From Anthocerotibacter panamensis C109 (GTDB lineage Bacteria; Cyanobacteriota; Cyanobacteriia; Gloeobacterales; Anthocerotibacteraceae): DNA of 64,000 nt. The position numbers were made by a program, and so were the translations under genes. The notes below the pieces were generated by a model that saw only the letters and a program-made list of their open reading frames with translations, ran no database searches and was not told the DNA's origin. Of the stretch, positions 1-64,000 are shown piece after piece. Numbering within the stretch: position 1 is the first letter of the stretch; each line of letters begins with the position of its first letter. The stretch is taken from NCBI RefSeq assembly GCF_018389385.1, contig NZ_CP062698.1, positions 3,752,667-3,816,666 of the forward strand, written 5' to 3'.

Positions 1-2609
1 TTCGGGGCGTCTCGCAGGTCTCGCGCTCAGGCGGGGTGAGTCGGGAAATCCGCGTCAACCTTGACCCCAACCGCCTCAAAGCCGTTGGCATCACCTCCGA
101 TCAGGTAAACCAGCAACTGCGCAACCTCAACGCCAACCTACCGGGTGGACGAGGGGAAGTCGATGCTAGCGAGCAGACGATCCGCACGTTAGGCTCAGCG
201 CTCTCCGTAGAACAGTTGCGCGGTGCCCGGATCACCTTGCCCAATGGCGCTACCGCCCGCCTCGATACCCTTGGGACGGTTGAAGATGGGTTCTCCGATG
301 TCCGTCAGCTCGCCTACCTCAACGGCAAATCTGTAGTCGCGTTCTCGATCATCCGCAGTACCGGCAGCAATCTGGTGGCAGTAGACGAGGGCGTAAACCA
401 AGAATTAGAACGCCTGCGTGAGGTTCTGCCCAAGGATGTCGAAGTCACGCTCATCCGCAATACCCGCCCCGAGTACACCAAGGAAGCCTACTGGGCATCG
501 ATTGAGGCGCTCTTCTTGGGGGCCGCTTTGGCCCTTGTGGTAATTTTCCTCTTCCTCAAGGACTGGCGCGCGACCTTGATCTCGACGATGGCTATGCCCC
601 TGTCGATTATCCCCACCTTCATCGTGATGAAGGCTCTGGACTACACGCTCAACAGTATGACGCTGTTGGCCTTGGCCCTGGTTGTCGGCGTCCTGGTAGA
701 CGACGCCATTGTTGAGATTGAAAATATTGCCCGCCATATTCGCATGGGCAAAACACCCTATCAAGCAGCGCTGGACGCTTCCGCTGAGATCGGGCTGGCC
801 GTCGTCGCCACGACGATGACGATTGTGGCGGTCTTCTTCCCGGTGGCTTTCATGACGGGCATCCCCGGTCAGTTTTTCCGGCCCTTCGGGATCACCGTCT
901 CGGTCTCCGTGCTCTGCTCGCTCCTCGTCGCTCGGACCATCACCCCCTTGATGGCAGCCTACTTGCTCAAAGTACTCCCCGACGAAGAGGAAGAGTCCAA
1001 GCTCATTCGCGGGTACGAAAAGCTCCTGCGCTGGTCGCTCAAGCACCCGGCTGTCGTCCTAGCTGGAGCAGCGGTCTTCTTTGTGGGCACTCTTTTCATC
1101 CTGCCTCGCATCCCCACCTCTTTCATCTCGCAGCCTGACCGGGGTGAGGTGACCTTTGATCTAGAACTGCCCCCCGGCGCGACGCTAGCCGATACGGACC
1201 GCGCGGTGCGACAGGCTTCGGACATCATCAAGAAGCGCCCCGAAGTGAAACAGATCTTCACCAGCGTCGGCTATGGCTCAGTCAACAAGGCCGCGCTCTA
1301 CGTCAATTTGGTCCCCAAAGACCAGCGCACCATCAGCCAGAGTGTATTTGAACAAGAGATCCGCATCCCGCTCTCTGAAGTACCTGGAGTCCGTCTGAGC
1401 GTGGCTGGTACCTCCGTGACCGGTGCAGACAAACCGCTGAGCGTGACGCTCATCGGGGACAACCCCCAATCTCTGGATGCGACGGCAGCCACTCTGGTCG
1501 AACAAATGCGCACGATCCCCGGACTGGTGGACGTCAATTCCAGCGCCAGCCTCCTCAACCCAGAACTGTTGATCCGGCCCGACTTGGACCGCGCAGCAGA
1601 GCAGGGCGTGGCTGTGGCGAGCATTGCCCGTACCGCCAAGATCGCCACTATCGGCGAGATCGAGTCGAACTTGGCTAAGTTCAACCTCCCCGACCGTCAG
1701 ATCCCGATCCGAGTCCAGCTCGATCCGCGCTATCGCACGGACTTTCAGGCGCTGGGTGACATTCAGGTGGCGACTGGGGATAACCGGACCGTACCCCTGC
1801 GGTCAGTCGCTCAAATCACCATGGGCAGCGGCTCCTCACAGATTGATCGCTTCAACCGCGCCCGCAAAGTCACGGTGGGAGGCAACCTAGATGGGCTCGC
1901 GCTCGGCGAAGCAGTCAAGCGCACCCGTGCCTTGCCCATCCTCAACAACCTTCCTGCCGATGTGCGCGAACAGTCCGAGGGCGAGACCAAGGTCCTGGCG
2001 GATATCTTCGGTCAGTTCATCCTGGTCCTCTCAGCGGCAGTGATCTTTATCTACGCGGTGCTCGTCCTACTCTTTAGCGATTTCGTCAACCCGCTTACGA
2101 TCATGGTGGCCTTGCCTTTGTCCTTGGGGGGTGCGCTGATTGGTCTTTTGGTCTTCGGCAAGGATCTCGGCATCTACGCTGTCATCGGTATTCTCATGCT
2201 GATGGGTCTGGTGACCAAAAACTCAATCCTCCTGGTCGAGTACTCGATCCTGGCTATGCGCGGAGAAGCCATCGAAAAAGAAGGCGTCGGCAAACCCCTC
2301 CCGCGCTTCGAGGCGATCCTCAAGGCGGGTCGCGCTCGGGTACAACCGATTCTGATGACGACCATCGCTATGATTGCCGGGATGCTCCCCATCGCCCTGG
2401 CTCTCGGCGCAGGCTCCGAAGTCCGCTCCCCGATGGCCGTAGCCGTGGTCGGAGGTCTTATCACCTCGACGCTCTTGACTTTGGTGGTTGTTCCGGTCGT
2501 CTTCAATCTGGTGGGCGGGCTGATGGACCGCTTCAAGCGCCGTCCAACCGCTCCCGATGCATCACTCACCCCCGGCGAGGCTCTGGCTATGTCTCAGCAA
2601 CAGGAGTAA
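1..2609 (+). CDS. RND-family efflux transporter, inner-membrane subunit (5' end outside window)
   Basis: This is the C-terminal part (about 870 residues) of an AcrB/HAE1-type proton-driven efflux pump. The frame is open to the window edge and reads GVSQVSRSGG just before the first GTG at 36, which matches the porter-domain motif of the family, so the true start lies upstream. The first large membrane block follows, with the adjacent Asp pair (GVLVDDAIVEIEN) of the proton relay. A second porter region comes next, then a second membrane block (about residues 665-830 of the visible part). The pump would export lipophilic compounds with a periplasmic adaptor and an outer-membrane channel, neither of which is in view. 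The stop is 6 bp before a MarR-type gene, which suggests local control. Substrate cannot be told from sequence. Confidence 0.93.
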   Translation, partial: RGVSQVSRSGGVSREIRVNLDPNRLKAVGITSDQVNQQLRNLNANLPGGRGEVDASEQTIRTLGSALSVEQLRGARITLPNGATARLDTLGTVEDGFSDVRQLAYLNGKSVVAFSIIRSTGSNLVAVDEGVNQELERLREVLPKDVEVTLIRNTRPEYTKEAYWASIEALFLGAALALVVIFLFLKDWRATLISTMAMPLSIIPTFIVMKALDYTLNSMTLLALALVVGVLVDDAIVEIENIARHIRMGKTPYQAALDASAEIGLAVVATTMTIVAVFFPVAFMTGIPGQFFRPFGITVSVSVLCSLLVARTITPLMAAYLLKVLPDEEEESKLIRGYEKLLRWSLKHPAVVLAGAAVFFVGTLFILPRIPTSFISQPDRGEVTFDLELPPGATLADTDRAVRQASDIIKKRPEVKQIFTSVGYGSVNKAALYVNLVPKDQRTISQSVFEQEIRIPLSEVPGVRLSVAGTSVTGADKPLSVTLIGDNPQSLDATAATLVEQMRTIPGLVDVNSSASLLNPELLIRPDLDRAAEQGVAVASIARTAKIATIGEIESNLAKFNLPDRQIPIRVQLDPRYRTDFQALGDIQVATGDNRTVPLRSVAQITMGSGSSQIDRFNRARKVTVGGNLDGLALGEAVKRTRALPILNNLPADVREQSEGETKVLADIFGQFILVLSAAVIFIYAVLVLLFSDFVNPLTIMVALPLSLGGALIGLLVFGKDLGIYAVIGILMLMGLVTKNSILLVEYSILAMRGEAIEKEGVGKPLPRFEAILKAGRARVQPILMTTIAMIAGMLPIALALGAGSEVRSPMAVAVVGGLITSTLLTLVVVPVVFNLVGGLMDRFKRRPTAPDASLTPGEALAMSQQQE

Positions 2610-2615
2610 TCTGCG

Positions 2616-3119
2616 GTGCATACCACGACTGATGCCGAGAATCAGGTAGCCAATCTCTCCTGGGTGTTGTCCTTTCTCGATGAGAACTGCTCGCGCCCCG
2701 TTGCTGCTCTTGTCAACCTGATTCGCACCTCGCGGCTCTTGGAGAAAGACCTGACCGATTTCATGGCCCCCTATGGTCTCACCGGCCCGCAGTGCGAGTT
2801 GCTCTTTCTGCTACAGTGCCACGGTGGGGAGCGCGGGCTCTCGCTCACGGAGATGGGTGAATGGCAGCGGGTCACCAAAGCCAACATGACCGGGATGGTG
2901 GACCGTCTGGAGCGCGAAGGCTTTGTCCTGCGCGAAAAGGACCCCCACGACCGCCGCCTGACGATGGTCAAGCCCACCGCCAAGGCTCTAGCGCTGCTGG
3001 AGCAAATCGAACCCTCCCACGAACGCCACGTCCACCATATCTTCTGCGGGCTCGATGCTGAGGAGCAAGGGGTGCTCATTCGGCTACTCACGCGCCTGCG
3101 CAAGAACCTGGGGGATTGA
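2616..3119 (+). CDS. MarR-family transcriptional regulator
   Basis: A 167-residue protein with GTG start preceded by AGGAG in the end of the upstream pump gene. The middle holds the winged-helix DNA-binding fold: LTEMGEWQRVTKANMTGMVDRLEREGFV is the recognition region, followed by the wing with DPHDRRLTMV, a hallmark of MarR proteins. Flanking helices at both ends would form the dimer interface. MarR repressors usually respond to small phenolic or lipophilic ligands and often control the efflux pump beside them. The 6-bp gap after the RND gene makes co-transcription and control of that pump the obvious inference; no operator could be identified because the pump promoter is outside the window. 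Confidence 0.9.
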   Translation: MHTTTDAENQVANLSWVLSFLDENCSRPVAALVNLIRTSRLLEKDLTDFMAPYGLTGPQCELLFLLQCHGGERGLSLTEMGEWQRVTKANMTGMVDRLEREGFVLREKDPHDRRLTMVKPTAKALALLEQIEPSHERHVHHIFCGLDAEEQGVLIRLLTRLRKNLGD

Positions 3120-3238
3120 CGGAGCAAGGAACTGGCTGCTTGACATGCTCCCCAGCTTTATCCAGATGCAAGGTGCTTGCAGACTAGCTTGGAGCACTTC
3201 CGGCTCAGCGTGAGATGCGTTGTCCCCTAGAGACAGGC

Positions 3239-3595
3239 TCAGGATTTGCGGGCGTTGTACTGAAAACCATTAGCCTCAGCCCAACGGTTGAGAAAACGCA
3301 TCACCCGCTCGAAGACCTCCTCGGAGGTGACCTCAAAAGTACACTCAACTTTGGCAAGGTCATCGTCATTCCTGAAGAAAAATTTCATCCCGCTAGGGAA
3401 TACCTGAATTTCTCCCTCCTCATCTTCCAGCCAGAGACTATCCGAGCCTTGAGTGAAGCTGCGTAGGCGCTCCATTGCCTGGAGCCGTTCAAAAGTGAGG
3501 ACAACAATCCGGGTTGCGGTCGTACGGGCTTTGCGTAAGCTAATCTCACTAATCTGTTCTTCCAGCCCTTGGATGAACTGAACCGATATAGCCAC
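3239..3595 (-). CDS. psb28: Photosystem II assembly protein Psb28
   Basis: 118 residues, about the usual Psb28 length (110-120). The start is GTG. The pattern FIQGLEEQISEISLRKART at the N terminus, the central LWLEDEEGEIQVFPSG and the C-terminal FERVMRFLNRWAEANG match Psb28, a cytoplasmic-side factor that binds PSII assembly intermediates (CP47/RC47) during biogenesis and repair. It has no membrane segment, as expected. Cyanobacteria often have two paralogues (Psb28-1 and Psb28-2), and I cannot decide which this is. It reads away from sodC and converges with the MarR gene. The identification rests on recalled family sequence rather than a search. Confidence 0.8.
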   Translation of the reverse strand: MAISVQFIQGLEEQISEISLRKARTTATRIVVLTFERLQAMERLRSFTQGSDSLWLEDEEGEIQVFPSGMKFFFRNDDDLAKVECTFEVTSEEVFERVMRFLNRWAEANGFQYNARKS

Positions 3596-3666
3596 GAGGC
3601 CCCCAATTTACAGCGTTCAGCCCAGTGTACCCGACAGAGCTATAGGCTGGCTCTTAGCCTCATGCG

Positions 3667-4221
3667 CTAGCTAGGCTTAACCACGCCACAGGCAAGACGC
3701 GCCCCTCCGGCTTCAGCAGCAGTGCCGTTGGCCTTGATCTCATCTGAATTTTTGTGCACGATCACCGCGCTCCCGTTGTCATCAAAGAGCGTGACCGGAC
3801 CCTTGCTCAGGCTGATCCGGTTGCTGATCGTCTCCAGGTGGCCTTCGCCGCGGTCATTGACTTCCAGATTGGGCAGGTCACCTAGGTGGTAGGGGTGGTT
3901 TGCTTCGACCGGGGTGGAGGAGCCAAAGGGACCAGGGTCGAAGTGACCTTTTGCAGAACTGAAGGGGACTTCGGTGGATAGATCGCAGGAGCCGACCTCG
4001 TGCAGGTGCAATCCATGCCGCCCCGGAGTCAGGACTTTGGGATCGCCTTTGATCAAAGCGCTGATGCGGACATAGCCATTGGCTTGCTGTGCGAACGTCA
4101 CAGTCCCTGAAATTCCCCCCGGACCACTGATCTTGGCCTCGGCTTGCTGTGCTTGGACGACCAGTGGCGATAATCCAAAGACAATACCCAGACCCATCCA
4201 CACCTTGAAACGAAGCTTCAT
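3667..4221 (-). CDS. sodC: Cu/Zn superoxide dismutase, exported
   Basis: A 184-residue precursor with a clear signal peptide (about residues 1-24, ending VVQAQ). The start ATG has GGAGG four bases upstream. The metal-site motifs are all visible: HGLHLHEVGSC (Cu ligands and first disulfide Cys), GHFDP and HPYHLGDLPNL (bridging and Zn ligands), AVIVHKNSDE (Cu His), and GGARLACGVV (second disulfide Cys). It dismutates superoxide in the periplasm or thylakoid lumen. A second, disrupted sodC-like gene lies at 30503-31147, so this is the only intact Cu/Zn enzyme in the window. It reads leftward from a short shared region with the divergent DsbA-like gene. Confidence 0.95.
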   Translation of the reverse strand: MKLRFKVWMGLGIVFGLSPLVVQAQQAEAKISGPGGISGTVTFAQQANGYVRISALIKGDPKVLTPGRHGLHLHEVGSCDLSTEVPFSSAKGHFDPGPFGSSTPVEANHPYHLGDLPNLEVNDRGEGHLETISNRISLSKGPVTLFDDNGSAVIVHKNSDEIKANGTAAEAGGARLACGVVKPS

Positions 4222-4391
4222 ATATCCTCCCGTGCAAGCACCTTTAGCCCTGACGTTGGCAACCCTGGCTCTGCCCTAGGTAGTTTACCGGGGGATATCC
4301 TGACGGATCTCTACCCTAGGATAGAGATGATTGACCCAGCAAAGCTCCTCCCCCTCCCGACTCCCCATAGTCACCTGATATAGTGACTGTT

Positions 4392-5171
4392 ATGAAAAAA
4401 CAGCTCGGCCTACTCCTTCCGATTCTCCTTTTAGTTGCAGCTTGCGGCCAGAGTCCCACCGCTAAAATATCTGACCCCGCCCCCGCCGTAAATCCGGCTT
4501 CCACCCCTGCCGCTCCCGCCCCTGTCGCTCCCGCCCCTGCGCCCAAACTTTTGGCTGGTGCGCTCCCCGACGCTCGCAATATCCCCCCTGACCGCCGTCC
4601 GGCTATCGAACAACGCATCCTCCAAGTCTTGGAAAAACCGACCAAAGTGGACCTCGGGAATTCCCCCAGTAAAGGCCCCCGCAATGCGCCTTTGACCTTG
4701 GTTGAGTTCTCTGATTTTCAGTGTCCCTTTTGCTCGCGGGCCAGGGAATTGATCGTCAAGCCGCTCTTTGATAAATATCCCGGCAAGATCCGTCTGGTCT
4801 ACAAAAATTTCCCGCTCCAGCAGCATCAGTTTGCCTATGACGCCGCCAAAGCTGCTTGGGCTGCAGGCCAACAGGGGAAGTTTTTTGAGTACCACGACCA
4901 GCTTTTTGACCGTCAAGAAAATCTGGGCGAAGCGACCTTCAGCGACATCGCCCGCCAGCTCAAGCTAGACATCGCCCGCTTTGACCGTGACCGCAAGAGT
5001 CCAGCCGCTGACGCCGCAGTGAAACAGGACCGGGAACAGGGGGGGGCGGTCCCCGTGAGTGGAACTCCGACTTTTATCCTCAACGGGGTAGTCTTTCAGG
5101 CGGATATCCCGCTTGACGTCGTGGACCTGATTGTCGAAATCCTCAAGGAGAAAAAGGGCCTGAAGGTGTAG
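4392..5171 (+). CDS. DsbA/thioredoxin-fold lipoprotein
   Basis: About 259 residues. I take the ATG at 4392 rather than a GTG nine bases upstream, because the protein then starts MKKQLG with an immediate hydrophobic core and a lipobox (LLVAAC), giving a lipoprotein signal cleaved before Cys20 or so. A Pro/Ala-rich spacer (about residues 30-65) leads to a thioredoxin-fold domain with the catalytic CPFC (in FSDFQCPFCSRA). It has the helical insertion of DsbA-like proteins and the cis-Pro loop (VSGTPTFILNG). It probably acts as an envelope-anchored thiol oxidase or isomerase. The related cyanobacterial and Bdb-type proteins often act on exported substrates; the substrate here is unknown. Confidence 0.87.
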   Translation: MKKQLGLLLPILLLVAACGQSPTAKISDPAPAVNPASTPAAPAPVAPAPAPKLLAGALPDARNIPPDRRPAIEQRILQVLEKPTKVDLGNSPSKGPRNAPLTLVEFSDFQCPFCSRARELIVKPLFDKYPGKIRLVYKNFPLQQHQFAYDAAKAAWAAGQQGKFFEYHDQLFDRQENLGEATFSDIARQLKLDIARFDRDRKSPAADAAVKQDREQGGAVPVSGTPTFILNGVVFQADIPLDVVDLIVEILKEKKGLKV

Positions 5172-5300
5172 CAGGCCGTTGTTGCTGCTCCAGAAACTTT
5201 GGAGATTTTCCTGTGAATAGGTATTTATCCTCATGGCCTGGGATATTATGTACGGTGTGGGGGTGAAGATGCAGCACGATGCGTGCAAAGGAGTCACAAC

Positions 5301-5639
5301 ATGTTTTATCGTCTGTCTGACCAGTATCGTCAATTTACACATGACCTTATTGTGAATCTCCAGGCTCTGGCTGTCGTCCTAGAACGTCGCGGCTATATGG
5401 CTTCTTGCTACACCTGCGGCGATGAGATGACTAGCGCTTCTTTTATTGTGAGTATTGCTCCGCGTCATTTAATTCGCTTTTTGGTCTCCGACTGCGGGAT
5501 TTCCTGGACTGAGCTGAGCGATGACCGGGAACTAATGAAACTGGAGGGCGCAGAAGCCATTTCCCAGCTTCAGGAATTGGCTGAACGGGTCAAAAAAGAT
5601 ATGATCCAACCCAAGACGATGGTGGCAGTCGGCGAATAA
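5301..5639 (+). CDS. Conserved cyanobacterial protein, DUF1815-like
   Basis: 112 residues from ATG at 5301, chosen because AAAGGAG sits eight bases upstream; a GTG at 5283 would place the ribosome site inside the gene. The sequence FTHDLIVNLQALAVVLERRGYMASCYTCG and LIRFLVSDCGISWTE resembles DUF1815, a small family I associate with cyanobacteria, of unknown function. There is no signal or membrane segment, so it is probably cytoplasmic. Two Cys in CYTC could bind metal or form a disulfide. It converges with the citrate synthase gene, the two stops being only a few bases apart. Confidence 0.75.
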   Translation: MFYRLSDQYRQFTHDLIVNLQALAVVLERRGYMASCYTCGDEMTSASFIVSIAPRHLIRFLVSDCGISWTELSDDRELMKLEGAEAISQLQELAERVKKDMIQPKTMVAVGE

Positions 5640-5644
5640 AAAGC

Positions 5645-8035
5645 CTAGCCCCGCGCCTGCAAAGGAGTGTACTCGACCTGACGTGGCCCTGTGTAGATCT
5701 GCGTCGGGCGGAAGATACGGTTGTTGGAGAGTTGTTCGCGCCAATGGGCTAACCACCCCGCCACCCGAGAGATAGCAAAAACAGGTGTGAAGATATCGCT
5801 GGGGATGCCCATTTTTTCGTAGACGATCCCGGAATAGAAGTCCACGTTCGGATAGATACCCTTGGGGGCCAGTAATTCCATGCAGACCTGCTCCACTTCC
5901 TGGGCGATTTTATAGGTGGGGCTGGGGCTGTAGATCTTGAACAGCTCTTTGACTAACTGTTGTAGGACCAGAGCACGCGGGTCTTTAGTGCGGTAGACGC
6001 GGTGGCCTAGGCCCATGATTTTTTCTTTGCGAGCAAGGCGTTCTTGGATGAAGCTGCGCGCCTGGGTCGCGTCGCCAATCTGTCCAAACATAGCAAGGGC
6101 TTCTTCGTTGGCCCCGCCATGGAGAGGGCCGGAGAGCGCTCCAATGGCGGAGGTGATGACGGTATAGGGGTCCGCTAGGGTCGAGGCGGTGACCAAAGCC
6201 CCAAAAGTCGAGGCGTTGACGGTGTGTTCGGCATGGAGAATCAAGCAGACCTCGAAGATGCGTGCCACCCGTGGGTCGGGGACTTGCCCGGTGAGCATAT
6301 AGAGGAAGTTGGCGCTGTGGCTGAGGTCGTCGCGGGGGGCGACCGGGTCGTTGCCTTGGCGCATTTGGTGAAACATCGCCACCAAAGTCGGCAGTTTCGC
6401 CACTAGATTGACCACGGCCTCGCGGGTGTAGTGCTCGTCGGTCAATTGGTACTCGCCCAAAGGATAAAAAAGCCCAAGCGCGGCGACACTGGCTTGGAGG
6501 GCATCCATTGGGTGTCCCTGGTCCGGGAAACACTTGATCATGTCGCGGATCGGATACTTTACCCGGCGCTGATGGAGGATATCTTCTTCGAACTGGTACA
6601 GTTGTGCTTTTGTCGGCAGATAGCCCCAGATGAGTAGGTAGGTGGTCTCCAAAAAAGTGCTGTGGGTAGCCAGTTGCTCGACAGGGATACCCCGGTATTC
6701 CAGAATGCCCCGCGCTCCGTCCACAAAACTGATATTCGAGCGGGTGGCAGGCACCCCAGCAAGTCCCGGCACATAGCTCTCTGGCGAAACCGTAGCAGCA
6801 TCGGAGTGGTCCGTGGGGAGGGCGGGTTCCCCGAGGTCCACAGGGTTCCAATCGCGCGCACCACTACGCGCTTGGAGCGGAAGCCAGGAACGTTCACGCG
6901 GACCGACGTAGACCTGTTCGGGGCGGAAGATGCGGTTGTTGGAGAGTTGTCCGCGCCAGTGAGCGAGCCACCCCGCCACGCGGGAAATGGCAAAAATGGG
7001 CGTGAAGATGTCGCTAGGGATGCCTATTTTTTCGTAGACCACCCCAGCGTAGAACTCCATATTGGGATAGACCTTTTTGGGGTTGAGCAGGGCGGTGGCA
7101 ACACGCTCTACCTCCAGCGCAATCTGATAGGAGAGACTCGGACCAAAGAGCCGGAACAGGTCTTCAGCAAGCTGTTGCAGGATAAGGGCGCGCGGGTCTT
7201 TAGTGCGGTAGACGCGGTGGCCTAGGCCCATAATCTTTTCGTTGCGGGCGAGGCGCTCTTTGATGAAGTCTATGACAGCAGCGGTGACCTCGGCAGAGGA
7301 TTGGTGGCCTAGACAGTTGCGGCTGATCTGCCGAAACATTTTGAGGGCTTCTTCGTTGGCCCCGCCATGGAGAGGGCCGGAGAGCGCTCCAATGGCGGAG
7401 GTGATGACGGTATAGGGGTCCGCTAGGGTCGAGGCGGTGACCAAAGCCCCAAAAGTCGAGGCGTTGACGGTGTGTTCGGCATGGAGAATCAAGCAGACCT
7501 CAAAGATGCGTGCCACCCGTGGGTCGGGGACTTGCCCGGTGAGCATATAGAGGAAGTTGGCGCTGTGGCTGAGGTCGTCGCGGGGGGCGACCGGGTCGTT
7601 GCCTTGGCGCATTTGGTGAAACATCGCCACCAAAGTCGGCAGTTTTGCCACCAGCCGGATCGTGACTTCGTAGGCGTAGGATTCATCGGTGAGGCGCTGA
7701 CTCCCCAGGGGATAAAAAAGCCCAAGCGCGGCGACACTGGCTTGGAGGGCATCCATTGGGTGTCCCTGGTCCGGGAAACACTTGATCATGTCGCGGATCG
7801 GATACTTCACCCGGCGATGGTGGAGGATATCTTCCTCAAAGCGCTGGAGTTGGGTTTTGGTCGGCAGGTGTCCGAAGACGAGCAGGTAGGCCGTTTCCAA
7901 GTAGGTGCTGTAGTTGGCGAGTTGCTCTATCGGAATGCCCCGGTACTCTAAGACCCCGGCTTGACCATCGATAAAGCTGATGTTAGAGCGCGTCGCGGGT
8001 ACACCGGCAAGACCGGGAACATATTGACCGTACAC
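5645..8035 (-). CDS. Tandem two-domain citrate synthase (two full-length copies in one polypeptide)
   Basis: A single 796-residue frame holding two complete citrate synthase folds: copy 1 about residues 1-395, an acidic linker about 396-420, copy 2 about 421-796. The offset is exactly 416 codons. The start is GTG with AAGGAGG seven to eight bases upstream. Both copies keep the substrate-binding HAEHTVNASTF, the catalytic His loop GPLHGGANEEAL, and the second His in GLGHRVYRTKDPRA. The catalytic Asp motif is intact only in copy 2 (NVDFYSG); copy 1 reads NMEFYAG, Asp to Glu. Citrate synthase condenses acetyl-CoA with oxaloacetate at the entry of the TCA cycle and works as a homodimer. A covalently linked pair could form an internal dimer with one normal and one altered site. 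Two blocks are almost identical at DNA level between copies (see findings). A 2-methylcitrate synthase role cannot be excluded. Confidence 0.93.
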   Translation of the reverse strand: MYGQYVPGLAGVPATRSNISFIDGQAGVLEYRGIPIEQLANYSTYLETAYLLVFGHLPTKTQLQRFEEDILHHRRVKYPIRDMIKCFPDQGHPMDALQASVAALGLFYPLGSQRLTDESYAYEVTIRLVAKLPTLVAMFHQMRQGNDPVAPRDDLSHSANFLYMLTGQVPDPRVARIFEVCLILHAEHTVNASTFGALVTASTLADPYTVITSAIGALSGPLHGGANEEALKMFRQISRNCLGHQSSAEVTAAVIDFIKERLARNEKIMGLGHRVYRTKDPRALILQQLAEDLFRLFGPSLSYQIALEVERVATALLNPKKVYPNMEFYAGVVYEKIGIPSDIFTPIFAISRVAGWLAHWRGQLSNNRIFRPEQVYVGPRERSWLPLQARSGARDWNPVDLGEPALPTDHSDAATVSPESYVPGLAGVPATRSNISFVDGARGILEYRGIPVEQLATHSTFLETTYLLIWGYLPTKAQLYQFEEDILHQRRVKYPIRDMIKCFPDQGHPMDALQASVAALGLFYPLGEYQLTDEHYTREAVVNLVAKLPTLVAMFHQMRQGNDPVAPRDDLSHSANFLYMLTGQVPDPRVARIFEVCLILHAEHTVNASTFGALVTASTLADPYTVITSAIGALSGPLHGGANEEALAMFGQIGDATQARSFIQERLARKEKIMGLGHRVYRTKDPRALVLQQLVKELFKIYSPSPTYKIAQEVEQVCMELLAPKGIYPNVDFYSGIVYEKMGIPSDIFTPVFAISRVAGWLAHWREQLSNNRIFRPTQIYTGPRQVEYTPLQARG

Positions 8036-8128
8036 GGGCAGACCTCCTTCGGAGACTGAGCGGTGAAGTGAATGGGGGTAAGCGTATGGTAAAGGCTGGG
8101 CATCCTGATTTCAAGAAAGGGATGACCC

Positions 8129-8566
8129 ATGGAAATCAGTCAGCAGCAGATGGTGATGGCGATGGCGGTCCAAAGCGGTTGCTATAGCCTGCTAGAACGT
8201 ATCCGCCAGATGCGTGACCAGAACACCGTGCAACCAGAGTCGGTGGCCTTATTGCTCCGCGCCGGGGACCTGAGCTACCGACAACTGCTGGCATTGCAGC
8301 AGTGCCTCATAAACTTGGCTCATAGTGCTCCAACCCCGGCAACGCAAACCCATAGCTTGCGTCTATTTGGGCTGACGCAACAGGCTTATACTATGGTCAG
8401 TCAGTTCAACTTGGACCGCAAGACCCTCCTACTCGGTACGCGCTCTGCCCCCCAAAGCTCCTACGCTCAAATTGCACACCGCATCGAGCGCTCCCTCGAT
8501 ACCTGGGAAGCCGAGGTGATTGGGGCGATACTCATTCTGGCTGCACAACTCCAGGAAATCCAATAG
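8129..8566 (+). CDS. Hypothetical protein
   Basis: 145 residues, not recognised. It is predicted helical and cytoplasmic, rich in Gln, Leu and Ala, with no signal or membrane segment. It is transcribed divergently from the citrate synthase gene, about 95 bp away, so the two share a promoter region. The start ATG at 8129 has AAAGGG about ten bases upstream. The length and codon use look like those of the neighbours, which supports a real gene, but I can name no family. Confidence 0.6.
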   Translation: MEISQQQMVMAMAVQSGCYSLLERIRQMRDQNTVQPESVALLLRAGDLSYRQLLALQQCLINLAHSAPTPATQTHSLRLFGLTQQAYTMVSQFNLDRKTLLLGTRSAPQSSYAQIAHRIERSLDTWEAEVIGAILILAAQLQEIQ

Positions 8567-8646
8567 ACTAGCTGACTGCTCGCCTCTCACGGCCTCGATC
8601 AAACATCGACAGAGCCTATCAGCAGCCCTATCTAACCTGGAGCGAC

Positions 8647-9060
8647 TTATTTGTGGTAGCGCCGCTGTGATTCCTGAATTGGATAGTCGTTGGCACTCAT
8701 ATCGCGTCGCTTCATCAATCCCGCTTCATCAAATTCCCAGTGTTCATTTCCGTGCGTGCGATACCATTGCCCTGCGGCATCGTGCCACTCGTACTCGAAG
8801 CGCACAGAAATTCGACAGTCTGTAAAAGCCCACAATTCCTTCATCAGACGGTAGTCCAACTCTTGTGCCCATTTGCGATGCAAGAAATCTTTGATAGCTT
8901 CGCGTCCTGTAAAAAATTCTGTGCGATTGCGCCATTGGGAATCGGGGGTGTAGGCGAGGGCTACTCGCTCGGGGTCTCGAGTATTCCAGGCATCTTCCGC
9001 TGCCTGAACTTTGGCGCGTGCCGTCTCTTCCGTAAAAGGGGGGCGCAGGGGCGATGACAT
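8647..9060 (-). CDS. DUF1348 / SnoaL-like (NTF2-fold) protein
   Basis: 137 residues from ATG at 9060, with AGGAGA five bases upstream; longer versions starting near 9114 are unlikely. The motifs [45 protein letters not shown] and [22 protein letters not shown] are those of the DUF1348 branch of the NTF2/SnoaL cone-shaped fold. The family is widespread, small and soluble, and its biochemical role is not settled; some NTF2-fold members are isomerases or hydrolases. It is divergent from rimI, with about 150 bp between. Confidence 0.85.
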
Positions 9061-9212
9061 AGAAATCTCCTGATTTAAAGATGCGTAGACCGGCATTTCA
9101 TCATAGTCACACAAAATTCCCTCAAATTACCTGTAGAGACGCTCACCCCCTGTACGGGTACCCCCACGTCAGTATAAAACTGTATAAAATTGATCCAGAC
9201 CTGGGGCGCCCA

Positions 9213-9779
9213 ATGTCGGCCATCCTAAGCTATCAACCAATGACCTGTGCCGATTTGGAGCCTGTAATCCAGATAGAAAAGGTTTGCTTTGGTGAATATT
9301 GGAGCCGCCGCGTTTTTGAGGATGAAATTAGCCAGGAAGGCAACCGCCTCTGGGCTTTGTGGTGTGGTAGTCAGGTCGTGGGCTATAGCGGGGTTTGGCG
9401 TGTTCTAGAAGAGGCTCATTTGACTACATTGGCGGTTAGCCCGCTGTGGCGAGGGCAGCACTTGGGCGAACTGTTGTTGTGGCTGACGTTGGAGCGTTGC
9501 CGCCGCGAAGGTGCACACTGGCTGACGCTGGAAGTCCGACCCTCCAATCAAGTCGCGCTCAAGCTTTACCTTAAATATGGCATGGTCGAAATTGGTCGCC
9601 GCCGCCGGTACTACCCGGACCTGGAAGATGCCCTGGTTTTATGGCGACCTGAGCTACAAGGGAGCGCTTGTAGCGCACTTCTAGTGGAGCGAGAGGCCAA
9701 ACTGCGTTCAGTTTTAGCACAACGGGGTTTTAGTCTCAACCGCACTGAGGATTGGGCGCTGTCTAAAGCCTTGGGGTAA
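9213..9779 (+). CDS. rimI: Ribosomal-protein-alanine N-acetyltransferase (RimI-type GNAT)
   Basis: 188 residues from ATG at 9213; the frame is open further upstream but would overlap the divergent gene. GNAT-fold landmarks are present: an N-terminal VIQIEKVCFGEYW, typical of RimI, the acetyl-CoA loop LAVSPLWRGQHLGELLL (Q/RxxGxG/A type), and VRPSNQVALKLYLKYGM in the C-terminal half. RimI acetylates the N-terminal Ala of ribosomal protein S18; this is inferred from family resemblance, and a looser GNAT role is possible. A C-terminal extension of about 45 residues beyond the core is a little longer than usual. clpC follows after 118 bp. Confidence 0.85.
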   Translation: MSAILSYQPMTCADLEPVIQIEKVCFGEYWSRRVFEDEISQEGNRLWALWCGSQVVGYSGVWRVLEEAHLTTLAVSPLWRGQHLGELLLWLTLERCRREGAHWLTLEVRPSNQVALKLYLKYGMVEIGRRRRYYPDLEDALVLWRPELQGSACSALLVEREAKLRSVLAQRGFSLNRTEDWALSKALG

Positions 9780-9897
9780 GCTAAAATTATAGTCCTATCA
9801 AAAAGCGGCCTAAGCTCCGCAGGTGGGCACGCTGTAAGGTAAAGGCGAAGTTATGTTAAGGTAGATTCATCTCCACGCTCACAGAGGGGAAGACCAC

Positions 9898-12360
9898 ATG
9901 TTTGAGAGATTCACCGAAAAAGCCATCAAAGTAATTATGCTGGCGCAGGAAGAGGCCCGTCGTCTAGGTCACAACTTTGTGGGCACTGAGCAGATCCTCT
10001 TGGGACTCATTGGAGAAGGTACCGGCGTGGCCGCCAAAGTCCTGAAATCGATGGGTGTCAACCTCAAGGATGCGCGGGTTGAAGTCGAAAAAATCATTGG
10101 GCGTGGCTCTGGTTTTGTCGCAGTCGAGATCCCTTTCACTCCCCGTGCCAAGCGTGTCTTGGAACTCTCCTTGGAGGAGGCCCGTCAGCTTGGTCATAAC
10201 TACATCGGCACCGAACACCTGCTCTTAGGCTTGATCCGCGAAGGAGAAGGCGTAGCAGCTCGGGTGCTGGAGAATTTGGGCGTTGACCTCTCCAAAGTCC
10301 GCACTCAGGTCATCCGCATGCTCGGAGAAACGGCTGAAGTGACTTCTGCGGGGGCTTCTGGGGGGCGCACCAAGACGCCGACGCTAGACGAGTTCGGCTC
10401 CAACCTAACCCAGATGGCGGTCGATGAGAAGCTAGACCCTGTGGTCGGGCGTGAAAAAGAGATCGAACGGGTCATGCAGATCCTTGGTCGCCGGACAAAA
10501 AATAATCCTGTCTTGGTCGGTGAACCCGGAGTCGGCAAAACAGCCATTGCTGAGGGGCTAGCACAACGGATCGCAACCGGAGATGTCTCTGAGATCCTCC
10601 AAGGCAAGCGCGTTGTCACGCTCGACATCGGTCTACTGGTGGCTGGAACCAAGTACCGGGGTGAGTTTGAAGAGCGCCTCAAGAAAATTATGGACGAGAT
10701 CCGCGCAGCCGGAAACGTGATATTGGTCATTGATGAAGTCCACACCTTGATTGGGGCGGGTGCTGCTGAGGGGGCTATTGACGCTGCTAACATCCTCAAG
10801 CCTGCTCTAGCGCGCGGTGAGTTGCAATGCATTGGGGCGACGACCCTGGATGAGTACCGCAAACACATTGAGCGCGACGCGGCCTTGGAGCGGCGCTTCA
10901 TGATGGTCAAGGTGGGTGAACCCAGCGTGGACGAGACCATCGATATCCTGCGGGGGCTCCGAGAACGCTACGAGAAGCACCACAGACTGCGCATCACAGA
11001 CGATGCTATCGAGGCTGCCGCCCGTCTCTCTGATCGCTATATCTCTGATCGCTTCCTGCCAGATAAGGCCATTGACCTGGTTGACGAGGCAGGTTCCCGA
11101 GTAAGGCTACGTGCTTCGCAACTCCCGCCTCAGGCCAAGGAGTTGGATAAAGAACTCAAGCAAGTCATGCGCGAGAAAGACGACGCAGTCCGGGCTCAGG
11201 ACTACGACCGGGCTGGAGTCTTGCGGGACCGAGAGATGGCTATCAAGGCCGAAATCAAAAACTTGGCCCAACTGCACAAAGCCGAAACCGCTACGGAAGA
11301 GATGCCTCAGGTTACCGAAGAGGATATTGCCTACATCATCTCCTCTTGGACAGGGGTTCCGGTCCAGAAGTTGACCGAATCTGAGTCTGAGAAGCTCCTG
11401 CACCTCGAAGATGTCCTGCACAACCGCATCATTGGTCAAGACGAAGCCGTCAAGGCCATCTCCCGCGCGATTCGTCGCGCCCGAGTCGGCCTTAAGGACC
11501 CCAAGCGACCTATTGCCTCGTTTATCTTCTCCGGTCCGACCGGGGTAGGGAAGACTGAGCTAGCTAAAGCGCTGTCCGCCTACTTCTTCGGCTCTGAAGA
11601 AGCGATGATCCGTCTGGATATGTCCGAATATATGGAGCGGCACACGGTCTCCAAGCTCATCGGTTCGCCTCCGGGCTATGTCGGGTATAACGAGGGCGGG
11701 CAGTTGACCGAAGCGGTGCGCCGTCGTCCTTACTCGGTGGTTCTCTTCGATGAGATCGAGAAGGCACATCCAGATGTCTTTAACGCGCTTCTGCAAATCC
11801 TGGAAGATGGTCGTCTGACCGATGCCAAGGGCCGGGTGGTGGACTTTAAGAACACCCTTTTGATCATGACCTCTAACATTGGCTCAAAAGTCATTGAGAA
11901 AGGGGGCGGGAAGATTGGCTTCTTCGATCCGGGCAAAGCTGACGAACAGATTTATCAAAACATCCGTTCGCTCGTCAACGAGGAGCTAAAACAGTTCTTC
12001 CGCCCTGAGTTCCTGAACCGGTTGGATGAAATCATCGTCTTCCGTCAGCTCACCCGCGATGAGGTCAAGCTTATCGCTGATATCTTGCTCCGTGAGGTTA
12101 TCAACCGCCTCAATACCCAAAATATCAAGCTGGAAGTGACGGAGAAGTTCAAGGAAAAACTCGTGGTCGAAGGCTTCAACCCCAGTCAAGGAGCGCGTCC
12201 GCTACGTCGGGCGATCCAGCGCTTGTTGGAAGACACCCTAGCGGAGGAGATGCTCGCTGGGAAGATCCGCGACGGTCATACAGTGGTTGTGGACATCGAC
12301 GATAAGGGTTCTACGACGTACCAACCCTCAGAGCGCAAGCTGCTAGCTACCGCTGACTAA
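9898..12360 (+). CDS. clpC: ATP-dependent Clp protease ATP-binding subunit ClpC
   Basis: 820 residues, the usual ClpC size. Domains in order: two Clp_N repeats (about 1-145); first AAA+ module with Walker [14 protein letters not shown] and Walker [16 protein letters not shown]; a middle coiled region with a UVR-like motif (about 415-450, [20 protein letters not shown]); second AAA+ module with Walker [13 protein letters not shown]; and a C-terminal D2-small domain. ClpC unfolds substrates and feeds them to ClpP/ClpR in the cytoplasm; in cyanobacteria it is the main essential Hsp100. GAGGGGA lies about eight bases before the ATG. A short inverted repeat after the stop may terminate it. Confidence 0.97.
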
Positions 12361-12380
12361 CTAAGGTCTCATCAAGCAAC

Positions 12381-12406
12381 AAGGGAAGGGCGTTTGTCCT
12401 TCCCTT
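12381..12406 (+). terminator. Hairpin after clpC
   Basis: AAGGGAAGG and CCTTCCCTT form a perfect 9-bp stem around an 8-base loop, 20 bases after the clpC stop and before the convergent permease gene. There is no proper T-run after it (TGTC), so intrinsic termination would be weak. It could serve both convergent genes. Confidence 0.55.
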
Positions 12407-12427
12407 TGTCATGGCCCTAGGTCTAGC

Positions 12428-13204
12428 TCAGTCCCTAGCCCAGGGTAGCGTCCACCACTTCACCAGACGGAGCCCCACATCCAGGAAGATACCAATTACG
12501 CCAATACAGACGATCCCCACAAACATGACATCGGTCTCCAGGAAGCGTTGGGCACGCAAGATACGTGTACCCAAGCCTGAATCTGCTGCTACCAACTCCG
12601 CGAGGATGACCAGATTCCAAGCCAGACCAAGATTGATGCGGCAGGCATCCAGGATATTCGGTAACACGCCCGGAAGGACCACCCGGACCAAGACCTGGAG
12701 TGGATTGGCCCCCAGAGTATAGCTCACGCGGATCCAGGCGATGGGAATGGCCCGTACCGCATCTGCCACGAGCAAGAGTGTATAGAAGACGGTTCCCAGG
12801 AAAATGAGGCCGATTTTGGGTTCCTCCCCGATCCCCAACCAGAGGATCAGCAGCGGGACAAAGGCTGAAGCAGGTAAGTAACGCATCAGACCGCTGAAGG
12901 GCTCAACCAGTGCACCCACAGCCCGGAAAGACCCCACAGCAATTCCCAGGGGTATACTCACCAGACTCGCTAGCACAAAGCCCGCACCGACCCGACTCAA
13001 GCTCGCCAGAATATCCTCTTTCAGCGTGTCTTCCTGCCACAACTGCACCAGCCGGACAATCACTTTTTGCGGAGCAGGAAGGAAGGTCGGGTCCACCCAC
13101 CCTGTCCGGCCCACCCCCCACCAGAGGAGGAGCGGCAGCCCCAGAGAAATCCCCACCAGCACTGCATACAGGATGGGAGAGACCGGCTCACGCAGACGCC
13201 ACAC
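12428..13204 (-). CDS. NitT/TauT-type ABC transporter permease
   Basis: About 258 residues from GTG at 13204, ten bases past the stop of the upstream gene and with AAGGG six bases before it; the frame is open further but would overlap that gene. There are six or so membrane segments. The EAA-type cytoplasmic loop is visible (GANPLQVLVRVVLPGVLPNI). The LRYLPASAFVPLLILWLGIGEEPK region is typical of SsuC/TauC/NrtB permeases for sulfonates, taurine, nitrate or related ligands. No cognate ATPase or binding protein is next to it, so the substrate is unknown and the partner subunits must be encoded elsewhere. Confidence 0.87.
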   Translation of the reverse strand: MWRLREPVSPILYAVLVGISLGLPLLLWWGVGRTGWVDPTFLPAPQKVIVRLVQLWQEDTLKEDILASLSRVGAGFVLASLVSIPLGIAVGSFRAVGALVEPFSGLMRYLPASAFVPLLILWLGIGEEPKIGLIFLGTVFYTLLLVADAVRAIPIAWIRVSYTLGANPLQVLVRVVLPGVLPNILDACRINLGLAWNLVILAELVAADSGLGTRILRAQRFLETDVMFVGIVCIGVIGIFLDVGLRLVKWWTLPWARD

Positions 13205-13214
13205 GGCTAACCCT

Positions 13215-14471
13215 TCATGGGACGAGCCTCGTCCCGGCAAGTACAAACACCAACGAGAAGCGGCAAGTTCCCTCCCCTTGCTGGATATAGAGCTTTCCAC
13301 CCAGCTGACTGACCAGATGCTTGATCTGGGATAGGTCCGTGACTTCGGGCAGGTCCAAGGGTAGGGGAACATCCGGTCCCATCCCTTGCACCATCACGTA
13401 GAGCCAAGGTGCTGTGGCGTGGGCGGACATACTCAGCTTGCCCCCGACGCTGACTGATTGTAAAGCATGTTTTAGTAACTCGACTAAGACCCATTCCAAG
13501 GCTGTGCTATCGCTCTCTAACTCGGGCAACCCCTCAGTCAAGACCCACTCCAGTTGGATGCCCCGCGCGGCAATATTCTCGGCATAGACCCGATAGAGTC
13601 GGTCGAGCAGCTTGTTGACATCCAGGCTTGCAAAAACCAACTCCTGAGCACGCGACTCCAACCGATCAGGGTCAAGCAAGGCTTCTACCAGGAGCATTTG
13701 CCGTTGACACTCCGCCTCCAGGATATTGATATAACCTTGCAGGGAAATCGCTGAATCATCCCGCAACAGATGGACTGCCAGACGGACATTGGTAGCTGAG
13801 GACTTGAGTTCACGGCTGAAGGTACTCCAGCGGGTGCTGAGCCTTTCTACAAGTACCCGCTGCCGCTGAAGTTCCTGGCGTTGCACAATCCGCCGCTCCC
13901 AACAAGCAGCGATATGAGCAGCGAAGATCTCAAGCAGGGTCAACTGCTCCAGAGTAAATGTCCGCGCCTCGGGGTCCAGCACAAAGACCAACCCCAAGCA
14001 GGTACCCTGGACATAGACAGGACAACCAGCAAAGCTGCGGATATCGCGGTATTGACCGAGTAAGGGGTCCATCGTCAAGGATTCCCAGGTGTGTACTCCC
14101 CGTTGGACCACAGCCCGCTGCTGATAAGCTTGCCCTTCTTCTACAATCACCTGAGCCAGACTGTGTGCATAGAGAAAAAACTCTGGCTGGATCTGTTTTT
14201 CCTCTGACCAAAGGTGGTCCACTTGCCAGAAGTTTGCTGCTGTGGCAGGAATATCCTCCGGCTCAATAGGCTCGCGAGTCTGGTGATGGAGTCGCCCTAC
14301 TCCGATGGCTCCCCCGCCTAGAGCTGTCAACAGCGTAGGAGCCAGATGTTCGAACACTTCCCGGTCATAGCTGGATTTGAGGTTTTTGAGCGTAACCAGT
14401 TGTTGTAAAAATGTACTTTGAGCCTTAACTGAAGGTCTCGGTCTGGGGGACGGCGCGGGGTTGTTGTGCAT
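13215..14471 (-). CDS. GAF-domain sensor protein resembling a degenerate histidine kinase
   Basis: About 418 residues from ATG at 14471; a GTG at 14513 would add 14 residues and neither has a good ribosome site. The N-terminal half holds a GAF-like sensor domain (about 60-205, including SFAGCPVYVQGTCLGLVFVL). The C-terminal half has the layout of a histidine kinase: a dimerisation helix pair at about 210-275 and an ATPase-like region to the end. The phosphoacceptor position, normally SHELR, reads SRELKSS, so the His is replaced by Arg (CGT). The N-box and the DxGxG loop of the ATPase are also not recognisable (LLKHALQS, QGMGPDVP). I infer a pseudokinase. It is probably co-transcribed with the permease, ten bases downstream. 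Confidence 0.72.
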   Translation of the reverse strand: MHNNPAPSPRPRPSVKAQSTFLQQLVTLKNLKSSYDREVFEHLAPTLLTALGGGAIGVGRLHHQTREPIEPEDIPATAANFWQVDHLWSEEKQIQPEFFLYAHSLAQVIVEEGQAYQQRAVVQRGVHTWESLTMDPLLGQYRDIRSFAGCPVYVQGTCLGLVFVLDPEARTFTLEQLTLLEIFAAHIAACWERRIVQRQELQRQRVLVERLSTRWSTFSRELKSSATNVRLAVHLLRDDSAISLQGYINILEAECQRQMLLVEALLDPDRLESRAQELVFASLDVNKLLDRLYRVYAENIAARGIQLEWVLTEGLPELESDSTALEWVLVELLKHALQSVSVGGKLSMSAHATAPWLYVMVQGMGPDVPLPLDLPEVTDLSQIKHLVSQLGGKLYIQQGEGTCRFSLVFVLAGTRLVP

Positions 14472-14568
14472 GACGGGGGTAAGGGTAGGACAAAGGAGCG
14501 CATCTAGCCACACAGTAGCAACGTCCCGCGCTTAGCTTCAGGATGCAACAATACCTTAGTCTAAGAAA

Positions 14569-14599
14569 CTGGATCAAGTCAGACCTACCATCGATCCAG
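14569..14599 (-). terminator. Hairpin after rsmE
   Basis: CTGGATC and GATCCAG form a 7-bp stem separated by 17 bases. On the minus strand the stem is followed by TTTCTT, so it could end rsmE transcription ahead of the GAF-protein gene. The loop is long and support is modest. Confidence 0.4.
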
Positions 14600-14640
14600 T
14601 ATTTAAAAGACCCGAAGGCTCAGCTAGAGGGCAAAAAGGT

Positions 14641-15375
14641 TTAGGGAACCAACCAGGCATTGACCAGTGTCAGCGCACTGCACACAGCGGTCTCTGCTCT
14701 CAAGACCCGAGGACCCAGAGAAATTGGGACACAACCTTGGACCTGTTCGGTCGGGCTCCACCCCCCTTCCGGGCCGATCCATAGCCCGAGTGGTTGCGGA
14801 GCAAGCGCGGCGAGGCGGGTCTGCAATCCGGGTGCAGGACCTGTTTCTAGGGGGCGGGCAACCGCAATGAAGTTTAGGGAATAGGGGGAGCTTGCCTGAG
14901 TCAGCGGGATAGCGGGGAGAATCTGGGGCAGGTAGAGCCGCTCACATTGCTCACAGGCTTCACGGGCAATCTGGAGCCAACGGGCCTGCTTTTGTGGGGA
15001 AGGGACGAGTTGGGTGTAGGCCGTAAGCAGGGGTTGGAGGGTGGTTACGCCCAACTCTGTAGCCTTTTGAATGAGCCAGTCCATCGCTTCGCCCTTGAGA
15101 ACGCCCACGCCCAACCAGAGAGGCTGAGGGCTTTCGTTGCTGGGTAGATCCAAAGATTCGATAAGCTGAGCCTGGGTGTCCTGCCAAAGTGCCCGCCAGA
15201 TTCGCCCTTGCCCATTGAGGATCAGCAGCTCAGTCATCGGGCGGGAGCGCAGCACGCGTTTCAGGTAGTGTATCTGAGCTGCTTGGAGCGGCACCTCAGA
15301 CCCCGTACAGACTTGGGGATCGCACCACAGGCGCGGCAGGTGCTTCAGTTGCGCCGTACAGTCAAGGCTGCCCAT
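14641..15375 (-). CDS. rsmE: 16S rRNA (uracil1498-N3)-methyltransferase RsmE
   Basis: 244 residues. It has an N-terminal PUA-like region (about 20-75) and a C-terminal SPOUT methyltransferase fold with a deep trefoil knot: LGVGVLKGEAMDWLIQKATELGV, EACEQCERLYLPQI, LWIGPEGGWSPTE and LGPRVLRAETAVCSAL are RsmE signatures. It methylates N3 of U1498 in 16S rRNA using S-adenosylmethionine. The ATG at 15375 lies inside the end of prmA (31-bp overlap); a shorter start is possible because the first 12 or so residues are not typical. The prmA-rsmE pairing is common in bacteria and implies one transcript. Confidence 0.92.
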   Translation of the reverse strand: MGSLDCTAQLKHLPRLWCDPQVCTGSEVPLQAAQIHYLKRVLRSRPMTELLILNGQGRIWRALWQDTQAQLIESLDLPSNESPQPLWLGVGVLKGEAMDWLIQKATELGVTTLQPLLTAYTQLVPSPQKQARWLQIAREACEQCERLYLPQILPAIPLTQASSPYSLNFIAVARPLETGPAPGLQTRLAALAPQPLGLWIGPEGGWSPTEQVQGCVPISLGPRVLRAETAVCSALTLVNAWLVP

Positions 15376-16205
15376 TGCCCCTCCGTCCGTACTCCTTCAA
15401 CCGTCCAATTGTTGCCTAAGGCAGCGGTGACTTGGGGTACCTGACTGGTTAAGGTCCCGCTTAAAATGGCCCAACCGCTGGGCTGGAGCAGGGCATGGAG
15501 CTTGGGGAGCAGTTCGAGGATGACCGAAGCCAGGATGTTGCAGAGAATGCCCGTCACCGGACCCTGGACCGCTTCAACGCTCCCTTCGCGGACGATGGCG
15601 CTGAGGCCGTTGTGCTCCAGATTTTGTTGGGTGGCGCGAACAGCCTGTTCCTCTAGGTCTACTGCCTGCGCAGAACCAGCGCCTAAAAGAAGTGCCCCAA
15701 TGGTGAGAATGCCGGAGCCACAGCCGATATCTGCGACTTGATCTCCAGGTTGGAGGCAAGACTCTAGCGCCTCCAGACACAGGCGGCTCGTCTCGTGCTC
15801 CCCCGTCCCAAAGGCCAGTCCCACGTCCAATTTGAGCACGACCCGTTCCCGACCCTCAGCCGACAGTTCGTCCACCAGCCACAGCGGGCAGATCCAAAAG
15901 CGTGTCCCCACCGCACGAGGCCGCCAGAAGCGCATCCACTGAGTCGCCCAATCTTCACGGGGGATAGCTTGGACTTTTAGAGCAGGAGCAGGTAAGTCAA
16001 AGGTCGCCGCATCCTGACTTAGGTCTTTTTGTAAATCGGTAACGATGCTTGATGGCGGTTCATCCTGAAAAAACGCCCGCACCGCCAGCACTCCTTCTCG
16101 GGTCTCAGCGGCGACCCCCAGGGCATCCCAGTCTTCCAGCCGCCATAGGCACGTCTCTTCGAGGGCGGGAGCGGTGATAATTGTCAATTCCCAGAGTCGT
16201 TCCAT
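15345..16205 (-). CDS. prmA: Ribosomal protein L11 methyltransferase PrmA
   Basis: 286 residues. The N-terminal substrate-recognition domain (about 1-100) precedes a Rossmann methyltransferase domain with GLAFGTGEHETSRLCLEAL, the PrmA signature, and the S-adenosylmethionine loop VADIGCGSGILTIGA. The NILASVILELLP stretch marks motif IV. PrmA trimethylates ribosomal protein L11. The gene starts with ATG and overlaps rsmE downstream, so the two RNA/ribosome-modifying genes form an operon. Confidence 0.95.
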   Translation of the reverse strand: MERLWELTIITAPALEETCLWRLEDWDALGVAAETREGVLAVRAFFQDEPPSSIVTDLQKDLSQDAATFDLPAPALKVQAIPREDWATQWMRFWRPRAVGTRFWICPLWLVDELSAEGRERVVLKLDVGLAFGTGEHETSRLCLEALESCLQPGDQVADIGCGSGILTIGALLLGAGSAQAVDLEEQAVRATQQNLEHNGLSAIVREGSVEAVQGPVTGILCNILASVILELLPKLHALLQPSGWAILSGTLTSQVPQVTAALGNNWTVEGVRTEGQWAALTVRRN

Positions 16206-16280
16206 AGTTCAACCCTAGCGCAGGTTGGGCCGGGTTGTCTTTCCTATGACATGCTCAATGCCTTGTGGTGGCGTCAGGGC

Positions 16281-16858
16281 ATGAGTGATACCCCCAAAGA
16301 ACGCCGTCCTTTTGATACTAGTCTGCAAGGACTCTCCGTCCTCTATAGTCAGCATTTCCTAAGCTGGCTGCGTAGCTCTCAAGTCGTTTGGCTGCAATCA
16401 CTCGATACCGTGATGACCGCCATCCAACGGCGCAGTGATTTTTTGATCCGCTATCGAGATGTAGAGGATCTAGAACAGATGTTGCATATTGAATTTCAGA
16501 ATCAAGTCCGTGCCGCCCAAAAGTATCTAGAAGAGCTACCGCTACGGATGATGACCTATGCCGTCTTGGGCAAAAATCGCTATGGCAAAGTCCCGCAACA
16601 AGTGTTAGTGCTTATGAGGAGTACGGCGAATTGGTGGGCGTAACAGCGTTGCTGGCGACACTGCGATTCAAAAAGGAATGGGTGAAAGAATTTTTTAGGA
16701 GGCGCGAGGCCATGAATCTGTTGATGGAAACACCGTTGTTTGAAGAGTTGGTGGCAGAGCGCGTGGCGCAAGCTGAACAAGCTCGCTTACTCGCCGAGCA
16801 AAAAGCGGCACGACTCACCGCTCAGTTACGGGAGTTGGGTATTGACCCGGAAGCCTGA
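16281..16858 (+). pseudogene. Rpn/PD-(D/E)XK nuclease-family remnant (internally deleted, frameshifted)
   Basis: Two frames together look like a decayed member of the Rpn (recombination-promoting nuclease/transposase_31-like) family, abundant in cyanobacteria. Frame 1 (16281-16643) gives the N-terminal nuclease core: LIRYRDVEDLEQMLHIEFQNQV, with LPLRMMTYAVLGKNRYGK following, the HxEFQ motif being the catalytic strand. It then runs out of frame at STANWWA. Frame 2 (16631-16858) gives the typical C-terminal end, LRFKKEWVKEFFRRREAMNL, followed by a Glu/Ala/Arg-rich helix. About 100 residues normally found between these parts are missing, so this is an internal deletion rather than a single-base shift. 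Confidence 0.75.
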
Positions 16859-16887
16859 TGACTCCCTGATCTTGGATGGATTCTTCA

Positions 16888-16917
16888 GAAAGGGCTAGGT
16901 TCACTCCGAGCCCTTTC
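16888..16917. terminator. Hairpin after the Rpn remnant
   Basis: GAAAGGGCT and AGCCCTTTC form a perfect 9-bp stem with a 12-base loop. No T-run follows. It lies between the pseudogene and the kinase gene. Confidence 0.4.
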
Positions 16918-16955
16918 GATAGCTTCAGACCGCGCATCCTCCAGCATCGCGGTGT

Positions 16956-16976
16956 CGTAAGGGTTGCGCCCTTACG
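16956..16976. repeat. Short perfect inverted repeat
   Basis: CGTAAGGG-TTGCG-CCCTTACG, an 8-bp stem with a 5-base loop, sits about 40 bp before the kinase start. It could be a repeated palindromic element or part of the kinase leader. No T-run follows. Confidence 0.45.
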
Positions 16977-17018
16977 AGAGAGGCCCCCGCTTATCATGGA
17001 AGGGAGTGGAGATGTACT

Positions 17019-18353
17019 GTGCCCTTAGCTACCCATACTTTCCTACAAGACCGCTACTTGCTTCAGGAGCGTCTCGGCGCAAACGGAGCTAAACAGACGT
17101 GGCTGGCTCAGGATAAAGCGTTAGATGCGCTCGTGACTGTTAAGGCACTCTACTTCGGTCAGGGCATGGAATGGCAAGACCTCAAACTCTTCGAGCGTGA
17201 GGCTGCCACTTTGGAGCATCTCAACCACCCGCGCATCCCCCGCTACCGCGATTCGTTTTGGGTCGAGCAGCCTGAGGGCAATTATTTCTGCTTGATCCAG
17301 GACTATATTCCTGGCATTTCACTGACCGAGCGCATCCAACAGGGTAAAGCCCTCACCGAAACGGAAGTGGAACGCATCGCCCGCGAAGTTCTGGAAGTCC
17401 TCGTCCATCTCCATGGGCAAAACCCCCCCGTCATCCACCGCGATATCAAGCCGAGTAACCTGATCTGGGGTACGGACGAGCAGATCTATGTCGTGGACTT
17501 TGGCTCGGTGCAGGCAGGCGCACAGCAAGGGCGCACCATAACCGTGGTAGGAACCTACGGCTACATGCCCCCTGAACAGTTTGGAGGGCGAGCAGTCCCT
17601 GCCTCTGACCTCTATGGCTTGGGCGCAACGCTGGTCTACCTAATGACCGCAACCAATCCCGCCGACCTCCCCCAAGAGCATTTGCGCGTTCAGTTCCGAC
17701 GGCAGACGCAGGTGAGCCCACGTTTTGGTGCTTGGTTGGAGCGGATGCTAGAGCCCGGTTTGGACCGCCGGTGGCGACATGCCGCCGAAGCGCTCCAAGC
17801 GCTCAACCAAAAATGCCCCTCCCCGCTGACCTTCCCGAAAACTCCGACCCTGCTGGGTAAACCCCTCGGTTCGCGCATCCAGATCGAGCGCACCGACTAC
17901 ACTCTGGAGGCCACCATTCCTGCCAAGGGTCTGAGCATCAGCGCGTTACCCGATGTGGGTGTATTGCTCCCTTTTGTTGTATTTGCTGGGGTCTGGACGA
18001 TTTTGACCGTGCGCGGTGGCCCACTTTTTGTCCTTTTCTCCCTACCCATCTGGCTGGTACTACTGGTCAGCTTCGGGAGCAAATTGTGGTCGATGTTGGG
18101 CACGACACGCCTCACCTTGGACCGGGAGTATTTTACCCTGCACTGGGAATTGGCCGGTTTCCACTACACGCACCAAGGTCGGACGGCGGATCTGCACTCA
18201 GTCCGCAATAAAACTGCCCTTGTGATCAACAACGAGCCTCAAGAAGTCTGTCTGCTGCAAGAGGGTGTCCGCGAATTTCCCTTTGCTCTGGGCCTGTCGG
18301 GCGTAGAGTGTCAGTGGCTGGTCCAGGAATTGCGGTCCTGGCTGGTGAAATAG
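17019..18353 (+). CDS. Membrane-anchored Ser/Thr protein kinase (Hanks type)
   Basis: 444 residues, GTG start with GGAG about 14 bases upstream. The kinase domain covers about residues 10-270: an atypical glycine loop (LGANGAKQTWLA), the Lys in VTVKAL, the catalytic VIHRDIKPSNL, the DFG in VVDFGSVQ, and the activation-segment end GTYGYMPPEQF. After a short linker, two closely spaced hydrophobic segments (about 305-350: LLPFVVFAGVWTIL and FVLFSLPIWLVLLV) anchor it, with about 90 residues after them. Catalytic residues are intact. This layout is common among cyanobacterial STPKs; the target is unknown. It converges with the carbamoyltransferase gene, with two bases between the stops. Confidence 0.92.
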   Translation: MPLATHTFLQDRYLLQERLGANGAKQTWLAQDKALDALVTVKALYFGQGMEWQDLKLFEREAATLEHLNHPRIPRYRDSFWVEQPEGNYFCLIQDYIPGISLTERIQQGKALTETEVERIAREVLEVLVHLHGQNPPVIHRDIKPSNLIWGTDEQIYVVDFGSVQAGAQQGRTITVVGTYGYMPPEQFGGRAVPASDLYGLGATLVYLMTATNPADLPQEHLRVQFRRQTQVSPRFGAWLERMLEPGLDRRWRHAAEALQALNQKCPSPLTFPKTPTLLGKPLGSRIQIERTDYTLEATIPAKGLSISALPDVGVLLPFVVFAGVWTILTVRGGPLFVLFSLPIWLVLLVSFGSKLWSMLGTTRLTLDREYFTLHWELAGFHYTHQGRTADLHSVRNKTALVINNEPQEVCLLQEGVREFPFALGLSGVECQWLVQELRSWLVK

Positions 18354-18355
18354 TC

Positions 18356-20122
18356 CTATTTTCGGACCAGAAAATTCCCTAGCACAAGCGCATCGAGCCC
18401 CGAGCGACTAAACGTACTGTAGGCATTGGCTGGGGTAGTGACGATGGGTTCGCCGCGTAGATTAAAGCTGGTGTTGAGGATGAGCGGTGTCCCGGTGGCC
18501 TGCGCGAATTTGGAGATCAGCCGGTGATAGCGGGGATTTGTCTCCCGGTGGACGGTTTGAAGGCGGCCTGAGCCATCGACATGGGTGATGGCGGGGACTT
18601 CGGCCTGTTTCTCGGTGCGCACCGGACAGACCATGAGCATAAAGCGCGGTGGATGATAGTGATTGACCTCGGGAAAAATAAAATATTCCTCCGCCCGCTC
18701 CGCCAAAATTGAGGGCGCAAAGGGCCTAAAGGGTTCGCGGAACTTAATTTTGACATTGACAAGCTCCCGCGTCGCCGCTGAGCGCGGATTGGCGATGATC
18801 GAGCGCGAGCCCAAAGCCCGTGGCCCCCACTCGAAGCGCCCCTGAAACCAACCGAGGACCCGCTCAGCACAGAGGTCTGCCACCACCCGCTCCAACAACA
18901 ACTCCTCATCCTCAAAATGGGTGAAAGGGATGTGCTCACGGGTCAGGAAGTCGTGGATCTGCGCCTCCGAGAAATCCTGCCCCCAATAGGCGTGCTCCAT
19001 GACAAAAGAGCGCGGCTGATTGAGGACCGTGTTGGCGACGTAGAGGGCGGCCCCGAGTGCCCCCCCGGAGTCTCCGGCGGCAGGCTGTACATAGATGTTC
19101 TCGAAGGGGGTCTCTTGGAGCAGGCGGTAGTTGGCGACCGAATTGAGGGCGACCCCCCCGGCGAGACAGAGGTTTTTATGACCGGTGCGGGTATGAAGCG
19201 CCCGGACGAGATGGAGCAGGACTTCTTCGGTGACTTTTTGGATGCTGCTTGCGACATCGGCGTAGTACTGACAGCGCTCCATCTCCGCTTCGGTGGTCGC
19301 AGATTCTCCAAGCGGTACACCGGTACGGCGGGTGACGAAGCGGCTCTCCGGCTTGCGCGGCGCTCCAAAGACTTCGACAAACTTGGGCGTAAAGCTCTGG
19401 CTGCTGCTATGGTGCCAGCAAAAGTAGGACAGATCTAGGGTAAAAGAGCCATCAGGGGCGAGATCGAGCATCTTCCAGATGCGGTCCACATAGCGCGGTT
19501 CCCCATAGGGAGCCATGCCCATCACCTTGTATTCACCCTCGTTGACCTCAAAGCCCAAAAAAGCGGTAAAAGCCGAATAGAGTAGCCCCAGCGAGTGCGG
19601 GAAATGAACTTCACCCTTGAGCACAATCTGATTGCCTGTCCCTTCCCCCCAAGAACAGGTCGCCCACTCGCCCACCCCGTCTACCGTGAGGATCGCAGCT
19701 TCAGAGAAAGGGGAGCACAAAAAGGCCGAAGCGGCGTGGGAGAGGTGGTGTTCGCTGAAGAGGATGCGGTCGGGATGGATATCGAGTTGCTCTGCCAGGT
19801 TAGCCTTGACCCAGAGCTTGTCCTTGACCCAGGTGAGCATAGCCTTGGCAAAGACACCCGAAGCCTTGGGAAAGTTGGCGAGTTGCGTCAATAGGAGCCG
19901 CTCAAATTTGAGTAGGGGTTTCTCATAAAAAACAACATAGTCCACCTCGTGTATAGATACCCCGGCGCGGTTGAGGCAAAACTGAACAGCCAGTGCCGGG
20001 AAACCGCTGTCATGTTTGCGCCGACTAAAGCGCTCTTCCTCTGCCGCTGCAACGAGTTGACCATCGACTACCAAGGCTGCCGCCGCGTCGTGATAAAAAC
20101 AGGAAATTCCTAAAACACGCAT
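18356..20122 (-). CDS. NodU/CmcH-family carbamoyltransferase
   Basis: 588 residues from ATG at 20122 (MRVLGISCFYHDAAAAL, the usual family N terminus); an in-frame start at 20149 adds nine atypical residues. The N-terminal part is a Kae1/YrdC-like ASKHA fold with the metal-binding FSEHHLSHAASAF; further landmarks are LAGGVALNSVANYR, GPRALGSRSI and a C-terminal LNTSFNLRGEPIV. The family transfers a carbamoyl group from carbamoyl phosphate, via carbamoyl-adenylate, to hydroxyls of sugars, antibiotics or Nod factors. No sugar or antibiotic genes adjoin it here, so the acceptor is unknown. It lies 38 kb from the lipid cluster, which gives no direct link. Confidence 0.92.
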   Translation of the reverse strand: MRVLGISCFYHDAAAALVVDGQLVAAAEEERFSRRKHDSGFPALAVQFCLNRAGVSIHEVDYVVFYEKPLLKFERLLLTQLANFPKASGVFAKAMLTWVKDKLWVKANLAEQLDIHPDRILFSEHHLSHAASAFLCSPFSEAAILTVDGVGEWATCSWGEGTGNQIVLKGEVHFPHSLGLLYSAFTAFLGFEVNEGEYKVMGMAPYGEPRYVDRIWKMLDLAPDGSFTLDLSYFCWHHSSSQSFTPKFVEVFGAPRKPESRFVTRRTGVPLGESATTEAEMERCQYYADVASSIQKVTEEVLLHLVRALHTRTGHKNLCLAGGVALNSVANYRLLQETPFENIYVQPAAGDSGGALGAALYVANTVLNQPRSFVMEHAYWGQDFSEAQIHDFLTREHIPFTHFEDEELLLERVVADLCAERVLGWFQGRFEWGPRALGSRSIIANPRSAATRELVNVKIKFREPFRPFAPSILAERAEEYFIFPEVNHYHPPRFMLMVCPVRTEKQAEVPAITHVDGSGRLQTVHRETNPRYHRLISKFAQATGTPLILNTSFNLRGEPIVTTPANAYSTFSRSGLDALVLGNFLVRK

Positions 20123-20197
20123 CCTTACGATTCCATGGTGCACATGCACGCAAACAAGGCCGGATCAAGCCCCACTTCAGTGCCGATGGTCTTTGTT

Positions 20198-20253
20198 ATC
20201 CCAGGTATAGTGTACGACCAAAGGTAACTTTTGCAGAACAACTTCGGTGCTAC
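20198..20253. repeat. Imperfect 56-bp direct repeat, copy A
   Basis: Begins ATCCCAGGTAT and carries AACTTTTG then AACAACTTC. It is the partner of the unit 140 bp to the right, with roughly two thirds of positions matching by eye. It lies in the region upstream of the carbamoyltransferase gene. Confidence 0.6.
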
Positions 20254-20337
20254 ATCATGATGCCTGAGAGGACGGCTGTAGGCATTCTTAAGTCTGTGGG
20301 TAGGTGTGGCTTTTCCTCTGGATGGAGGCTCTACTCC

Positions 20338-20393
20338 ATCCCAGGTATGTTTTATGGCTAAGAGCAACTTTTACCCAACAACTTCAGCTACTA
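20338..20393. repeat. Imperfect 56-bp direct repeat, copy B
   Basis: Begins ATCCCAGGTAT and carries AACTTTTA then AACAACTTC in the same spacing as copy A at 20198. The intervening 84 bp contains no gene. The pair could be duplicated regulatory sites or remnants of a small mobile unit. Confidence 0.6.
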
Positions 20394-20441
20394 TCGGGGT
20401 AGCTGCGCTGCATCTTCCAAAACTAGTACCATGCTCTAACC

Positions 20442-20720
20442 ATGTTCAACTCCTGGCTGCCCCTGATTTGTTCTTTCGTCCTGTGGTCAGTGCTCATCTA
20501 CCTGCTATGGGATGCGTTGAGCTGGATCAGGCAGGTGAAGCGCTCGGTACAGCGCAATTTAGCCGTTCCCTGCCATCGCTGCCGCTATGCCAATCCTGAC
20601 TTCAACTATCTCAAGTGCACGGTCCATCCCTACGCTGCTTTCACCCAAGAAGCCACTAACTGTAGCGACTTCAGCACACAAGAGGACCGCTCCGGTCAAG
20701 CTCCAGGTAGCTGGAAATAG
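20442..20720 (+). CDS. Small membrane protein with four-Cys tail
   Basis: 92 residues. One N-terminal membrane segment (about 5-27, LPLICSFVLWSVLIYLLW) is followed by a soluble tail with CHRC, then Cys about 14 and 29 residues further on (CHRCRYANPDFNYLKC and NCSDF). This spacing could bind a metal or cluster. I recall similar short proteins in other cyanobacteria but no function. It converges with the DUF1818 gene. Confidence 0.6.
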   Translation: MFNSWLPLICSFVLWSVLIYLLWDALSWIRQVKRSVQRNLAVPCHRCRYANPDFNYLKCTVHPYAAFTQEATNCSDFSTQEDRSGQAPGSWK

Positions 20721-20732
20721 TCGGTCTATCCG

Positions 20733-21047
20733 CTATCCAAGCGCTAGCAGCTCATCCAAAACCTCTTGACCTGCCGGATGCGGCCAATCTCCTTCAAAGC
20801 TGCGTCCATAATAGAGCGTCAGGGTCAGAGAAAATGCCCCGGGTAGGCCGCTGAGATAAAGTCCTAGGCGCTCTGTCGCGCACTCTAGGGTAAGCTGCTC
20901 GTCTTCCATCAACTCTTGGCGCACGGTTTGCAGCAGATCGAGCAACTGTCGGGCCTGAGCTTTAAAGTCAGTAAACTCTTCTGAAGTCAGAACTACGCAC
21001 CAAGAGGGACCGCGTACCAAGCTTCCTTCTGAGCGTACCCACTTCAT
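20733..21047 (-). CDS. Conserved cyanobacterial protein, DUF1818-like
   Basis: 104 residues. The pattern PSWCVVLTSEEFTDF near the N terminus, LMEDEQLTLECATERLGLYLSG in the middle and YYGRSFEGDWP at the end fits DUF1818, a small soluble family of unknown function that I associate with cyanobacteria. Its ATG overlaps the stop of the upstream gene (ATGA), so the two are translationally coupled. Confidence 0.75.
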   Translation of the reverse strand: MKWVRSEGSLVRGPSWCVVLTSEEFTDFKAQARQLLDLLQTVRQELMEDEQLTLECATERLGLYLSGLPGAFSLTLTLYYGRSFEGDWPHPAGQEVLDELLALG

Positions 21048-21481
21048 CCGCTTGGTCCGGTTGGGTCGTCCCGATAGACCTGAAGCAGAGCCGCGATTAG
21101 TGCATCGCGTTGGGATCGCGTCAGGTCGTTGATCAGTTTCTTGTCACTTTGTAAAGGATTGCTGGGCAATTCCTCGCGTCCGGGATATTCATCGGGTCGC
21201 AGTGATTCGTTGTAGCCCAAGTAGTCGGCGAGCGTCAGTTTCCAGTCAAAGCGCGAGTAGGGAGAGCGGCCTTTGACAAAGGTGTGATAGGTGACAAGAC
21301 GGCGGATGAGATTCTGAGCAGCGGCATCCGCGCCTATGACGCCCTTGGGCAGAAAAGGCAGTTCCCGATAGACCTGCACCGTGGCTTGGCTGGGAGACGG
21401 TAGCGCCATCGCCGGCAGAGCCACGATCAGGCAGAGCAGAGCGAAAAAAGACGAGATCAAGAGCGTTGGGGTGCGGTTCAT
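21044..21481 (-). CDS. Exported hypothetical protein
   Basis: 145 residues with a clear signal peptide (about 1-26, ending AMALPSPS). The mature part is small, hydrophilic and probably helical; it contains LPFLPKGVIGADAAAQNLIRRL and YSRFDWKLTLADYLGYNE, which I remember as conserved in cyanobacterial proteins without a known role. It is coupled by an ATGA overlap to the DUF1818-like gene and divergent from rseP, with about 97 bp between, so both directions must use the same short promoter region. Confidence 0.7.
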   Translation of the reverse strand: MNRTPTLLISSFFALLCLIVALPAMALPSPSQATVQVYRELPFLPKGVIGADAAAQNLIRRLVTYHTFVKGRSPYSRFDWKLTLADYLGYNESLRPDEYPGREELPSNPLQSDKKLINDLTRSQRDALIAALLQVYRDDPTGPSG

Positions 21482-21578
21482 CCGGGTAAATCCTTGCTGC
21501 TATCTGTATTTTCTCCTCTTCTCGCCCCTCGGCAGTCTCCCGAGGGCGTTAAAATTAAAGAGAAACATGGGGAGCGCT

Positions 21579-22634
21579 ATGGAATTTCTGGCGGCTATTG
21601 GGGTTTTAGCCTTTCTCATTGTTATCCATGAACTAGGCCACTTCCTGGCAGCGCGGTTGCAGGGCATCCATGCCAATCGCTTCTCCATCGGCTTCGGCCC
21701 CGTTCTTGTGAAGTATGACACGCCCCAAACCGAATATGCGCTCCGAGCCTTCCCGCTAGGGGGCTTTGTAGGCTTCCCGGATGACGACCCGGACAGCAAA
21801 ATCCCCAAAGATGACCCCGACCTACTCAAGAACCGCCCTATTCTTGACCGCGCGATTGTCATGGTGGCTGGGGTGGTTGCCAACGTTGTCTTTGCTTATG
21901 TAGCCCTACTGATCCTGGTCCTCATCACTGGGATTGAGCAACCCGCACCCGGTATTATCATCGGGTCTACCATCAAGGACCAACCGGCAGCACTCGTCGG
22001 TATTCAGCCGGAAGACATTGTACTAGAGGCAGACGGTCAGAATTTGGGCCTCTCGCCGGACAGTGTCAAGAAGTTTCAGCGCATCGTCGAGAACGCGCCC
22101 CAAAAGCCCCTCGCCTTGGTCATCGACCGCAAAGGGGAACGGGTCGTCAAAACGGTCACCCCCAATCAAAAAGGTAAAATTGGGATCGCCCTCTCGCCCA
22201 ATATCCTGCGCCGTGCTCCCGCCAACTTTGTGGAGCCTTTCCAGACTGCGGGGCAAAAGTTTTGGTTTATCGCGGAGAACACCCTCAACGGCTTCGGTCA
22301 ACTCTTGACCGGCAAAGTTGGAGTAGATCAGCTCTCCAGCCCGGTGGGTATCATCAAATACACCGCCGATGTCTCGACGCGCGACCCCATCAACCTACTC
22401 TCGATGGCGGCTTTGATTTCTTTTAACCTCGCCTTGCTCAACATCCTGCCCATCCCTGGTCTCGATGGCTCCCATCTGGTTTTTTTGCTGTTGGAAGCAG
22501 TGCGCGGCAAACCGGTCTCCGAAGTGATCCAACAACGGGTACTCCAGACGGGTTTGGTTTTTTTGATGGGCCTCTCCCTGGTCCTTATTTTTAAGGATTC
22601 GTTCAACTGGATTATTAAAGGTTCTCCGTTCTGA
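21579..22634 (+). CDS. rseP: Site-2 metalloprotease RseP family
   Basis: 351 residues. I choose ATG at 21579 because GGGGAG ends five bases before it; an ATG at 21567 is four codons upstream. Transmembrane segment 1 carries the zinc motif HELGH. A membrane segment near residues 88-110 leads to a PDZ domain (about 115-200, IKDQPAALVGIQPEDIVLE). The third zinc ligand region NILPIPGLDGSH is in the C-terminal membrane part, followed by a final segment. The enzyme cleaves transmembrane anti-sigma factors or signal-peptide remnants. The family is the cyanobacterial and chloroplast-type M50 protease, and all catalytic residues are present. Confidence 0.94.
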   Translation: MEFLAAIGVLAFLIVIHELGHFLAARLQGIHANRFSIGFGPVLVKYDTPQTEYALRAFPLGGFVGFPDDDPDSKIPKDDPDLLKNRPILDRAIVMVAGVVANVVFAYVALLILVLITGIEQPAPGIIIGSTIKDQPAALVGIQPEDIVLEADGQNLGLSPDSVKKFQRIVENAPQKPLALVIDRKGERVVKTVTPNQKGKIGIALSPNILRRAPANFVEPFQTAGQKFWFIAENTLNGFGQLLTGKVGVDQLSSPVGIIKYTADVSTRDPINLLSMAALISFNLALLNILPIPGLDGSHLVFLLLEAVRGKPVSEVIQQRVLQTGLVFLMGLSLVLIFKDSFNWIIKGSPF

Positions 22635-22638
22635 GTCC

Positions 22639-23124
22639 TCAGGGCTGTTTACACCGCGCTTGTTGGGCTACGACATCCTGCAAGATCTTTATGGCATCCC
22701 CGTCAGCGGGTACGACCCCGGCTACCAGCCATGGCCCGGTACTGTGCTCTAGGACGATAGCGGAATCCGTCTTGAGCGACAGGACATCCGAGCCCCGGAC
22801 GAGTTGGGCCTTGACGACAGCGAAGGGTTCCTGGATCTGCTCCGGTTGGAGGGTATAGCGGGTGAGCGGAAGTGCTTGATGCAACACGCCACCGAGGGCT
22901 TTATTGAGATCGATGGTGAGGGTAGTGCTACAGTCCCCTAGTTCCAGAGGACGGCTCAGTGCCTGAAGCGCAAGCTGGTCGTCGGCTTTGACCGCTTCGA
23001 GGTAGAGGCGAGCTGTCTCTTCGGCAGAGCGCAGGCGAGCTTGAACAAGTTCCGGGATGCCACAAGCGGTGGTTGTCAGCAAGAGCGTCCCTAGGAGTAG
23101 CCATTCCTTGAGCTTGGGCAACAT
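22639..23124 (-). CDS. Putative lipoprotein
   Basis: 161 residues from ATG at 23124 (MLPKLKEW), which gives a proper signal with lipobox LTTTAC; a start eight codons upstream would lengthen the N terminus needlessly. The mature region is about 140 residues with two further Cys (LGDCSTT and a C-terminal QARCKQP) that could pair. I do not recognise the family; the alternating strand pattern (FAVVKAQLVRGSDVLSLKTDSAIVLEH) suggests a small beta-rich NTF2-like or lumazine-like domain. It converges with rseP, four bases apart. Confidence 0.62.
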   Translation of the reverse strand: MLPKLKEWLLLGTLLLTTTACGIPELVQARLRSAEETARLYLEAVKADDQLALQALSRPLELGDCSTTLTIDLNKALGGVLHQALPLTRYTLQPEQIQEPFAVVKAQLVRGSDVLSLKTDSAIVLEHSTGPWLVAGVVPADGDAIKILQDVVAQQARCKQP

Positions 23125-23245
23125 CAGGACCCCGTCTGAGCACAACACTTACCGTAGCAGGGATTCGGCCTGGGGCCAACAGCCCCAAGTCAGAGGATAT
23201 TTCACAATTGGTTTTCTAAAGTGTAAGGGTATCATCCATGCTCCT

Positions 23246-23620
23246 ATGAAAAGCGTTGACGTGACGGATGAACAGTGGGCTATCCTGCAATCCCTGTTGC
23301 CCAAACAGCCGCAGGGTCCGGGGCGGCCCCGTACCGATGACCGCAAGACCCTCAATGGCATCCTTTGGGTGCTTAAGACGGGGTCTTCTTGGCAGGATAT
23401 GCCCGATGTCTATGGATCGCGCATCACTTGCTGGCGCAGGTTCAAAGCCTGGGCCACCGACGGTACCTGGGACCGGGTTTGGCGTTCTCTGCTGGGCCAC
23501 ATGGATCATGAGACGAAACAGGACTGGACCCAGGCATTTTTAGCGGGTAACTTCGTCCCCGCCAAGCGGGGGCCGGTCCAATGGCGCAAACCCCGCCGCC
23601 CCCGGACCGAAGAGAACTAG
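23246..23620 (+). pseudogene. IS5-type transposase, N-terminal half only (DUF4096-like)
   Basis: 124 residues from ATG at 23246. The sequence VTDEQWAILQSLLP, GRPRTDDRKTLNGILWVLKTG and SWQDMPDVYGSRITCWRRFKAW is the helix-turn-helix half of IS5/IS1031-type transposases, which usually continue through a -1 or +1 frameshift into a DDE half. Here the frame ends just after DWTQAFLAGNFVPAKRG, where the frameshift region normally lies, and the next gene begins immediately on the other strand with a 4-bp overlap. No DDE half and no right inverted repeat are visible, so this is a truncated element. Confidence 0.82.
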
Positions 23621-24450
23621 CCCGTCGTATACCAAAACGGGAAATCTTGCTCAAAGCGCTCAAGGGTGAGTGGCTGAATCCCTAGACTCCGCTGGGCGTC
23701 TTCTCGTTCAGCGGCGGTGTTATAGCCCCAAGCCGCTAAAAAGAGCGGTAATTCTGCCAAATCCGGTTGCTGTCGGACTCCATAGAGCGTCTGGAGCCGG
23801 TCCTCGACAAACCAAAGGTCAGGATATTCCACGCTCCAGCGCTGATGCAGTTCGCGTAGGGTCTCGGTTTTGGGGCGTTTAGCCTCCTTGCCGATGAGGT
23901 CGCTATCGGGCAAAACCACGCCCTGTTGGGCCAATAACTGACGGATAAAGCGGCCCTCCTTGGTGCTGATGATGACCACACGGGTGGGGCTCTCGGGCGC
24001 GGTGAGTGCCCGCAGGCGCTGGGTGACTCCGGGATAGAAGCTATGTTGGGCAAGCCACCCTGTGAGGTCTTGAGCGATCCATTCGTCGCGCACCCGGTCC
24101 ACTTGCTGGGCTAGGATTGCCGGGTTGAGCCCCATCTGAGCGATGAGCCGACCGGACAGGGTGGGCCATTCCTGGAGCAGTGTCGCCTCCGAGTAGCCTT
24201 CCAGCAGGGCATGGATCAAGACGGGCATTTCCCAGCCGGACTCGACCACCGGGCGCAGGCGGTAAAAAGCCTCAGCTAGCCCTCCTAAGAGCAGCGGGGC
24301 GTGCGGACAAACCTGGAGGTACGCTCGCCACGCCGTCTGAAAGTATTCCTTCAAGCCGTCGCAGACCACACCGTCAAAGTCCAGGGCCAATAAGCGCGGG
24401 ATGGACACAGCAGACTTCCTCTTGGGGGTTTTGTCGCCGATGGGCTTCAA
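23617..24450 (-). CDS. HAD-superfamily hydrolase
   Basis: 277 residues. Motif I is [13 protein letters not shown] (nucleophile Asp and general acid Asp), motif [13 protein letters not shown], and the C-terminal acidic motif III/IV is [14 protein letters not shown], with Lys in [10 protein letters not shown] before it. A helical cap follows motif I. It is probably a small-molecule phosphatase or phosphoglycolate-like enzyme. Its ATG overlaps the stop of the nitroreductase gene by four bases, so the two are coupled. The first 14 residues ([14 protein letters not shown]) could be an overlong start, with GTG shortly downstream as the alternative. Confidence 0.88.
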
Positions 24451-25115
24451 AGAAACGACGCAATCTCGGGCAGGGATTTTTTGCTAATCGTAGGGACGAG
24501 TGCATCCTCAGCAGGATAGCCGACCACCAACAGCAAAAAGGGCCGTTCCTCCTCGGGGCGACCCAAGATTTTATTTAAAAAGCCCATTGGACTGGGCGTA
24601 TGGGTCAGAGAAACCAAACCAGCGTTGTGGATGGCGGCGATAAGTAGACCGGTTGCGATACCCACGGATTCTTTGACGTAGTAGTTTTTGACCCTGCGGC
24701 CATCGGGTAAGAGGCTATAGTTTTGTGCAAAGATGGCAATCAGGTACGGGGCAGTTTCTAGAAAAGGCTTTTGGTCGTCGGTGCCCAAGGGAGCCAGAGC
24801 CTCCAACCACTCCTGCGAAGCCCGCTCGTGATAGAACGCGTATTCTTCCGCCTCGGCAGCGGTACGGATTTGGCGCTTGACCGCAGGATCGAGTACCACG
24901 GCGAAGTGCCAGGGCTGCCTATTAGCCCCACTCGGTGCGGTCCCCGCCGTGTAGAGGCACTCCTCGATAATCCCAATGGGTACGGGCTGATTCGAGAAGT
25001 AGCGCACGGTCCGCCGCTGCTGCATCTGTACCCGAAATGCTGCGGCTCGCTGTTGCATTTCTTTTGGGGTATAGGTCTGATATTCAGGGAGCGGAATGAA
25101 TTGGGGGGCGTTCAC
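24447..25115 (-). CDS. Nitroreductase-family flavoprotein
   Basis: 222 residues with a GTG start and GGAGG upstream. The FMN-binding features are [13 protein letters not shown] near residue 34, [16 protein letters not shown] around residue 60, and [23 protein letters not shown] near 155-180. It would use NAD(P)H to reduce flavin and then nitro, quinone or other acceptors; some relatives are iodotyrosine deiodinase-like or dehalogenases. Downstream is a HAD gene with ATGA overlap; upstream is tatC, only 25 bp away. Confidence 0.9.
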
Positions 25116-25140
25116 CAGGACCTCCGAAAGAGCAGGTTGT

Positions 25141-25929
25141 TTAGCGTCCTAAGAGCTTGAGCGCGAAGACCCCAGAGAAAAAGAGCAGACAGACCGCTCC
25201 TGAGAGTAGGGTTTGCGTGACCGGGTCGGTGGAGGGCGTGACGACTGCCCCAACCACAAAGGCTCCTAGGATCACATAGCGCCACCAACTGAGCATCCGA
25301 CGCGAGTCAACCAGACCCGCCAGACCCAAACCCACCTGAAGAATCGGCAGTTGGAAGATGACTCCCGTGCCCAACATCAAGACGAAGATCAGGTTGAAGT
25401 AGGCTCCGATGGTGTAGTTTTGGGCGGCTATGTCATCGCCATAACCCACAAAAAAGTTAATCGCGGCGGGGATGAGGGCGTAGCGGGCAAAGAGTAACCC
25501 CAGCAGAAACAACACCCCAGATGAGGCCACGATAGGCTTGACGTAGCGCTGTTCTTTGCGCGTCAGACCCGGCAGAATAAAAGCAATGACTTGATAGAGC
25601 ACCACAGGCGAAGCCAAGAGCAGTCCGCAGTAGACGGAGACGCTCATACTGGCAAAGAAAACCTCGCCAGGGGTGGTCTGAATGAATTTAACCCCGAGCC
25701 GGGTGGCGGGCTCCTGGAGAAAGTTTAAGACAGGCTTGGTAAAGACGAAGCAGCCAATAGAAGTCAGGAGTACACTCCCAACAGCCCAGAAGAGGCGGTT
25801 GCGGAGTTCTCCCAGGTGGTCCAGCAGAGACATTTCCACTTCGTCTGGGAATTCCTCATTAAAAGAGGGGGCCGGGGCTGGTACCGGAGCTTCAGGCTCC
25901 CGGTCAGTATCGCGCTGGGAAAGCGTCAT
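25141..25929 (-). CDS. tatC: Sec-independent (Tat) translocase subunit TatC
   Basis: 262 residues with six membrane segments. Signature motifs are [14 protein letters not shown] near residue 33, which receives the twin-arginine signal, and [14 protein letters not shown] in the middle of the protein. An N-terminal acidic/proline tail of about 30 residues precedes the family region. TatC recognises folded, often cofactor-bearing precursors and exports them with TatA/B partners, none of which is in the window. Together with the nitroreductase and HAD genes downstream it forms a likely three-gene run. Confidence 0.95.
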
Positions 25930-26009
25930 GGGGAGGTGCTACAACTGCTCCTTTAGCCTAGCAGAAGTCCCTCCTTTCACGCGTTGATGCTACTGATCGA
26001 TACTTGCAG

Positions 26010-26044
26010 CTACCCCCGCCCTCAGGATGGAGAAACGGGGGTAG
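26010..26044 (-). terminator. Strong hairpin after rnj
   Basis: CTACCCCCG and CGGGGGTAG form a 9-bp GC-rich stem with a 17-base loop, 24 bases past the rnj stop and before tatC. No T-run follows on either strand. It may stabilise the rnj 3' end or separate rnj from tatC. Confidence 0.5.
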
Positions 26045-26067
26045 GGCTGGTTAAGACTCTTAGCCGT

Positions 26068-27828
26068 TTAGACCGGGGCGACCGGCACCTTGAATTCGGC
26101 GTGGACCCGTGTACTCTGGACTGTGGGGGTTTGCAGTTGGACGAGGACCAAAGGCTGGCCTGGGACGTGGGCTTTTAGCTTGAATTGGATAGCCTTGACC
26201 AGTTTGTGGCGTAGCGCGTCCCAGTCCACGGCAGTGCCGCCTTCTGCCGAGCGTGTGCAGTTGTGCCAGTGGGTATGGAGGGCGTTGACCACTTCCTGGC
26301 CCACTTCTGCTTCCAGATTTTTCATCCCCGGAGTCCGACCGACCCCCCGCACCTGAACGGCGGGATTGGCGAGGACATGGCCCATTTCATTGACTGCGAG
26401 GGCAACGTTGACCAGTCCTTCTTCGGCAAGGCGTTGGCGGTCTTTGAGCACATCCCGGTCCACGATTCCGAGCCGGGAGTTATCCAGCAGTTCAATGCCT
26501 GAGGGGATCTTGTCCACTATCTTGATGGAGTGGTTGTTGACTGCGATGACATCGCCATTGCTTGCGATCACGATGTTTTCTTCGGGGACGCCCATCGCCA
26601 TGGCGGTCTGAGCATGGCGGCGCAGCATCCGCAATTCGCCGTGGGCGGGGAAGAAGAACTTGGGCTTGGTCAGAGCCAGCATTAGTTTATGATCCTCCTG
26701 GCTGCCGTGACCGGAGACGTGGATGCCCCGCTCCTTGCCGTAAATGACGTTGGCCCCAAGTTCCATCAGCTTATCGATGGTGCGGACTACGGCAATTGTG
26801 TTACCGGGGATGGGGTTAGCCGAGAACATAACCGTGTCGCCCTTGCGGATCGAAAGTTGCTTGTGTTCGCCCCGCGCAATACGGGTCAAGGCAGCTAAGG
26901 GTTCACCCTGGGAGCCGGTGGTGAGGATGAGGACGTTTTCATCCGGCAGCTTGTTGCAGACGTTCAGGGACTGTAGCAGGTCTTCGGGATAGCTGATAAA
27001 GCCCAATTGCTTGGCAGTGGCGATGACATTGAGCATCGAGCGCCCGAGGACGGCAACCACCCGTTGATGTTTCTGGGCGAGTTGGAGGACCATGTTGACG
27101 CGATGGATCGATGAGGCAAAGGTCGTGAGGATGATCCGCCCGTCGCGTGCTTCACTAAAGGCCCGGTCCAAGTTGGGGTAGACCGATCGCTCTGAGGGGG
27201 TGAAGCCTGCCAATTCGGCGTTGGTCGAGTCGGAAATGAGGCAGAGCACCCCTTCCTCCCCATATTCTGCCAGCCGATGGTAGTCGAACTTGCGCCCGTC
27301 TACCGGGGTGTGGTCAAACTTGAAGTCCCCGGAATGGATGATCACACCGGCGGGGGTACGGATGGCGAGGGTATAGCTGTCGGCGATGGAGTGGGTGTTG
27401 TGGATATACTCCACCTCAAAGTGACGACCAACCCGGACGCGGTCGCGGGAGCCGACCCGCGTGATGCCCACTTTACCTAATAGCCCGGTTTCTTTGAGCT
27501 TGCTCTCCAAAAGGGCCATAGCCAGCCGTGGCCCCCAGATGTGGGGGATGGTCAGCCGTTGCAGATGGTAGGGAATACCACCAATGTGGTCTTCATGGCC
27601 GTGGGTGACCACCATGCCGACGATTTTGTTCTGGTTCTCCCGCAGCCAAGTCATGTCCGGCAGGACGATGTTGACGCCCAACATGTCTTCAGAGGGGAAA
27701 GAAAGCCCGCCATCGAGCATCAAAATTTCATCTTCGTAGCGGAAAGCCCAGGTGTTCTTGCCAATTTCGCCCAGACCCCCCATAGACATGATCTGTACTG
27801 GGGCGGTGGTGTTTGGGGTTACAGCCAT
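26068..27828 (-). CDS. rnj: Ribonuclease J
   Basis: 586 residues. It has a metallo-beta-lactamase core with the zinc motif VTHGHEDHIGG (about residue 75), a beta-CASP domain containing TFASSIHRVNMVLQLAQK and GKERGIHVSGHGSQEDHKLM, and a C-terminal domain. It is a 5'-3' exonuclease and endonuclease of the RNA degradosome, acting in cyanobacteria alongside RNase E. The N terminus begins close to the domain (IMSMGGLGEIGKN). Length is slightly above the 550-560 residues of the bacterial core. A 432-bp gap separates it from cimA upstream, so it probably has its own promoter and a long leader. Confidence 0.95.
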   Translation of the reverse strand: MAVTPNTTAPVQIMSMGGLGEIGKNTWAFRYEDEILMLDGGLSFPSEDMLGVNIVLPDMTWLRENQNKIVGMVVTHGHEDHIGGIPYHLQRLTIPHIWGPRLAMALLESKLKETGLLGKVGITRVGSRDRVRVGRHFEVEYIHNTHSIADSYTLAIRTPAGVIIHSGDFKFDHTPVDGRKFDYHRLAEYGEEGVLCLISDSTNAELAGFTPSERSVYPNLDRAFSEARDGRIILTTFASSIHRVNMVLQLAQKHQRVVAVLGRSMLNVIATAKQLGFISYPEDLLQSLNVCNKLPDENVLILTTGSQGEPLAALTRIARGEHKQLSIRKGDTVMFSANPIPGNTIAVVRTIDKLMELGANVIYGKERGIHVSGHGSQEDHKLMLALTKPKFFFPAHGELRMLRRHAQTAMAMGVPEENIVIASNGDVIAVNNHSIKIVDKIPSGIELLDNSRLGIVDRDVLKDRQRLAEEGLVNVALAVNEMGHVLANPAVQVRGVGRTPGMKNLEAEVGQEVVNALHTHWHNCTRSAEGGTAVDWDALRHKLVKAIQFKLKAHVPGQPLVLVQLQTPTVQSTRVHAEFKVPVAPV

Positions 27829-28260
27829 AAATCAAGTGTCCTCGTTTGGGTAAAAAGCTGGTTTATTAAAGACATTAAGCCGGCCCACAGTGGGCCAGAA
27901 GGGGCTTTTAGGTCCGGTTGCGGACGTGAAGCAAGTATGTAGCAGTACAGGATTTGGATTCCCTAGCTATCAAAGCCGTACAAGGTGGTCTTCCAGTGCG
28001 CGCTTTAGTCCGGTCAAGTCTGCTCACTCTGAGCAGCGCCATGACCCCTATTGCAGAGAATTGTTTTTCCTCCTTGCGTGGGTATGTGGTTTTGGACAAA
28101 AGACTGTCTTGCCCGAGGCTCTTTCCCTATGTTCGCTTCACGGAGCCTGGACGGTTTTTTTACCTTCATAGGGATATTCTAACCTGCCCCAAGGATGAAG
28201 ACAACCCAGAGATAAGTCAGAAAATTTGGCAGCTAGCTGGTGGCAGGGATGGACAGGGTG
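27829..28260 (-). other. Long non-coding leader region of rnj
   Basis: This 432-bp gap between cimA and rnj holds no convincing gene. It contains GGCCCA-CAG-TGGGCC, a 6-bp GC hairpin near 27882-27896, and on the minus strand an AAGGAGG-type sequence near 28070 with no proper start codon at a good distance. It is long enough for a structured 5' leader, which would fit feedback control of an RNase transcript, but nothing matches a riboswitch or ncRNA family I know. Confidence 0.35.
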
Positions 28261-29865
<1,605 letters not shown>

Positions 29866-29882
29866 GGGCAGTTCTGAAGAGC

Positions 29883-29906
29883 AAGCTGTAGCTTATCGTA
29901 CAGCTT
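29883..29906 (-). promoter_or_regulatory. Leader hairpin upstream of cimA
   Basis: AAGCTGTA and TACAGCTT form a perfect 8-bp stem with an 8-base loop, 17 bases before the cimA start and in its leader. It is too close to the start to be a terminator with a T-run; it could be a control hairpin or protein-binding site. Confidence 0.35.
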
Positions 29907-29959
29907 TCCTTAGCGCTTTTTTGTCCTATCGAGCAACAGCTAGCCATTAAACCAGACGC

Positions 29960-30082
29960 TCAGACTTGGAGGCTTCGAGAAAGCCGTGTCTGCGGCCTCA
30001 GGCATAGCCAGGGAAAAAATGCAAACGTGACTCCAGCAATAGCTGCCAGGGTGAGAAATCCAGCCCGACATCGACGACCCAT
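29960..30082 (-). CDS. Possible 40-residue single-span membrane peptide
   Basis: An ATG frame of 41 codons with an Arg-rich start (MGRRCR), one hydrophobic segment (about 8-29, GFLTLAAIAGVTFAFFPWL) and a positive tail. It has the layout of a small membrane protein, but I do not recognise it and the ribosome site is weak (GGAG more than ten bases away). It is the only hint of coding in the 378-bp gap between cimA and the next gene, and may be chance. Confidence 0.25.
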   Translation of the reverse strand: MGRRCRAGFLTLAAIAGVTFAFFPWLCLRPQTRLSRSLQV

Positions 30083-30243
30083 CCGCTCACGAGATTACTC
30101 CCCGCAGCAGCCTAAACTACTGACCCATAGACCGGCAACCGCCGCCGCTCAAAAAGGGGCATAAAAAAGTCTTACTGAAAAGGGCTTGCAGTAGGCCGGT
30201 CAGGAATCGGAGATACTGGATATATAGCCCTTGGAGCGCCCCG

Positions 30244-30498
30244 ATGCCGCGTACGGCCAGCGAGTTTGCCCTGCACATCATCCTCAACGGTGGACACCAC
30301 GAAGTGGTCCGCATGACGAACTATAAGGACATCAACGACATTGTGCAGCAGGTCTTCATGCAACCAAGTGCCGGGAATGACTACATCAATATCCCGCTGC
30401 AATTGGAGGGAGAGTACATGATTGTCCGGCCTAGTTGCATCGCGGCCATCCATGTCGAGCCTTTGTACGGCTCCAGCCTCGAAGCCTACTCACAGTAG
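30244..30498 (+). CDS. Small conserved protein of unknown function
   Basis: 84 residues, with GGAG about seven bases before the ATG. The start MPRTASEFALHIILNGGHHEVVR and the later EYMIVRPSCIAAIHVEPLY look like a conserved cyanobacterial family I have seen but cannot name. It is soluble, with alternating strands, and has no metal motif. It converges with the disrupted sodC copy, with four bases between the stops. Confidence 0.68.
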   Translation: MPRTASEFALHIILNGGHHEVVRMTNYKDINDIVQQVFMQPSAGNDYINIPLQLEGEYMIVRPSCIAAIHVEPLYGSSLEAYSQ

Positions 30499-30502
30499 CC
30501 CA

Positions 30503-31147
30503 TTAGCGCGGGCCGGGGTCTCGGGACGACTCGATAGTGCCACAGGCAATCCGAGGACCACCGTCACCCGACTGGGCATGTAAAACAATCGTGCGACCCA
30601 AGAGTGATTGAGGCCCAGGGGTGAGCCTCACGCGTTCTTTGACATCCTCCCCGGCCTAAAGGCTATGCCTCCAGGCGGGCTATGGGATTCCCTAGATTGC
30701 TCTAGAGCGTTTCTGCTTCACAGGGAGTACCCTCAGCAGACTTCTTGACCGAGTGCCTAAGAACACGCCGTTAGCGGCGTGGCTTAAGCTGCAAAGAAAG
30801 CAAATTCAATGGTCTTTCTCTTCCCACAGTATGTCGCACGAAGCTGAGCATTGTGGTTGGCGAGGTGCCAATAGTGGCTTTCGTGGCGTTTGCGCATGGC
30901 CAGCCGAAGCATATCAAAAAGCCGCCCTAGAAGGGCGGGGCTTTAGACCCAATTCTTAGGTAAAAAACTCCAGCGTCCCCTGACCAGAGGCATCCACCGT
31001 GATATTGGGCAGATCCCCAGCCAGCCCGTGGTGATGGTGCATGGTGGCCCTCGCAAGCACTGAGTGCCCCCCGGCCCCAGCCATCTGTGCGAGCAGGAAC
31101 AGCAGGCACGGGCCTAGGGAGCCTTTTAAGGAGCAGTGCAGCATCAT
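30503..31147 (-). pseudogene. Second Cu/Zn superoxide dismutase gene, 5'-truncated and split by an inserted element
   Basis: Two pieces of a SodC-like protein on the minus strand. The upstream piece reads HHHHGLAGDLPNITVDASGQ and ends GTLEFFT; the downstream piece reads RVRLTPGPQSLLGRTIVLHA, followed by a GGPRIACGTIE end. They are interrupted by 321 bp (30639-30959). Removing exactly that segment joins them in frame as LEFFT-E-RVRLTP, continuous with the SodC fold (Zn-loop His, Cu His in VLHA, disulfide Cys in IACG). The 5' half with signal peptide and first Cu ligands cannot be found in the upstream sequence, so the gene was probably already damaged. Confidence 0.85.
30639..30959 (-). mobile_element. 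Non-autonomous IS200/IS605-type element (321 bp)
   Basis: The ends match IS200/IS605-family elements: on the minus strand it starts directly after TTAC (30963-30960) and ends in TCAA, and near each end lies an imperfect hairpin (CCGCCCT-TCT-AGGGCGG on the left and a GC-rich one next to the GGAGGATGTCAA end on the right). Such elements insert without target duplication next to TTAC, as seen here. No Y1 transposase or TnpB is encoded; the longest frame inside is about 40 codons. Excision would restore the sodC frame exactly. Confidence 0.85.
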
Positions 31148-31398
31148 TCACTTTACCTGCATCAAAACCATAGAGCATCGCTTGCTTAGCCGCTGCCTGT
31201 GATCCGCCATCAGACGGAGAAGTGCCGCGAAGGCGGAATCACCCAAGGACCCGAAGGCTGAGCATAAATAGCGTGAACGGCTCCGCATCTGGAGGCCATG
31301 CGCCATGGTAGCGTAGAAGCGCAGACACGCGACATCCAAAACTACAGGGCGATTCACAGCTCCTAATAACCACCACAACAAGCACTAAGGATACCACC
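31148..31398. other. Non-coding stretch upstream of the aldo/keto reductase gene
   Basis: Holds the promoter side of the aldo/keto reductase gene and the place where the missing 5' half of the sodC copy would have been. I see no gene, tRNA or recognisable motif apart from AAGGA before the reductase ATG. Confidence 0.4.
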
Positions 31399-32388
31399 AT
31401 GCAACAACGACAACTGGGCCGCGCAGGGCTTATGGTTTCCGCCTTGGGGCTGGGCTGTATGGGAATGTCAGAGTTCTACGGCTCCATCGACGAAACGGAG
31501 GCCGTCGCCACTTTACACCACGCCCTGGACTTGGGCATCACCCTGCTCGATACCGCAGACATGTATGGCATCGGCCACAATGAGGAGTTTATCGGCAAAG
31601 CAATCCGAGACCGCCGCGCATCGGTCGTCCTAGCGACCAAGTTTGGGATCGTCCGCAGTCGCACCGATGCCACTGTCCGGGGAATCAATGGCCGCCCCGA
31701 ATATGTGCGCAGTGCCTGTGAGGCTAGCCTTAAGCGGCTGGGCATCGAAGTCATTGACCTTTACTATCAGCACCGAGTTGACCCCAACACTCCTATCGAA
31801 GAGACCGTAGGCGCGATGGCTGACCTGGTTGAGGAGGGTAAAGTCCGCTTCCTGGGGCTCTCAGAAGCTTCCTCCTCCACCCTGCGGCGGGCCTGTGCCA
31901 TCCATCCCATCACCGCCCTACAGAGTGAATATTCTCTGTGGAGCCGCGATCCCGAAGACGACCTTCTGGCAACCTGCCGCGAACTGGGAGTCGGGTTTGT
32001 AGCCTACAGTCCGTTGGGCCGGGGCTTCCTGACCGGTCAGATCCGCCGCTTTGAGGACTTAGCCCCTGATGACTACCGCCGACACTCCCCGCGGTTTCAA
32101 GGAGAGAACTTCCAGCGCAATCTGGAACTGGTCCAACACATCGTACAGTTGGCTGCCCAAAAGGGATGTACCCCCGGACAACTCGCTCTGGCTTGGGTGT
32201 TGGCGCAAGGGGACGACATCGTTCCTATCCCTGGCACGAAGCGGCGCAGCTATCTGGAGGAGAATCTCGCCGCCCTCGAGGTGAAGCTCACTACAGCCGA
32301 CCTGTCAGAGATCAACACCCTAGTCCCACCCGGTACAGCCTCTGGAACCCGCTACCCTGCCCCGATGATGCAAGCGACCAACCGCTAA
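31399..32388 (+). CDS. Aldo/keto reductase
   Basis: 329 residues, a TIM-barrel NADPH-dependent reductase. It has [22 protein letters not shown] at the start, the catalytic tetrad region (DTADMYG with Asp and Tyr, Lys in VLATKFG, His in YYQHRVDP) and the nucleotide-binding end [19 protein letters not shown]-type segment near residue 280. It belongs to the AKR13 (YakC-like) group and would reduce aldehydes or ketones. The ATG follows AAGGA at a normal distance. It is not clearly linked to neighbours. Confidence 0.93.
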
Positions 32389-32503
32389 AGGGAGCTGCGG
32401 ACTATACTGAGGAGGTCTGTGCTCAAGATTGCGGGGGGTACCTGCTTACATGGTAGCTACACAAACCCTCAGACCTCACCGATTGCGACCCAAGCGCTGA
32501 CCT

Positions 32504-32728
32504 ATGAATCCTGCCCAACTTCCCATCCAGCAAATCAATAACGTTCTCAAAATTTTCTATGTTGTTGAGTTGGGGATAGCCGCCGCAACAGAGCTGGCCC
32601 TCGAAACGACCGGGTTGAGCCAGGTTCTAGCCCCAGTGGTCACACTGCAACGCCTCAATGCAACCGTGCAGGTCGTCGGTTGGGCTGCGCTCATCGCTTA
32701 TCTGAACCGTTTGGAAGCAAGCACCTAA
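32504..32728 (+). CDS. Small hydrophobic hypothetical protein
   Basis: 74 residues, not recognised. It holds a mildly hydrophobic segment (about 17-31, KIFYVVELGIAAATEL) and a second (about 55-68, QVVGWAALIAYLNR), so it may be membrane-associated. It is convergent with psbM. No strong ribosome site is seen, and it could be spurious. Confidence 0.4.
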   Translation: MNPAQLPIQQINNVLKIFYVVELGIAAATELALETTGLSQVLAPVVTLQRLNATVQVVGWAALIAYLNRLEAST

Positions 32729-32746
32729 AATGCTTTGCGAAGGGGG

Positions 32747-32839
32747 CTAGCGTTCGGGGCTCTGGAGCCAGATGACCAGCAAGAACGCCACTGGGATGAG
32801 CACCAACAGTACGACAGCCAAAATTGGAATAGTGTTCAT
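32747..32839 (-). CDS. psbM: Photosystem II reaction centre protein M
   Basis: A 30-residue single-span protein. After MNTIPIL, the membrane segment reads LLVLIPVAFLLVIWLQ, matching the PsbM pattern LxVLxPxxFLLxxxxQ; in the family this is a low-molecular-mass subunit at the PSII dimer interface. It is shorter than the usual 33-36 residues at both ends. The ATG at 32839 has GGTGG about nine bases upstream. The family assignment is from the segment pattern, since so short a sequence has little else to go on. Confidence 0.82.
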   Translation of the reverse strand: MNTIPILAVVLLVLIPVAFLLVIWLQSPER

Positions 32840-32952
32840 TACGCGAAATCCACCGAACGCCCACAGGACAGCCCCAGTTTAGCGTGCCGGAGGGAGGGGA
32901 TCAAGACAAAAAGTTAACAACTGTAAAGAAAATAAGGGGTTCTGTGGACCCG

Positions 32953-33318
32953 TCAGTGGGGTTGGTGCAGGATTAGGCGATGGCCCATCGGGTCAAAGGC
33001 GTAGATTTCCCGGCCATGACTGGCTGAAACAATGACTCCGGGCGGAGGGTAGCCCAGAGCGGTGAGTTGGGCCATAGCTTCTTCCAGATCGACGACTTCC
33101 AGACACAGGCTCCAAGCACTTTTAGGAGAGCCCACGAACTGATCGGACTCGGTGGACCGGGGCTGGAAGATACCCAGCCGGAGCCCCAAGCACTGAAATT
33201 CCGCATAGCGCCCCGGCAAGTGAAGCGTGGGCGGGCTATCCAGGAGGCGGGCATAGAAGGCTACCAGGGTTTCCACCTCTGGGGTGGCGAGGGTGACCAG
33301 GACGCTAGAGAAGTCCAT
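32953..33318 (-). CDS. VOC-superfamily (glyoxalase/bleomycin-resistance fold) protein
   Basis: 121 residues with the paired beta-alpha-beta-beta-beta modules of the vicinal oxygen chelate fold: FSSVLVTLATPEVETLVAFYARLLD at the start and a C-terminal REIYAFDPMGHRLILHQ-type strand pair. The His/Glu metal ligand set of true glyoxalases is incomplete, so it may bind a small ligand rather than catalyse. It runs leftward toward psbM. Confidence 0.83.
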   Translation of the reverse strand: MDFSSVLVTLATPEVETLVAFYARLLDSPPTLHLPGRYAEFQCLGLRLGIFQPRSTESDQFVGSPKSAWSLCLEVVDLEEAMAQLTALGYPPPGVIVSASHGREIYAFDPMGHRLILHQPH

Positions 33319-33443
33319 GCAGCGTGAAAGTAGTTCCTCGTAGTCTACCGCGCAGTCTGGGCAATCGTTGTTTCTTTTCGCTAGCCTGGGGATAGTCAGC
33401 GAGTTGGGGAGACCTCCCCCGTCACATCCGCAGAGAGCCTGTT

Positions 33444-34529
33444 ATGACTACGACTTTACCCTTTGTAAACAAAACCCTGGATTCCTGGCTGGGAGCAGAA
33501 GCGGAAGATCTGCTGGCCCATCAGGCAAAAATTTCCAAACAGATGCTCCATCTGCCCGGTCCCGATGTGGTGGACCGGTTCTTTACCCTGAGCGACCGCT
33601 CGCCTCAGGTACTCAGGAGCCTCCAGCAACTCTATGGCACAGGTCGCCTCGCCAACACTGGTTACCTCTCGATCCTGCCGGTAGACCAGGGCATCGAACA
33701 CAGTGCCGGAGCCTCTTTTGCCCCCAATCCCATCTATTTTGACCCGGAAAATATTGTCCGGCTTGCGCTTGAATCCGGCTGCAACGCGGTCGCTACCACC
33801 CTGGGCGTGTTGGGCAGTGTCTCGCGCAGGTATGCCCACCGTATTCCCTTCCTGCTGAAGATTAACCACAACGAACTGTTGACCTATCCCAACCAGTTTG
33901 ACCAAATCCTCTTTGCCTCCGTGGAGCAAGCCTGGAATTTGGGGGCGGTGGCAGTCGGGGCGACCATCTATTTTGGTTCCCCCGAGTCTGGTCGTCAGAT
34001 TCAGGAGGTGAGCCGCGCCTTTGCTCGTGCTCATGAGTTGGGAATGGCGACCGTCCTCTGGTGCTATCTACGCAATAATGCCTTCAAGCAGGATAGAGAC
34101 TATCACCTCGCTGCGGACCTCACCGGACAAGCGAATCACTTGGGCGTGACCCTTGAGGCAGACATCATCAAGCAAAAACTTCCTGAGGTCAATGGCGGCT
34201 ACAGAGCAGTGGCGCAGGCAAACGGTCAGAGCTATGGCAAGACCGACCCACGGGTCTACACTGACCTCACCACCGACCACCCCATCGATCTCACCCGCTA
34301 TCAAGTCCTCAACTGCTATGCAGGGCGTATCGGACTCATCAATTCCGGTGGAGCCTCAGGCAAGAGTGACTTTGCCGACGCCATCCGCACAGCGGTCATC
34401 AATAAGCGCGCAGGCGGGAGTGGGCTCATCTCGGGGCGCAAGACCTTCCAACGACCCTTTGAGGAAGGGGTCGCCTTGTTCCATGCGATCCAGGATGTGT
34501 ATCTCTCCTCTGACGTGACAATTGCTTAA
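33444..34529 (+). CDS. fbaB: Class I fructose-bisphosphate aldolase (DhnA/FbaB type)
   Basis: 361 residues of the archaeal/bacterial-type class I aldolase. The family landmarks are [20 protein letters not shown] near residue 75, the substrate loop [14 protein letters not shown] with the Schiff-base region around it, [13 protein letters not shown], and a C-terminal phosphate-binding [13 protein letters not shown]. It cleaves fructose 1,6-bisphosphate (and sedoheptulose bisphosphate) in the cytoplasm, for glycolysis and the Calvin cycle. It stands alone, with its own start after a 125-bp gap. Confidence 0.94.
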
Positions 34530-34619
34530 GAGAGCCGCTCAACACCGTATCGTTGTCCGTGCTACATAGCGAGATGGCCTTTCATTTACTATGGAGAGAA
34601 TCTGTTCACACCCTCTACC

Positions 34620-35404
34620 ATGGGTCAGGCTAGCGCGGTTTTTCCTTCGTTTTTTAAAGACCTGTTCAAGCGGCAAGTGCTACAGGTACTTGTCGGCTAT
34701 ATTGCGGCTTGCTGGAGCATTACGCAGTTTGTAGACTGGTTGGTCAACCGCTATGCGCTCTCGCCCTACCTAGTGGATTTGTGGGTGGACCTTTCGGTGC
34801 TCTTGTTGCCCACAGTGCTCTTGCTTGCCTACTTCCGGGGGGAACCGGGGGCGACCCCTTGGACTTGGGCGGAGAAGATCGGCATCCCCCTCAACTTGAT
34901 CTTGGCAGCGGTTATCCTCTTCGCTGCTTTTCAGGGCAAAGAGTTGGGGGCTATTATCGAAACGGTCACCATCCAAGACAGTAGCGGCAGTACCAGACAG
35001 CGCTCCAACAAAACCATACTGCACAGGACGCTGTGGAGGTCTACGCTTCACTGAGTGAGTATTATCGGCTACGGGGGCAGTGGCGTGCTTCTTTGGAGAG
35101 CGTGGCGGATTTGGTGAAGCAAAGGAGTAAAACGGGCTCTATCAGTCCCTTGATCAATCAGGCTTTTACGGTAGATGCCTATGTGCACATCGGTCAAAAA
35201 GACCAAGCCTTTGCCACGCTCCGCTCCATCGAAACACAGATCAAATCAAATACCCTGATACGCGCCATAGTGCAACTCAGCTATGCGCAGCTTTATATCA
35301 CGCTGGAACAACCCGACGAGGCTGAGCCCTTGATTGCCCCGGCAGAGAAAATTATCAAAGGCTATGGCTTGGGTCAGGCAGTTCAAAATTTCTTAACAAT
35401 CTAA
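34620..35404 (+). pseudogene. Collapsed membrane/TPR protein gene
   Basis: Two frames appear to be the ends of one much longer gene. The first (34620-35054) has three or so membrane segments (VLQVLVGYIAACWSITQFV, LWVDLSVLLLPTVLLLAYF, IPLNLILAAVILFAAF) followed by AIIETVTIQDSSG; this is the start of the TolB-like/TPR integral membrane family, which normally continues for several hundred residues. The second (from about 35005) is TPR-like, DAVEVYASLSEYYRLRGQW, to the stop at 35404. The central part is missing and the frames are out of step. The end overlaps the next gene on the other strand by 12 bp. Confidence 0.68.
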
Positions 35405-36436
35405 CAGCTCAGGGGAACTAGTCCAAGCCCGCTTAATCATGCGCGCAACGTCTTCACTTGTATTGATCCAGTGCAGTTTGATTTTTGGGTGCTGCTGTTG
35501 AAACACTCTAAAAATTTCATCTGCGAATGCTTGGCCTATGGTGCTCACATTACTAAAGTCAAGCACGATATCTTTAAAGCATTCCAAGCGAGCTACAAGA
35601 CGCTTAGCTTGAGAGCGAGAGACAAGGTTTTCATCGCCATAACGGGCTAGGATAACGGGTACGCAAGTTTTTGTGAAAGCAAAATTATCTTCCTCGGAGG
35701 TATACTGCAAAAAAATTTCTTTGGAAGTACGTTTTGAATTTGGATCAATTTCCATATAAACAAAAGTTCCTTGCTTCTCTTTCGCATCTTCCAAAAGCCA
35801 ATCCTCTCTATCTCCAATGCTATGTTTAAAGAAAAGCCTGCCGGAGAAAATAGCAAAATTATCAAACATCCGGCTAGAAAAAAAGATTCCTTCTCCAGTA
35901 TGATTTTTAGGGTCAGTCGTCACTTTTCCCTTAGCAAGTTCAAGCATAGCAAAGTGTTCTTCGGGAAGATTAAAGGCTTGTTGAATTTTCTTGAAAATAC
36001 CAACTCCATTATCAAGGATTGATATTTGGATAGATACTGGTGTGTATTCAATCTGAATAGCTACGCTGTTTCCCTCAGAGTGGTCTATTACATTATTTAA
36101 TATTTCTGTGAATCCGTACGCGCATATTTGCAGTATATGATCAGGAACGCCATGGAGAAGAGGTTTGATCCGGTTAGACCATATAATATCTTCTTGTAGT
36201 TCAGGAGAGATTGCTAAAACAATCCGCTCCTTATTCATAGAGACTAAAAAATATTCTTTACTCTTGGTACTTCCTTGGCCTGTGATGATATTTTCTTGGG
36301 TAAGTTGCTGCAAATGGCGGTTGATCGCCTGTCGCGACACACCAAACTTTTCACAGGCAGTGCGGGCTACTTCTCGAGGATTTTTGCTGATTTGCTGAAT
36401 CAAAAAACGCTTAATCTCACTGGCATCAGGGCTCAT
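35393..36436 (-). CDS. HTH-ATPase-STAS-like (DUF4325) regulator
   Basis: About 347 residues from ATG at 36436. Domains: an N-terminal winged helix (about 5-65, FGVSRQAINRHLQQL); a GHKL-type ATPase (about 80-215) with the N-box region ICAYGFTEILNNVIDHSEG and the ISILDNGVGIFKKI G1 loop; and a C-terminal STAS-like DUF4325 (about 255-345, QAKRLVARLECFKDIVLDFSN and TIGQAFADEIFRVF). The ATPase looks intact. This three-part protein is scattered among bacteria; several homologues lie in defence or phage-rich regions, and the function is not settled. The gene is visibly more AT-rich than its neighbours, which suggests acquisition. Confidence 0.87.
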   Translation of the reverse strand: MSPDASEIKRFLIQQISKNPREVARTACEKFGVSRQAINRHLQQLTQENIITGQGSTKSKEYFLVSMNKERIVLAISPELQEDIIWSNRIKPLLHGVPDHILQICAYGFTEILNNVIDHSEGNSVAIQIEYTPVSIQISILDNGVGIFKKIQQAFNLPEEHFAMLELAKGKVTTDPKNHTGEGIFFSSRMFDNFAIFSGRLFFKHSIGDREDWLLEDAKEKQGTFVYMEIDPNSKRTSKEIFLQYTSEEDNFAFTKTCVPVILARYGDENLVSRSQAKRLVARLECFKDIVLDFSNVSTIGQAFADEIFRVFQQQHPKIKLHWINTSEDVARMIKRAWTSSPELLDC

Positions 36437-36459
36437 GTCTGTCAACCGTTTATTCCTAA

Positions 36460-36489
36460 ATTGTAAACATAAAAGGTTTTTATTGTCAA
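36460..36489 (-). promoter_or_regulatory. Sigma-70-type promoter of the DUF4325 gene
   Basis: On the minus strand TTGACA (36489-36484) and TACAAT (36465-36460) are separated by 18 bases, 24 bases before the start codon. Both boxes are close to consensus, which is unusual in this GC-rich window. Confidence 0.7.
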
Positions 36490-36570
36490 CAAAACTGAGT
36501 TATAGAAGTTGCGATCAGGCTCATCTCCATGGCGGCAGCCCCAGCGCTATGGGTGTTTTATAATTGGGTT

Positions 36571-37545
36571 ATGAACATTCCGGTCAAGATTCGTCGTCAA
36601 GCGTCCCGCACCAGCGCCCCGCGTTTTGAAACCTATACTGTGGACTGTGACCCTAAGAGCAACACGATTCTGGATGTCCTAAATCGGATTCAGTGGGAGC
36701 AAGACGGTTCGTTGGTCTTTCGCCGCAACTGCCGTAACGCCATCTGTGGCTCCTGCGCTATGCGTGTCAATGGGCGGGCGGTGTTGGCTTGTCAAAAACT
36801 GGTCGTGGAAGAGTTGGAGGCGCGCGGGGAACTGGTGATTGCGCCTATGGGAAATCTGCCTGTTGTTAAAGATCTAGTCGTGGACATGACGCAGTTTTGG
36901 CAGGGTGTCAAGCGTGTGGACCCCTATGTCTCTACTGCTTCTAGGCAAATCTCGGCGACAGAGTACCTGCAAACCCCCGAACAGCGCACCAAACTGGAGG
37001 AAGCAGCGAACTGCATCCTCTGTGGAGCCTGCTATTCCGAGTGCAATTCAGTGGTGGGGGATGCGAATTTTGTCGGTCCCCACGCCTTGGCTAAAGCCTA
37101 TCGGGTTTGGGCGGACAATCGGGATGACCGCACGCAAGAGCGCATTCAACAATACACCCAACCGGGCTTTGTCTGGGATTGCACTCGCTGTTTTAACTGC
37201 AACGAGGTCTGTCCGGTCGGGGTTCAGCCCCTAGATCGGATCACGCAAATCAAGCAAGAAATCCTCAAGCACAGCGAACTGCCTGAGACCACGCCGCTAC
37301 GCCACCGCCACACGATGGTGGAATTGGTCAAAGAGGGCGGCTGGATCGATGAGCGTAAATTTGGCCTCAAGGTGGTGAGTAACAATGGGCGGGATGTAAA
37401 AGGGCTGTTGAGCCTGATTCCCCTGGGCTTGAGAATGCTCCTGTGCGGCAAACTCCCCGCTCCCTGGCGCTTCCACCCTTCCGAGGGAGCCCGCGAAGTC
37501 CGGGCTGTTATCATTGCTGTCGAAAGGGCACGCGATAAAACCTAG
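36571..37545 (+). CDS. sdhB: Succinate dehydrogenase/fumarate reductase iron-sulfur subunit
   Basis: About 324 residues from ATG at 36571. The N-terminal domain has the [2Fe-2S] ligands in CRNAICGSC plus the later Cys in LAC. The C-terminal domain has CILCGACYSEC for a [4Fe-4S] cluster and CTRCFNCNEVCP for the third. In classical SdhB the third motif lacks the second Cys and binds [3Fe-4S]; here the extra Cys suggests a [4Fe-4S], as in type E enzymes paired with an HdrB-like partner. It passes electrons from SdhA to quinone or another acceptor. TATAAT ends seven bases before the ATG, so the mRNA may be nearly leaderless. Confidence 0.93.
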   Translation: MNIPVKIRRQASRTSAPRFETYTVDCDPKSNTILDVLNRIQWEQDGSLVFRRNCRNAICGSCAMRVNGRAVLACQKLVVEELEARGELVIAPMGNLPVVKDLVVDMTQFWQGVKRVDPYVSTASRQISATEYLQTPEQRTKLEEAANCILCGACYSECNSVVGDANFVGPHALAKAYRVWADNRDDRTQERIQQYTQPGFVWDCTRCFNCNEVCPVGVQPLDRITQIKQEILKHSELPETTPLRHRHTMVELVKEGGWIDERKFGLKVVSNNGRDVKGLLSLIPLGLRMLLCGKLPAPWRFHPSEGAREVRAVIIAVERARDKT

Positions 37546-37550
37546 GGCTG

Positions 37551-38639
37551 ATGACCATGACCCGCACCAACTTCATAGACCATCTGCGCGTCATGCTCAC
37601 GGCTCTAGTCCTTTTTCACCACACTGCGATTACCTATGGGGCTGCCGGAGGTTGGTACTGGCGCGAGGTGGAGGAGGCTTCTAATCTGGGTCTCACGCTG
37701 TTCTGTGGGGTCAATCAAGCTTTTTTTATGGGGTTCTTTTTTCTGCTTGCGGGCTACTTCACACCGCCTGCCTTTGACCGTAAGGGGATAGTGCGCTTTC
37801 TTTTAGACCGGTTGATCCGGCTGGGCATCCCACTTTTCGTCTATGGGTTTATCCTTGGGCCGGTCACAGTAGCCCTAGCGCAGATGGACGACGGAACATC
37901 CTTTATTGATAACCTGTTGCGCCTCTGGTCGCGGGCCTATTTCAATATCGGGCCACTCTGGTTTGCTGAGGCGCTCCTTATCTTTGCGGCGGGGTATGGG
38001 CTGTGGCGGTCCCTCAAGTTAGCGGTTAACCCTACCAAACAGTTTCCTAGCCATACTGCTTTGCTGCTGACGGCTTTGGGGGTTGGTGCGGGAGCTTTTC
38101 TAATTCGGTTAGTGATCCCTTTAGGCCAAGAGCTATTTTGGTTACAAATTGGCTACTTTGCTTCTTATGTGGTCCTGTTTTTGGCGGGCTGTGGTGCTTG
38201 GCAGGGCCGTTGGCTAGAAAAGATAGTAGCGACGCAGGCAAAACCTTGGCTGATCGTCATGGCGATTGCGCTACCTGTGTTACCCCTTGCTCTTTTACTC
38301 AATGGCGGCGTAGAAGGGGCGAAAGGGGGCTGGAACCTTTTGGCCGCGATCTACGCTTTTTGGGAACCTTTGGTGGCTTGGGGGGCCATCCTCGGCCTAT
38401 TGTGGCAATTTCGGCTACGGCTTAATCAACCCAGTCCCCTGGGAACTTGGCTCGCCCAGCGCGCCTATGGGGTGTACATCGTACATCCTCCGGTCCTAGT
38501 CGGAATCAGCCTCTTACTCCATTCCTGGGGCGCACCGCCTTTGCTCAAATTTATCGCAGTCGGGAGCCTTACCTGTCTTGGGTGTCTCGCTGTCGCGGCT
38601 CTACTGCTGTTGATCCCCGGTGCACGGCGCGTGCTTTAG
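37551..38639 (+). CDS. Acyltransferase-3-family membrane protein
   Basis: 362 residues, about ten membrane segments. The start TNFIDHLRVMLTALVLFHHT is the family motif (His in the first segment region), and LLDRLIRLGIPLFVYGFI follows. Members acylate sugars, glucans or peptides of the envelope using a membrane-embedded active site. It begins five bases after the sdhB stop, so co-transcription is likely but no functional link is evident. Confidence 0.9.
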   Translation: MTMTRTNFIDHLRVMLTALVLFHHTAITYGAAGGWYWREVEEASNLGLTLFCGVNQAFFMGFFFLLAGYFTPPAFDRKGIVRFLLDRLIRLGIPLFVYGFILGPVTVALAQMDDGTSFIDNLLRLWSRAYFNIGPLWFAEALLIFAAGYGLWRSLKLAVNPTKQFPSHTALLLTALGVGAGAFLIRLVIPLGQELFWLQIGYFASYVVLFLAGCGAWQGRWLEKIVATQAKPWLIVMAIALPVLPLALLLNGGVEGAKGGWNLLAAIYAFWEPLVAWGAILGLLWQFRLRLNQPSPLGTWLAQRAYGVYIVHPPVLVGISLLLHSWGAPPLLKFIAVGSLTCLGCLAVAALLLLIPGARRVL

Positions 38640-38640
38640 G

Positions 38641-38854
38641 GTAGAACGGTAATCCATGCTCGTCAGAGCCCAGGGTCTGTTCCGGGGATTGGGTAGTGAG
38701 CCGCACACCCGGTCCCAAGCGTTGACCTCGATGGACGATTTTCAAGCGTTCCAAATGCTCCATGAGTGCTTCGACTACAGCTTCGGTCAGGGGCTTCCCT
38801 GTCAAATGAGCTAGCAAGCCGGTCGGCTTTCGGGTCTTTGATGCTGAGCACCAT
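38641..38854 (-). pseudogene. VapB-type antitoxin gene, frameshifted
   Basis: Frame 1 from ATG at 38854 starts MVLSIKDPKADRLAS, the typical opening of the Rv0623/VapB-like antitoxins, then runs out of frame. A second frame picks up at LLAHLTGKPLTEAVVEALME, followed by an HLERLK segment, the next part of the family consensus. The break lies near 38815. No PIN-domain toxin is next to it, so this is an orphan remnant. The 3' end is indistinct and runs into the acyltransferase gene. Confidence 0.7.
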
Positions 38855-38949
38855 TTCTAGATTCTTCCTATGTGTCTATAGTATAGAAACCCTTCCAGCA
38901 GTGATGCGTGGCATTAGTGGTGATCAATGTGAGCTAGAGACAGGCTATT

Positions 38950-39324
38950 TCACGCATTCTCGCCTCGGTCACGCCGGTCCATGCGCTCAATGATGCGATT
39001 TGCTTGGGTCTGGAGTCCCAACACCTGAGACTGCATACTGCTCATATCCCGGCGCATCTCCTCACGGCGGTCCTGTTCCTCCCGAAAAGATTGCACCAGC
39101 ATGGCTTGCCCTTCGCGTAGGTCTGCCACGAGAGATGTTAGGCCATCAATTCGTCGGGTAAGCGCCTCAATACCCTGGACATTGGCTGCTGTCTGTTGTC
39201 TGAGTTCAGCGATGCCTTGGGCGTTAGAGGTCGTCAGCGCTCTGAGTTCAGCCATGCCTTGGGTGTTAACCTGGATAGCTTGGGCATTGGAGGCAATAAG
39301 CCGTAGGATTTCCTGTTCTGTCAT
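38950..39324 (-). CDS. Coiled-coil protein
   Basis: 124 residues, almost entirely helical, with repeating short units such as SNAQAIQVNTQGMAELRALTT and SNAQGIAELRQQTAANVQG followed by a long charged coil (REEQDRREEMRRDMSSMQSQ). Similar proteins in cyanobacteria are of unknown role, perhaps scaffolding. It has no signal or membrane segment. It is divergent from the HdrB-like gene. Confidence 0.7.
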   Translation of the reverse strand: MTEQEILRLIASNAQAIQVNTQGMAELRALTTSNAQGIAELRQQTAANVQGIEALTRRIDGLTSLVADLREGQAMLVQSFREEQDRREEMRRDMSSMQSQVLGLQTQANRIIERMDRRDRGENA

Positions 39325-39571
39325 TTCTCATCTCCCGGCCCTCTGATGTCAGAGGCCACTTGAGGAGATTTTACTCCCTCAGCTGCCTTCTAGTCCCTAG
39401 CCGCGCAAGCAGTCAGTCACAGTGGCTCGCCTGAGCATTACCGTCTTATGCACGAAAAAACGGGTCTTTGTCTGGCCTTGTACAATGAAATAGGCTGCGA
39501 TAACAATAAATAGTCGCAGTAGTGATGTTCCTGAGCTTGCCTGCACCTGTCGAAAGGACAAGGAAATTATC

Positions 39572-40453
39572 TTGAAGTACGCCTACTACCCCGGCTGTGT
39601 CGCTAAAGGTGCCTGCCGCGAATTGCACGCCTCGACTACAGCTATCGCCCAAGCGCTTGGTATTGAGTTGGTCGAACTTGAGAAAGCTGCGTGCTGTGGT
39701 TCCGGGACGTTTAAGGAGACCGACGAACTTTTGGAAGATACGGTCAACGCCCGCAACATCGCCTTGGCTGAAGCATTGAATTTACCCTTGATGACCCAGT
39801 GCAGTACCTGTCAGGGCGTGATAGGTCGTGTCAACGATAAGCTCAAGGGCAATCCTGAGCGTAAAGCGCGGGTCAATGGATTTTTGGCGGAGCAGGGGCA
39901 CCATTATCAGGGCAGCACCGACGTTAAGCATCTGCTATGGATTCTCCTCCAGGACTATGGGCTAGAGCGTCTGAGTGCCCAAGTCCGCCGCCCGCTGACT
40001 GGGCTTAAGTGTGCAGCCTTCTATGGGTGTTATCTGTTGCGGGCGCAGACAGTTACCCGCTATGACGACCCCTACCATCCGACTTCTCTGGAGCGGGTCT
40101 TCACCGCTTTGGGGGCGATGCCCATTGAGTATGCGGGGCGGGTGCAGTGCTGCGGCTGGCCTATCTCCAGCTATGCGACGAAGGCATCTTTCACCATGGC
40201 AGGCAGGCATATCCTAGAGGCAAAACAGGCGGGGGCGGACTGCATCGTCACGCCCTGTCCACTCTGTCACCTCAATCTGGATTCCCGGCAACCGGAGGTC
40301 GAGCAGGTCATTGGCGAAAAACTGGGTCTACCTATCCTCCACCTGCCCCAACTGATTGGCCTTGCCTTAGGTCTGGACCCGAGGCAACTTGGCCTGGAGC
40401 GCCATGTGGTCGAGACAAGTCCGGTTCTGGAAATTTTGCAGCGTAGCCGCTGA
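39572..40453 (+). CDS. HdrB-like protein with two CCG domains
   Basis: 293 residues from TTG at 39572, with AAGGA seven bases upstream. Two Cys-rich CCG domains are intact: the first has PGCVAKG, then ACCGSGTF and CSTC; the second has YGCYLL, QCCGWP and CPLC. CCG pairs bind non-cubane [4Fe-4S] clusters in HdrB of heterodisulfide reductase, and similar subunits (SdhE) replace the usual heme-bearing anchor in type E succinate dehydrogenases. The sdhB gene with an extra cluster Cys lies 2 kb upstream, which supports that role, though other thiol or lactate/glycolate functions are possible. Confidence 0.88.
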   Translation: MKYAYYPGCVAKGACRELHASTTAIAQALGIELVELEKAACCGSGTFKETDELLEDTVNARNIALAEALNLPLMTQCSTCQGVIGRVNDKLKGNPERKARVNGFLAEQGHHYQGSTDVKHLLWILLQDYGLERLSAQVRRPLTGLKCAAFYGCYLLRAQTVTRYDDPYHPTSLERVFTALGAMPIEYAGRVQCCGWPISSYATKASFTMAGRHILEAKQAGADCIVTPCPLCHLNLDSRQPEVEQVIGEKLGLPILHLPQLIGLALGLDPRQLGLERHVVETSPVLEILQRSR

Positions 40454-40494
40454 ACACTTGACCGCGTAAAATTGCGCCAAGGCCATGGGCTGGC

Positions 40495-40529
40495 CCTGAC
40501 GCGTTGGGGAGGACGCGTCGTCCGTCAGG
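40495..40529. terminator. Hairpin between convergent genes
   Basis: CCTGACG and CGTCAGG form a 7-bp stem around 21 bases, between the HdrB-like gene and the convergent end of devC. It overlaps the devC stop. There is no T-run; it could act for both directions. Confidence 0.4.
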
Positions 40530-41724
40530 AGAAGATATCTGCCGGGTCAGCTTCCTTCAATTTACGCACGGCTAGCGCCCCGGCCCCAAAGCACATCAAA
40601 AAAGTCAAACCGAGGACTAGTACTGCCCGGTCCAAGGTCATGACCACAGGGAGACGGGCTGCTTGATTCACCAACTGATAGACTACCAGCGAGAGAAAAA
40701 AACCTGGAATGTAGCCAAGGACCGACAGGATGCTGGCCTCTTGAAAGACCACCCGCAGTAAGTAGCCATTGGTGTAGCCGATGGCCTTGAGCGTTGCGTA
40801 TTCGGGAAGATGAATCGAGACATCGCTGTAGAGAATCTGATAGACGATGACGGAGCCGACAATAAAGCCGACTACGACCCCTAGGGCAAAGATGTAGCCT
40901 ATCGGGGAACTGTTCTGCCAGTACTTGCGCTCCAGATTGATGAAATCATCGCGGGTGATGACCCGGACATCATGGGGCAGGTAATGGATGAGGGCCGCTT
41001 GGACGTGCGCTCGGTCTGCGCCCGGTTTGAGGGTGATAAGCCCCAAGCTGATTTTGTCGAGGGAGCGTTGGGTGAGCCGTGAATAGTTTAAATCGCTGGC
41101 AATCAAAAGGCCGTCTGCCGAAAAAATCGACCCGCCCAGGGTAAACAACCCACCGACTTGGATTCTCCGGTTGTTGACCTCAGTGCTGATCTGCACTCCT
41201 TGATTAAACTTCTCGACGATTGGGCCGTACTCGACGCGGGCTTTGCGGTCAAAGAGGACCGTGTCTGGGTGCTTGAGTTCTTCCAGATGGTCGGTCACTT
41301 CCGGGAGCGCGAAAGCCGGTTTTTGGGGGTCTACTCCGAACAGGATCAGGGGACGGTTGCGGGCGGTGTAGGGATTTTTCCAGAGGACATAGGCGGCATA
41401 GAGCGGGGCGACCGACTGTACCTCGGGCAGGGCACGGGCTTGTTGTAACCTGCGGAAGGCCAAGTCTTGGTTGGGATAATTGATGTCGATCAGGTTGTTG
41501 ACCCCAGGGTGGACCAGGACCAGATCCGCTTGCAAATGCTCGTGGATCTGGACGGCTGTATCGTACAGAGCCTCCTGGAGGCCGGACTGGAGAAACAATA
41601 ACAGGTCAGCAAAGGCCACCCCCGCGAGGGCTACCATCAGCCTGGTCTTCTCCCAGGTCAGTTGTAACCAGGGGACCGGAACGCGCCTGGGGGCAAACAG
41701 GGCTCGGAGTGCTTTAAAGTTCAA
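40525..41724 (-). CDS. devC: DevC-type ABC transporter permease
   Basis: 399 residues, last gene of the lipid cluster. The start appears to be TTG overlapping the end of devB by 11 bases. One N-terminal membrane segment (about 28-50), a large periplasmic domain (about 55-275) and three C-terminal segments with the MacB/FtsX-type core (GYIFALGVVVGFIVGSVIVYQ, a YATLKAIGYTNGYL cytoplasmic loop) give the DevC layout. In heterocyst-forming cyanobacteria DevBCA with TolC exports glycolipids; here it sits downstream of a lipid synthase and would export its product. Confidence 0.93.
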   Translation of the reverse strand: MNFKALRALFAPRRVPVPWLQLTWEKTRLMVALAGVAFADLLLFLQSGLQEALYDTAVQIHEHLQADLVLVHPGVNNLIDINYPNQDLAFRRLQQARALPEVQSVAPLYAAYVLWKNPYTARNRPLILFGVDPQKPAFALPEVTDHLEELKHPDTVLFDRKARVEYGPIVEKFNQGVQISTEVNNRRIQVGGLFTLGGSIFSADGLLIASDLNYSRLTQRSLDKISLGLITLKPGADRAHVQAALIHYLPHDVRVITRDDFINLERKYWQNSSPIGYIFALGVVVGFIVGSVIVYQILYSDVSIHLPEYATLKAIGYTNGYLLRVVFQEASILSVLGYIPGFFLSLVVYQLVNQAARLPVVMTLDRAVLVLGLTFLMCFGAGALAVRKLKEADPADIFS

Positions 41725-42781
41725 TGTTCACCTCGACTTTCATGTTGGTCAACGCGGACACCCGGCGGCTATCTGCTGGGTCGAGACGGATCTTGACCTC
41801 GACCACCCGAGCATCTACATCCAGGACCGGGTCGGTGCTGAGGATGTCCTTTTTGGCAATCTCCAGGCCGACTTTGGTGACCGTGCCGTGCATGACTCCA
41901 GGGATGGCTGCGCTGGTAATAGTGGCGCGTTGACCGAGGCGGATTTTGGCGATGTCACTTTCATAGACCTCGGCTACGGTGAACATCCGCTTGGTCTGTC
42001 CCAATTTGACGATGCCCCCTTGGTCTACGACTTCGCCCGGATTGGTCTGGACCTTGAGGATCTGACCATCTATGGGAGCGCGCACGTAGGTTAATTCCAG
42101 GTCGGCTTGGGCGACCAAGACCTGACTCAAGGCGGCGGCTACCTCTTCTTGAGCCGCCCGCACATCCACCAAACGGACCTCGCGGACGCTGGTGAGGGTG
42201 GCTTGAGCCTGCTGGAGCTGTTGGCGGGTGGCATCGCGCTCGAGGCGTTTGGCATCAAAGTTGGAGGCGGAAACCGCTCCGGCGCGCGCCAGGGTCTCGA
42301 AGCGTCGAAACTCGGTCTCGGCGTTGGCGAACTCAGTTTTGAGGCGAGCGACTGCGGCATTTTGGGCGGCGATGTCCCCCGGTTTGGCCCCGGCGCGAAT
42401 TTGGGCAAGACGCGATTGGGCGACGCGCACCTCCTGCTCCGCTGCGGTCAGACTGGCTAGGCGGCGGGCATAGGGGTCGAGGATGGCGATGAGTTGTCCG
42501 GCGCGGACCTGATCCCCTTCCTTGACCGAAAGTCTCACGACCCGACGCTGGAATTCTACCGAACTCGGGGCTGCCAGGGTCATAACGCCCCCGTCGGGCT
42601 CCAGCCGCCCGGAGGCACTGACGGCGGTGAGGACCGCAGTGCGGGCCGGACGTGGGGTGACATTAGACTCGCTAGGGGTATATTGCTTGAGAAAAGCCAG
42701 GGTCCCTACCATGAGAGCCGCCCCGCTACCCACGGCTACTAACAACCAAACTTTGTTATTCCAGAACTCTTTGCGTTGCAC
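41714..42781 (-). CDS. devB: DevB-type membrane fusion protein (HlyD family)
   Basis: 355 residues with GTG start, AGGAGG upstream. An N-terminal membrane segment (about 10-30) is followed by a biotinyl-lipoyl-like fold split by a long helical hairpin (about 110-225, rich in Ala, Glu and Arg) and a beta-barrel (QTKRMFTVAEVYESDIAKI). It links the inner-membrane permease DevC to an outer-membrane TolC partner, absent from this window. It overlaps devC by 11 bases, so the two are coupled. Confidence 0.92.
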   Translation of the reverse strand: MQRKEFWNNKVWLLVAVGSGAALMVGTLAFLKQYTPSESNVTPRPARTAVLTAVSASGRLEPDGGVMTLAAPSSVEFQRRVVRLSVKEGDQVRAGQLIAILDPYARRLASLTAAEQEVRVAQSRLAQIRAGAKPGDIAAQNAAVARLKTEFANAETEFRRFETLARAGAVSASNFDAKRLERDATRQQLQQAQATLTSVREVRLVDVRAAQEEVAAALSQVLVAQADLELTYVRAPIDGQILKVQTNPGEVVDQGGIVKLGQTKRMFTVAEVYESDIAKIRLGQRATITSAAIPGVMHGTVTKVGLEIAKKDILSTDPVLDVDARVVEVKIRLDPADSRRVSALTNMKVEVNIEL

Positions 42782-42818
42782 CCGTGCCTCCTGGTGTGAA
42801 TAGATGTTAGCTGCGCTT

Positions 42819-43346
42819 CTAAGGATTACCTTGGTACAGTTCCTCTTCCGGGACGGGGGCGGTTGGGGATTTGCCTGCCATCCCTAGGCGTTGGCGAGAA
42901 GAGAACATAGGGCCTTGCGGAGAGAGGTTGGGAGCGAAGCTCAGGAAGCCGATGGGCTTGTCCATGCCGTCGTAGACCGCCTCCATCCCGCCCTTCATGT
43001 AGTAGAGTTCGTGCCAGAACCCGGTGCCTCCGGTATCGCGGATGTATTGCTCCCACCATTGGCGGTGGGGGGCGGAGCGAGCCCAGGCTTCGAGGGAGGG
43101 GTAATCCTGCCAGTATTGGCGCATCCCAAAGTGGGGTGGATAGAGCGAGTAGATGATGGGCTCATGGAGGAGCAAGCCATCGGGTTGCTGCGCCACGGAG
43201 TCGGAGACTTTTGGGCCAAATCCGATCAGCGTCAGCAGCCCGCGCCCACTCCAGGTCGTAACCCGCATCCCCAGATACACCACGACCAAGTCGGGATAGG
43301 CTGAGAGGTCAACAGTGCTGCGGTTGAGCTTTTTCTGCTTAGCCAT
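42819..43346 (-). CDS. DUF4188 (monooxygenase-like) protein
   Basis: 175 residues from ATG at 43346, AAGGAGA eight bases upstream. VVYLGMRVTTWSGRG, YWQDYPSLEAWARS and GFWHELYYMKGGMEAVY fit DUF4188, related to ferredoxin-like-fold heme or flavin-free monooxygenases and to aldoxime dehydratases. It has no membrane segment. Its place between devA and devB suggests a tailoring step, perhaps hydroxylation of the lipid, but this is inference. I know no tested function for the family in such a setting. Confidence 0.8.
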   Translation of the reverse strand: MAKQKKLNRSTVDLSAYPDLVVVYLGMRVTTWSGRGLLTLIGFGPKVSDSVAQQPDGLLLHEPIIYSLYPPHFGMRQYWQDYPSLEAWARSAPHRQWWEQYIRDTGGTGFWHELYYMKGGMEAVYDGMDKPIGFLSFAPNLSPQGPMFSSRQRLGMAGKSPTAPVPEEELYQGNP

Positions 43347-43398
43347 GGGTGACTTCTCCTTGATCGGCAAGTTGGGTGGGCGCTAAGAGGTGTCGAAG

Positions 43399-44085
43399 CT
43401 AGCCGGTGACTGCTACCAAGCGACCATCCTCCATACGCATGATCCGGTCGGCGATATCCAGGATGCGGTTGTCGTGGGTGACCATCAGGATGGCGCACCC
43501 CTGATTTTTAGCCAGTTGCTGCATCAGCTCGACGATTTCACGGCCTGTCTTGCTGTCTAGAGCCGCTGTGGGTTCGTCGGCTAGAACCAGTCCGGGCTTA
43601 TTGACCAGAGCACGGCAGATAGCAACGCGTTGTTTTTGCCCGCCAGAGAGGTTGTTGGGATGGGTGTCGCTATAGTCGCCCAGCCCGACGGATGCGAGCA
43701 TTTTTTCGGCTTTGACCCGTGCTTCCCAGGTAGCGTTGGGGTGTAACTCCCCTGCCATTTGCACGTTTTGGGCGGCTGTCAAAAACTCCAGCAGGTTGTG
43801 CCCTTGAAAGATATACCCAATGTTGCGGCGGATCAGAACCAACTCTCGCTCAGCGGCTGCACCCATCTCTCGGCCCAGGACCCGCAAGCGCCCCTGTTGC
43901 ACCGATCTGAGCCCGCCAATCAGGGTCAAGAGCGTGGTCTTACCGGACCCGGAAGGGCCGGTCATGATGACGGTCTCCCCCGGTTGGATCTCTAGGGTGA
44001 CGTCAAAGAGGACCTGGCGGCATAATCCCCCCTGCCCGAAGTAGTGGTTGAGTTTTTCGACTTGGATAACTGGCGATGATGTCAT
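43399..44085 (-). CDS. devA: DevA-type ABC transporter ATPase
   Basis: 228 residues from ATG at 44085 ([17 protein letters not shown]); the open frame reaches 18 codons further but those residues are atypical. Walker A is [11 protein letters not shown], the signature [11 protein letters not shown], Walker [12 protein letters not shown], and the switch His in VTHDNRI. It belongs to the LolD/MacB group that energises FtsX-like permeases, here devC. Two genes separate it from devC on the same strand. Confidence 0.95.
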
Positions 44086-44135
44086 ACCGCAGTGACTCCG
44101 TAGATTGCGATGCAGGCAGGTCTTCCCAGGACGCT

Positions 44136-44303
44136 TCACCGGGGCGGAGGCGACAGGGGGATACCCATTTTTTCCGCGTAGGTGAGGATAGCTTCACGGA
44201 TAGACTCCAGTTGTTGATTTAACTCCGAAGGCAAAAGGCACAGAGGATGCTCCTTCGCCGGTTCGGTATTGAGCCGTTCTGTGGTTTCCTGGGGCTGGGT
44301 CAT
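44136..44303 (-). CDS. Small cluster protein, 55 residues
   Basis: A short frame with AGGAG about eight bases before the ATG, between the acyltransferase and devA. It is acidic, with a Gln/Glu helix and a Pro-rich end (MGIPLSPPPR). I do not recognise it. Its position in a tightly packed operon and its good ribosome site suggest it is expressed, possibly as a chaperone or regulator of a neighbour. Confidence 0.5.
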   Translation of the reverse strand: MTQPQETTERLNTEPAKEHPLCLLPSELNQQLESIREAILTYAEKMGIPLSPPPR

Positions 44304-44372
44304 TGCGTGGGTCTCCTAGTGAAATAAATGCTGCTGCAAGCAGAAATCGCCCCGCCCACTTATGGCGATCCG

Positions 44373-45692
44373 TTAAGGAGGAGCGATAGCTGTAAGCTCC
44401 GTCGGTTGCGTCGCGTGGGCCAATTGGGCAAGGGTATGGTCGATCAACTGCTCCATCGTGCCTGCACTAACAGAGGGCTGTGAATAGATAAAATTCAGGA
44501 TCATCTGTCCCTGAAAAGTCGTGACATTGGTGCCGTACATCCCTGCGTACAAGGTATTGGACCCAGCGAAACTGATAGCCTCGAGGGTAAAAGGACCGTA
44601 GTGTTCAGGCAGGGTAACCCTACCGAGATTGGACACAGATACAGCGATGGGGACCGACCGGGGAAAAGTAAAGCAAAATTCAAACAGTTCCTTGGACAAG
44701 AGCATGTTGTCGTAGAGGTCGCTGTGCTTGAGTCCTGACGCGAGGTCGTGCTTGACCCGGCGGGCCAACTCCCACAAGCTAACCTCGGGCTCCAGGGTAT
44801 AGTAGCCCCGGCAGGCTGAGGCTAGGACAGCCATCGGCTCGCTACTCAAGGTGAGCTGTTGGCGCAGATCCAGGTAGGACTGACAACTGAGGCGCACCGC
44901 CATGTGCTTCCCGGACTTGATGCGCTCGGCGACAGTGAACATCATGGCTGCACACAGGGCTCCTTGTACGGTGGCTCCTTCTTGTCTACAGCGCTGGACG
45001 ATCCGTTGGGTGAACTCGGGGTCGAGGCTGCGCTGCACCATGCCACAACGGCGCTGGGGAATGGGCGCGTATTGCTCAAACCCCAAGCTCTGCGGGCGAT
45101 ACCGGAGCATCTGGAGCCCGTTTTTCAGCAGAAAGCGGGCTTTGCGCAGGAGCCTGTCCGGTCCTCGTAGCTCTGGGGGCATGAGTTCTTCGATGGGGGG
45201 GAGTGCGGGCAGGCTGGAGATGGCAGGAAGGGGGGCTGTGCTCCAGATCTGTTCGCTATAGATCAGCAGTTGGGCATGGAGTTGGAGGCAGCAGCGGGCA
45301 TCGGCAATGGCGTGATGCACCGTAGTAATCAGATAGGAGGTCGTCTGGGCCATCTGCACGAGCACGGCACGCAGCAAGCCCGTTTGGGGATCGAGGCCCT
45401 GGTTTAATTCTTCGTGGACGACCTCGAGCCACTGCTGCGGCTCGGTGGCGGGGACGACGCGCAGGGACAAGTGGGCGTTCCCGGCCTCGAAATAGAGACG
45501 CCCTGGAGTCCCGACGATGCGGGTATTGAGAGCGGGATGGCGGTGTTGCGCTAGTTCTAGGGCGTGCCTGAGGATCTTGCCGGTGAGCGGCCCCTGGATG
45601 CGGCTCATGGTGACAATATTCCAGGTCTTCGCCCGCCGGTTGAGCAGTTCTAATCCTTCTTCGACCCGGCCCAGTCGCCTGCTGACCGACAT
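44373..45692 (-). CDS. Condensation-domain / PapA-like acyltransferase
   Basis: 439 residues, with AGGAGG six bases before the ATG. The fold is that of NRPS condensation domains and PapA-type acyltransferases: the motif VHHAIADA (normally HHxxxDG) near residue 140 carries the catalytic His, and the second half has NLGRVTLPEHYGPFTLEAI, the DFGWG-like region being altered. PapA5-type enzymes move an acyl chain from a carrier protein to an alcohol. In this cluster it could release the synthase product as an ester or amide. The Gly after Asp is replaced by Ala, so activity needs care. Confidence 0.85.
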   Translation of the reverse strand: MSVSRRLGRVEEGLELLNRRAKTWNIVTMSRIQGPLTGKILRHALELAQHRHPALNTRIVGTPGRLYFEAGNAHLSLRVVPATEPQQWLEVVHEELNQGLDPQTGLLRAVLVQMAQTTSYLITTVHHAIADARCCLQLHAQLLIYSEQIWSTAPLPAISSLPALPPIEELMPPELRGPDRLLRKARFLLKNGLQMLRYRPQSLGFEQYAPIPQRRCGMVQRSLDPEFTQRIVQRCRQEGATVQGALCAAMMFTVAERIKSGKHMAVRLSCQSYLDLRQQLTLSSEPMAVLASACRGYYTLEPEVSLWELARRVKHDLASGLKHSDLYDNMLLSKELFEFCFTFPRSVPIAVSVSNLGRVTLPEHYGPFTLEAISFAGSNTLYAGMYGTNVTTFQGQMILNFIYSQPSVSAGTMEQLIDHTLAQLAHATQPTELTAIAPP

Positions 45693-45739
45693 AAAGCACC
45701 TCCTATCAGCAATGTTTCCAGCTCGATCATGGGGATGCT

Positions 45740-47587
45740 TCAGTGGTCTTTGAGGGAGGCGAAGTGTCTCCCGCCTAGCTCTACCTGACGCTCGATCACC
45801 CCAGACTTGAGCCGTTCCACCAGATATTCTGGGGTGCAGGCAACGATATTGGTGCCATGGTCGGGTTCAATGAGGCTGACCAGCGCAAGGTTGCGCTCTA
45901 CTTGTTGGCTCAGGTTGTAGATCCCCAGAAAATTGAAGACCCCAGATTCATAGGTCCCGCAGGGCACGGACGGATTGTCCACCCCAACGTAGTATTCATC
46001 GGCCTTGAACCAACTGAAATCGGGATAGCCGTGGAAATGAACGATGGGCACGCCTGCTTGGGCTAGTGTCGGGAAGTAGAGGGCAGTCGCCAGGGTGATG
46101 GCGAGCATGACGTAGATATCGTAGGAAGGTTTGATATCGCTCTGGGTGGGGTCACAGCCCTCGGGTACTTGGAGGACGAGCCGGTCGGTCAGTCCGAGGC
46201 GCAGCACGTCGCGATCGAGGCGTAGGTCTGTCTTATTGGCCCCAGAACGAGAACTGACCACCCAGATATCGGGGATCTGTCGGTAGACTTTGCTCCCGTC
46301 CTGCATGGCTGTGAGGTAGCGTCTACCCAAGGCGTTTTGGCGCACTTCCTGGCGATTGTAGCCCTGTACGGGCTGGAGATTCTCCCATTCCTCGGCGCTG
46401 ATCTGCTGGGGGCCAACGTAATGGGGTGGCTCGGCGTAGGCGACGAAGCCATAGGAAACTCCAGTGCGCCCGTTGACAATGACGTTGACAATATCGCGGT
46501 GGGAGCGGCGCTTGATGACTTCGCTCAGTCGGGCTCCGGGGGGGAGCAGTTGGGTCTGAGCCATCTGCTGGCCCAGGGTGACCAGACTCAGGGCGTAGGG
46601 AGATTGCTGGGGGGTGTACTCCTCCAGCTTAAAGCGGCTTAAAGGCAGCGGGAGAATGGGGACGAAGACCTTGGGGATGAGCGAATTCAGGACGAAGCGG
46701 TCCATCTGCTGACGGGTGTAGACCGAGTCCGAAAGATTCATATTGAGGATCGAGAGCTTGGTCGGGGAGACGCCGATCACCAGTTCTGAGAAGGTACGAA
46801 TTAACGTATTCAGGCCGATCTTGATCTTATTTTGATAGGAGAGTGTGGGGTCCGAAAAAGTCTCGTCTAGCTGGGTGAGGATGATGACCTGGGTATTGGT
46901 CGGGTCCTCAATGTAGCGAGCGGCATGGTCCTCCGCCCAACTGCTGAGCGTCGCAATACGAGAGACTGTGAGCTTGCGGTCGCGTAGGATGAAGCGCGTA
47001 TACATGCCATAGAAGCCCTCGGAGGTGAGGATGCCCAACCTGCGCCCCAAGGAGGCGGGCCGTTCGACATCGATCACGGCGTTGATGGCGGCTTTGACGA
47101 CCCGAGTCTTGATACTGCGCTTCCATTCGAGGACCGGGACGGTAAACTCAAACCGGAAATCGATAGTGGCTTCCTCCCAGGGCACGACCTGGACCCCAAA
47201 GGCTCGCAGTTGGGCTTGGAGTTCTTCGCGCACCTTGAGGATTTCCGGGTTGTGGAAGCCTTTAGGCAGGGGCCGAAACGTGATAGCGAGTTTTTGGGCC
47301 ATGACCTTGGGGTCGATGACCGGGGGGCGGGCGTTGGGCTCGCTGGGGTCAAAAGAACCACCGATCAAGCGCCCAATCGTCTGGAGGCTAGGAGCCTGAG
47401 TGAGCGTCTGGGGCACCTCTTCTTGAGCCTGTAACCAGGCCAGGATCTCGGTTTTACGGGCCGCTAGTTGGTCGCGCAGGTCCGCAGTCAGCCGTCCTTT
47501 GGGGGCACGGACGCCCAATTTGTCCCCGTTGATCCAGACCTGTATTCCCTGCTTGCCAAGGTCGGTTAATAATTCAGACACATTCAT
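45740..47587 (-). CDS. TubC-docking-domain protein of unknown function
   Basis: 615 residues. The first 52 (VSELLTDLGKQGIQVWINGD, ending near AARKTEILAWLQ) form a TubC-type docking domain, known from the N termini of NRPS/PKS proteins where it guides subunit order. The remaining 560 or so match nothing I know: no condensation, adenylation or KS motifs are present. Conspicuous stretches are KLSILNMNLSDSVYTRQQMD, RRSHRDIVNVIVNGRTGVSYG and VPIVHFHGYPDFSWFKADEY. It has no membrane segment. Because a docking domain implies binding to a synthase subunit, it probably works on the carrier-bound chain or assists assembly. Confidence 0.75.
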   Translation of the reverse strand: MNVSELLTDLGKQGIQVWINGDKLGVRAPKGRLTADLRDQLAARKTEILAWLQAQEEVPQTLTQAPSLQTIGRLIGGSFDPSEPNARPPVIDPKVMAQKLAITFRPLPKGFHNPEILKVREELQAQLRAFGVQVVPWEEATIDFRFEFTVPVLEWKRSIKTRVVKAAINAVIDVERPASLGRRLGILTSEGFYGMYTRFILRDRKLTVSRIATLSSWAEDHAARYIEDPTNTQVIILTQLDETFSDPTLSYQNKIKIGLNTLIRTFSELVIGVSPTKLSILNMNLSDSVYTRQQMDRFVLNSLIPKVFVPILPLPLSRFKLEEYTPQQSPYALSLVTLGQQMAQTQLLPPGARLSEVIKRRSHRDIVNVIVNGRTGVSYGFVAYAEPPHYVGPQQISAEEWENLQPVQGYNRQEVRQNALGRRYLTAMQDGSKVYRQIPDIWVVSSRSGANKTDLRLDRDVLRLGLTDRLVLQVPEGCDPTQSDIKPSYDIYVMLAITLATALYFPTLAQAGVPIVHFHGYPDFSWFKADEYYVGVDNPSVPCGTYESGVFNFLGIYNLSQQVERNLALVSLIEPDHGTNIVACTPEYLVERLKSGVIERQVELGGRHFASLKDH

Positions 47588-47599
47588 GGGTGTTTCCCT

Positions 47600-47893
47600 T
47601 TACACGTCAACGGTTTCGGTGACTTCTGTGCTCTGTTGGTCTTCCGCCAACCGCTCAGAGAGGAGGGTGATCGTTGGGTAGTGGAAGATCAACAGCGGTG
47701 ACAGGCGAAAGCCCAATACTTTTTCGGCTTTGGCGATCAGCGCCAGTGCCTGAGCGGAGTCCATGCCATAGTTCTCGAAGGACTCGTTGACATTGATGGT
47801 GGCGGGGTCGCAGCCCAACTGCTCGGCTAGATTCTGGACCAACCAATCCTGGATGGCAGCAGCGGTCTCGACCTGTTGGGTATCGGGTTCCAT
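47600..47893 (-). CDS. Discrete acyl carrier protein
   Basis: 97 residues from the ATG that overlaps the previous stop as TGATG. The phosphopantetheine site is GMDSAQAL (Ser about residue 46), with a typical four-helix layout. It differs from the two tandem ACPs in the main synthase (GIDSIKRVE), so it may serve another step, such as feeding the acyltransferase or the TubC protein. The C-terminal tail (DQQSTEVTETV) is extra. Confidence 0.9.
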   Translation of the reverse strand: MEPDTQQVETAAAIQDWLVQNLAEQLGCDPATINVNESFENYGMDSAQALALIAKAEKVLGFRLSPLLIFHYPTITLLSERLAEDQQSTEVTETVDV

Positions 47894-49551
47894 CAAATCG
47901 TCTCCATAGGAACAGGGCGGTACTGACAGAAGCTCGGGGGCATGAGGATGCCCTGGAGCCGCAGGTGCTGGATCCGATAGAGATAAGCTGCTCCGGTCAT
48001 GAGATGATGGGCGACCTCGACTACCCGGCGGGCCTCAGGCTGGGCTAAATAGGTCCCCTGGACCCAGTCATTAAAAGCCCCCATCGCCGGACCGCACCAG
48101 ATCTGATAGTCGGCTTCTCGCCCTTGTTCTCCAGTGTTGGACCAGCGAGACGAAAGCCCTAAGTACCACCGGAAAATCAGCGCCATCTTGAGCTTGGGAT
48201 TGTTGGCAGCTCGGGTGAGTTGGGACGGATCGCGCTGGGTGAAAAAGGCCACGGTCTCTTCCCATACAGATTCCAGACTGCGGCGAAAGATCTGTTTCTC
48301 GAGCTGCTCGCGCTCTGTGTGTGGAAGGGCCTCTATCGCGTCGTAATTTTTGTAGAGGTCAAACAGCCTTTGCGCCCGCAACGGGAAGAACGTACCCCGC
48401 TTGAGCACCTGTACCCGTACCCCCAACTCGAACATGTCGGAGGCTGGGGCCATCATCACATCGGGCATCTGTGCCTGAGCGAGCAGACGCTTGGTATGCA
48501 AAGAGGCCCCGGCTTCGAGGCAAGACTGATTGATAGAGCCGGTCACCACGTAGGCAGCACCCATCATAAAGGCGGCTAAGGCGGACTGTGGCGATCCGAT
48601 GCCCCCGGCAGCCCCGACCCGGATCGGACATTCATAGCGGTACTTGGCCTGCATGTCATCGCGTAGGCCGAGGATCGAAGGCAATAGACAGACCAACGGT
48701 CGGTTGTCGGTGTGCCCTCCTGAGTCCGCTTCTACGGTGATGTCGTCCGCCACGGGCAGGCGTTGGGCCAAATTCGCCTGGAGTTCGGTAATGAGTCCCT
48801 GCTCCAGCAGTTGCCCCAGGATCTTAGGAGGTGCGGGTTGTAAAAACTTAGTCGCCACCTCGCGGCGTGAGATTTTGGCGAGGACTTTATTTTTGACTTT
48901 AGGTTGTCCCCCTTCCAGGCTCAGTCCGGCGGCCCGATAGTAGACAAGAGCGGGCGTAAGATCTAAGAAGGCCGAGGCTTCCAAGGTCCTGACGTCATGT
49001 TTGAGGTATAGGTCTACTCCGCCGCGCTCCAGGGCTGGATCACTGGGGCTGTGGAGCAAGTTAAAGGCGTAGGGGCCTTGGGGTAGGGCTTGTTGGATGC
49101 GGTGGATGGCAGTGGCGATCCGGTTGGGTGAGAGCCCGCCTGCACCAAAGGAACTCAGGATCTTGGCTTTGCCCAAGGTGATAACCAATTCCTCTGAAGC
49201 AATACCGTTAGCCATCGCCCCGGCGGCGTAGGGATAGACCACCCCATGGCTTGCCATAAACTGTGCGTCGCCCAACTGTCGTGGCACGAGAGGCGGCAGG
49301 GCACTCAAAACCTCAACGGAGCCCTTCGTGCGCACCTCAGCATCGCTCAGGTAGCCTTGATTCGCGACCCCAATCCGCCCCTCTATCCGCAGAATAAAGC
49401 AGGGTTGATTTAGGTTCAGGAGTTTAGCCCGGATGTCCTGCTCGTCAAAAGCCACCTGCTCAGGAGCGCCATGCCAGACCTGAGGATGGGTGGGGCCGAA
49501 GGAATGAAGTCGGCTATCACTGCCGCGATGTCCGGTATCAACACTGGTCAT
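47893..49551 (-). CDS. pfaD: PfaD-family trans-acting enoyl reductase
   Basis: 552 residues from ATG at 49551; a GTG three codons upstream is possible. It is a flavin-dependent TIM-barrel protein of the 2-nitropropane dioxygenase family: FGAGGLSPNRIATAIHRIQQ, YECPIRVGAAGGIGSPQSAL for FMN binding, and the large C-terminal addition typical of PfaD. In PUFA and some polyketide systems this protein reduces the enoyl intermediate in trans. Its presence implies a product with reduced bonds. It is coupled to the ACP by overlap. Confidence 0.93.
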   Translation of the reverse strand: MTSVDTGHRGSDSRLHSFGPTHPQVWHGAPEQVAFDEQDIRAKLLNLNQPCFILRIEGRIGVANQGYLSDAEVRTKGSVEVLSALPPLVPRQLGDAQFMASHGVVYPYAAGAMANGIASEELVITLGKAKILSSFGAGGLSPNRIATAIHRIQQALPQGPYAFNLLHSPSDPALERGGVDLYLKHDVRTLEASAFLDLTPALVYYRAAGLSLEGGQPKVKNKVLAKISRREVATKFLQPAPPKILGQLLEQGLITELQANLAQRLPVADDITVEADSGGHTDNRPLVCLLPSILGLRDDMQAKYRYECPIRVGAAGGIGSPQSALAAFMMGAAYVVTGSINQSCLEAGASLHTKRLLAQAQMPDVMMAPASDMFELGVRVQVLKRGTFFPLRAQRLFDLYKNYDAIEALPHTEREQLEKQIFRRSLESVWEETVAFFTQRDPSQLTRAANNPKLKMALIFRWYLGLSSRWSNTGEQGREADYQIWCGPAMGAFNDWVQGTYLAQPEARRVVEVAHHLMTGAAYLYRIQHLRLQGILMPPSFCQYRPVPMETI

Positions 49552-49620
49552 AGAGTGCACCTTCGCTGTAGGTCCGCGCGGTTCGGCGCGGATTAGGAAT
49601 TTAGACTTGCTGCCAAGGCT

Positions 49621-50271
49621 TCAATAGCCCGGTTGGATCAGGCGGTCTAGGACTGCGTAGATCTGGTTTTGCTGGGCTGTGGCGTAGGGCTTGAGCACCA
49701 GCGCACCCGCCGTAACCGGCGCAGCCTCTCGACCCCAGCCATGTTCCACGGTCCCGAGTAGCGCGGCACTCGCCCCTTGGGTTGCCAGTAGCCGTTGGAC
49801 GATCTCCAGCGCCTTAAACAGGGAATTCTCGCCGACTGTGAGCGTAAAAGCTGGCCCCGTGAAGGACCACCGTGCGGCGATGGCATGAGCCATCCGGTCA
49901 GCCCGATGGATCAAAAAACGATGAACCGCTCGGGAGCCTAGCGCCTTTACCCGGCCTACGTACTCCGGCTCCATCTGCCAGACTAGGTGCTGCTGCCGCC
50001 CTTCTACCTGACGGACCGAAAGGCCCGTCTCGGTCACCAGGACCACCGCAACGGCTCCTCCAGGCTGGATATCGGCTTGCTGGAGCACCAGATCCGCGAC
50101 CTGCACGATCAGCGCGTGGCCGATAGCCCAATTCTCATACTCGGGAACACTGCTGATGGGGCCGGGGGCTGCTGAGGGCATACTCCAGCCCCCAATAGCT
50201 TGCAGCAGCGCACTCAGAGCAGGGGAAGCGCCTGCTATACCCACAATGGCCTGACGGGGAAAGTACTGCAC
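49621..50271 (-). CDS. Half-size chain-length-factor-like protein
   Basis: 216 residues from GTG, with AAGGAGG four bases upstream. ARWSFTGPAFTLTVGENSLF and FKALEIVQRLLATQGASAAL resemble the CLF domain of the neighbouring large gene (SSLWNFTAPSFTLTAGENAT), with the KS nucleophile Cys replaced by Glu. It covers only the N-terminal half of a thiolase fold, and a loop of about 30 residues found in the larger copy is skipped. The good ribosome site and intact frame argue against a dead remnant; it could be a partner or regulator of the KS. Confidence 0.78.
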   Translation of the reverse strand: MQYFPRQAIVGIAGASPALSALLQAIGGWSMPSAAPGPISSVPEYENWAIGHALIVQVADLVLQQADIQPGGAVAVVLVTETGLSVRQVEGRQQHLVWQMEPEYVGRVKALGSRAVHRFLIHRADRMAHAIAARWSFTGPAFTLTVGENSLFKALEIVQRLLATQGASAALLGTVEHGWGREAAPVTAGALVLKPYATAQQNQIYAVLDRLIQPGY

Positions 50272-50299
50272 GGCTCCTCCTTGAGCCAGTCATAACAAT

Positions 50300-53200
50300 T
50301 TAGGAGCGTGGGTTATCTTCCGGCCAAATCTCCCGCAACATCTGCTGGGAATAGGTAACCTGGAGCCGAATCATCTCAACAAGGTGTTGCAGCGCTTCTT
50401 GTCGTGCCTGTAAAAAGGCCCCGTGAGCCTGGGTCGCACGGGTTGCATTGATATGGAGCTTTTGGTACTGTAGCGGGCTGATAGGCGGGACCTGCTCGCT
50501 ATAGCTCGTGGGACGGGCTGGCAATTCTCCCGCGACGGGCTCTGTAGGGGGCGCGACGAGGAGCACAGGCGGGGCGCTTGGGGGAGAGACCGGGGGCACA
50601 GGCGGCGCGACTCCTTGTTGGACCGGAAGTCTCGGCGGAGCGGGCGCAACTGTCCGCTCCGGTTGCGGCGTCGGATTACTCAAGATCTTTTTGCCCTCCT
50701 TCAAAATCGTGGTGCGCAAGGGGGGGCCACCTAACGTGACAGTCTTGAGCCGGGACAAGTCGGGGTTGGAGCGGACAGGAGCATAGAGCACCGACAGATC
50801 TAGCGCTACTCGGTGGCTCACCAGTTTTGACAAGGCTCTGACAATAGCCGTATGGTCGTCCACGCCGCGGCGGTTCATGGACACAGTGACATGCTCTTGC
50901 TGGTCCAGTATTTTATCGAGCCAGCGCGAGCAAATACTCCCGGCACCTACTTCCAGGAAGACCCGTGCCCCATCTTCATAGACGCGGTTGACCAGACGGG
51001 GGAAGTCTAGGGGTTGGCAGAGGCCCTGCGAAAGATGATGCGCAAGAGCCTCAGTTGTTGCGGCGACCGGTTGGTATTCAGCGGAGGAATAAAAGACTGT
51101 GTTGGGTACGTGCGCGATAGGACGTGTGTTGATCCGGGTAAGTTCGGGATATTCAGAAGCCATAGCAGCGCAGTGGATAGCATAGTTAAAAGGAGCCCGA
51201 AAAGAATCACATTTTAAAGCTTGGATAACCCGTGAACAGCCCCGGCTGTCTCCGGCAATCACCACTTCATGAGGGGTATTAATTTGTGTCAAGTAGACAC
51301 GGCTTTCCTGTTTTAGATATTCAGCCACTTGAGCAGCGGGAGCGATGAGGACATAGGTACTCCAAAACTCCGCATCTTTCTGGTCCAAAGGCAAGTCCCA
51401 GGACTCGCGCACGGCATACATAGGGCCGGAGAGCCGCTCACTAAAAAGAGGAGAAGTAAGGACAGCTTGCATATGTTGATTGAACTCGCTCCAGACGCCC
51501 TGTGCAGATATCATGCTGATCTCACCCAGGCTATAACCAAAGGCGAATTGAGGCTGAATCTTGAAGTGGTCTCGGGTAAGTGTCGTGATGATTCGGGCAT
51601 AACCCACTTCTGACTCGAACATGGTGTGGACACTACTGATGAACTGTTGATCGAGGGCTTCTAGTTGTCTGTTGGAAAACTTTTGCATACTGCGCGGATA
51701 GAGGATCTTATTGATAGTCGTCGCCCGCTGTCCATCCAGAGCTGCAATCATCGGGTCATTAAAGACCTCCGGGAAGAGCCGCAGAAAGTTGCGCCCGAGA
51801 CCGACATAAGAACCAAAAGCTCCAGGGTAGACGAAAGCCAATCCTCCCCGTTGACCTAGCGGTTTAGCGGTAAAGAAACTGCCCAAGGGTGTTTTCCAGT
51901 CCTCACCGCGCTCGAAAGCCTGCTCTACCCCCTGGCTCGCCCGTTGGATTTCACGCAGTACCTCGTCCTTGGTATGCCCGAGGATAGCGAGCGCATAGTT
52001 CGCTTGAGCACGTTGCTGGAACACCGCAAAGGTTTGGCTAGCAGCCGCAGCTAGCGACGGACTCGCCTCAAGCGTCTGTCCTAAGCGGTGGATCTCCTCA
52101 AGTAGCGCAGCACGGTCATCCCCCGCCAGAGAGAATAGGTGGAAGGGCGTGTGCTCCAAAAAGTTGTGGTCCCGTTGGTACGCTGGAGCGATACTTTCAG
52201 CAGCCTGTTTATGTTCCTCCAAAATGAGGTGGGCGTAAGTCCCATCGATACTCAAGCTATTGATAGCAGCAATCCTTCGTCCAAGACCATGTTCTATAAG
52301 CCAGGGGCGTGACTCCGTGGCGACATAAAAGGGACTGTTCTGCCAAAGTTCTGGGAATTTGGGTGCAGACCACTTTGGGACGGCAGGAATATAGCGGTAA
52401 TAGAGGCAAAGAGCCGTTTTGATGAGGCTCGCCATACCCGAAGCCACAAAAGTATGACCAATGTTGGCTTTTACGCTACCTAATGCACAGGTGATATCTG
52501 AAGTAGCAGATCGATACGCTTGAATAATTCCTTTGATTTCCGCCTCATCTTCATCAGGAAAACCACTGGCAAATACCTCAAGATAACTAATGTTTTCTGG
52601 CTTGAGATTTGACTTCTTCAGAGCTACGCTACAGACCTCTTCGACTGCCGCAGAAGAAGGTGCTTTAGGGAAAGAGTCCGACTTGTCAAACGTTGGATTT
52701 CTCTGTAAAAGACTGATGGAATCGATCACAGCATAGATGCGGTCTCCAGCTTGCTTTGCTGTTTCATACAGTTTGAGTACCACGGCTCCTGCCCCTTCTC
52801 CTGGCACCCAGCCTTTGGCATTTTGTGCATAGCTTAGGCTCGCGATACCCCTATTAGCGGGAGATAGTTGATGGCGTAACAAGACACTCTCAAAGCCCCC
52901 TGCCAAGTCCACAGCACCGACTAAGACCGCCTCAGCCTCACCATTACTCAGGAGTACTTGGGCAACTTCCAGCGCTTTAAAAGTAGCATTCTCTCCTGCG
53001 GTTAAAGTGAAAGAAGGTGCCGTAAAGTTCCATAGCGATGAGATCCGGCTGGACATAATATTTCCAATAAAGCTCAAAAACTCGCTGGTCTTAGCCGGAT
53101 TGTGGAGGCTTTCTTTTATTAAGTTCTCCAGGATCAAGCGCTGCTCGGCAGTCAAGAATATCCCATGCTCAAGGAGACTTTCCTGGAGTTCCCAGGGTAG

Positions 53201-54997
53201 ATTCCAGCGCGCTTGGAGTTGATGAGCAGACAGCTCAATATCCATAGCAATAATCACCGCAACGCTTGTGCCCTCCTTAATCGATGCATCTTTCAGAGCA
53301 TGGTCTGCTACTTTAAGCATCAGGATTTGTTGCGGGTTCAGTTTGTCCACTTCATTGGGTGGAATCCTGAGATAGATAGGGTCTACTTCAAAATCTTGAA
53401 TATAGCCACCTAGGGGTACTGAACCACCCTCAAAACCATATTCTTGGAGTAACGTTTGCTCCGCTTCTATACCTTTCCAGCGGTGGGGAGGAACTGGGCT
53501 TAAAGCTTGGTTGCCCTCATAAATACTGCGATCAAACTCCTCTAACCCCCGGCAAGAAGCAAAGTGTGCGTCCATTCCTAAAATAGCCAGTTTTGCTTCT
53601 GGGACAGGGGTATATACCTGTGCTTCTACAGATGGTAGAGGAGTGGGAGTCTGCTTAATAATTAAGTGTGCGTTGTTTCCTCCAAAACCAAAAGCACTGA
53701 TAGCAGCATGTCTCGAAGTATTATTCTCAGGCCATGCTGTATTGGCGCGAACAATGTTTTCAGCAGTGATTAAATTATTCTGAGAAGATGCAGGATTCTG
53801 GACATGAATAGTGGCTGGTATGATCCCTTTTTCTATTCCCATGACGGCTTTGAGTGTGCTCGCCAAACCTGCAACGGTGAGTAAATGACCAATATTTGCC
53901 TTGACCGAGCCGACTAAAGGTGAAGCTTGATATTGTCGAAAAAAGGTCTCAATAGAGTTGAGTTCTGTGCCATCCCCAAGGACAGTACCTGTGGCATGGC
54001 ATTCGATATAGTCAATGTCCTTAGGATCGAGCCCTGCTTCACGGTAGGCGCGCTCATAAGCGAGAAGCTGACCTTGAGGATTTGGACTCAGATAATGCTT
54101 TCCCCGTCCATCATTGGACAGACCAATGCCCTCAATAGTGGCATAAATATGGTCCCCATCCCGCATAGCATCCTGATAGCGCTTCAGAACAATCAGGCCG
54201 AAGCCATCTGCCGGGACTAACCCGCGTGAAGACTTATCCAGGGGAACACTAATCCCATTTTCTGGAAATCCTTGGACTCCAGCAAAGATCATACGAATAA
54301 AGAGTTGGTCGGCATAGCTAATAGCTCCTGCTAACATCAAATCTACGTTATGAGAAGTGAGGTAATAGCAGGCTAGTTTGGTAGCATATAGAGAGGAAGA
54401 GCAAGCTGCATCCAGAGCAAAACTAATTCCTGATAAAGAAAAAGCCTGTGCAATCAAGGGGACTTGAAAGCCACCGGTCATAGCATTATAGGGAGATACA
54501 ACGTCAGGAGCGTCCTGAATGCCCAACTGAAAATCATCCTTTTGAAATAGTTCTCTGAGTGTCCTGTTGAGGACTTTGTGATAGACCGGCCTAAATAAAT
54601 GGTTGGAGTATTTAGTCGGTAGGGAGAGATTACTCAGGATGAGGCCACACCGCGAGAGCACGGCTTTATTCCCTAAATAGTTGGTGCGTTCCAGAGCCTG
54701 CTTGGTGACATAGAGTGCACCTTTGAAAATCGGATCTAGACCTGCAAGCAGTACTTCAGGCAGGTCATACTCTGCTGCGTCGAAAGGGAAATCATGAATG
54801 TATCCACCTTTCAATAGATAAGTTTTATCCACCTTTCCCTTAACTGGATCGTAAAATTTTGCTGGATCGGTACCGATTTCTTTAGCTGTAGCTAGTGTTT
54901 TTGAGTCTTTTTGGTCTAACAAGTTTTGCCAAAATTCTTCGGGATTTTTAGCGTCAGGGAAAAGACAGGAAGTCCCAATAATTGCGATTTTTTCCAT
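50300..54997 (-). CDS. Polyketide/PUFA-synthase-type protein KS-CLF-AT
   Basis: 1565 residues, with AGGAG eight bases before the ATG. Domains: an active KS (about 1-440) with nucleophile in ALDAACSSSL (about residue 198) and His in ECHATGT and ANIGH; a chain-length-factor-like KS (about 465-925) in which the Cys is replaced by Glu (LTAGENAT); an acyltransferase (about 1030-1390) with GYSLGE (Ser near 1156); a Pro-rich linker; and a C-terminal helical segment (AHGAFLQARQEALQHL) like those in the next gene. This resembles PfaC plus PfaB in one chain, or HglC/D-type proteins. The first two thirds are more AT-rich than the last. Confidence 0.93.
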   Translation of the reverse strand: MEKIAIIGTSCLFPDAKNPEEFWQNLLDQKDSKTLATAKEIGTDPAKFYDPVKGKVDKTYLLKGGYIHDFPFDAAEYDLPEVLLAGLDPIFKGALYVTKQALERTNYLGNKAVLSRCGLILSNLSLPTKYSNHLFRPVYHKVLNRTLRELFQKDDFQLGIQDAPDVVSPYNAMTGGFQVPLIAQAFSLSGISFALDAACSSSLYATKLACYYLTSHNVDLMLAGAISYADQLFIRMIFAGVQGFPENGISVPLDKSSRGLVPADGFGLIVLKRYQDAMRDGDHIYATIEGIGLSNDGRGKHYLSPNPQGQLLAYERAYREAGLDPKDIDYIECHATGTVLGDGTELNSIETFFRQYQASPLVGSVKANIGHLLTVAGLASTLKAVMGIEKGIIPATIHVQNPASSQNNLITAENIVRANTAWPENNTSRHAAISAFGFGGNNAHLIIKQTPTPLPSVEAQVYTPVPEAKLAILGMDAHFASCRGLEEFDRSIYEGNQALSPVPPHRWKGIEAEQTLLQEYGFEGGSVPLGGYIQDFEVDPIYLRIPPNEVDKLNPQQILMLKVADHALKDASIKEGTSVAVIIAMDIELSAHQLQARWNLPWELQESLLEHGIFLTAEQRLILENLIKESLHNPAKTSEFLSFIGNIMSSRISSLWNFTAPSFTLTAGENATFKALEVAQVLLSNGEAEAVLVGAVDLAGGFESVLLRHQLSPANRGIASLSYAQNAKGWVPGEGAGAVVLKLYETAKQAGDRIYAVIDSISLLQRNPTFDKSDSFPKAPSSAAVEEVCSVALKKSNLKPENISYLEVFASGFPDEDEAEIKGIIQAYRSATSDITCALGSVKANIGHTFVASGMASLIKTALCLYYRYIPAVPKWSAPKFPELWQNSPFYVATESRPWLIEHGLGRRIAAINSLSIDGTYAHLILEEHKQAAESIAPAYQRDHNFLEHTPFHLFSLAGDDRAALLEEIHRLGQTLEASPSLAAAASQTFAVFQQRAQANYALAILGHTKDEVLREIQRASQGVEQAFERGEDWKTPLGSFFTAKPLGQRGGLAFVYPGAFGSYVGLGRNFLRLFPEVFNDPMIAALDGQRATTINKILYPRSMQKFSNRQLEALDQQFISSVHTMFESEVGYARIITTLTRDHFKIQPQFAFGYSLGEISMISAQGVWSEFNQHMQAVLTSPLFSERLSGPMYAVRESWDLPLDQKDAEFWSTYVLIAPAAQVAEYLKQESRVYLTQINTPHEVVIAGDSRGCSRVIQALKCDSFRAPFNYAIHCAAMASEYPELTRINTRPIAHVPNTVFYSSAEYQPVAATTEALAHHLSQGLCQPLDFPRLVNRVYEDGARVFLEVGAGSICSRWLDKILDQQEHVTVSMNRRGVDDHTAIVRALSKLVSHRVALDLSVLYAPVRSNPDLSRLKTVTLGGPPLRTTILKEGKKILSNPTPQPERTVAPAPPRLPVQQGVAPPVPPVSPPSAPPVLLVAPPTEPVAGELPARPTSYSEQVPPISPLQYQKLHINATRATQAHGAFLQARQEALQHLVEMIRLQVTYSQQMLREIWPEDNPRS

Positions 54998-55044
54998 GAG
55001 AGTACTCCTGATGAAAATACCTGGTTATTTTGGGTCAAAACAAG

Positions 55045-56775
55045 CTACTTTTGACGGAGCTTAAGCACAGGAATAACAGTTGCTTTTGCCCCAAACATCT
55101 GACAGTAGATTCTCCCCTGCTTATCATGAATAATCAGGTCTGTAGATGCAGAAGTTGCTGCTTTTGACTTAATCAGTGCGGAGACATAAAAAGGCTCACC
55201 AGGAGGAATAGGACGAAATTGCTCGAATTGATTAGTCTGAGCAGGAAGAGCATTTTCCTGACAGAAATGTTGCAGCCAGATCCAGACGGTTTGCATGATA
55301 AGATCACATACAAAAGGATTATAGAGCTGAATGATAGGGAATTGTCCTTGCTGCTTATCATCAATTCCCTGCCAGACTGATTCCACGGTAATGCTTTCAG
55401 AAGTAGCATTAATAACGCGCTTGATCCCCTGAAAAGACGGACCATGAAATAGCGTCAATCCTCCTTGCTGATAGAAGTCTTGCGTAGTGCCGGGGATAGT
55501 ATGGTCTTCTTTGAGATTCATTCCTTCAAAAATGGGAGGTTGGGGGAGTTTGGATAAGAGCTTGACTTGGACACTGAAGTGATAGCGGGTTTTGCCTTCT
55601 GGACTCAGACTCCGTATCTTGGCGTCAAAGACAATTCCGCTAACGCTGTTCTTCGCAACTTCACAGAGATCTAAAATATACACTCCAGCCAGAGTTTCAT
55701 CAAAGGGAATACCCTTTAAGATCTTGAAATCATTGCAGATAAAAGCCGTATAGCCCGGATAAAACTGCTCGCAGCTATTTAAGATCCAAGCTATAGCACA
55801 GGTAGCAGGTAAGACTGGATAGCCACCGATGACATGGTCTTGTAGAAAGGGGTTAGCTGCTACAGTTAGCTTACGATGGATATGGTATTGCTCAAGCTTG
55901 GGTCTGATCTCTGCCGGAGCGGGGAACAAAGGGCTTCCAATCACTACCTGGCTCGCGTTGCGCTTCTCTGGATTTAGTTCATCTACAAGCATTCGGGTTC
56001 CGATATCCATAGGAATCAATTCGATATTTCGCCCGTTTAAACTCTTTTTTATTTCCGGGGTCACCATACCGCTGTCCCAACCACCCCAATCAATCGCTGT
56101 CACATGGCAATCGGGATAGTTTTGCTTGATGAGGTGTGCCGTCTTGTTGAGTACTTCGTTAGCGAGTGCGTAGTCTGTTTGACCGGCATTGCCATAGAAG
56201 CCAACAACAGAGCTAAACAAAATTAAGTAGTCAAGTTCATGGATGGCTACACAGCGCAACAGATTGCTCAATCCCTTGATTTTGGGCGCATAAACTTTTT
56301 CGAAATCCCCCGCTGTTTTCCGCTCAATTCGTTTGTCGGCGAGATTTCCTGCACCATGAATAATGCCTGTGATTCTGCCAAGGCGTTCCACGGCGCTTGC
56401 AACCTGTGCTTGGAGCTTCTCACCATCTGTGACATCCACACTGAGGTATTCAGCTTGCCCTCCTGCCTGTTCGATTGCTTGCAAGGTCTGTTCGATTTCC
56501 CGGCGAGAAACTAGGGCCTGGTATTCTTGCTGAATCTTGGCAGGTGTTGGTTTTTCACCCTGAGCATTGAGGTGCTCTAGAATTTTCTTTTTCACTTCTG
56601 CTTCACTGCCCCAGCTTTTTGCCCACTCGGGTTCCGGCTCAGCGATGGAGGAACGTCCCAGTAAGATAAACTTGCACCTATGGGATTCTGCCAGTTTTAC
56701 AACAGACTTGGCGGTGATTCCCTTGGCCCCACCACTGACTAGAAACACGTCTGCTGCTTCAATCGTGTTTTTCAT
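55045..56775 (-). CDS. Ketoreductase-dehydratase protein
   Basis: 576 residues, with GAGGAGA before the ATG. The N-terminal part (about 1-285) is the catalytic half of a PKS ketoreductase: the NADPH loop VFLVSGGAKGITAKS, Ser in LFSSVVGFYGNAG and Tyr in TDYALANE. The C-terminal part (about 295-570) is a double-hotdog dehydratase with His in FLQDHVIGGYPVLP and the LFHGPSFQGI strand. The matching structural half of the KR lies at the C terminus of the next upstream protein, so the KR is split over two chains. It resembles the KR/DH of PfaA/C and HglE-type synthases. Confidence 0.92.
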   Translation of the reverse strand: MKNTIEAADVFLVSGGAKGITAKSVVKLAESHRCKFILLGRSSIAEPEPEWAKSWGSEAEVKKKILEHLNAQGEKPTPAKIQQEYQALVSRREIEQTLQAIEQAGGQAEYLSVDVTDGEKLQAQVASAVERLGRITGIIHGAGNLADKRIERKTAGDFEKVYAPKIKGLSNLLRCVAIHELDYLILFSSVVGFYGNAGQTDYALANEVLNKTAHLIKQNYPDCHVTAIDWGGWDSGMVTPEIKKSLNGRNIELIPMDIGTRMLVDELNPEKRNASQVVIGSPLFPAPAEIRPKLEQYHIHRKLTVAANPFLQDHVIGGYPVLPATCAIAWILNSCEQFYPGYTAFICNDFKILKGIPFDETLAGVYILDLCEVAKNSVSGIVFDAKIRSLSPEGKTRYHFSVQVKLLSKLPQPPIFEGMNLKEDHTIPGTTQDFYQQGGLTLFHGPSFQGIKRVINATSESITVESVWQGIDDKQQGQFPIIQLYNPFVCDLIMQTVWIWLQHFCQENALPAQTNQFEQFRPIPPGEPFYVSALIKSKAATSASTDLIIHDKQGRIYCQMFGAKATVIPVLKLRQK

Positions 56776-56805
56776 GACTATCTCCTCAATTAGAATCAGC
56801 GATGA

Positions 56806-59800
56806 TTAGCAAATGAGCGTGGTTCGGCCTTGTTCACTGTAGCCAACTTCCGCAATCAAGCGATTGGGATCATTAAGTTCCTTCAAGATGTATTCCACGG
56901 ACGTAGCGATATCCAAGTCCGGGCTCAAGTCCAGCGCCCGACAGAAGACGGATTGCCACTCCCAGTGCAAGGACTTGGTCAGGCCAAATAAGCCGCCAGC
57001 GAGTGCTCCATAGTTGGTTTTGTGGCTCAAGCCAAAGGTTCCGTCCAGATGGGCCACAGTGACGAAATAACTACGGCCTTGGAGGGCGGCTTTGTTCAGG
57101 GTCTCTTTGAGATGCTTGGCGGTAAAGAAGACGCCTTTGAGCAGAGCTTCTTCTGGCTCTGCGTAAAGTTGGTCGCTGGGCGCGCAGGAGGCTGGATGGA
57201 GGTGGAAGAATCCTCCGATGGGGCCATGGTCGGCCTGGATAGCCTCCAGTTGTGCTTGGAGGTGCTGCTCCTCCAGTCCCTTGAGCACCACTCGTGGGAA
57301 GGCTTCGGGTATTGCTGTCCCCACGGTCTGCGGGAAACTGAGCACCACGACCTTCCAACCGCAGGTATGGAGTGCTTGAGCCAGACTGCCGGTGAGGGCG
57401 GTGCCGTCGTCAGTGAGCAAAGCGACGTGCTGGTCTGGGATGGAGACCTCCAGAGCATCGGGTTCGGCTAGATAGCGCAATCGTACTTCCTGCCGCAGGA
57501 TCTGGGGCTGGGCTTGGGTCTGGGTCTCGGTCGCTTCGGGCTGGGGCAGGAGTGCTTGGTTGTCGATGTATTCGGTGACCTGCCCGAGGGTCCTGAGGTC
57601 CAATTCGGCTAGGGCTTCGGGGTCCGGGCGCGGTAGGTCGGGGTAGAGTTCTTGCAGGGCTCCGAGGATCTCGACGCGCTTGATCGAGTCGATGCCCAAG
57701 TCCGCCTCCATGTCCATGTCTAGATTCAGCATCTCGACTGGATAGCCTGTCTTTTCGCTGACCACCTCCAGGAGCTTTTGCCCCAAGGCGGCTAGGTCAA
57801 GGGTGACTGGTGCCACGACGGGAGGTTGGGCGATGCCTAACGCTGGGGACGGAGCAACAGGTTGTGGCGCTGGATCGCTTTCGAGGAAAGGCTCCTCTGG
57901 CAAGGCGGTAGCGATAACTGTCGCTAGGGCTGGATCGCCACTCAGGGCTGTGGCTTGGTTGTCGATGTATTCGGTGACCTGCCCGAGGGTCCTGAGGTCC
58001 AATTCGGCTAGGGCTTCGGGGTCCGGGCGCGGTAGGTCGGGGTAGAGTTCTTGCAGGGCTCCGAGGATCTCGACGCGCTTGATCGAGTCGATGCCCAAGT
58101 CCGCCTCCATGTCCATGTCTAGATTCAGCATCTCGACTGGATAGCCCGTCTTTTCGCTGACCACCTCCAGGAGCTTTTGCCCCAAGGCGGCTAGGTCAAG
58201 GGTGACTGGTGCCACGACGGGAGGTTGGGCGATGCCTAACGCTGGGGACGGAGCAATACTGGCGACAGGCTGGGTAGGCGTAGCGGGGACAAAGCCATTG
58301 GTCGAGAAGGGTTCAGAGAAAGCGGGTGGTTGCGGCGTCTGATGGGCTGGGAGTGCCGCTGTCGTAGGTGCTGGGGTAACCAACTGAGCATACTGTTGCT
58401 GAGACCACTGGAAGAAGTAGCGGGTATGGGAGACCTGCTGATTTAGGTATTGTTCATGGATACTGAGGGTCGCAGCCTGATGGTCGTGAAACCGCATCAT
58501 GCTGCGCTCTAGACCCTCCATGACTACCCGTTGCGGCGCGGTACCAGACAGGGAAGTTTGTTGCTGGAGTAGGTCAAAGGAGGTTTTGATGTACTCCCGA
58601 TGTTGGTCTAGGTATTGTCCGTGGACCTGCAAGAGGTCGCTCTGGTGCTGGTTAAAGAGTGCCAGACTGTGCTCTAGGCTTTCTAGTAGCCGCTGTGGAG
58701 CTGGAGCAGCGTCTGCGGGCTGGGGTGATTGACTGGGCACACTATTGGCAGCCGGCGCTAGCGGGTTAGCTGGACTCGGATTAGCCATGCTGGGCGGTGG
58801 CTCGGCTATAGGTGGGTTGGTCGGGATGCGCGGCCCATTTTGTAAGGCTTTTTCGAAGGCCATTTTCGTTTTTTCACTGACGTAGTTGGTGCTGCTCAGA
58901 CTGACCGTCAACGCGGGATGTTTTGGAGGCTTAGAAAACTGGGACGGACGGGCGTAGGGGTCTAGGTCAGTGAGCGGCAGACCGGCGACCCGTAGCTGTA
59001 CTATGGCTTCGCGCAGTTGGCGGTCACTGTCTTTCTGGCGGCTGGCATTTACGGCTAAGGCCAGATGGGGCTGGTCCTTCAGGGTCTCTTTGACCAGATT
59101 GGTCAAGATATTGCGCGGGCCAAATTCTACAAAACAGCGGCCTCCGGCGGCGTACATACGTTCAAGCTCTTGCTTGAAGCGCACAGGCTGGAGCAGATGC
59201 TGCTCCAGGACCGACTGAATGCCTGGAGCGTCCTCTGGGTAAGATTCGCCTGAGGCGTTACTGTAGACGGGCACTTGGGCCGGACGGATGGTCACCTCGG
59301 CTAGGGCTTGGACGAAGGGCTTCTGGCTGTAGCTGACGAGCGGGGTATGAAAGGCTGCCGCGACGGGTAGTAAGACTGCGGAGTAGCCCTGGGACTGTAG
59401 GGCTTGTCGGGCTTCAGCGATAGCAGGGCTCGGTCCGGCTAGGACCACTTGCTCGCTGGAGTTGACATTGGCGACGGTCAGTTGTGGGAAGTCGCGGATC
59501 AGGTCTTCGCTGACCCCACGGCCATTGCCCTGCACCGCCAGCATCGCCCCGGCATCTGTACCGCCGGGGGTCGCCATCGCCCGCCCCCGAGCTTTGACCA
59601 GAAAGAGATAGTCCTCTTCACTGAGGACCCCAGCAGCCCACAGCGCTGTCATCTCTCCAAAACTGTGACCGGCGACGAAGTCGGGGGTGAATCCGGCCCG
59701 ACGCAAGAGCGTGTAGAGTCCTAGACTAAAGACGCCAATGGCGGGTTGGGCGTACTCGGTACGCTGGAGGGCTTCGCGTTGGCTGGTCTGGTCTGCCGGA

Positions 59801-61731
59801 GTAAATGCCTGGGGCGGGAAGACGACTTCAGAAATCGGCCTGAGCCCGTCTTGGGTCATCAGGCTGTCCATGCGGGTGTAGACCTGCCGCAATTCTGGAA
59901 AATTGAGGGCCAATTCCCGGCCCATCTCCAAATACTGCGACCCCTGCCCCGCAAAGAGCGCGACGACCTTGGCCTCCGGGTCAAGGCCCTGGCGACGGTA
60001 AAAAACACCCAAGGGATGGCTCCACTGCTCGGCGGCAGGATTGCTGTGCAGGTTGTCGAGCGCGAAGGTCAAGAATTTGCGGGCCTGCGCCAGGGTGCTA
60101 GCGACAAAGCCTAGACGCGCAGCAGGGCGCGGCGGGGTCGAGCGAGCCGTGTCGGCGCTGAGTCGGACAAAGTGGTGCTCGGCGTCCTTTGCATGGAGTT
60201 GGTTGAACAGGTCTTGCACACGCGTCAGCAGTTGTTCGGGTGTGTCCGCCCAGAGCAGTACTGTCTGAGGCGTGGGCTGGAGGCGGTAGGGCTGATGGTG
60301 TTCACGCTCGTACTCTTCAAGGACGACATGGTAGTTGGTGCCCCCAAAACCAAACGAACTGACCCCGGCTCGTCGGGGAGTCTCCCCTTCGGTGAGCCAG
60401 GGTCTTGTCGTGGTATTCAGATAAAAAGCAGAGGTCTCCAGTTCGAGTTTGGGGCTCGGTTCGGTGATGTTGAGCGTAGGCGGGAGGATCTTGTGGTGCA
60501 GCGCCAAGGCGACTTTGATCAGGCTGGCGGCCCCGGCGGCGGCTTTGGTATGACCGATCTGCGATTTCACGCTACCCACGGCAATGTATTGGGTGCGTCC
60601 GTCGTCCGTTCTGAAGGCTTCCTTGAGCGCAGCCATCTCCGTCCGGTCCCCGGCTAGCGTCCCCGTGCCATGGGCTTCGATGAGCCCAATGGTTTGGGGA
60701 GCGACCCCTGCATCTTCGTAGGCCCGTTGTAGGGCTAGAATCTGACCGGAAGCGCGCGGGGCGTAGATGCTTTTGTACCGACCATCGCTAGAGGAGCCAA
60801 TCCCCCGGATGATGGCATAGATCCGGTCTTGGTCGCGTTCAGCATCCGTCAGGCGCTTGAGCACCAACATCCCGACCCCCTCCCCGAGGAGCATCCCGTC
60901 CGATTCGACATCAAAAGGACGAGTCTGCTGTTTGAGCGAAAGCGCGGGCGTCTTACTAAAACACAGAAAGGCTACCTCCGAGTTGTCGGTGTCCACCCCG
61001 CCGGTGAGCATCAGGTCGCTGCGGTAGCTGACCAACTCGCTCATCGCTAGCGACAAGGCACCCAGAGAACTCGCACAGGCTGCATCCACGACACAGTTCA
61101 TCCCGCCGAGGTCAAAGCGGTTGGCGATCCGTCCAGCCACGATATTCGCCAGCATCCCCGGAAAAGCATCCTCATCCCAATGCACATAGGCGAGCTTCAT
61201 CTTTTCGATCAGGGCGTCACTGTCTGCTTCCGATAGCCCACTGCTTGTGAGGACGCGCTTCCACACGGGATACTGCAACCGCGCTCCTAGGTCCACCCCC
61301 AACTGTCGTCCGAGGGCCACCCCCAGGATCACCCCCGCCCGAGTCCGGTCCCAGGGTCGGTCCAGGCCATAGCCTGCATCCTCCAACGCTTCGCGGGCGA
61401 CGATCAGGCCCAGGAGTTGGGAGACATCAGTCGCTTCCAACATATTGGGAGGCAGACCAAATTCCATGGGATTGAAATCGATATCTGGAATAAATCCCCC
61501 CCTTTTACAGTAAGTCTTATCCGGGGTAAACGGGTTTGGGTCGTAGTATTCCTCTACGTTCCATCGCGTGGGTGGAACATCGCAGATGCAATCAACTTGA
61601 TGGATAATGTTCGACCAGTATTCTTGTAAGGTCCGGGCTTTGGGGAATATAGAAGCCATCCCAATGATTGCAATAGGGACTTTTTGCAGTTCGCGGTTCA
61701 GGTTATTCAGTTCGGTTTTTTCTGTGGACAT
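56806..61731 (-). CDS. PfaA/HglE-like iterative synthase KS-AT-ACP-ACP-half KR
   Basis: 1641 residues, first gene of the operon. Domains: KS (about 10-460) with Cys in VDAACASSLG (about 215) and His in EAHGTGT; acyltransferase (about 585-900) with FAGQGSQYLEMG and GHSFGEMTALW (Ser near 690); two helical repeats (about 1005-1100; LESLEHSLALFNQHQSDLL and MEGLERSMMRFHDHQAATL); two nearly identical ACPs (about 1160-1260 and 1290-1390, GIDSIKRVE); and the non-catalytic half of a KR to the end. This is the layout of PUFA and heterocyst-glycolipid synthases, which build long chains from malonyl-CoA. It is followed by the catalytic KR 30 bp later. Confidence 0.95.
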   Translation of the reverse strand: MSTEKTELNNLNRELQKVPIAIIGMASIFPKARTLQEYWSNIIHQVDCICDVPPTRWNVEEYYDPNPFTPDKTYCKRGGFIPDIDFNPMEFGLPPNMLEATDVSQLLGLIVAREALEDAGYGLDRPWDRTRAGVILGVALGRQLGVDLGARLQYPVWKRVLTSSGLSEADSDALIEKMKLAYVHWDEDAFPGMLANIVAGRIANRFDLGGMNCVVDAACASSLGALSLAMSELVSYRSDLMLTGGVDTDNSEVAFLCFSKTPALSLKQQTRPFDVESDGMLLGEGVGMLVLKRLTDAERDQDRIYAIIRGIGSSSDGRYKSIYAPRASGQILALQRAYEDAGVAPQTIGLIEAHGTGTLAGDRTEMAALKEAFRTDDGRTQYIAVGSVKSQIGHTKAAAGAASLIKVALALHHKILPPTLNITEPSPKLELETSAFYLNTTTRPWLTEGETPRRAGVSSFGFGGTNYHVVLEEYEREHHQPYRLQPTPQTVLLWADTPEQLLTRVQDLFNQLHAKDAEHHFVRLSADTARSTPPRPAARLGFVASTLAQARKFLTFALDNLHSNPAAEQWSHPLGVFYRRQGLDPEAKVVALFAGQGSQYLEMGRELALNFPELRQVYTRMDSLMTQDGLRPISEVVFPPQAFTPADQTSQREALQRTEYAQPAIGVFSLGLYTLLRRAGFTPDFVAGHSFGEMTALWAAGVLSEEDYLFLVKARGRAMATPGGTDAGAMLAVQGNGRGVSEDLIRDFPQLTVANVNSSEQVVLAGPSPAIAEARQALQSQGYSAVLLPVAAAFHTPLVSYSQKPFVQALAEVTIRPAQVPVYSNASGESYPEDAPGIQSVLEQHLLQPVRFKQELERMYAAGGRCFVEFGPRNILTNLVKETLKDQPHLALAVNASRQKDSDRQLREAIVQLRVAGLPLTDLDPYARPSQFSKPPKHPALTVSLSSTNYVSEKTKMAFEKALQNGPRIPTNPPIAEPPPSMANPSPANPLAPAANSVPSQSPQPADAAPAPQRLLESLEHSLALFNQHQSDLLQVHGQYLDQHREYIKTSFDLLQQQTSLSGTAPQRVVMEGLERSMMRFHDHQAATLSIHEQYLNQQVSHTRYFFQWSQQQYAQLVTPAPTTAALPAHQTPQPPAFSEPFSTNGFVPATPTQPVASIAPSPALGIAQPPVVAPVTLDLAALGQKLLEVVSEKTGYPVEMLNLDMDMEADLGIDSIKRVEILGALQELYPDLPRPDPEALAELDLRTLGQVTEYIDNQATALSGDPALATVIATALPEEPFLESDPAPQPVAPSPALGIAQPPVVAPVTLDLAALGQKLLEVVSEKTGYPVEMLNLDMDMEADLGIDSIKRVEILGALQELYPDLPRPDPEALAELDLRTLGQVTEYIDNQALLPQPEATETQTQAQPQILRQEVRLRYLAEPDALEVSIPDQHVALLTDDGTALTGSLAQALHTCGWKVVVLSFPQTVGTAIPEAFPRVVLKGLEEQHLQAQLEAIQADHGPIGGFFHLHPASCAPSDQLYAEPEEALLKGVFFTAKHLKETLNKAALQGRSYFVTVAHLDGTFGLSHKTNYGALAGGLFGLTKSLHWEWQSVFCRALDLSPDLDIATSVEYILKELNDPNRLIAEVGYSEQGRTTLIC
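57554..57857 (-). repeat. ACP-coding repeat, downstream copy
   Basis: A 304-bp direct repeat within the main synthase gene, encoding the second ACP and its linker. It matches the unit at 57953 with one mismatch seen (57748 T against 58147 C), at an offset of 399 bp. Confidence 0.9.
57953..58256 (-). repeat. ACP-coding repeat, upstream copy
   Basis: The first ACP of the pair, 304 bp, 399 bp from the other copy. Identity extends into the linker (ending in APSPALGIAQPPVVAP-coding sequence), which indicates a recent duplication or conversion. Confidence 0.9.
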
Positions 61732-62901
61732 AGTCCTGTCATCCTCTCTGACTGCATTTACTGAACGAAAAACGCTGATTGGAAAATTATCAGCCTCTCA
61801 ACAGCTAAATAATTCTCAATCTTTGAGGCTCTGGATAGCACGATACAACCGCTGCTAAATCCAGAAAAACTTCTCCTGAAAATCCTCAAAATTGCTAGGT
61901 AATTCCTAGAAAACTTCGCTTTTGTACGACTGTTTTTATGAACTTTAAGTCCCAATGTAAGCTGGAGTAACGTACCTTTTTCATCGCACCCATAATACCC
62001 TCCCATTTGGTCATTCTGCCACACTTAAGCAGCTAAAATTTACCCTAGAACTTCTTTCTAGCAAGGGTTTTGGGGTTTTCATAACCTGCGACGTGGAGAC
62101 TGAGCTTGTGTTAGAGGTTTTACCCTAAGCCTCATAGTCCTTAAGATTCGTAGCTGACTCTAGTGTATTTGAGTAAGATCTGTTACCTCAAACTCTTCAA
62201 TCTATTTAAGCACACGCTCCCCCCTGGTATAGTTGCTAAAGTGCACGCAGAGTGTCTTCTCAAGCAAGCTATCACGAAATTTCGTGAGCGACCCGAAGGA
62301 AAACATCTGCATAAGCCAGTGTTTTCCTCATCAAACTTCGGTTGTGTCAATACCCTAAGTGTATCAGAAAAATTCCCAAAAACTGTTATTAAATATACAG
62401 ATTTTTGTCGAATTTTGTGAAATAAAATTAAAACATTTCAATTTATCTTTGACACGCAAGCTAATTATATAATCATCACAATACTAACAAGACTTATATA
62501 CTTTCTCTATCTCAAGACTTAGATTATTGCTTTTCTTGCTTATTAATATCTAGCCAGAGAATTCCAGATTTGTTGTTAAATTGGTCCTTTACAGTATAAA
62601 AACGCTATTAGGAACGATAGGGGGGCATTAAATGGAAAATTAGCTATTAAGTTTTGGCTATGACCGAGGGCTACCACGCCAAGAGCGCTGCTGTCACGGG
62701 TGTTAGGCGCTAATCTAAAGGGAGCCTTATGGCCTCAGACCCTGCTTTGGTGTGCGTTTCCCCGGCTTTAGGAGCGGACGCGACGCTATTTTAAAATTTG
62801 AACGTGCTGTGCAATGACCCTGAGCAAGACCTTGCGACCGAGCGGCAACCAGCGTGCAACTGGAGTGGTAAAATCAGCGCGTCAGACCGTCTATCTCAAG
62901 C
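61732..62901. other. AT-rich 1.17-kb gap upstream of the lipid operon
   Basis: No convincing gene lies here; open frames up to 88 codons lack family features and good ribosome sites. It must hold the promoter for the 21-kb leftward operon and for the rightward TonB-like gene. It contains a perfect 16-bp palindrome near its middle. The composition is clearly more AT-rich than the coding parts, especially from 62350 to 62640. Confidence 0.6.
62272..62287. promoter_or_regulatory. Perfect 16-bp palindrome, possible operator
   Basis: TCACGAAATTTCGTGA reads the same on both strands. It lies about 540 bp from the start of the synthase operon and 615 bp from the TonB-like gene. Perfect dyads of this size are typical of sites for dimeric regulators. 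Position is not close to a start, so its target is unclear. Confidence 0.5.
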
Positions 62902-63654
62902 ATGTCGCAGCACAAGCCCTCAATACATATCGCTAGCGCTGTGCCCGGTGCAGCAGGCTTGGCCTTGCGTCGCAGCCGGATCTGCAAAAGATGTACTGAT
63001 CTAGCCGTCCTCCTCCTGGGTCTATCCGTACTGACCCCAAGGATCAGCGCCGAGGAGTGCCCCAAAAGTATTGCCTACTATCTGCATAGTTTTGTACAGA
63101 CAGGTAGCGTCAAGAGCCTAGGCTGCTTTCAGAAGCTGAAAACCTCTATTCTTACGGCCAGTCCGCCCGCCATCGTCCAGGAACCTGCGCTCCTAACGCT
63201 GCCACCGCCTCCAACGCCCCCGGTTCAGTCCCTAGCCCCAGGGCGTTTACCCCCGGTCCTCGCCCCCTACCAAGAGCAGACCGCCCAGCCAGCATTGCAG
63301 GCAGCAGTATCCTTTGCCCCTTCCTTTTTGGAGGCCCAATTACTGCGAGAGCGCCCCGACGGGGTATTGGTCGCAGCACGGCCCCTTGCTGCGCCCCAGA
63401 CGCACTACCCGGAGGAGGACCGCAATGCAGGACACCAGGGTGTTGCCCTCATCCAAGCCTCGGTCAGCGCGCGGGGCATCGTCACAAAAACCCGCGTCTT
63501 GCGCAGTAGTGGCTGGCCCAGTCTAGACAAAGCCGCTCGCAGTGCGGTGCTGAACATGGAATTTATGCCCGCCCGCCGGGGATTAGAGCCGCCCCAACCC
63601 GCGCTTGTCGAAATTCCTGTCCCGTTTTCCCTAGAAGATGCCCCAATCCCATGA
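62902..63654 (+). CDS. TonB-like energy transducer
   Basis: 250 residues. A basic start with a hydrophobic segment (about 31-48, TDLAVLLLGLSVL) would anchor it; two or three Cys lie in the nearby region. A Pro-rich stretch (about 88-120, LPPPPTPPVQSLAP) precedes the TonB C-terminal fold (about 165-245, VSARGIVTKTRVLRSSGWPS and AVLNMEFMPARRG). It would couple inner-membrane energy to an outer-membrane receptor, or act in another periplasm-spanning role. ExbB/D are not in view. It lies between the synthase operon and another dehydratase gene, pointing away from the first. Confidence 0.82.
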   Translation: MSQHKPSIHIASAVPGAAGLALRRSRICKRCTDLAVLLLGLSVLTPRISAEECPKSIAYYLHSFVQTGSVKSLGCFQKLKTSILTASPPAIVQEPALLTLPPPPTPPVQSLAPGRLPPVLAPYQEQTAQPALQAAVSFAPSFLEAQLLRERPDGVLVAARPLAAPQTHYPEEDRNAGHQGVALIQASVSARGIVTKTRVLRSSGWPSLDKAARSAVLNMEFMPARRGLEPPQPALVEIPVPFSLEDAPIP

Positions 63655-63695
63655 CGTACACCGAACGCAGGTCGGGATAGGCTGCCTAGCGAGCA

Positions 63696-64000
63696 TCATG
63701 ACCGGGGTGCAACCCGGCTCGCTTTGGCTGGCGTGGGCTTGCTGCGTCGTTGGGCAGCGGTTTGGGCGAAGAGTTCGCGCAGGCGACTGCTGCTGGTAAA
63801 GGCTCCCGCTTGCAGGCGCAAATAGAGCTTACCCGCAGCGTCATGGGCCATGACATCCGCTACTGTCTGCGCCGGGGTCCGGTGGCGCACTTCCACCGAG
63901 ACGTAGAAAGATTGGTCCCAGGGCAAGGGCCGGAACTGTTCGAGCGCCGGGAATCGGGAAGGTAACCCGCCCGCAGTAGAGAAGTGGTCGATGTGGACGA
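63696..64000 (-). CDS. PKS-type dehydratase, C-terminal part (gene continues past the window)
   Basis: The last 100 or so residues of a protein running leftward from beyond 64000. It reads EQFRPLPWDQSFYVSVEVR, then DVMAHDAAGKLYLRLQAGAF, aligned with EQFRPIPPGEPFYVSALIK and IIHDKQGRIYCQMFGAKATV at the end of the KR-DH protein at 55045. A tail rich in Arg, Lys and Ala follows. It is a second dehydratase of the same type, so another synthase gene probably lies to the right of this window. Confidence 0.78.
   Translation of the reverse strand, partial: VHIDHFSTAGGLPSRFPALEQFRPLPWDQSFYVSVEVRHRTPAQTVADVMAHDAAGKLYLRLQAGAFTSSSRLRELFAQTAAQRRSKPTPAKASRVAPRS

Follow-up and report, generated by a model that had tools for sequence, protein, structure and literature searches.

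A gene in Anthocerotibacter panamensis C109 raised the question of whether two citrate synthase (CS) domains joined in one polypeptide work as two equal enzymes or as an unequal pair. The gene lies in the window, the 64,000-nucleotide stretch of DNA analysed here (NZ_CP062698.1, positions 3,752,667 to 3,816,666 of the forward strand), in a genome assembled as one contig of 4,187,797 bases. The first-pass annotation had described an unbroken 796-residue frame with a ribosome site, and this was borne out, as the frame was open from GTG to TAG with AAGGAGG 7 nt before the GTG (Table 1); the sequence rules out any break of the frame at the linker by a stop codon or frameshift, which had been named there as evidence against a fusion. 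Two full-length matches to PF00285 (profile positions 1-357 and 1-356; 453.5 and 433.6 bits, cut-off 27) were found, and the CS model NF010639/PRK14036 matched two stretches and scored 1216 bits for the whole protein versus a cut-off of 502. The two domains, referred to as half A and half B, were identical at 305 of 375 aligned residues (81%). The annotated offset of exactly 416 codons was correct at the domain starts (residues 5 and 421) but not later, dropping to 405 past an insertion of ~11 residues that was found in half A of the window protein only; half B lacked it, as did the two halves of the relative described below. Similarly, the linker, originally called short and acidic, was about 30 residues long with 6 acidic residues and 1 basic residue; the linker of the relative was Pro-rich with 3 acidic residues, and acidity is therefore not a conserved feature. 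Promoter and terminator scans returned nothing relevant to these questions. A 145-residue frame without a Pfam match ran divergently from it (window 8129-8566, + strand), and a copper/zinc superoxide dismutase with an apparent signal peptide (PF00080, 103 bits) was encoded at window 3667-4221 (- strand).

Table 1 Features of the fused CS gene, in window coordinates, and loci of the separate Glu-type CS genes
Feature	Position	Strand	Residues	Description
Fused CS gene	5645..8035	-	796 aa	GTG start, TAG stop, single uninterrupted frame
Ribosome-binding site	8043..8049	-		AAGGAGG, 7 nt upstream of GTG
Half A	6866..8023	-	5-390	Complete CS fold, Glu at catalytic Asp position
Half A, second homogenised stretch	7706..7807	-	77-110	
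Half A core	7343..7645	-	131-231	Conversion tract
Half A insertion region	7271..7324	-	~238-255	~11 aa
Glu327 codon	7055..7057	-	327	GAG, half A, E. coli D362 position
Linker	6776..6865	-	391-420	~30 aa, predicted disordered, sequence not conserved
Half B	5648..6775	-	421-796	Complete CS with full catalytic set
Half B counterpart of second stretch	6458..6559	-	493-526	
Half B core	6095..6397	-	547-647	Likely conversion donor
Asp732 codon	5840..5842	-	732	Half B, E. coli D362 position
Glu-type CS loci	L066 (1719-2855), L067, L068, L072, L088, L094, L096-L099			Separate genes, other genomes

The first-pass annotation had also proposed looking for the same fusion in related genomes, and it was found in Candidatus Cyanaurora vandensis LV9, which belongs to the same family and another genus. 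The match covered query residues 4-796 in one frame at 79% identity on contig NZ_JAAXLT010000218.1, a scan of GTDB contigs gave identical coordinates, and the gene likewise began with GTG, preceded by AAGGAG. Recurrence in an independent genome goes well past what chance would produce. Among the matches listed, sorted by E-value, the whole 796 residues were matched by just these two of 390 cyanobacterial genomes, and the next best match after Cyanaurora was a single-domain protein (600 bits versus 1398). Single-domain CS was present in every Gloeobacteraceae genome examined and in the nearest sister lineage, G002. Beyond Cyanobacteria the survey covered plasmid records, whose ten best hits spanned ~1.1-1.3 kb, as expected for a gene with one CS domain. 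An assembly or annotation artefact, in which the tandem of one gene was merged, has a next to negligible probability. Near-identical DNA in parts of both halves would fit such an error, but the halves of the window protein are themselves ~20% different, and the independent Cyanaurora genome carries the fusion on a single contig with clearly different halves; the artefact was rejected on this evidence and the tandem, whose reality had been left to be checked, is real. An ordinary second CS elsewhere in the genome was rejected as well, because none besides the fused gene was found in either fused genome. As the sole CS in both genomes, the fused gene must supply the CS activity of the cell, and its product would by this reasoning condense acetyl-CoA with oxaloacetate.

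We examined the catalytic residues of both halves in an alignment referenced to E. coli GltA (L061) and containing 47 single-domain rows. In the two fused proteins, half A carried Glu at the position of D362 and Met at that of V361 (E. coli numbering); half B of both species and all single-domain rows carried Val-Asp, and in the wider set Asp occupied the D362 position in 64 of 64 D-type rows, both B halves included. The catalytic histidines H264 and H305 were kept in both halves, as were the oxaloacetate-site residues H229, R314, R387 and R407, along with H226 and F383. The triad of His264, His305 and Asp362 was thus complete in half B and incomplete in half A, where both histidines remained and Asp362 was replaced by Glu in each of the two fused sequences, which represent two genera. 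The claim of two full citrate synthases consequently stands for the folds, both of which are complete, but not for the catalytic set, as half A is without the catalytic Asp. E. coli D362 corresponds to D375 of the pig enzyme, and the active-site aspartate of CS, going by the title of one study, reportedly matters for binding acetyl-CoA and not oxaloacetate. Asp375 of animal CS (E. coli D362) removes the acetyl-CoA proton (PMC5830745) and is counted, alongside H274 and H320, among the catalytic residues (PMC5518231); in the E. coli enzyme, D362 is catalytic and V361 is highly conserved (PMC11167817).

Phylogenetic analysis placed the two A halves in one clade (100/97), the two B halves in another (99/92) and all four together (100/100), within Gloeobacterales beside G002 (95/77). 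A second tree, limited to the C-terminal part that lies outside the conversion and masked at the Asp/Glu site, again recovered A (100/95), B (100/81) and the four together (100/98), with G002 beside them (96/86). Separate A and B clades imply one duplication and fusion before the two genera split, and an asymmetry between A and B that is older than that split. In the C-terminal tree the stem branch of half A was about three times as long as that of half B (0.27 versus 0.091). Pairwise estimates from the two species gave a dN of 0.15 versus a dS of ~2.5 between the A halves, and a dN of 0.12 with saturated dS between the B halves. Both halves are under purifying selection, and a dN so far below dS shows that half A is no pseudogene in decay.

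Similarity between the halves was uneven along their length. In the window genome the DNA of the half A core (residues 131-231) was 99.3% identical to half B with a dS of 0.027, and that of residues 77-110 was 98% identical, versus 71% in the C-terminal part. Recent gene conversion homogenised the core. In amino acid sequence the half A core resembled half B of Cyanaurora (96%) more than its half A (90%), and the transfer was therefore most likely from B to A. Glu327 lies outside the conversion tract and was retained despite the conversion of the neighbouring core from B.

AlphaFold2 modelling of the whole chain with 57 sequences gave a pLDDT of 82 and a pTM of 0.75 (pLDDT 55 with 12 sequences instead), with a CS fold in each half and a disordered linker, residues 397-429 being below pLDDT 50. 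A Foldseek search with the model ranked Synechococcus elongatus CS first. VIA-align superposed single CS chains on the model with Z of ~40-51, mostly over 330-363 residues at an rmsd of 1.6-4.2, and the superpositions ran, for example, over residues 75-777 or 6-497 of the model. Because they mix residues of both halves, the halves are in contact in the model, and the predicted contact fits an intramolecular dimer of the CS type. The exchange of segments between halves in the model is probably an ambiguity arising from the identical stretches.

The functional unit of CS is a dimer in which each active site uses an Arg of its neighbour, a cross-interface role that CS structures generally assign to R407. 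A half with a weak site of its own can therefore still complete the site of the other half. We hypothesized that the fused protein forms an asymmetric CS dimer within one chain, in which half B is catalytic and half A is attenuated and serves a structural or regulatory role, and we give this slightly better than an even chance. Halves A and B would pack together as separate subunits do in an ordinary CS dimer, with half A supplying cross-interface residues, for instance its counterpart of the E. coli Arg R407, that complete the half B site. The site of half A itself would be strongly attenuated in deprotonation of acetyl-CoA; it may still bind oxaloacetate, making half A a structural partner and possibly a substrate sensor. 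Each dimer would then have a single main active site where an ordinary CS has two that are identical. The first-pass guess that a linked pair could enforce an asymmetric dimer gains support from the conservation of the Asp-to-Glu change in half A only and from the longer half A stem.

The Glu form of the CS motif was not confined to the fused protein, with matches in 28 of 380 genomes searched; the matches fetched from beyond the CS groups proved to be other proteins. Seven genomes of one family (f28; genera g105 and g113), which the data suggest is an Acaryochloris-like group, carried a separate second CS gene with the Asp-to-Glu change. An Asp-type CS was also present in six of these seven genomes and was not found in the seventh, which is 87% complete. 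In one genome (G234) the Glu-type gene was cut by a contig end, and in another (G221) the Glu-type and Asp-type genes lay ~220 kb apart on the same contig. The Glu-type sequences formed their own clade (100/97), and the trait required two changes on the tree, so that the Glu-type CS arose independently of the fused half A. The two share Glu at the catalytic base, but the Acaryochloris-like enzyme is an unfused separate gene product that retains Val or Ile at V361. We do not argue for convergence beyond this residue: 3 of 190 conserved positions were shared with half A (P ~0.02 when D362 is included), and N295 and K356 occur in E. coli together with Asp. Two further CS sequences are recorded here. 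The second CS of genome G076 (L092, 1495-2634) had HGGAAED versus HGGANEE elsewhere, beside the catalytic His, and a long branch (0.5), and kept the Asp. The 8.1-Mb genome G221 contained a third-CS remnant with several in-frame stops (G221:C2:2036950-2037990).

How the change in half A should be read depends on what Glu can do at this position. Chemically it is still a base that could do the job, and both halves may accordingly be active as two different working sites, the half A Glu still serving as base with an altered rate, affinity or acyl-CoA preference. Retention of the carboxylate, the intact remainder of the half A active site and purifying selection on half A all agree with this, as does the persistence of the separate Glu-type gene in another lineage, which could mean that a Glu-type CS is functional. 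Yet the occurrence of Asp in every D-type row suggests that Glu works less well, and the neighbouring, highly conserved V361 is altered in half A too; we regard two working sites as unlikely, though a contender to be taken seriously. A bolder version of the asymmetric dimer would give half A the dedicated role of a sensor, binding oxaloacetate and perhaps CoA with inefficient turnover at best and controlling half B; it would also see in cyanobacteria a recurring Asp-to-Glu partner CS that arose on two occasions, in one case fused and in the other as a separate heteromer-forming subunit. This we consider speculative and rather improbable.

The fusion might instead have done no more than fix a dimer by chance, with the site of half A drifting under weak constraint and the half kept as a covalent scaffold, without any regulation, since half B could neither fold nor complete its site without a partner. 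The longer half A stem in the C-terminal part, the variable linker and the refreshment of the half A core from half B by conversion are compatible with such a history. However, the Met-Glu pair and the intact substrate-binding residues persist in two genera with saturated dS, and drift would more likely have affected other residues as well, leaving this a distinctly doubtful account. It is more doubtful still, to the point of being highly improbable, that cells contain ordinary separate subunits, produced by cleavage within the linker or by additional translation of half B from an internal start. The linker is disordered, and an in-frame GTG (codon 422) does stand at the start of half B; but just a weak purine stretch precedes this GTG, the relative has no start codon there and its linker ATG lacks a ribosome site, which makes separate production of half B unlikely on sequence grounds, and the linker sequences differ, hence there is no shared cleavage site. 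The asymmetric single-chain dimer is the reading we prefer.

The closest characterized relative is the S. elongatus CS (NF010639/PRK14036; PDB 8an1, 8bp7 and 8rjk), which has the same fold as the fused protein (62-64% identity in the fold search) and active-site residues that match those of half B. That enzyme has a single-domain subunit whose dimers assemble into hexamers and Sierpinski triangles (PMC11041685). The fused protein differs from it in having two domains per chain and, in half A, Glu in place of the catalytic Asp. A parallel in architecture comes from eukaryotic phosphofructokinase and the 100-kDa hexokinases, in which a subunit was duplicated and fused and one half is weak or inactive with a regulatory role. 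The fused CS has in common with these an in-frame tandem of paralogous halves conserved across genera and a conserved change of a catalytic residue in one half; the folds are unrelated, those enzymes are eukaryotic, and regulation is proven there whereas it would be a conjecture here. ATP-citrate lyase also contains a CS-type fold inside a longer polypeptide, but as a single CS-like domain with unrelated domains, for another reaction and with no CS-CS tandem. A literature search, for which most subscription journals lay outside the range, found no paper on CS fusions, the CS of Acaryochloris or the D375E/D362E variants, and a study of central carbon metabolism in these lineages (PMC13237429) does not mention citrate synthase. 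Within that literature a fused CS with one altered half has no precedent, while other enzymes are known in which a subunit was duplicated and fused and one of the halves lost catalysis.

CS is a textbook homodimer and has for decades served studies of the mutual influence of two identical active sites. In a linked asymmetric pair each half can be altered separately without mixing of subunits, and cooperativity and interface sharing thereby become directly testable. The results also point to a second, independent origin of a Glu-type CS in cyanobacteria, a form that no paper we found describes. For the organisms themselves, the favoured reading would mean that an early-branching, thylakoid-less cyanobacterial lineage depends on a lopsided enzyme for the step that opens the citric acid cycle.

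Follow-up and report, generated by a model that had tools for sequence, protein, structure and literature searches.

The locus studied here raises the question of why one chain should carry two citrate synthase domains of which the first has a glutamate at the position of the catalytic aspartate. The analysed window is a stretch of 64,000 nucleotides of the Anthocerotibacter panamensis C109 genome. In the pig enzyme the aspartate, Asp375, is the base for enolisation and deprotonates acetyl-CoA (PMC5830745); the critical base of the Thermoplasma enzyme is Asp317, and many of the conserved active-site residues act in both half-reactions (PMC4601594). Judging from its conservation and recurrence in related sequences, selection seems to have re-tuned a single active site here, and the glutamate looks like neither a sequencing error nor a product of decay.

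Structure of the gene

The fused two-copy citrate synthase of the original prediction was borne out as a single gene of 796 residues with two PF00285 domains (Table 1). Each domain scores 434-454 bits with the PF00285 profile (cut-off 27), and the fusion scores 1216 bits with the NF010639 profile (cut-off 502). A profile search of the genome, which is one contig of 4,187,797 bases, gave the fusion as the only PF00285 gene.

Table 1. Features of the fused citrate synthase gene, with positions in the window
Feature	Position	Strand	Remark
Citrate synthase gene, two domains fused in tandem, 796 aa, start codon GTG	5645..8035	-	sole PF00285 gene in genome
Shine-Dalgarno-like AAGGAGGT, 6 nt upstream of GTG start	8042..8049	-	read from sequence
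Copy 1 (Glu form), residues 5-391	6863..8023	-	
Interdomain linker, residues 392-420 (about 30), not conserved with Cyanaurora	6776..6862	-	
Copy 2 (canonical Asp form), residues 421-796	5648..6775	-	
NMEFYAG, copy 1 motif	7043-7063	-	
Glu327 (GAG), catalytic Asp position (E. coli Asp362), copy 1	7055..7057	-	alignment
NVDFYSG, copy 2 motif	5828-5848	-	
Asp732 (GAC), catalytic Asp, retained, copy 2	5840..5842	-	alignment
Copy 1 His273 (E. coli His305), retained	7217..7219	-	alignment
Copy 1 His223 (E. coli His264), retained	7367..7369	-	alignment
Copy 1 Asn265; Lys in 46/47 Asp-form domains; Gly in Acaryochloris-group Glu forms	7241..7243	-	
Copy 1 Lys321; Gly in 46/47 Asp-form domains; Lys/Gln in the two Glu lineages	7073..7075	-	
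Copy 1 tract near-identical in DNA to copy 2 (about 6092-6406); ends before Glu codon	7340..7654	-	

Aligned with the E. coli references GltA and PrpC (from NC_000913), Glu327 and Asp732 both fall on Asp362, which confirms the Glu (GAG) read in copy 1 and the Asp (GAC) read in copy 2. The equivalents of His226, His229, Asn232, His264, His305, Arg306, Arg314, Phe383, Arg387 and Arg407 are identical in both copies, and both His motifs are retained in each copy, as had been stated. The nearest solved chains by sequence are 8rjk, 8an1 and 8bei. An AlphaFold2 model of the fusion, built from five sequences, was poor (pLDDT 45.7).

Outside these residues the halves differ in several places. Copy 2 has Asn at residue 543 in both genera that carry the fusion (see below), at the position of Arg127 in copy 1, and Arg is found there in 45 of the 47 Asp forms; with this conserved change in copy 2 as well, neither half has stayed like the single-copy enzymes. 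Copy 1 of Anthocerotibacter contains an 11-residue insertion before the His305 motif (window 7250-7330) that is absent in copy 1 of Cyanaurora. Two tracts near-identical in DNA between the copies, separated by a diverged island, were found at 6092-6550 and 7340-7798, and suggest recent intragenic gene conversion.

Conservation of the Glu/Asp pair

The same fusion is found in Candidatus Cyanaurora vandensis of the sister genus, where copy 1 reads NMEFYSG and copy 2 reads NVDFYSG. A frame of about 820 residues with two citrate synthase domains was restricted to Anthocerotibacter and Cyanaurora among 39 genomes (its own and 38 relatives). The maximum likelihood tree unites the copy 1 domains of the two genera (100/96) and likewise their copy 2 domains (99/89), and all four branch together inside Gloeobacterales. 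This grouping, together with the same Glu/Asp pair, places the duplication, the fusion and the change from Asp to Glu before the split of the two genera.

The doubt that the Glu codon could be a base error is removed because Cyanaurora carries the same fusion with the same pair of residues. Long identical tracts between copies can mislead assembly, but the Cyanaurora assembly is independent and the codon lies in a diverged stretch, and an error of either kind can practically be dismissed.

Synonymous sites are saturated between the genera (pS 0.72 for copy 1 and 0.75 for copy 2), and dN between orthologues is 0.15 for copy 1 and 0.12 for copy 2. The resulting dN/dS of copy 1, about 0.06, is imprecise as dS is too large. 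Copy 1 is under strong purifying selection. In 45 single-copy cyanobacterial enzymes 123 positions are invariant; copy 1 departs from them at nine positions in Anthocerotibacter and at eight in Cyanaurora, and copy 2 at six in each. Only F45Y, V326M and D327E occur in copy 1 of both genera but not in copy 2. Copy 1 does not look like a decayed pseudoenzyme: with this dN/dS and a single altered catalytic residue, neither relaxed constraint nor a multiple loss of catalytic residues is seen. Copy 1 could still be a neutral relic, one good site sufficing in a fused dimer while the other drifts, and its somewhat longer branches in the tree would agree with that. Such drift is very unlikely given the dN/dS at saturated synonymous sites, the same Glu in two genera, the intact remaining catalytic residues and the recurrence of Glu in Acaryochloris.

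A second origin of the substitution

Glu forms were searched for with a pattern of fixed spacing (144 N) between the His305 and Asp362 motifs, which was validated in the window. As a control, the Asp form of the pattern matched in nine of nine genomes. The fixed-spacing motif gave zero matches in 100 shuffles of the window, and a chance motif was considered and rejected. Nine of 291 Cyanobacteriia genomes matched the Glu pattern, the two with fused genes and seven of the 29 genomes of the Acaryochloris family; this count is for Cyanobacteria only, and other Glu forms may be missed as the pattern needs the exact spacing and motif.

Where contigs of the group's best assembly found matches, these were Acaryochloris plasmids only. 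Five of the seven Acaryochloris-family genomes have a complete canonical Asp gene and a separate, unlinked, complete Glu gene. The Glu gene is cut short in G543, and it was the only one of the pair seen in G510, an incomplete genome. The Glu form has been retained as a separate gene in six species; its gene neighbourhoods vary between species and gave no functional clue. It resembles copy 1 in having the same Glu, in being altered at companion positions 265 and 321 and in sharing its genome with an Asp form, and differs in being a separate gene at another locus with an independent origin. Two independent changes to Glu are required by the maximum likelihood tree, being forced by well-supported branches and present in the bootstrap trees sampled. 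From this topology the substitution is judged to have arisen independently in Acaryochloris and a relative, in an extra citrate synthase.

Comparison of the position in relatives gave Glu in copy 1 of Cyanaurora and Asp, without exception, in all 47 aligned Asp-form cyanobacterial domains. The original prediction that Glu occurs in the first copy only holds for this gene, but not beyond it, since the free-standing Acaryochloris paralogue has the same substitution. Selection probably kept the Glu state, because it is common to two genera and arose again in the second citrate synthase of Acaryochloris.

Companion changes

Among 180 positions that are at least 93% conserved in the Asp forms, 14 are changed in both copy 1 domains and seven in all six complete Acaryochloris-type Glu forms. 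Three of the changed positions are common to both Glu lineages (P = 0.011): 327, 265 (where Lys has become Asn or Gly) and 321 (where Gly has become Lys or Gln). With 327 excluded the overlap has P = 0.06. Lys321 is not specific to Glu forms, because E. coli GltA and PrpC carry Lys there together with a normal Asp. That 265 and 321 were remodelled in concert with Glu327 is at most hinted at by this overlap.

Copy 1 might also be a near-normal citrate synthase whose altered residues 265, 321 and 326 enable Glu to take over the function of Asp. That would agree with the recurrent change of 265 and 321 in the two lineages and with the retention of the Acaryochloris Glu form as a separate gene. 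A near-normal copy 1 is unlikely in view of the invariance of Asp in the Asp forms and of the Asp copy that is nearly always retained beside the Glu copy, as if Glu alone were insufficient.

Possible function of the Glu site

The same substitution at the same position has reportedly been engineered in E. coli. The D362E enzyme of Man, Li, O'Connor and Wilton, made known in 1991, is said to have <1% overall activity; hydrolysis is reportedly blocked while cleavage of citryl-CoA, the reverse of condensation, is retained, and the mutant is said to behave as a citryl-CoA lyase. The exact share of the catalytic Asp in condensation and in hydrolysis has been a matter of debate.

Copy 1 is best explained as one site of an asymmetric pseudo-dimer that selection has maintained although it hydrolyses poorly, with flux through copy 2, an explanation by analogy that we consider to have about an even chance of being correct. 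The two halves of the chain would pair with each other, copy 2 forming an ordinary citrate synthase site, and Glu327 would make the catalytic carboxylate of copy 1 one methylene longer. On the D362E precedent copy 1 should still bind oxaloacetate and acetyl-CoA and condense them reversibly to citryl-CoA, and should hydrolyse citryl-CoA poorly, which would give it a low overall turnover and leave most of the flux to copy 2. As the fusion is the only PF00285 gene, the Asp half must supply this activity in the cell unless copy 1 contributes to it. For dimeric citrate synthase, kinetic cooperativity of the two sites has been reported as excluded (PMC4524684), which would make one fast and one slow site the simplest outcome. 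Candidate uses of the slow site are a lower flux, substrate sensing and supply of citryl-CoA to the partner site.

A hydrolysis-poor copy 1 is consistent with the presence of the Glu/Asp pair in both genera, with purifying selection and the retention of all other catalytic residues, and with the two origins of Glu, each of them in a gene that had been duplicated and was accompanied by an Asp form; the companion changes at 265 and 321 in the two lineages would agree with it as well. Against it, the reported precedent concerns a distant type I enzyme, and the companion changes could restore hydrolysis. There is also no obvious user of free citryl-CoA: citrate lyase alpha subunit and HpcH/HpaI lyase were not found in a search of the genome, and an ATP-citrate lyase of the usual type is absent because there is no PF00285 gene besides the fusion. 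Aconitase-family genes are present. The neighbouring genes in the window (DUF1815, DsbA-like thioredoxin, Cu/Zn SOD, DUF1348 and GNAT acetyltransferase) give no clue to function.

Each citrate synthase site borrows one Arg from the partner subunit, and copy 1 has retained this residue, Arg371. Two residues past it is Glu373, which is unique to copy 1 and found in both genera. These residues could point to another role, in which copy 1 would be a non-productive structural or regulatory partner with negligible turnover that either closes around oxaloacetate or acetyl-CoA or keeps the oligomer together, and gives Arg371 to the copy 2 site. Unusual effectors are known to act on cyanobacterial citrate synthase (PMC6465352), but the reported exclusion of cooperativity speaks against such a partner, and a purely structural role leaves unexplained why all catalytic His and Arg residues are retained and why the change was to Glu both times. 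We regard it as possible but rather unlikely. The earlier suggestion of a slow, altered or regulatory site would fit the conservation, the second origin and the reported D362E properties, with regulation as its more tentative part.

The more elaborate possibility that the halves divide the reaction, with reversible condensation to citryl-CoA at the Glu site and hydrolysis at the Asp site, or that the Glu site serves as citryl-CoA lyase or oxaloacetate/acetyl-CoA sensor, is doubtful at best. Were it true, evolution would have produced an asymmetric citrate synthase in the fusion, and the paralogous pair of Acaryochloris would have arrived at the same design independently.

Relation to known citrate synthases

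The close known systems are the cyanobacterial Si-citrate synthases (PF00285; NF010639, PRK14036), among them Synechocystis SyCS (PMC6465352) and Synechococcus elongatus SeCS (PMC11041685). Citrate synthases of cyanobacteria are slow as such, with a kcat of about 2.5-2.8 per second for SyCS (PMC6465352). Copy 2 is fully alike, and copy 1 is alike in every checked residue but one; the fusion differs from these enzymes in that its chain holds two domains and one of these has Glu where the catalytic Asp is expected. Citryl-CoA lyase and the citrate synthase homology domain of ATP-citrate lyase also act on citryl-CoA and belong to the same superfamily, but are only distantly related. The fusion scores 185.4 bits with the citryl-CoA lyase profile (PRK06224 group), below the cut-off of 261, and is below the curated cut-offs of the other lyase models also; a lyase partner was not found in the genome.

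E. coli D362E, by the account given above, is a laboratory type I mutant with all sites changed, whereas the present substitution is natural, affects one of two sites and has companion changes. No fused or tandem citrate synthase of this kind turned up in a literature search, and a conserved, twice-evolved Glu/Asp citrate synthase is not described in the literature searched. The catalytic Asp is a textbook residue, and nature has twice made and retained the substitution that reportedly separates the half-reactions in the laboratory mutant. Each time the Glu stands beside an intact Asp site, so that it can be tested in living cells whether the half-reactions are used separately, and in the one-chain enzyme each of the two sites can be mutated by itself.

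Further citrate synthase genes in the Acaryochloris family

Three other gene forms were seen among the Acaryochloris relatives. The Acaryochloris genome G534 has a third citrate synthase on contig C2 at about 2.037 Mb, a broken relic with several stop codons. In G553, of the Acaryochloris group, the Asp-form citrate synthase is split in two by a stop codon, and the Glu form was not found in that genome. G320 and G548, which belong to one genus of the family, have an additional, very distant citrate synthase with KLYPNVDFYSGILLR that resembles type I enzymes and was perhaps horizontally acquired.

Follow-up and report, generated by a model that had tools for sequence, protein, structure and literature searches.

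We report that the protein encoded at positions 45740 to 47587 of the window (the whole 64,000-nucleotide stretch of Anthocerotibacter panamensis C109 DNA analyzed here, to which all positions refer unless stated otherwise), which we call TubCX, is probably an enzyme of class II aldolase fold that docks to the acyl carrier protein (ACP) at the terminal carrier position of a PUFA/hgl-type or modular polyketide assembly line; we assign this reading a probability of roughly 0.7. The initial annotation had placed an open reading frame at exactly these coordinates; the frame lies on the minus strand, and the plus strand carries 12 stop codons over the same interval. Its domains, the second and third of which were recognized by structure prediction, are the following:

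45740..47587, minus strand: TubCX (name coined here), 615 amino acids from an ATG start, comprising a beta-hairpin docking (bHD) domain, a CoaB-like domain and a class II aldolase-like domain
47429..47581, minus strand: TubC_N/bHD domain, residues 3–53 (Pfam PF18563, E = 1.8e-19; fold match to AerJ, 8aqq)
46652..47308, minus strand: predicted Rossmann-like domain, residues 94–312, closest to CoaB (phosphopantothenoylcysteine synthetase) (AlphaFold2 model, pLDDT 75)
45746..46618, minus strand: predicted class II aldolase/adducin-fold domain, residues 324–614 (Foldseek and VIA-align on the predicted model)

The TubC-type docking domain that had been assigned to the N terminus is confirmed by Pfam TubC_N, which scores 70 bits over residues 3–53 (cut-off 26; E = 1.8e-19). 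The companion statement, that the other ~560 residues hold no known domain, stands at the level of family models, since neither Pfam nor NCBIfam matches them, but not at the level of structure, where an AlphaFold2 model built with 28 homologues (pLDDT 82) gives the C-terminal half a class II aldolase fold. A sequence search of the PDB likewise returned no match between the TubCX body and any solved structure.

TubCX is a conserved cyanobacterial family. Of 388 cyanobacterial genomes sampled, 30 contain homologues that are 52–61% identical over essentially the full length, and the GTDB collection holds 119 TubCX loci, the best 80 of which were kept, all of them cyanobacterial; because near-full-length homologues recur in this way, TubCX is more than a chance open reading frame. 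No relative was found in viral contigs, and PLSDB yielded a single homologue, labelled 'hypothetical protein', which is encoded on a plasmid of Gloeothece, with type I PKS genes on one side and an oxidoreductase on the other. TubC_N was detected in 26 of 28 aligned members, the remaining two rows being truncated at the start, and every complete copy examined bears the docking domain. In 194 genomes, profiles of the two modelled body domains each matched only in TubCX, barring scraps at E > 0.01, and the two domains were never separate from each other.

The docking domain has an identifiable partner. Known bHD domains bind a C-terminal short linear motif (SLiM), the last five residues of which form a beta-strand on the hairpin (PMC9113145), and the modelled bHD domain of TubCX superimposes on the AerJ bHD structure (8aqq) with an rmsd of 1.0 A over ~52 residues (TMt 0.83). 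The initial annotation had argued that a docking domain implies a specific partner, and we found one in the neighboring upstream carrier protein, which has a conserved C-terminal SLiM:

47600..47896, minus strand: partner ACP, 98 amino acids from TTG or 97 from the ATG at 47893 (Pfam PP-binding, E = 3.2e-15)
47603..47620, minus strand: SLiM-like C-terminal tail of the ACP, TETVDV, the predicted ligand of the bHD domain (sequence and family motif)

This ACP has the phosphopantetheine site GMDS; its gene shares 4 bases with the end of pfaD and ends 12 bases before the start of TubCX. An ACP with a C-terminal motif occurs no more than 1.9 kb upstream of TubCX in all 78 scorable loci. The motif is short and acidic-hydrophobic, typically SExFEI, and the tail in the window is a slightly divergent version of it. 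A loose form of the pattern was matched by 68 of 68 distinct partner ACPs, versus 3 of 1,571 other ORFs, and by none of 17 other carrier tails. (Note that this control set began as 19 ACP-like tails; those of loci L080 and L092 match the pattern, and both were taken out as they belong to partner ACPs at loci not previously indexed.) These patterns argue strongly that the bHD domain of TubCX would bind the SLiM of the neighboring ACP.

The genomic context of this pair is a PUFA/hgl-type synthase cluster. The assigned genes from 61731 down to 40525 are all co-directional on the minus strand, and run from an hgl/PUFA-type synthase through the ACP, TubCX and a PapA-like acyltransferase to a DevA/af470-like/DevB/DevC block:

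56806..61731, minus strand: HglE-like KS-AT-ACP-ACP synthase (Pfam)
55045..56775, minus strand: KR-DH protein, PfaA-like C-terminal part (Pfam/NCBIfam)
50300..54997, minus strand: HglC-like KS-KS(CLF)-AT protein (Pfam)
49621..50271, minus strand: 216-amino-acid partial KS/CLF-like fragment (38% identity to residues 558–704 of the HglC-like protein; no Pfam match)
47893..49560, minus strand: PfaD-type enoyl reductase (TIGR02814, E = 6.9e-199)
44373..45692, minus strand: PapA5-like acyltransferase of condensation fold (PapA_C, E = 2.7e-17)
40525..44139, minus strand: DevC-DevB-(af470-like monooxygenase)-DevA exporter block (TIGR01185, TIGR02971, TIGR02982; PF13826)

An hgl-like island in the sense of PMC11804610 has homologues of hglEAFGCA and hgdCB in one cluster; by Pfam/NCBIfam, the window carries KS-AT-ACP, KR-DH, KS-CLF-AT, PfaD and DevB/DevC. 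No HglB-like thioester reductase was found in the genome from which the window comes, and another enzyme must therefore end the chain. Three further features of this genome deserve mention. The 216-amino-acid fragment, which separates pfaD from the KS-KS-AT gene, has the appearance of a truncated duplication; an af470-like monooxygenase, or haem-dehydratase-like protein (PF13826; 42819–43370, minus strand), sits inside the DevA-DevB exporter block; and a second hgl/PUFA-type synthase locus lies outside the window (G000:C1:24746-37516), its HglC-like protein 47% identical to the copy in the window.

The expectation that homologues lie in PKS-like clusters was borne out: PUFA/hgl-type or modular PKS genes occur within 10 kb in 73 of the best 80 of the 119 loci (51 hgl-type, 22 modular-PKS, 7 other), and the 7 loci that lack PKS genes within that distance, L092 among them, still show the partner ACP. 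In the TubCX tree the modular-PKS loci form one clade beside the hgl-type loci, so that ACP and TubCX have apparently been transferred together between the two synthase types. None of the 22 modular-PKS loci retains an intact AT in the PKS protein immediately upstream of TubCX: the GHSxG serine is replaced in 20 (by GYGVG, GNDIG and other sequences; loci L107, L112, L123, L145 and 18 more make up the 22) and the region is absent in 2, whereas the internal modules used as controls have an intact AT. The histidine of the KS HGTGT motif is also replaced in 12 of these 22 proteins, and none of the 22 has a KR motif. From these sequences, the last PKS module of the modular-PKS loci looks non-elongating, and it is there that TubCX would dock. 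The dead AT of the last module, together with the lack of an HglB-like reductase in the genome of the window, places TubCX at the chain end, in release or in the head-group chemistry that precedes it. (We dropped the idea that TubCX acts on a beta-ketoacyl-ACP, as the last modular-PKS protein, a KS-AT without KR, might suggest; its AT serine and many of the KS HGTGT histidines are lost.)

Other genes recur at these loci. L107 (2412–19988) and similar modular-PKS loci carry a fatty acyl-AMP ligase and an AurF-like protein, possibly a CylC-type halogenase, and the modular-PKS clusters also contain MGDG-synthase-like glycosyltransferases and a UDP-galactopyranose mutase; the gene content suggests that their product may be a galactofuranose-bearing glycolipid. 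A gene for an ArgZ-like arginine dihydrolase follows ACP-TubCX-PapA in two Scytonema loci with no PKS genes within 10 kb (L071, 13465–15603; L082, 13555–15693). A protein of ~487 amino acids with no Pfam match recurs near TubCX in L069 (11916–13379) and ~14 other hgl-type loci. In Gloeocapsopsis crepidinum LEGE 06123, a strain of PMC11804610, TubCX lies in the only hgl-type locus. We considered the C24 1,3-diol glycoside of G. crepidinum as a product, which is possible because the only close HglC homologue of this organism sits in the TubCX locus; however, the cluster also has an HglB, and the authors of PMC11804610 themselves call the link speculative.

The proposed enzymatic function derives from the C-terminal domain. 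With the predicted model of residues 324–614 as query, the top Foldseek match was RhaD, at an E value of only 1.3e-3, and VIA-align matched FucA (2opi) with Z 14.3 over 167 residues at 3.0 A. Further VIA-align matches were APIP (4m6r, Z 12.5), AraD epimerase (1jdi, Z 12.2), a decarboxylase (2z7b, Z 12.0), pyruvic oxime dioxygenase (8iqa, Z 11.8) and the NovR iron oxygenase (9ryg, Z 11.1), and nearly all of the structure-search matches shown for this domain belong to the class II aldolase superfamily. The residues of interest are these:

46229..46246, minus strand: SGANKT (residues 448–453), candidate phosphate/anion loop like FucA TAGNVS (from conservation; placement inferred)
46118..46129, minus strand: PSYD490, invariant, in register with FucA PSSE73 and AraD PSSD76 (catalytic acid position)
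46031..46039, minus strand: H517-F-H519, putative metal ligands 1 and 2, invariant in 79 of 79 sequences
45857..45859, minus strand: H577 of PDHG, putative metal ligand 3, invariant in 79 of 79 sequences

H517, H519 and H577 are the sole invariant histidines of TubCX, and D490 is likewise invariant in 79 of 79 sequences. Their order is shared with AraD (PSSD76, H95-x-H97, H171-G) and FucA (PSSE73, H92-x-H94, H155-G) of E. coli MG1655, and at the position of FucA Glu73 TubCX carries Asp, like AraD. When the pattern PSx[DE]-x(12,30)-HxH-x(40,90)-HG was run against 1,386 ORFs of the fetched DNA, it returned only TubCX and seven PF00596 aldolases, AraD and FucA included. In the SGANKT loop G449 is conserved in 79 and N451 in 77 of 79 sequences; the loop may bind phosphate, which fits the phosphopantetheine arm or a sugar-phosphate co-substrate alike. 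Profile-profile comparison with class II aldolases by hhalign scored no better than column-shuffled decoys, either for the whole C-terminal domain or for its core alone, and TubCX falls below any Pfam threshold for PF00596. As sequence profiles fail, the class II aldolase link rests on the predicted fold and the motif order, and the equivalence of individual residues follows, by inference, from motif order and predicted secondary structure. Taken together, the model and the motifs make residues 324–614 a likely class II aldolase-type metal enzyme domain.

The CoaB likeness of the middle domain is a lead only. When residues 94–312 were modelled apart, the first 19 rows of the structure search were CoaB/PPCS-type (Z 8.4–10.3, versus 8.3 for the first unrelated row); Foldseek returned no significant match. 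CoaB ranks as the nearest fold (best Z 10.3), but at an rmsd of 4.0 A and 9% identity, and no CoaB SSGxMG-type loop is visible in the TubCX sequence; the likeness may reflect just a common Rossmann-like arrangement.

These observations suggest how TubCX might act. The bHD domain would first grip the SLiM of the neighboring ACP, as the tail sequences strongly indicate. The CoaB-like domain could then conceivably contribute to binding of the phosphopantetheine arm or of a nucleotide-like cofactor. Finally, and with moderate likelihood, a metal bound by H517, H519 and H577 and the acid-base residue D490 would enable the aldolase domain to perform enolate-type chemistry on the completed chain at its thioester end. 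The class II aldolase fold is suited to enolate chemistry at a chelated carbonyl, and its members also include an epimerase, a dehydratase, a decarboxylase and iron oxygenases. The likeliest form of the last step would be an aldol-type C-C step that adds or removes a small head unit, preparing or effecting release, with SDR, PapA or glycosyltransferase genes acting afterwards; that TubCX performs this specific step is a tentative proposal, with the odds somewhat against it. A still bolder version, in which TubCX and the SLiM-bearing ACP are a portable chain-ending cassette whose docked metal-dependent aldolase makes or breaks a C-C bond of a lipid attached to the carrier (for instance by adding a small phosphorylated sugar fragment in an aldol reaction), we consider unlikely; to our knowledge such C-C chain-termination chemistry occurs in no PKS, NRPS or PUFA synthase.

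The same domain could instead free the chain by cleavage, through a retro-aldol or retro-Claisen reaction or through hydrolysis and decarboxylation of the terminal acyl-ACP, the resulting free aldehyde or ketone being reduced by the adjacent SDR and decorated by glycosyltransferases. Class II aldolases are reversible and the fold includes decarboxylases (2z7b, Z 12.0); an SDR homologue occurs within 10 kb in 20 of the 22 modular-PKS loci, mostly directly downstream, and tblastn with one thioester reductase query found no match within 10 kb of TubCX in those 22. The apparently non-elongating last module, however, need not leave the last carrier with a beta-keto or beta-hydroxy thioester, and some hgl-type clusters carry a thioester reductase too, so that we regard cleavage as possible but improbable. 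(A thioester reductase is kept near TubCX in at least four hgl-type loci, L087, L125, L091 and L094. The simpler notion of TubCX as a plain replacement of this reductase is weakened by L087 and L125, which have both, and by L091, which has an ACP and a reductase beside TubCX.) We attach about the same low likelihood to a role in tailoring the ACP-bound chain before release, as an epimerase, dehydratase or iron-dependent oxygenase, with PapA or another enzyme releasing the product. This would suit a fold that hosts the AraD epimerase, the methionine-salvage enzyme APIP, pyruvic oxime dioxygenase and NovR, as well as the AraD-like Asp at the Glu73 position and the presence of PapA in 41 of 51 hgl-type loci, where PapA could be the releasing enzyme and TubCX then a tailoring one; in the modular-PKS clade, though, no PapA homologue was found within 10 kb of any of the 22 loci, which, with the missing thioester reductase match, leaves no other evident release enzyme. 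That the body is a non-catalytic scaffold or gatekeeper positioning the ACP for other enzymes is very unlikely, for although it has no match among enzyme family models, the putative metal triad is strictly conserved in 79 of 79 sequences, together with the acid and the adjacent loops, as in an active site.

If TubCX is indeed an ACP-docked enzyme of aldolase fold, it would add chain-processing chemistry to assembly lines and offer a handle on the products of the widespread cyanobacterial hgl-like lipid clusters, and the ACP-TubCX pair, apparently portable between kinds of synthase, would be of interest for assembly-line engineering. The initial annotation had suggested a new class of trans-acting component. 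This is reasonable insofar as bHD domains have been described on C, E, Cy, TE, MT, thioester reductase and halogenase partners, with no aldolase-type partner listed (PMC9113145), but the fold itself is known. It had also named, as counting against such a role, a confident match of the body to a family unrelated to carrier-bound substrates; the fold family is indeed one of soluble sugar phosphates, but the docking evidence ties TubCX to an ACP. The docking logic (PMC9113145, PMC13324335) and the cluster type (PMC11804610) are known, and the combination of a bHD domain with this body appears undescribed: it was not found in the literature searched, which is weak evidence given its limited coverage, and neither TubCX nor its partner ACP is described in the main text of PMC11804610.

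The window resembles the hgl-like islands of PMC11804610 in joining a PUFA/hgl-type synthase to a DevBC (hgdBC) exporter. Like HglB of the hgl islands, TubCX would close an hgl-type line as a terminal enzyme paired with a carrier protein; unlike HglB, a fused ACP-reductase, it is a separate protein that would dock to a discrete ACP. With the class II aldolase/adducin superfamily (FucA, RhaD, AraD, MtnB/APIP, NovR) it shares a predicted fold (Z 11–14) and the order PSx[DE]...HxH...HG, and it differs from that superfamily in having no detectable sequence similarity, two extra N-terminal domains, ACP docking and, judging from motif spacing, a ~95-residue insertion before the anion loop. The closest parallels in docking are the condensation domain Bamb_5915 of the enacyloxin system, which mediates chain release (PMC13324335), and the AerJ halogenase, both of which carry an N-terminal TubC/bHD domain on an enzyme that meets a SLiM-ended carrier (PMC9113145), whereas the body of TubCX belongs to neither of these enzyme types and models as a CoaB-like domain followed by a class II aldolase-like domain.
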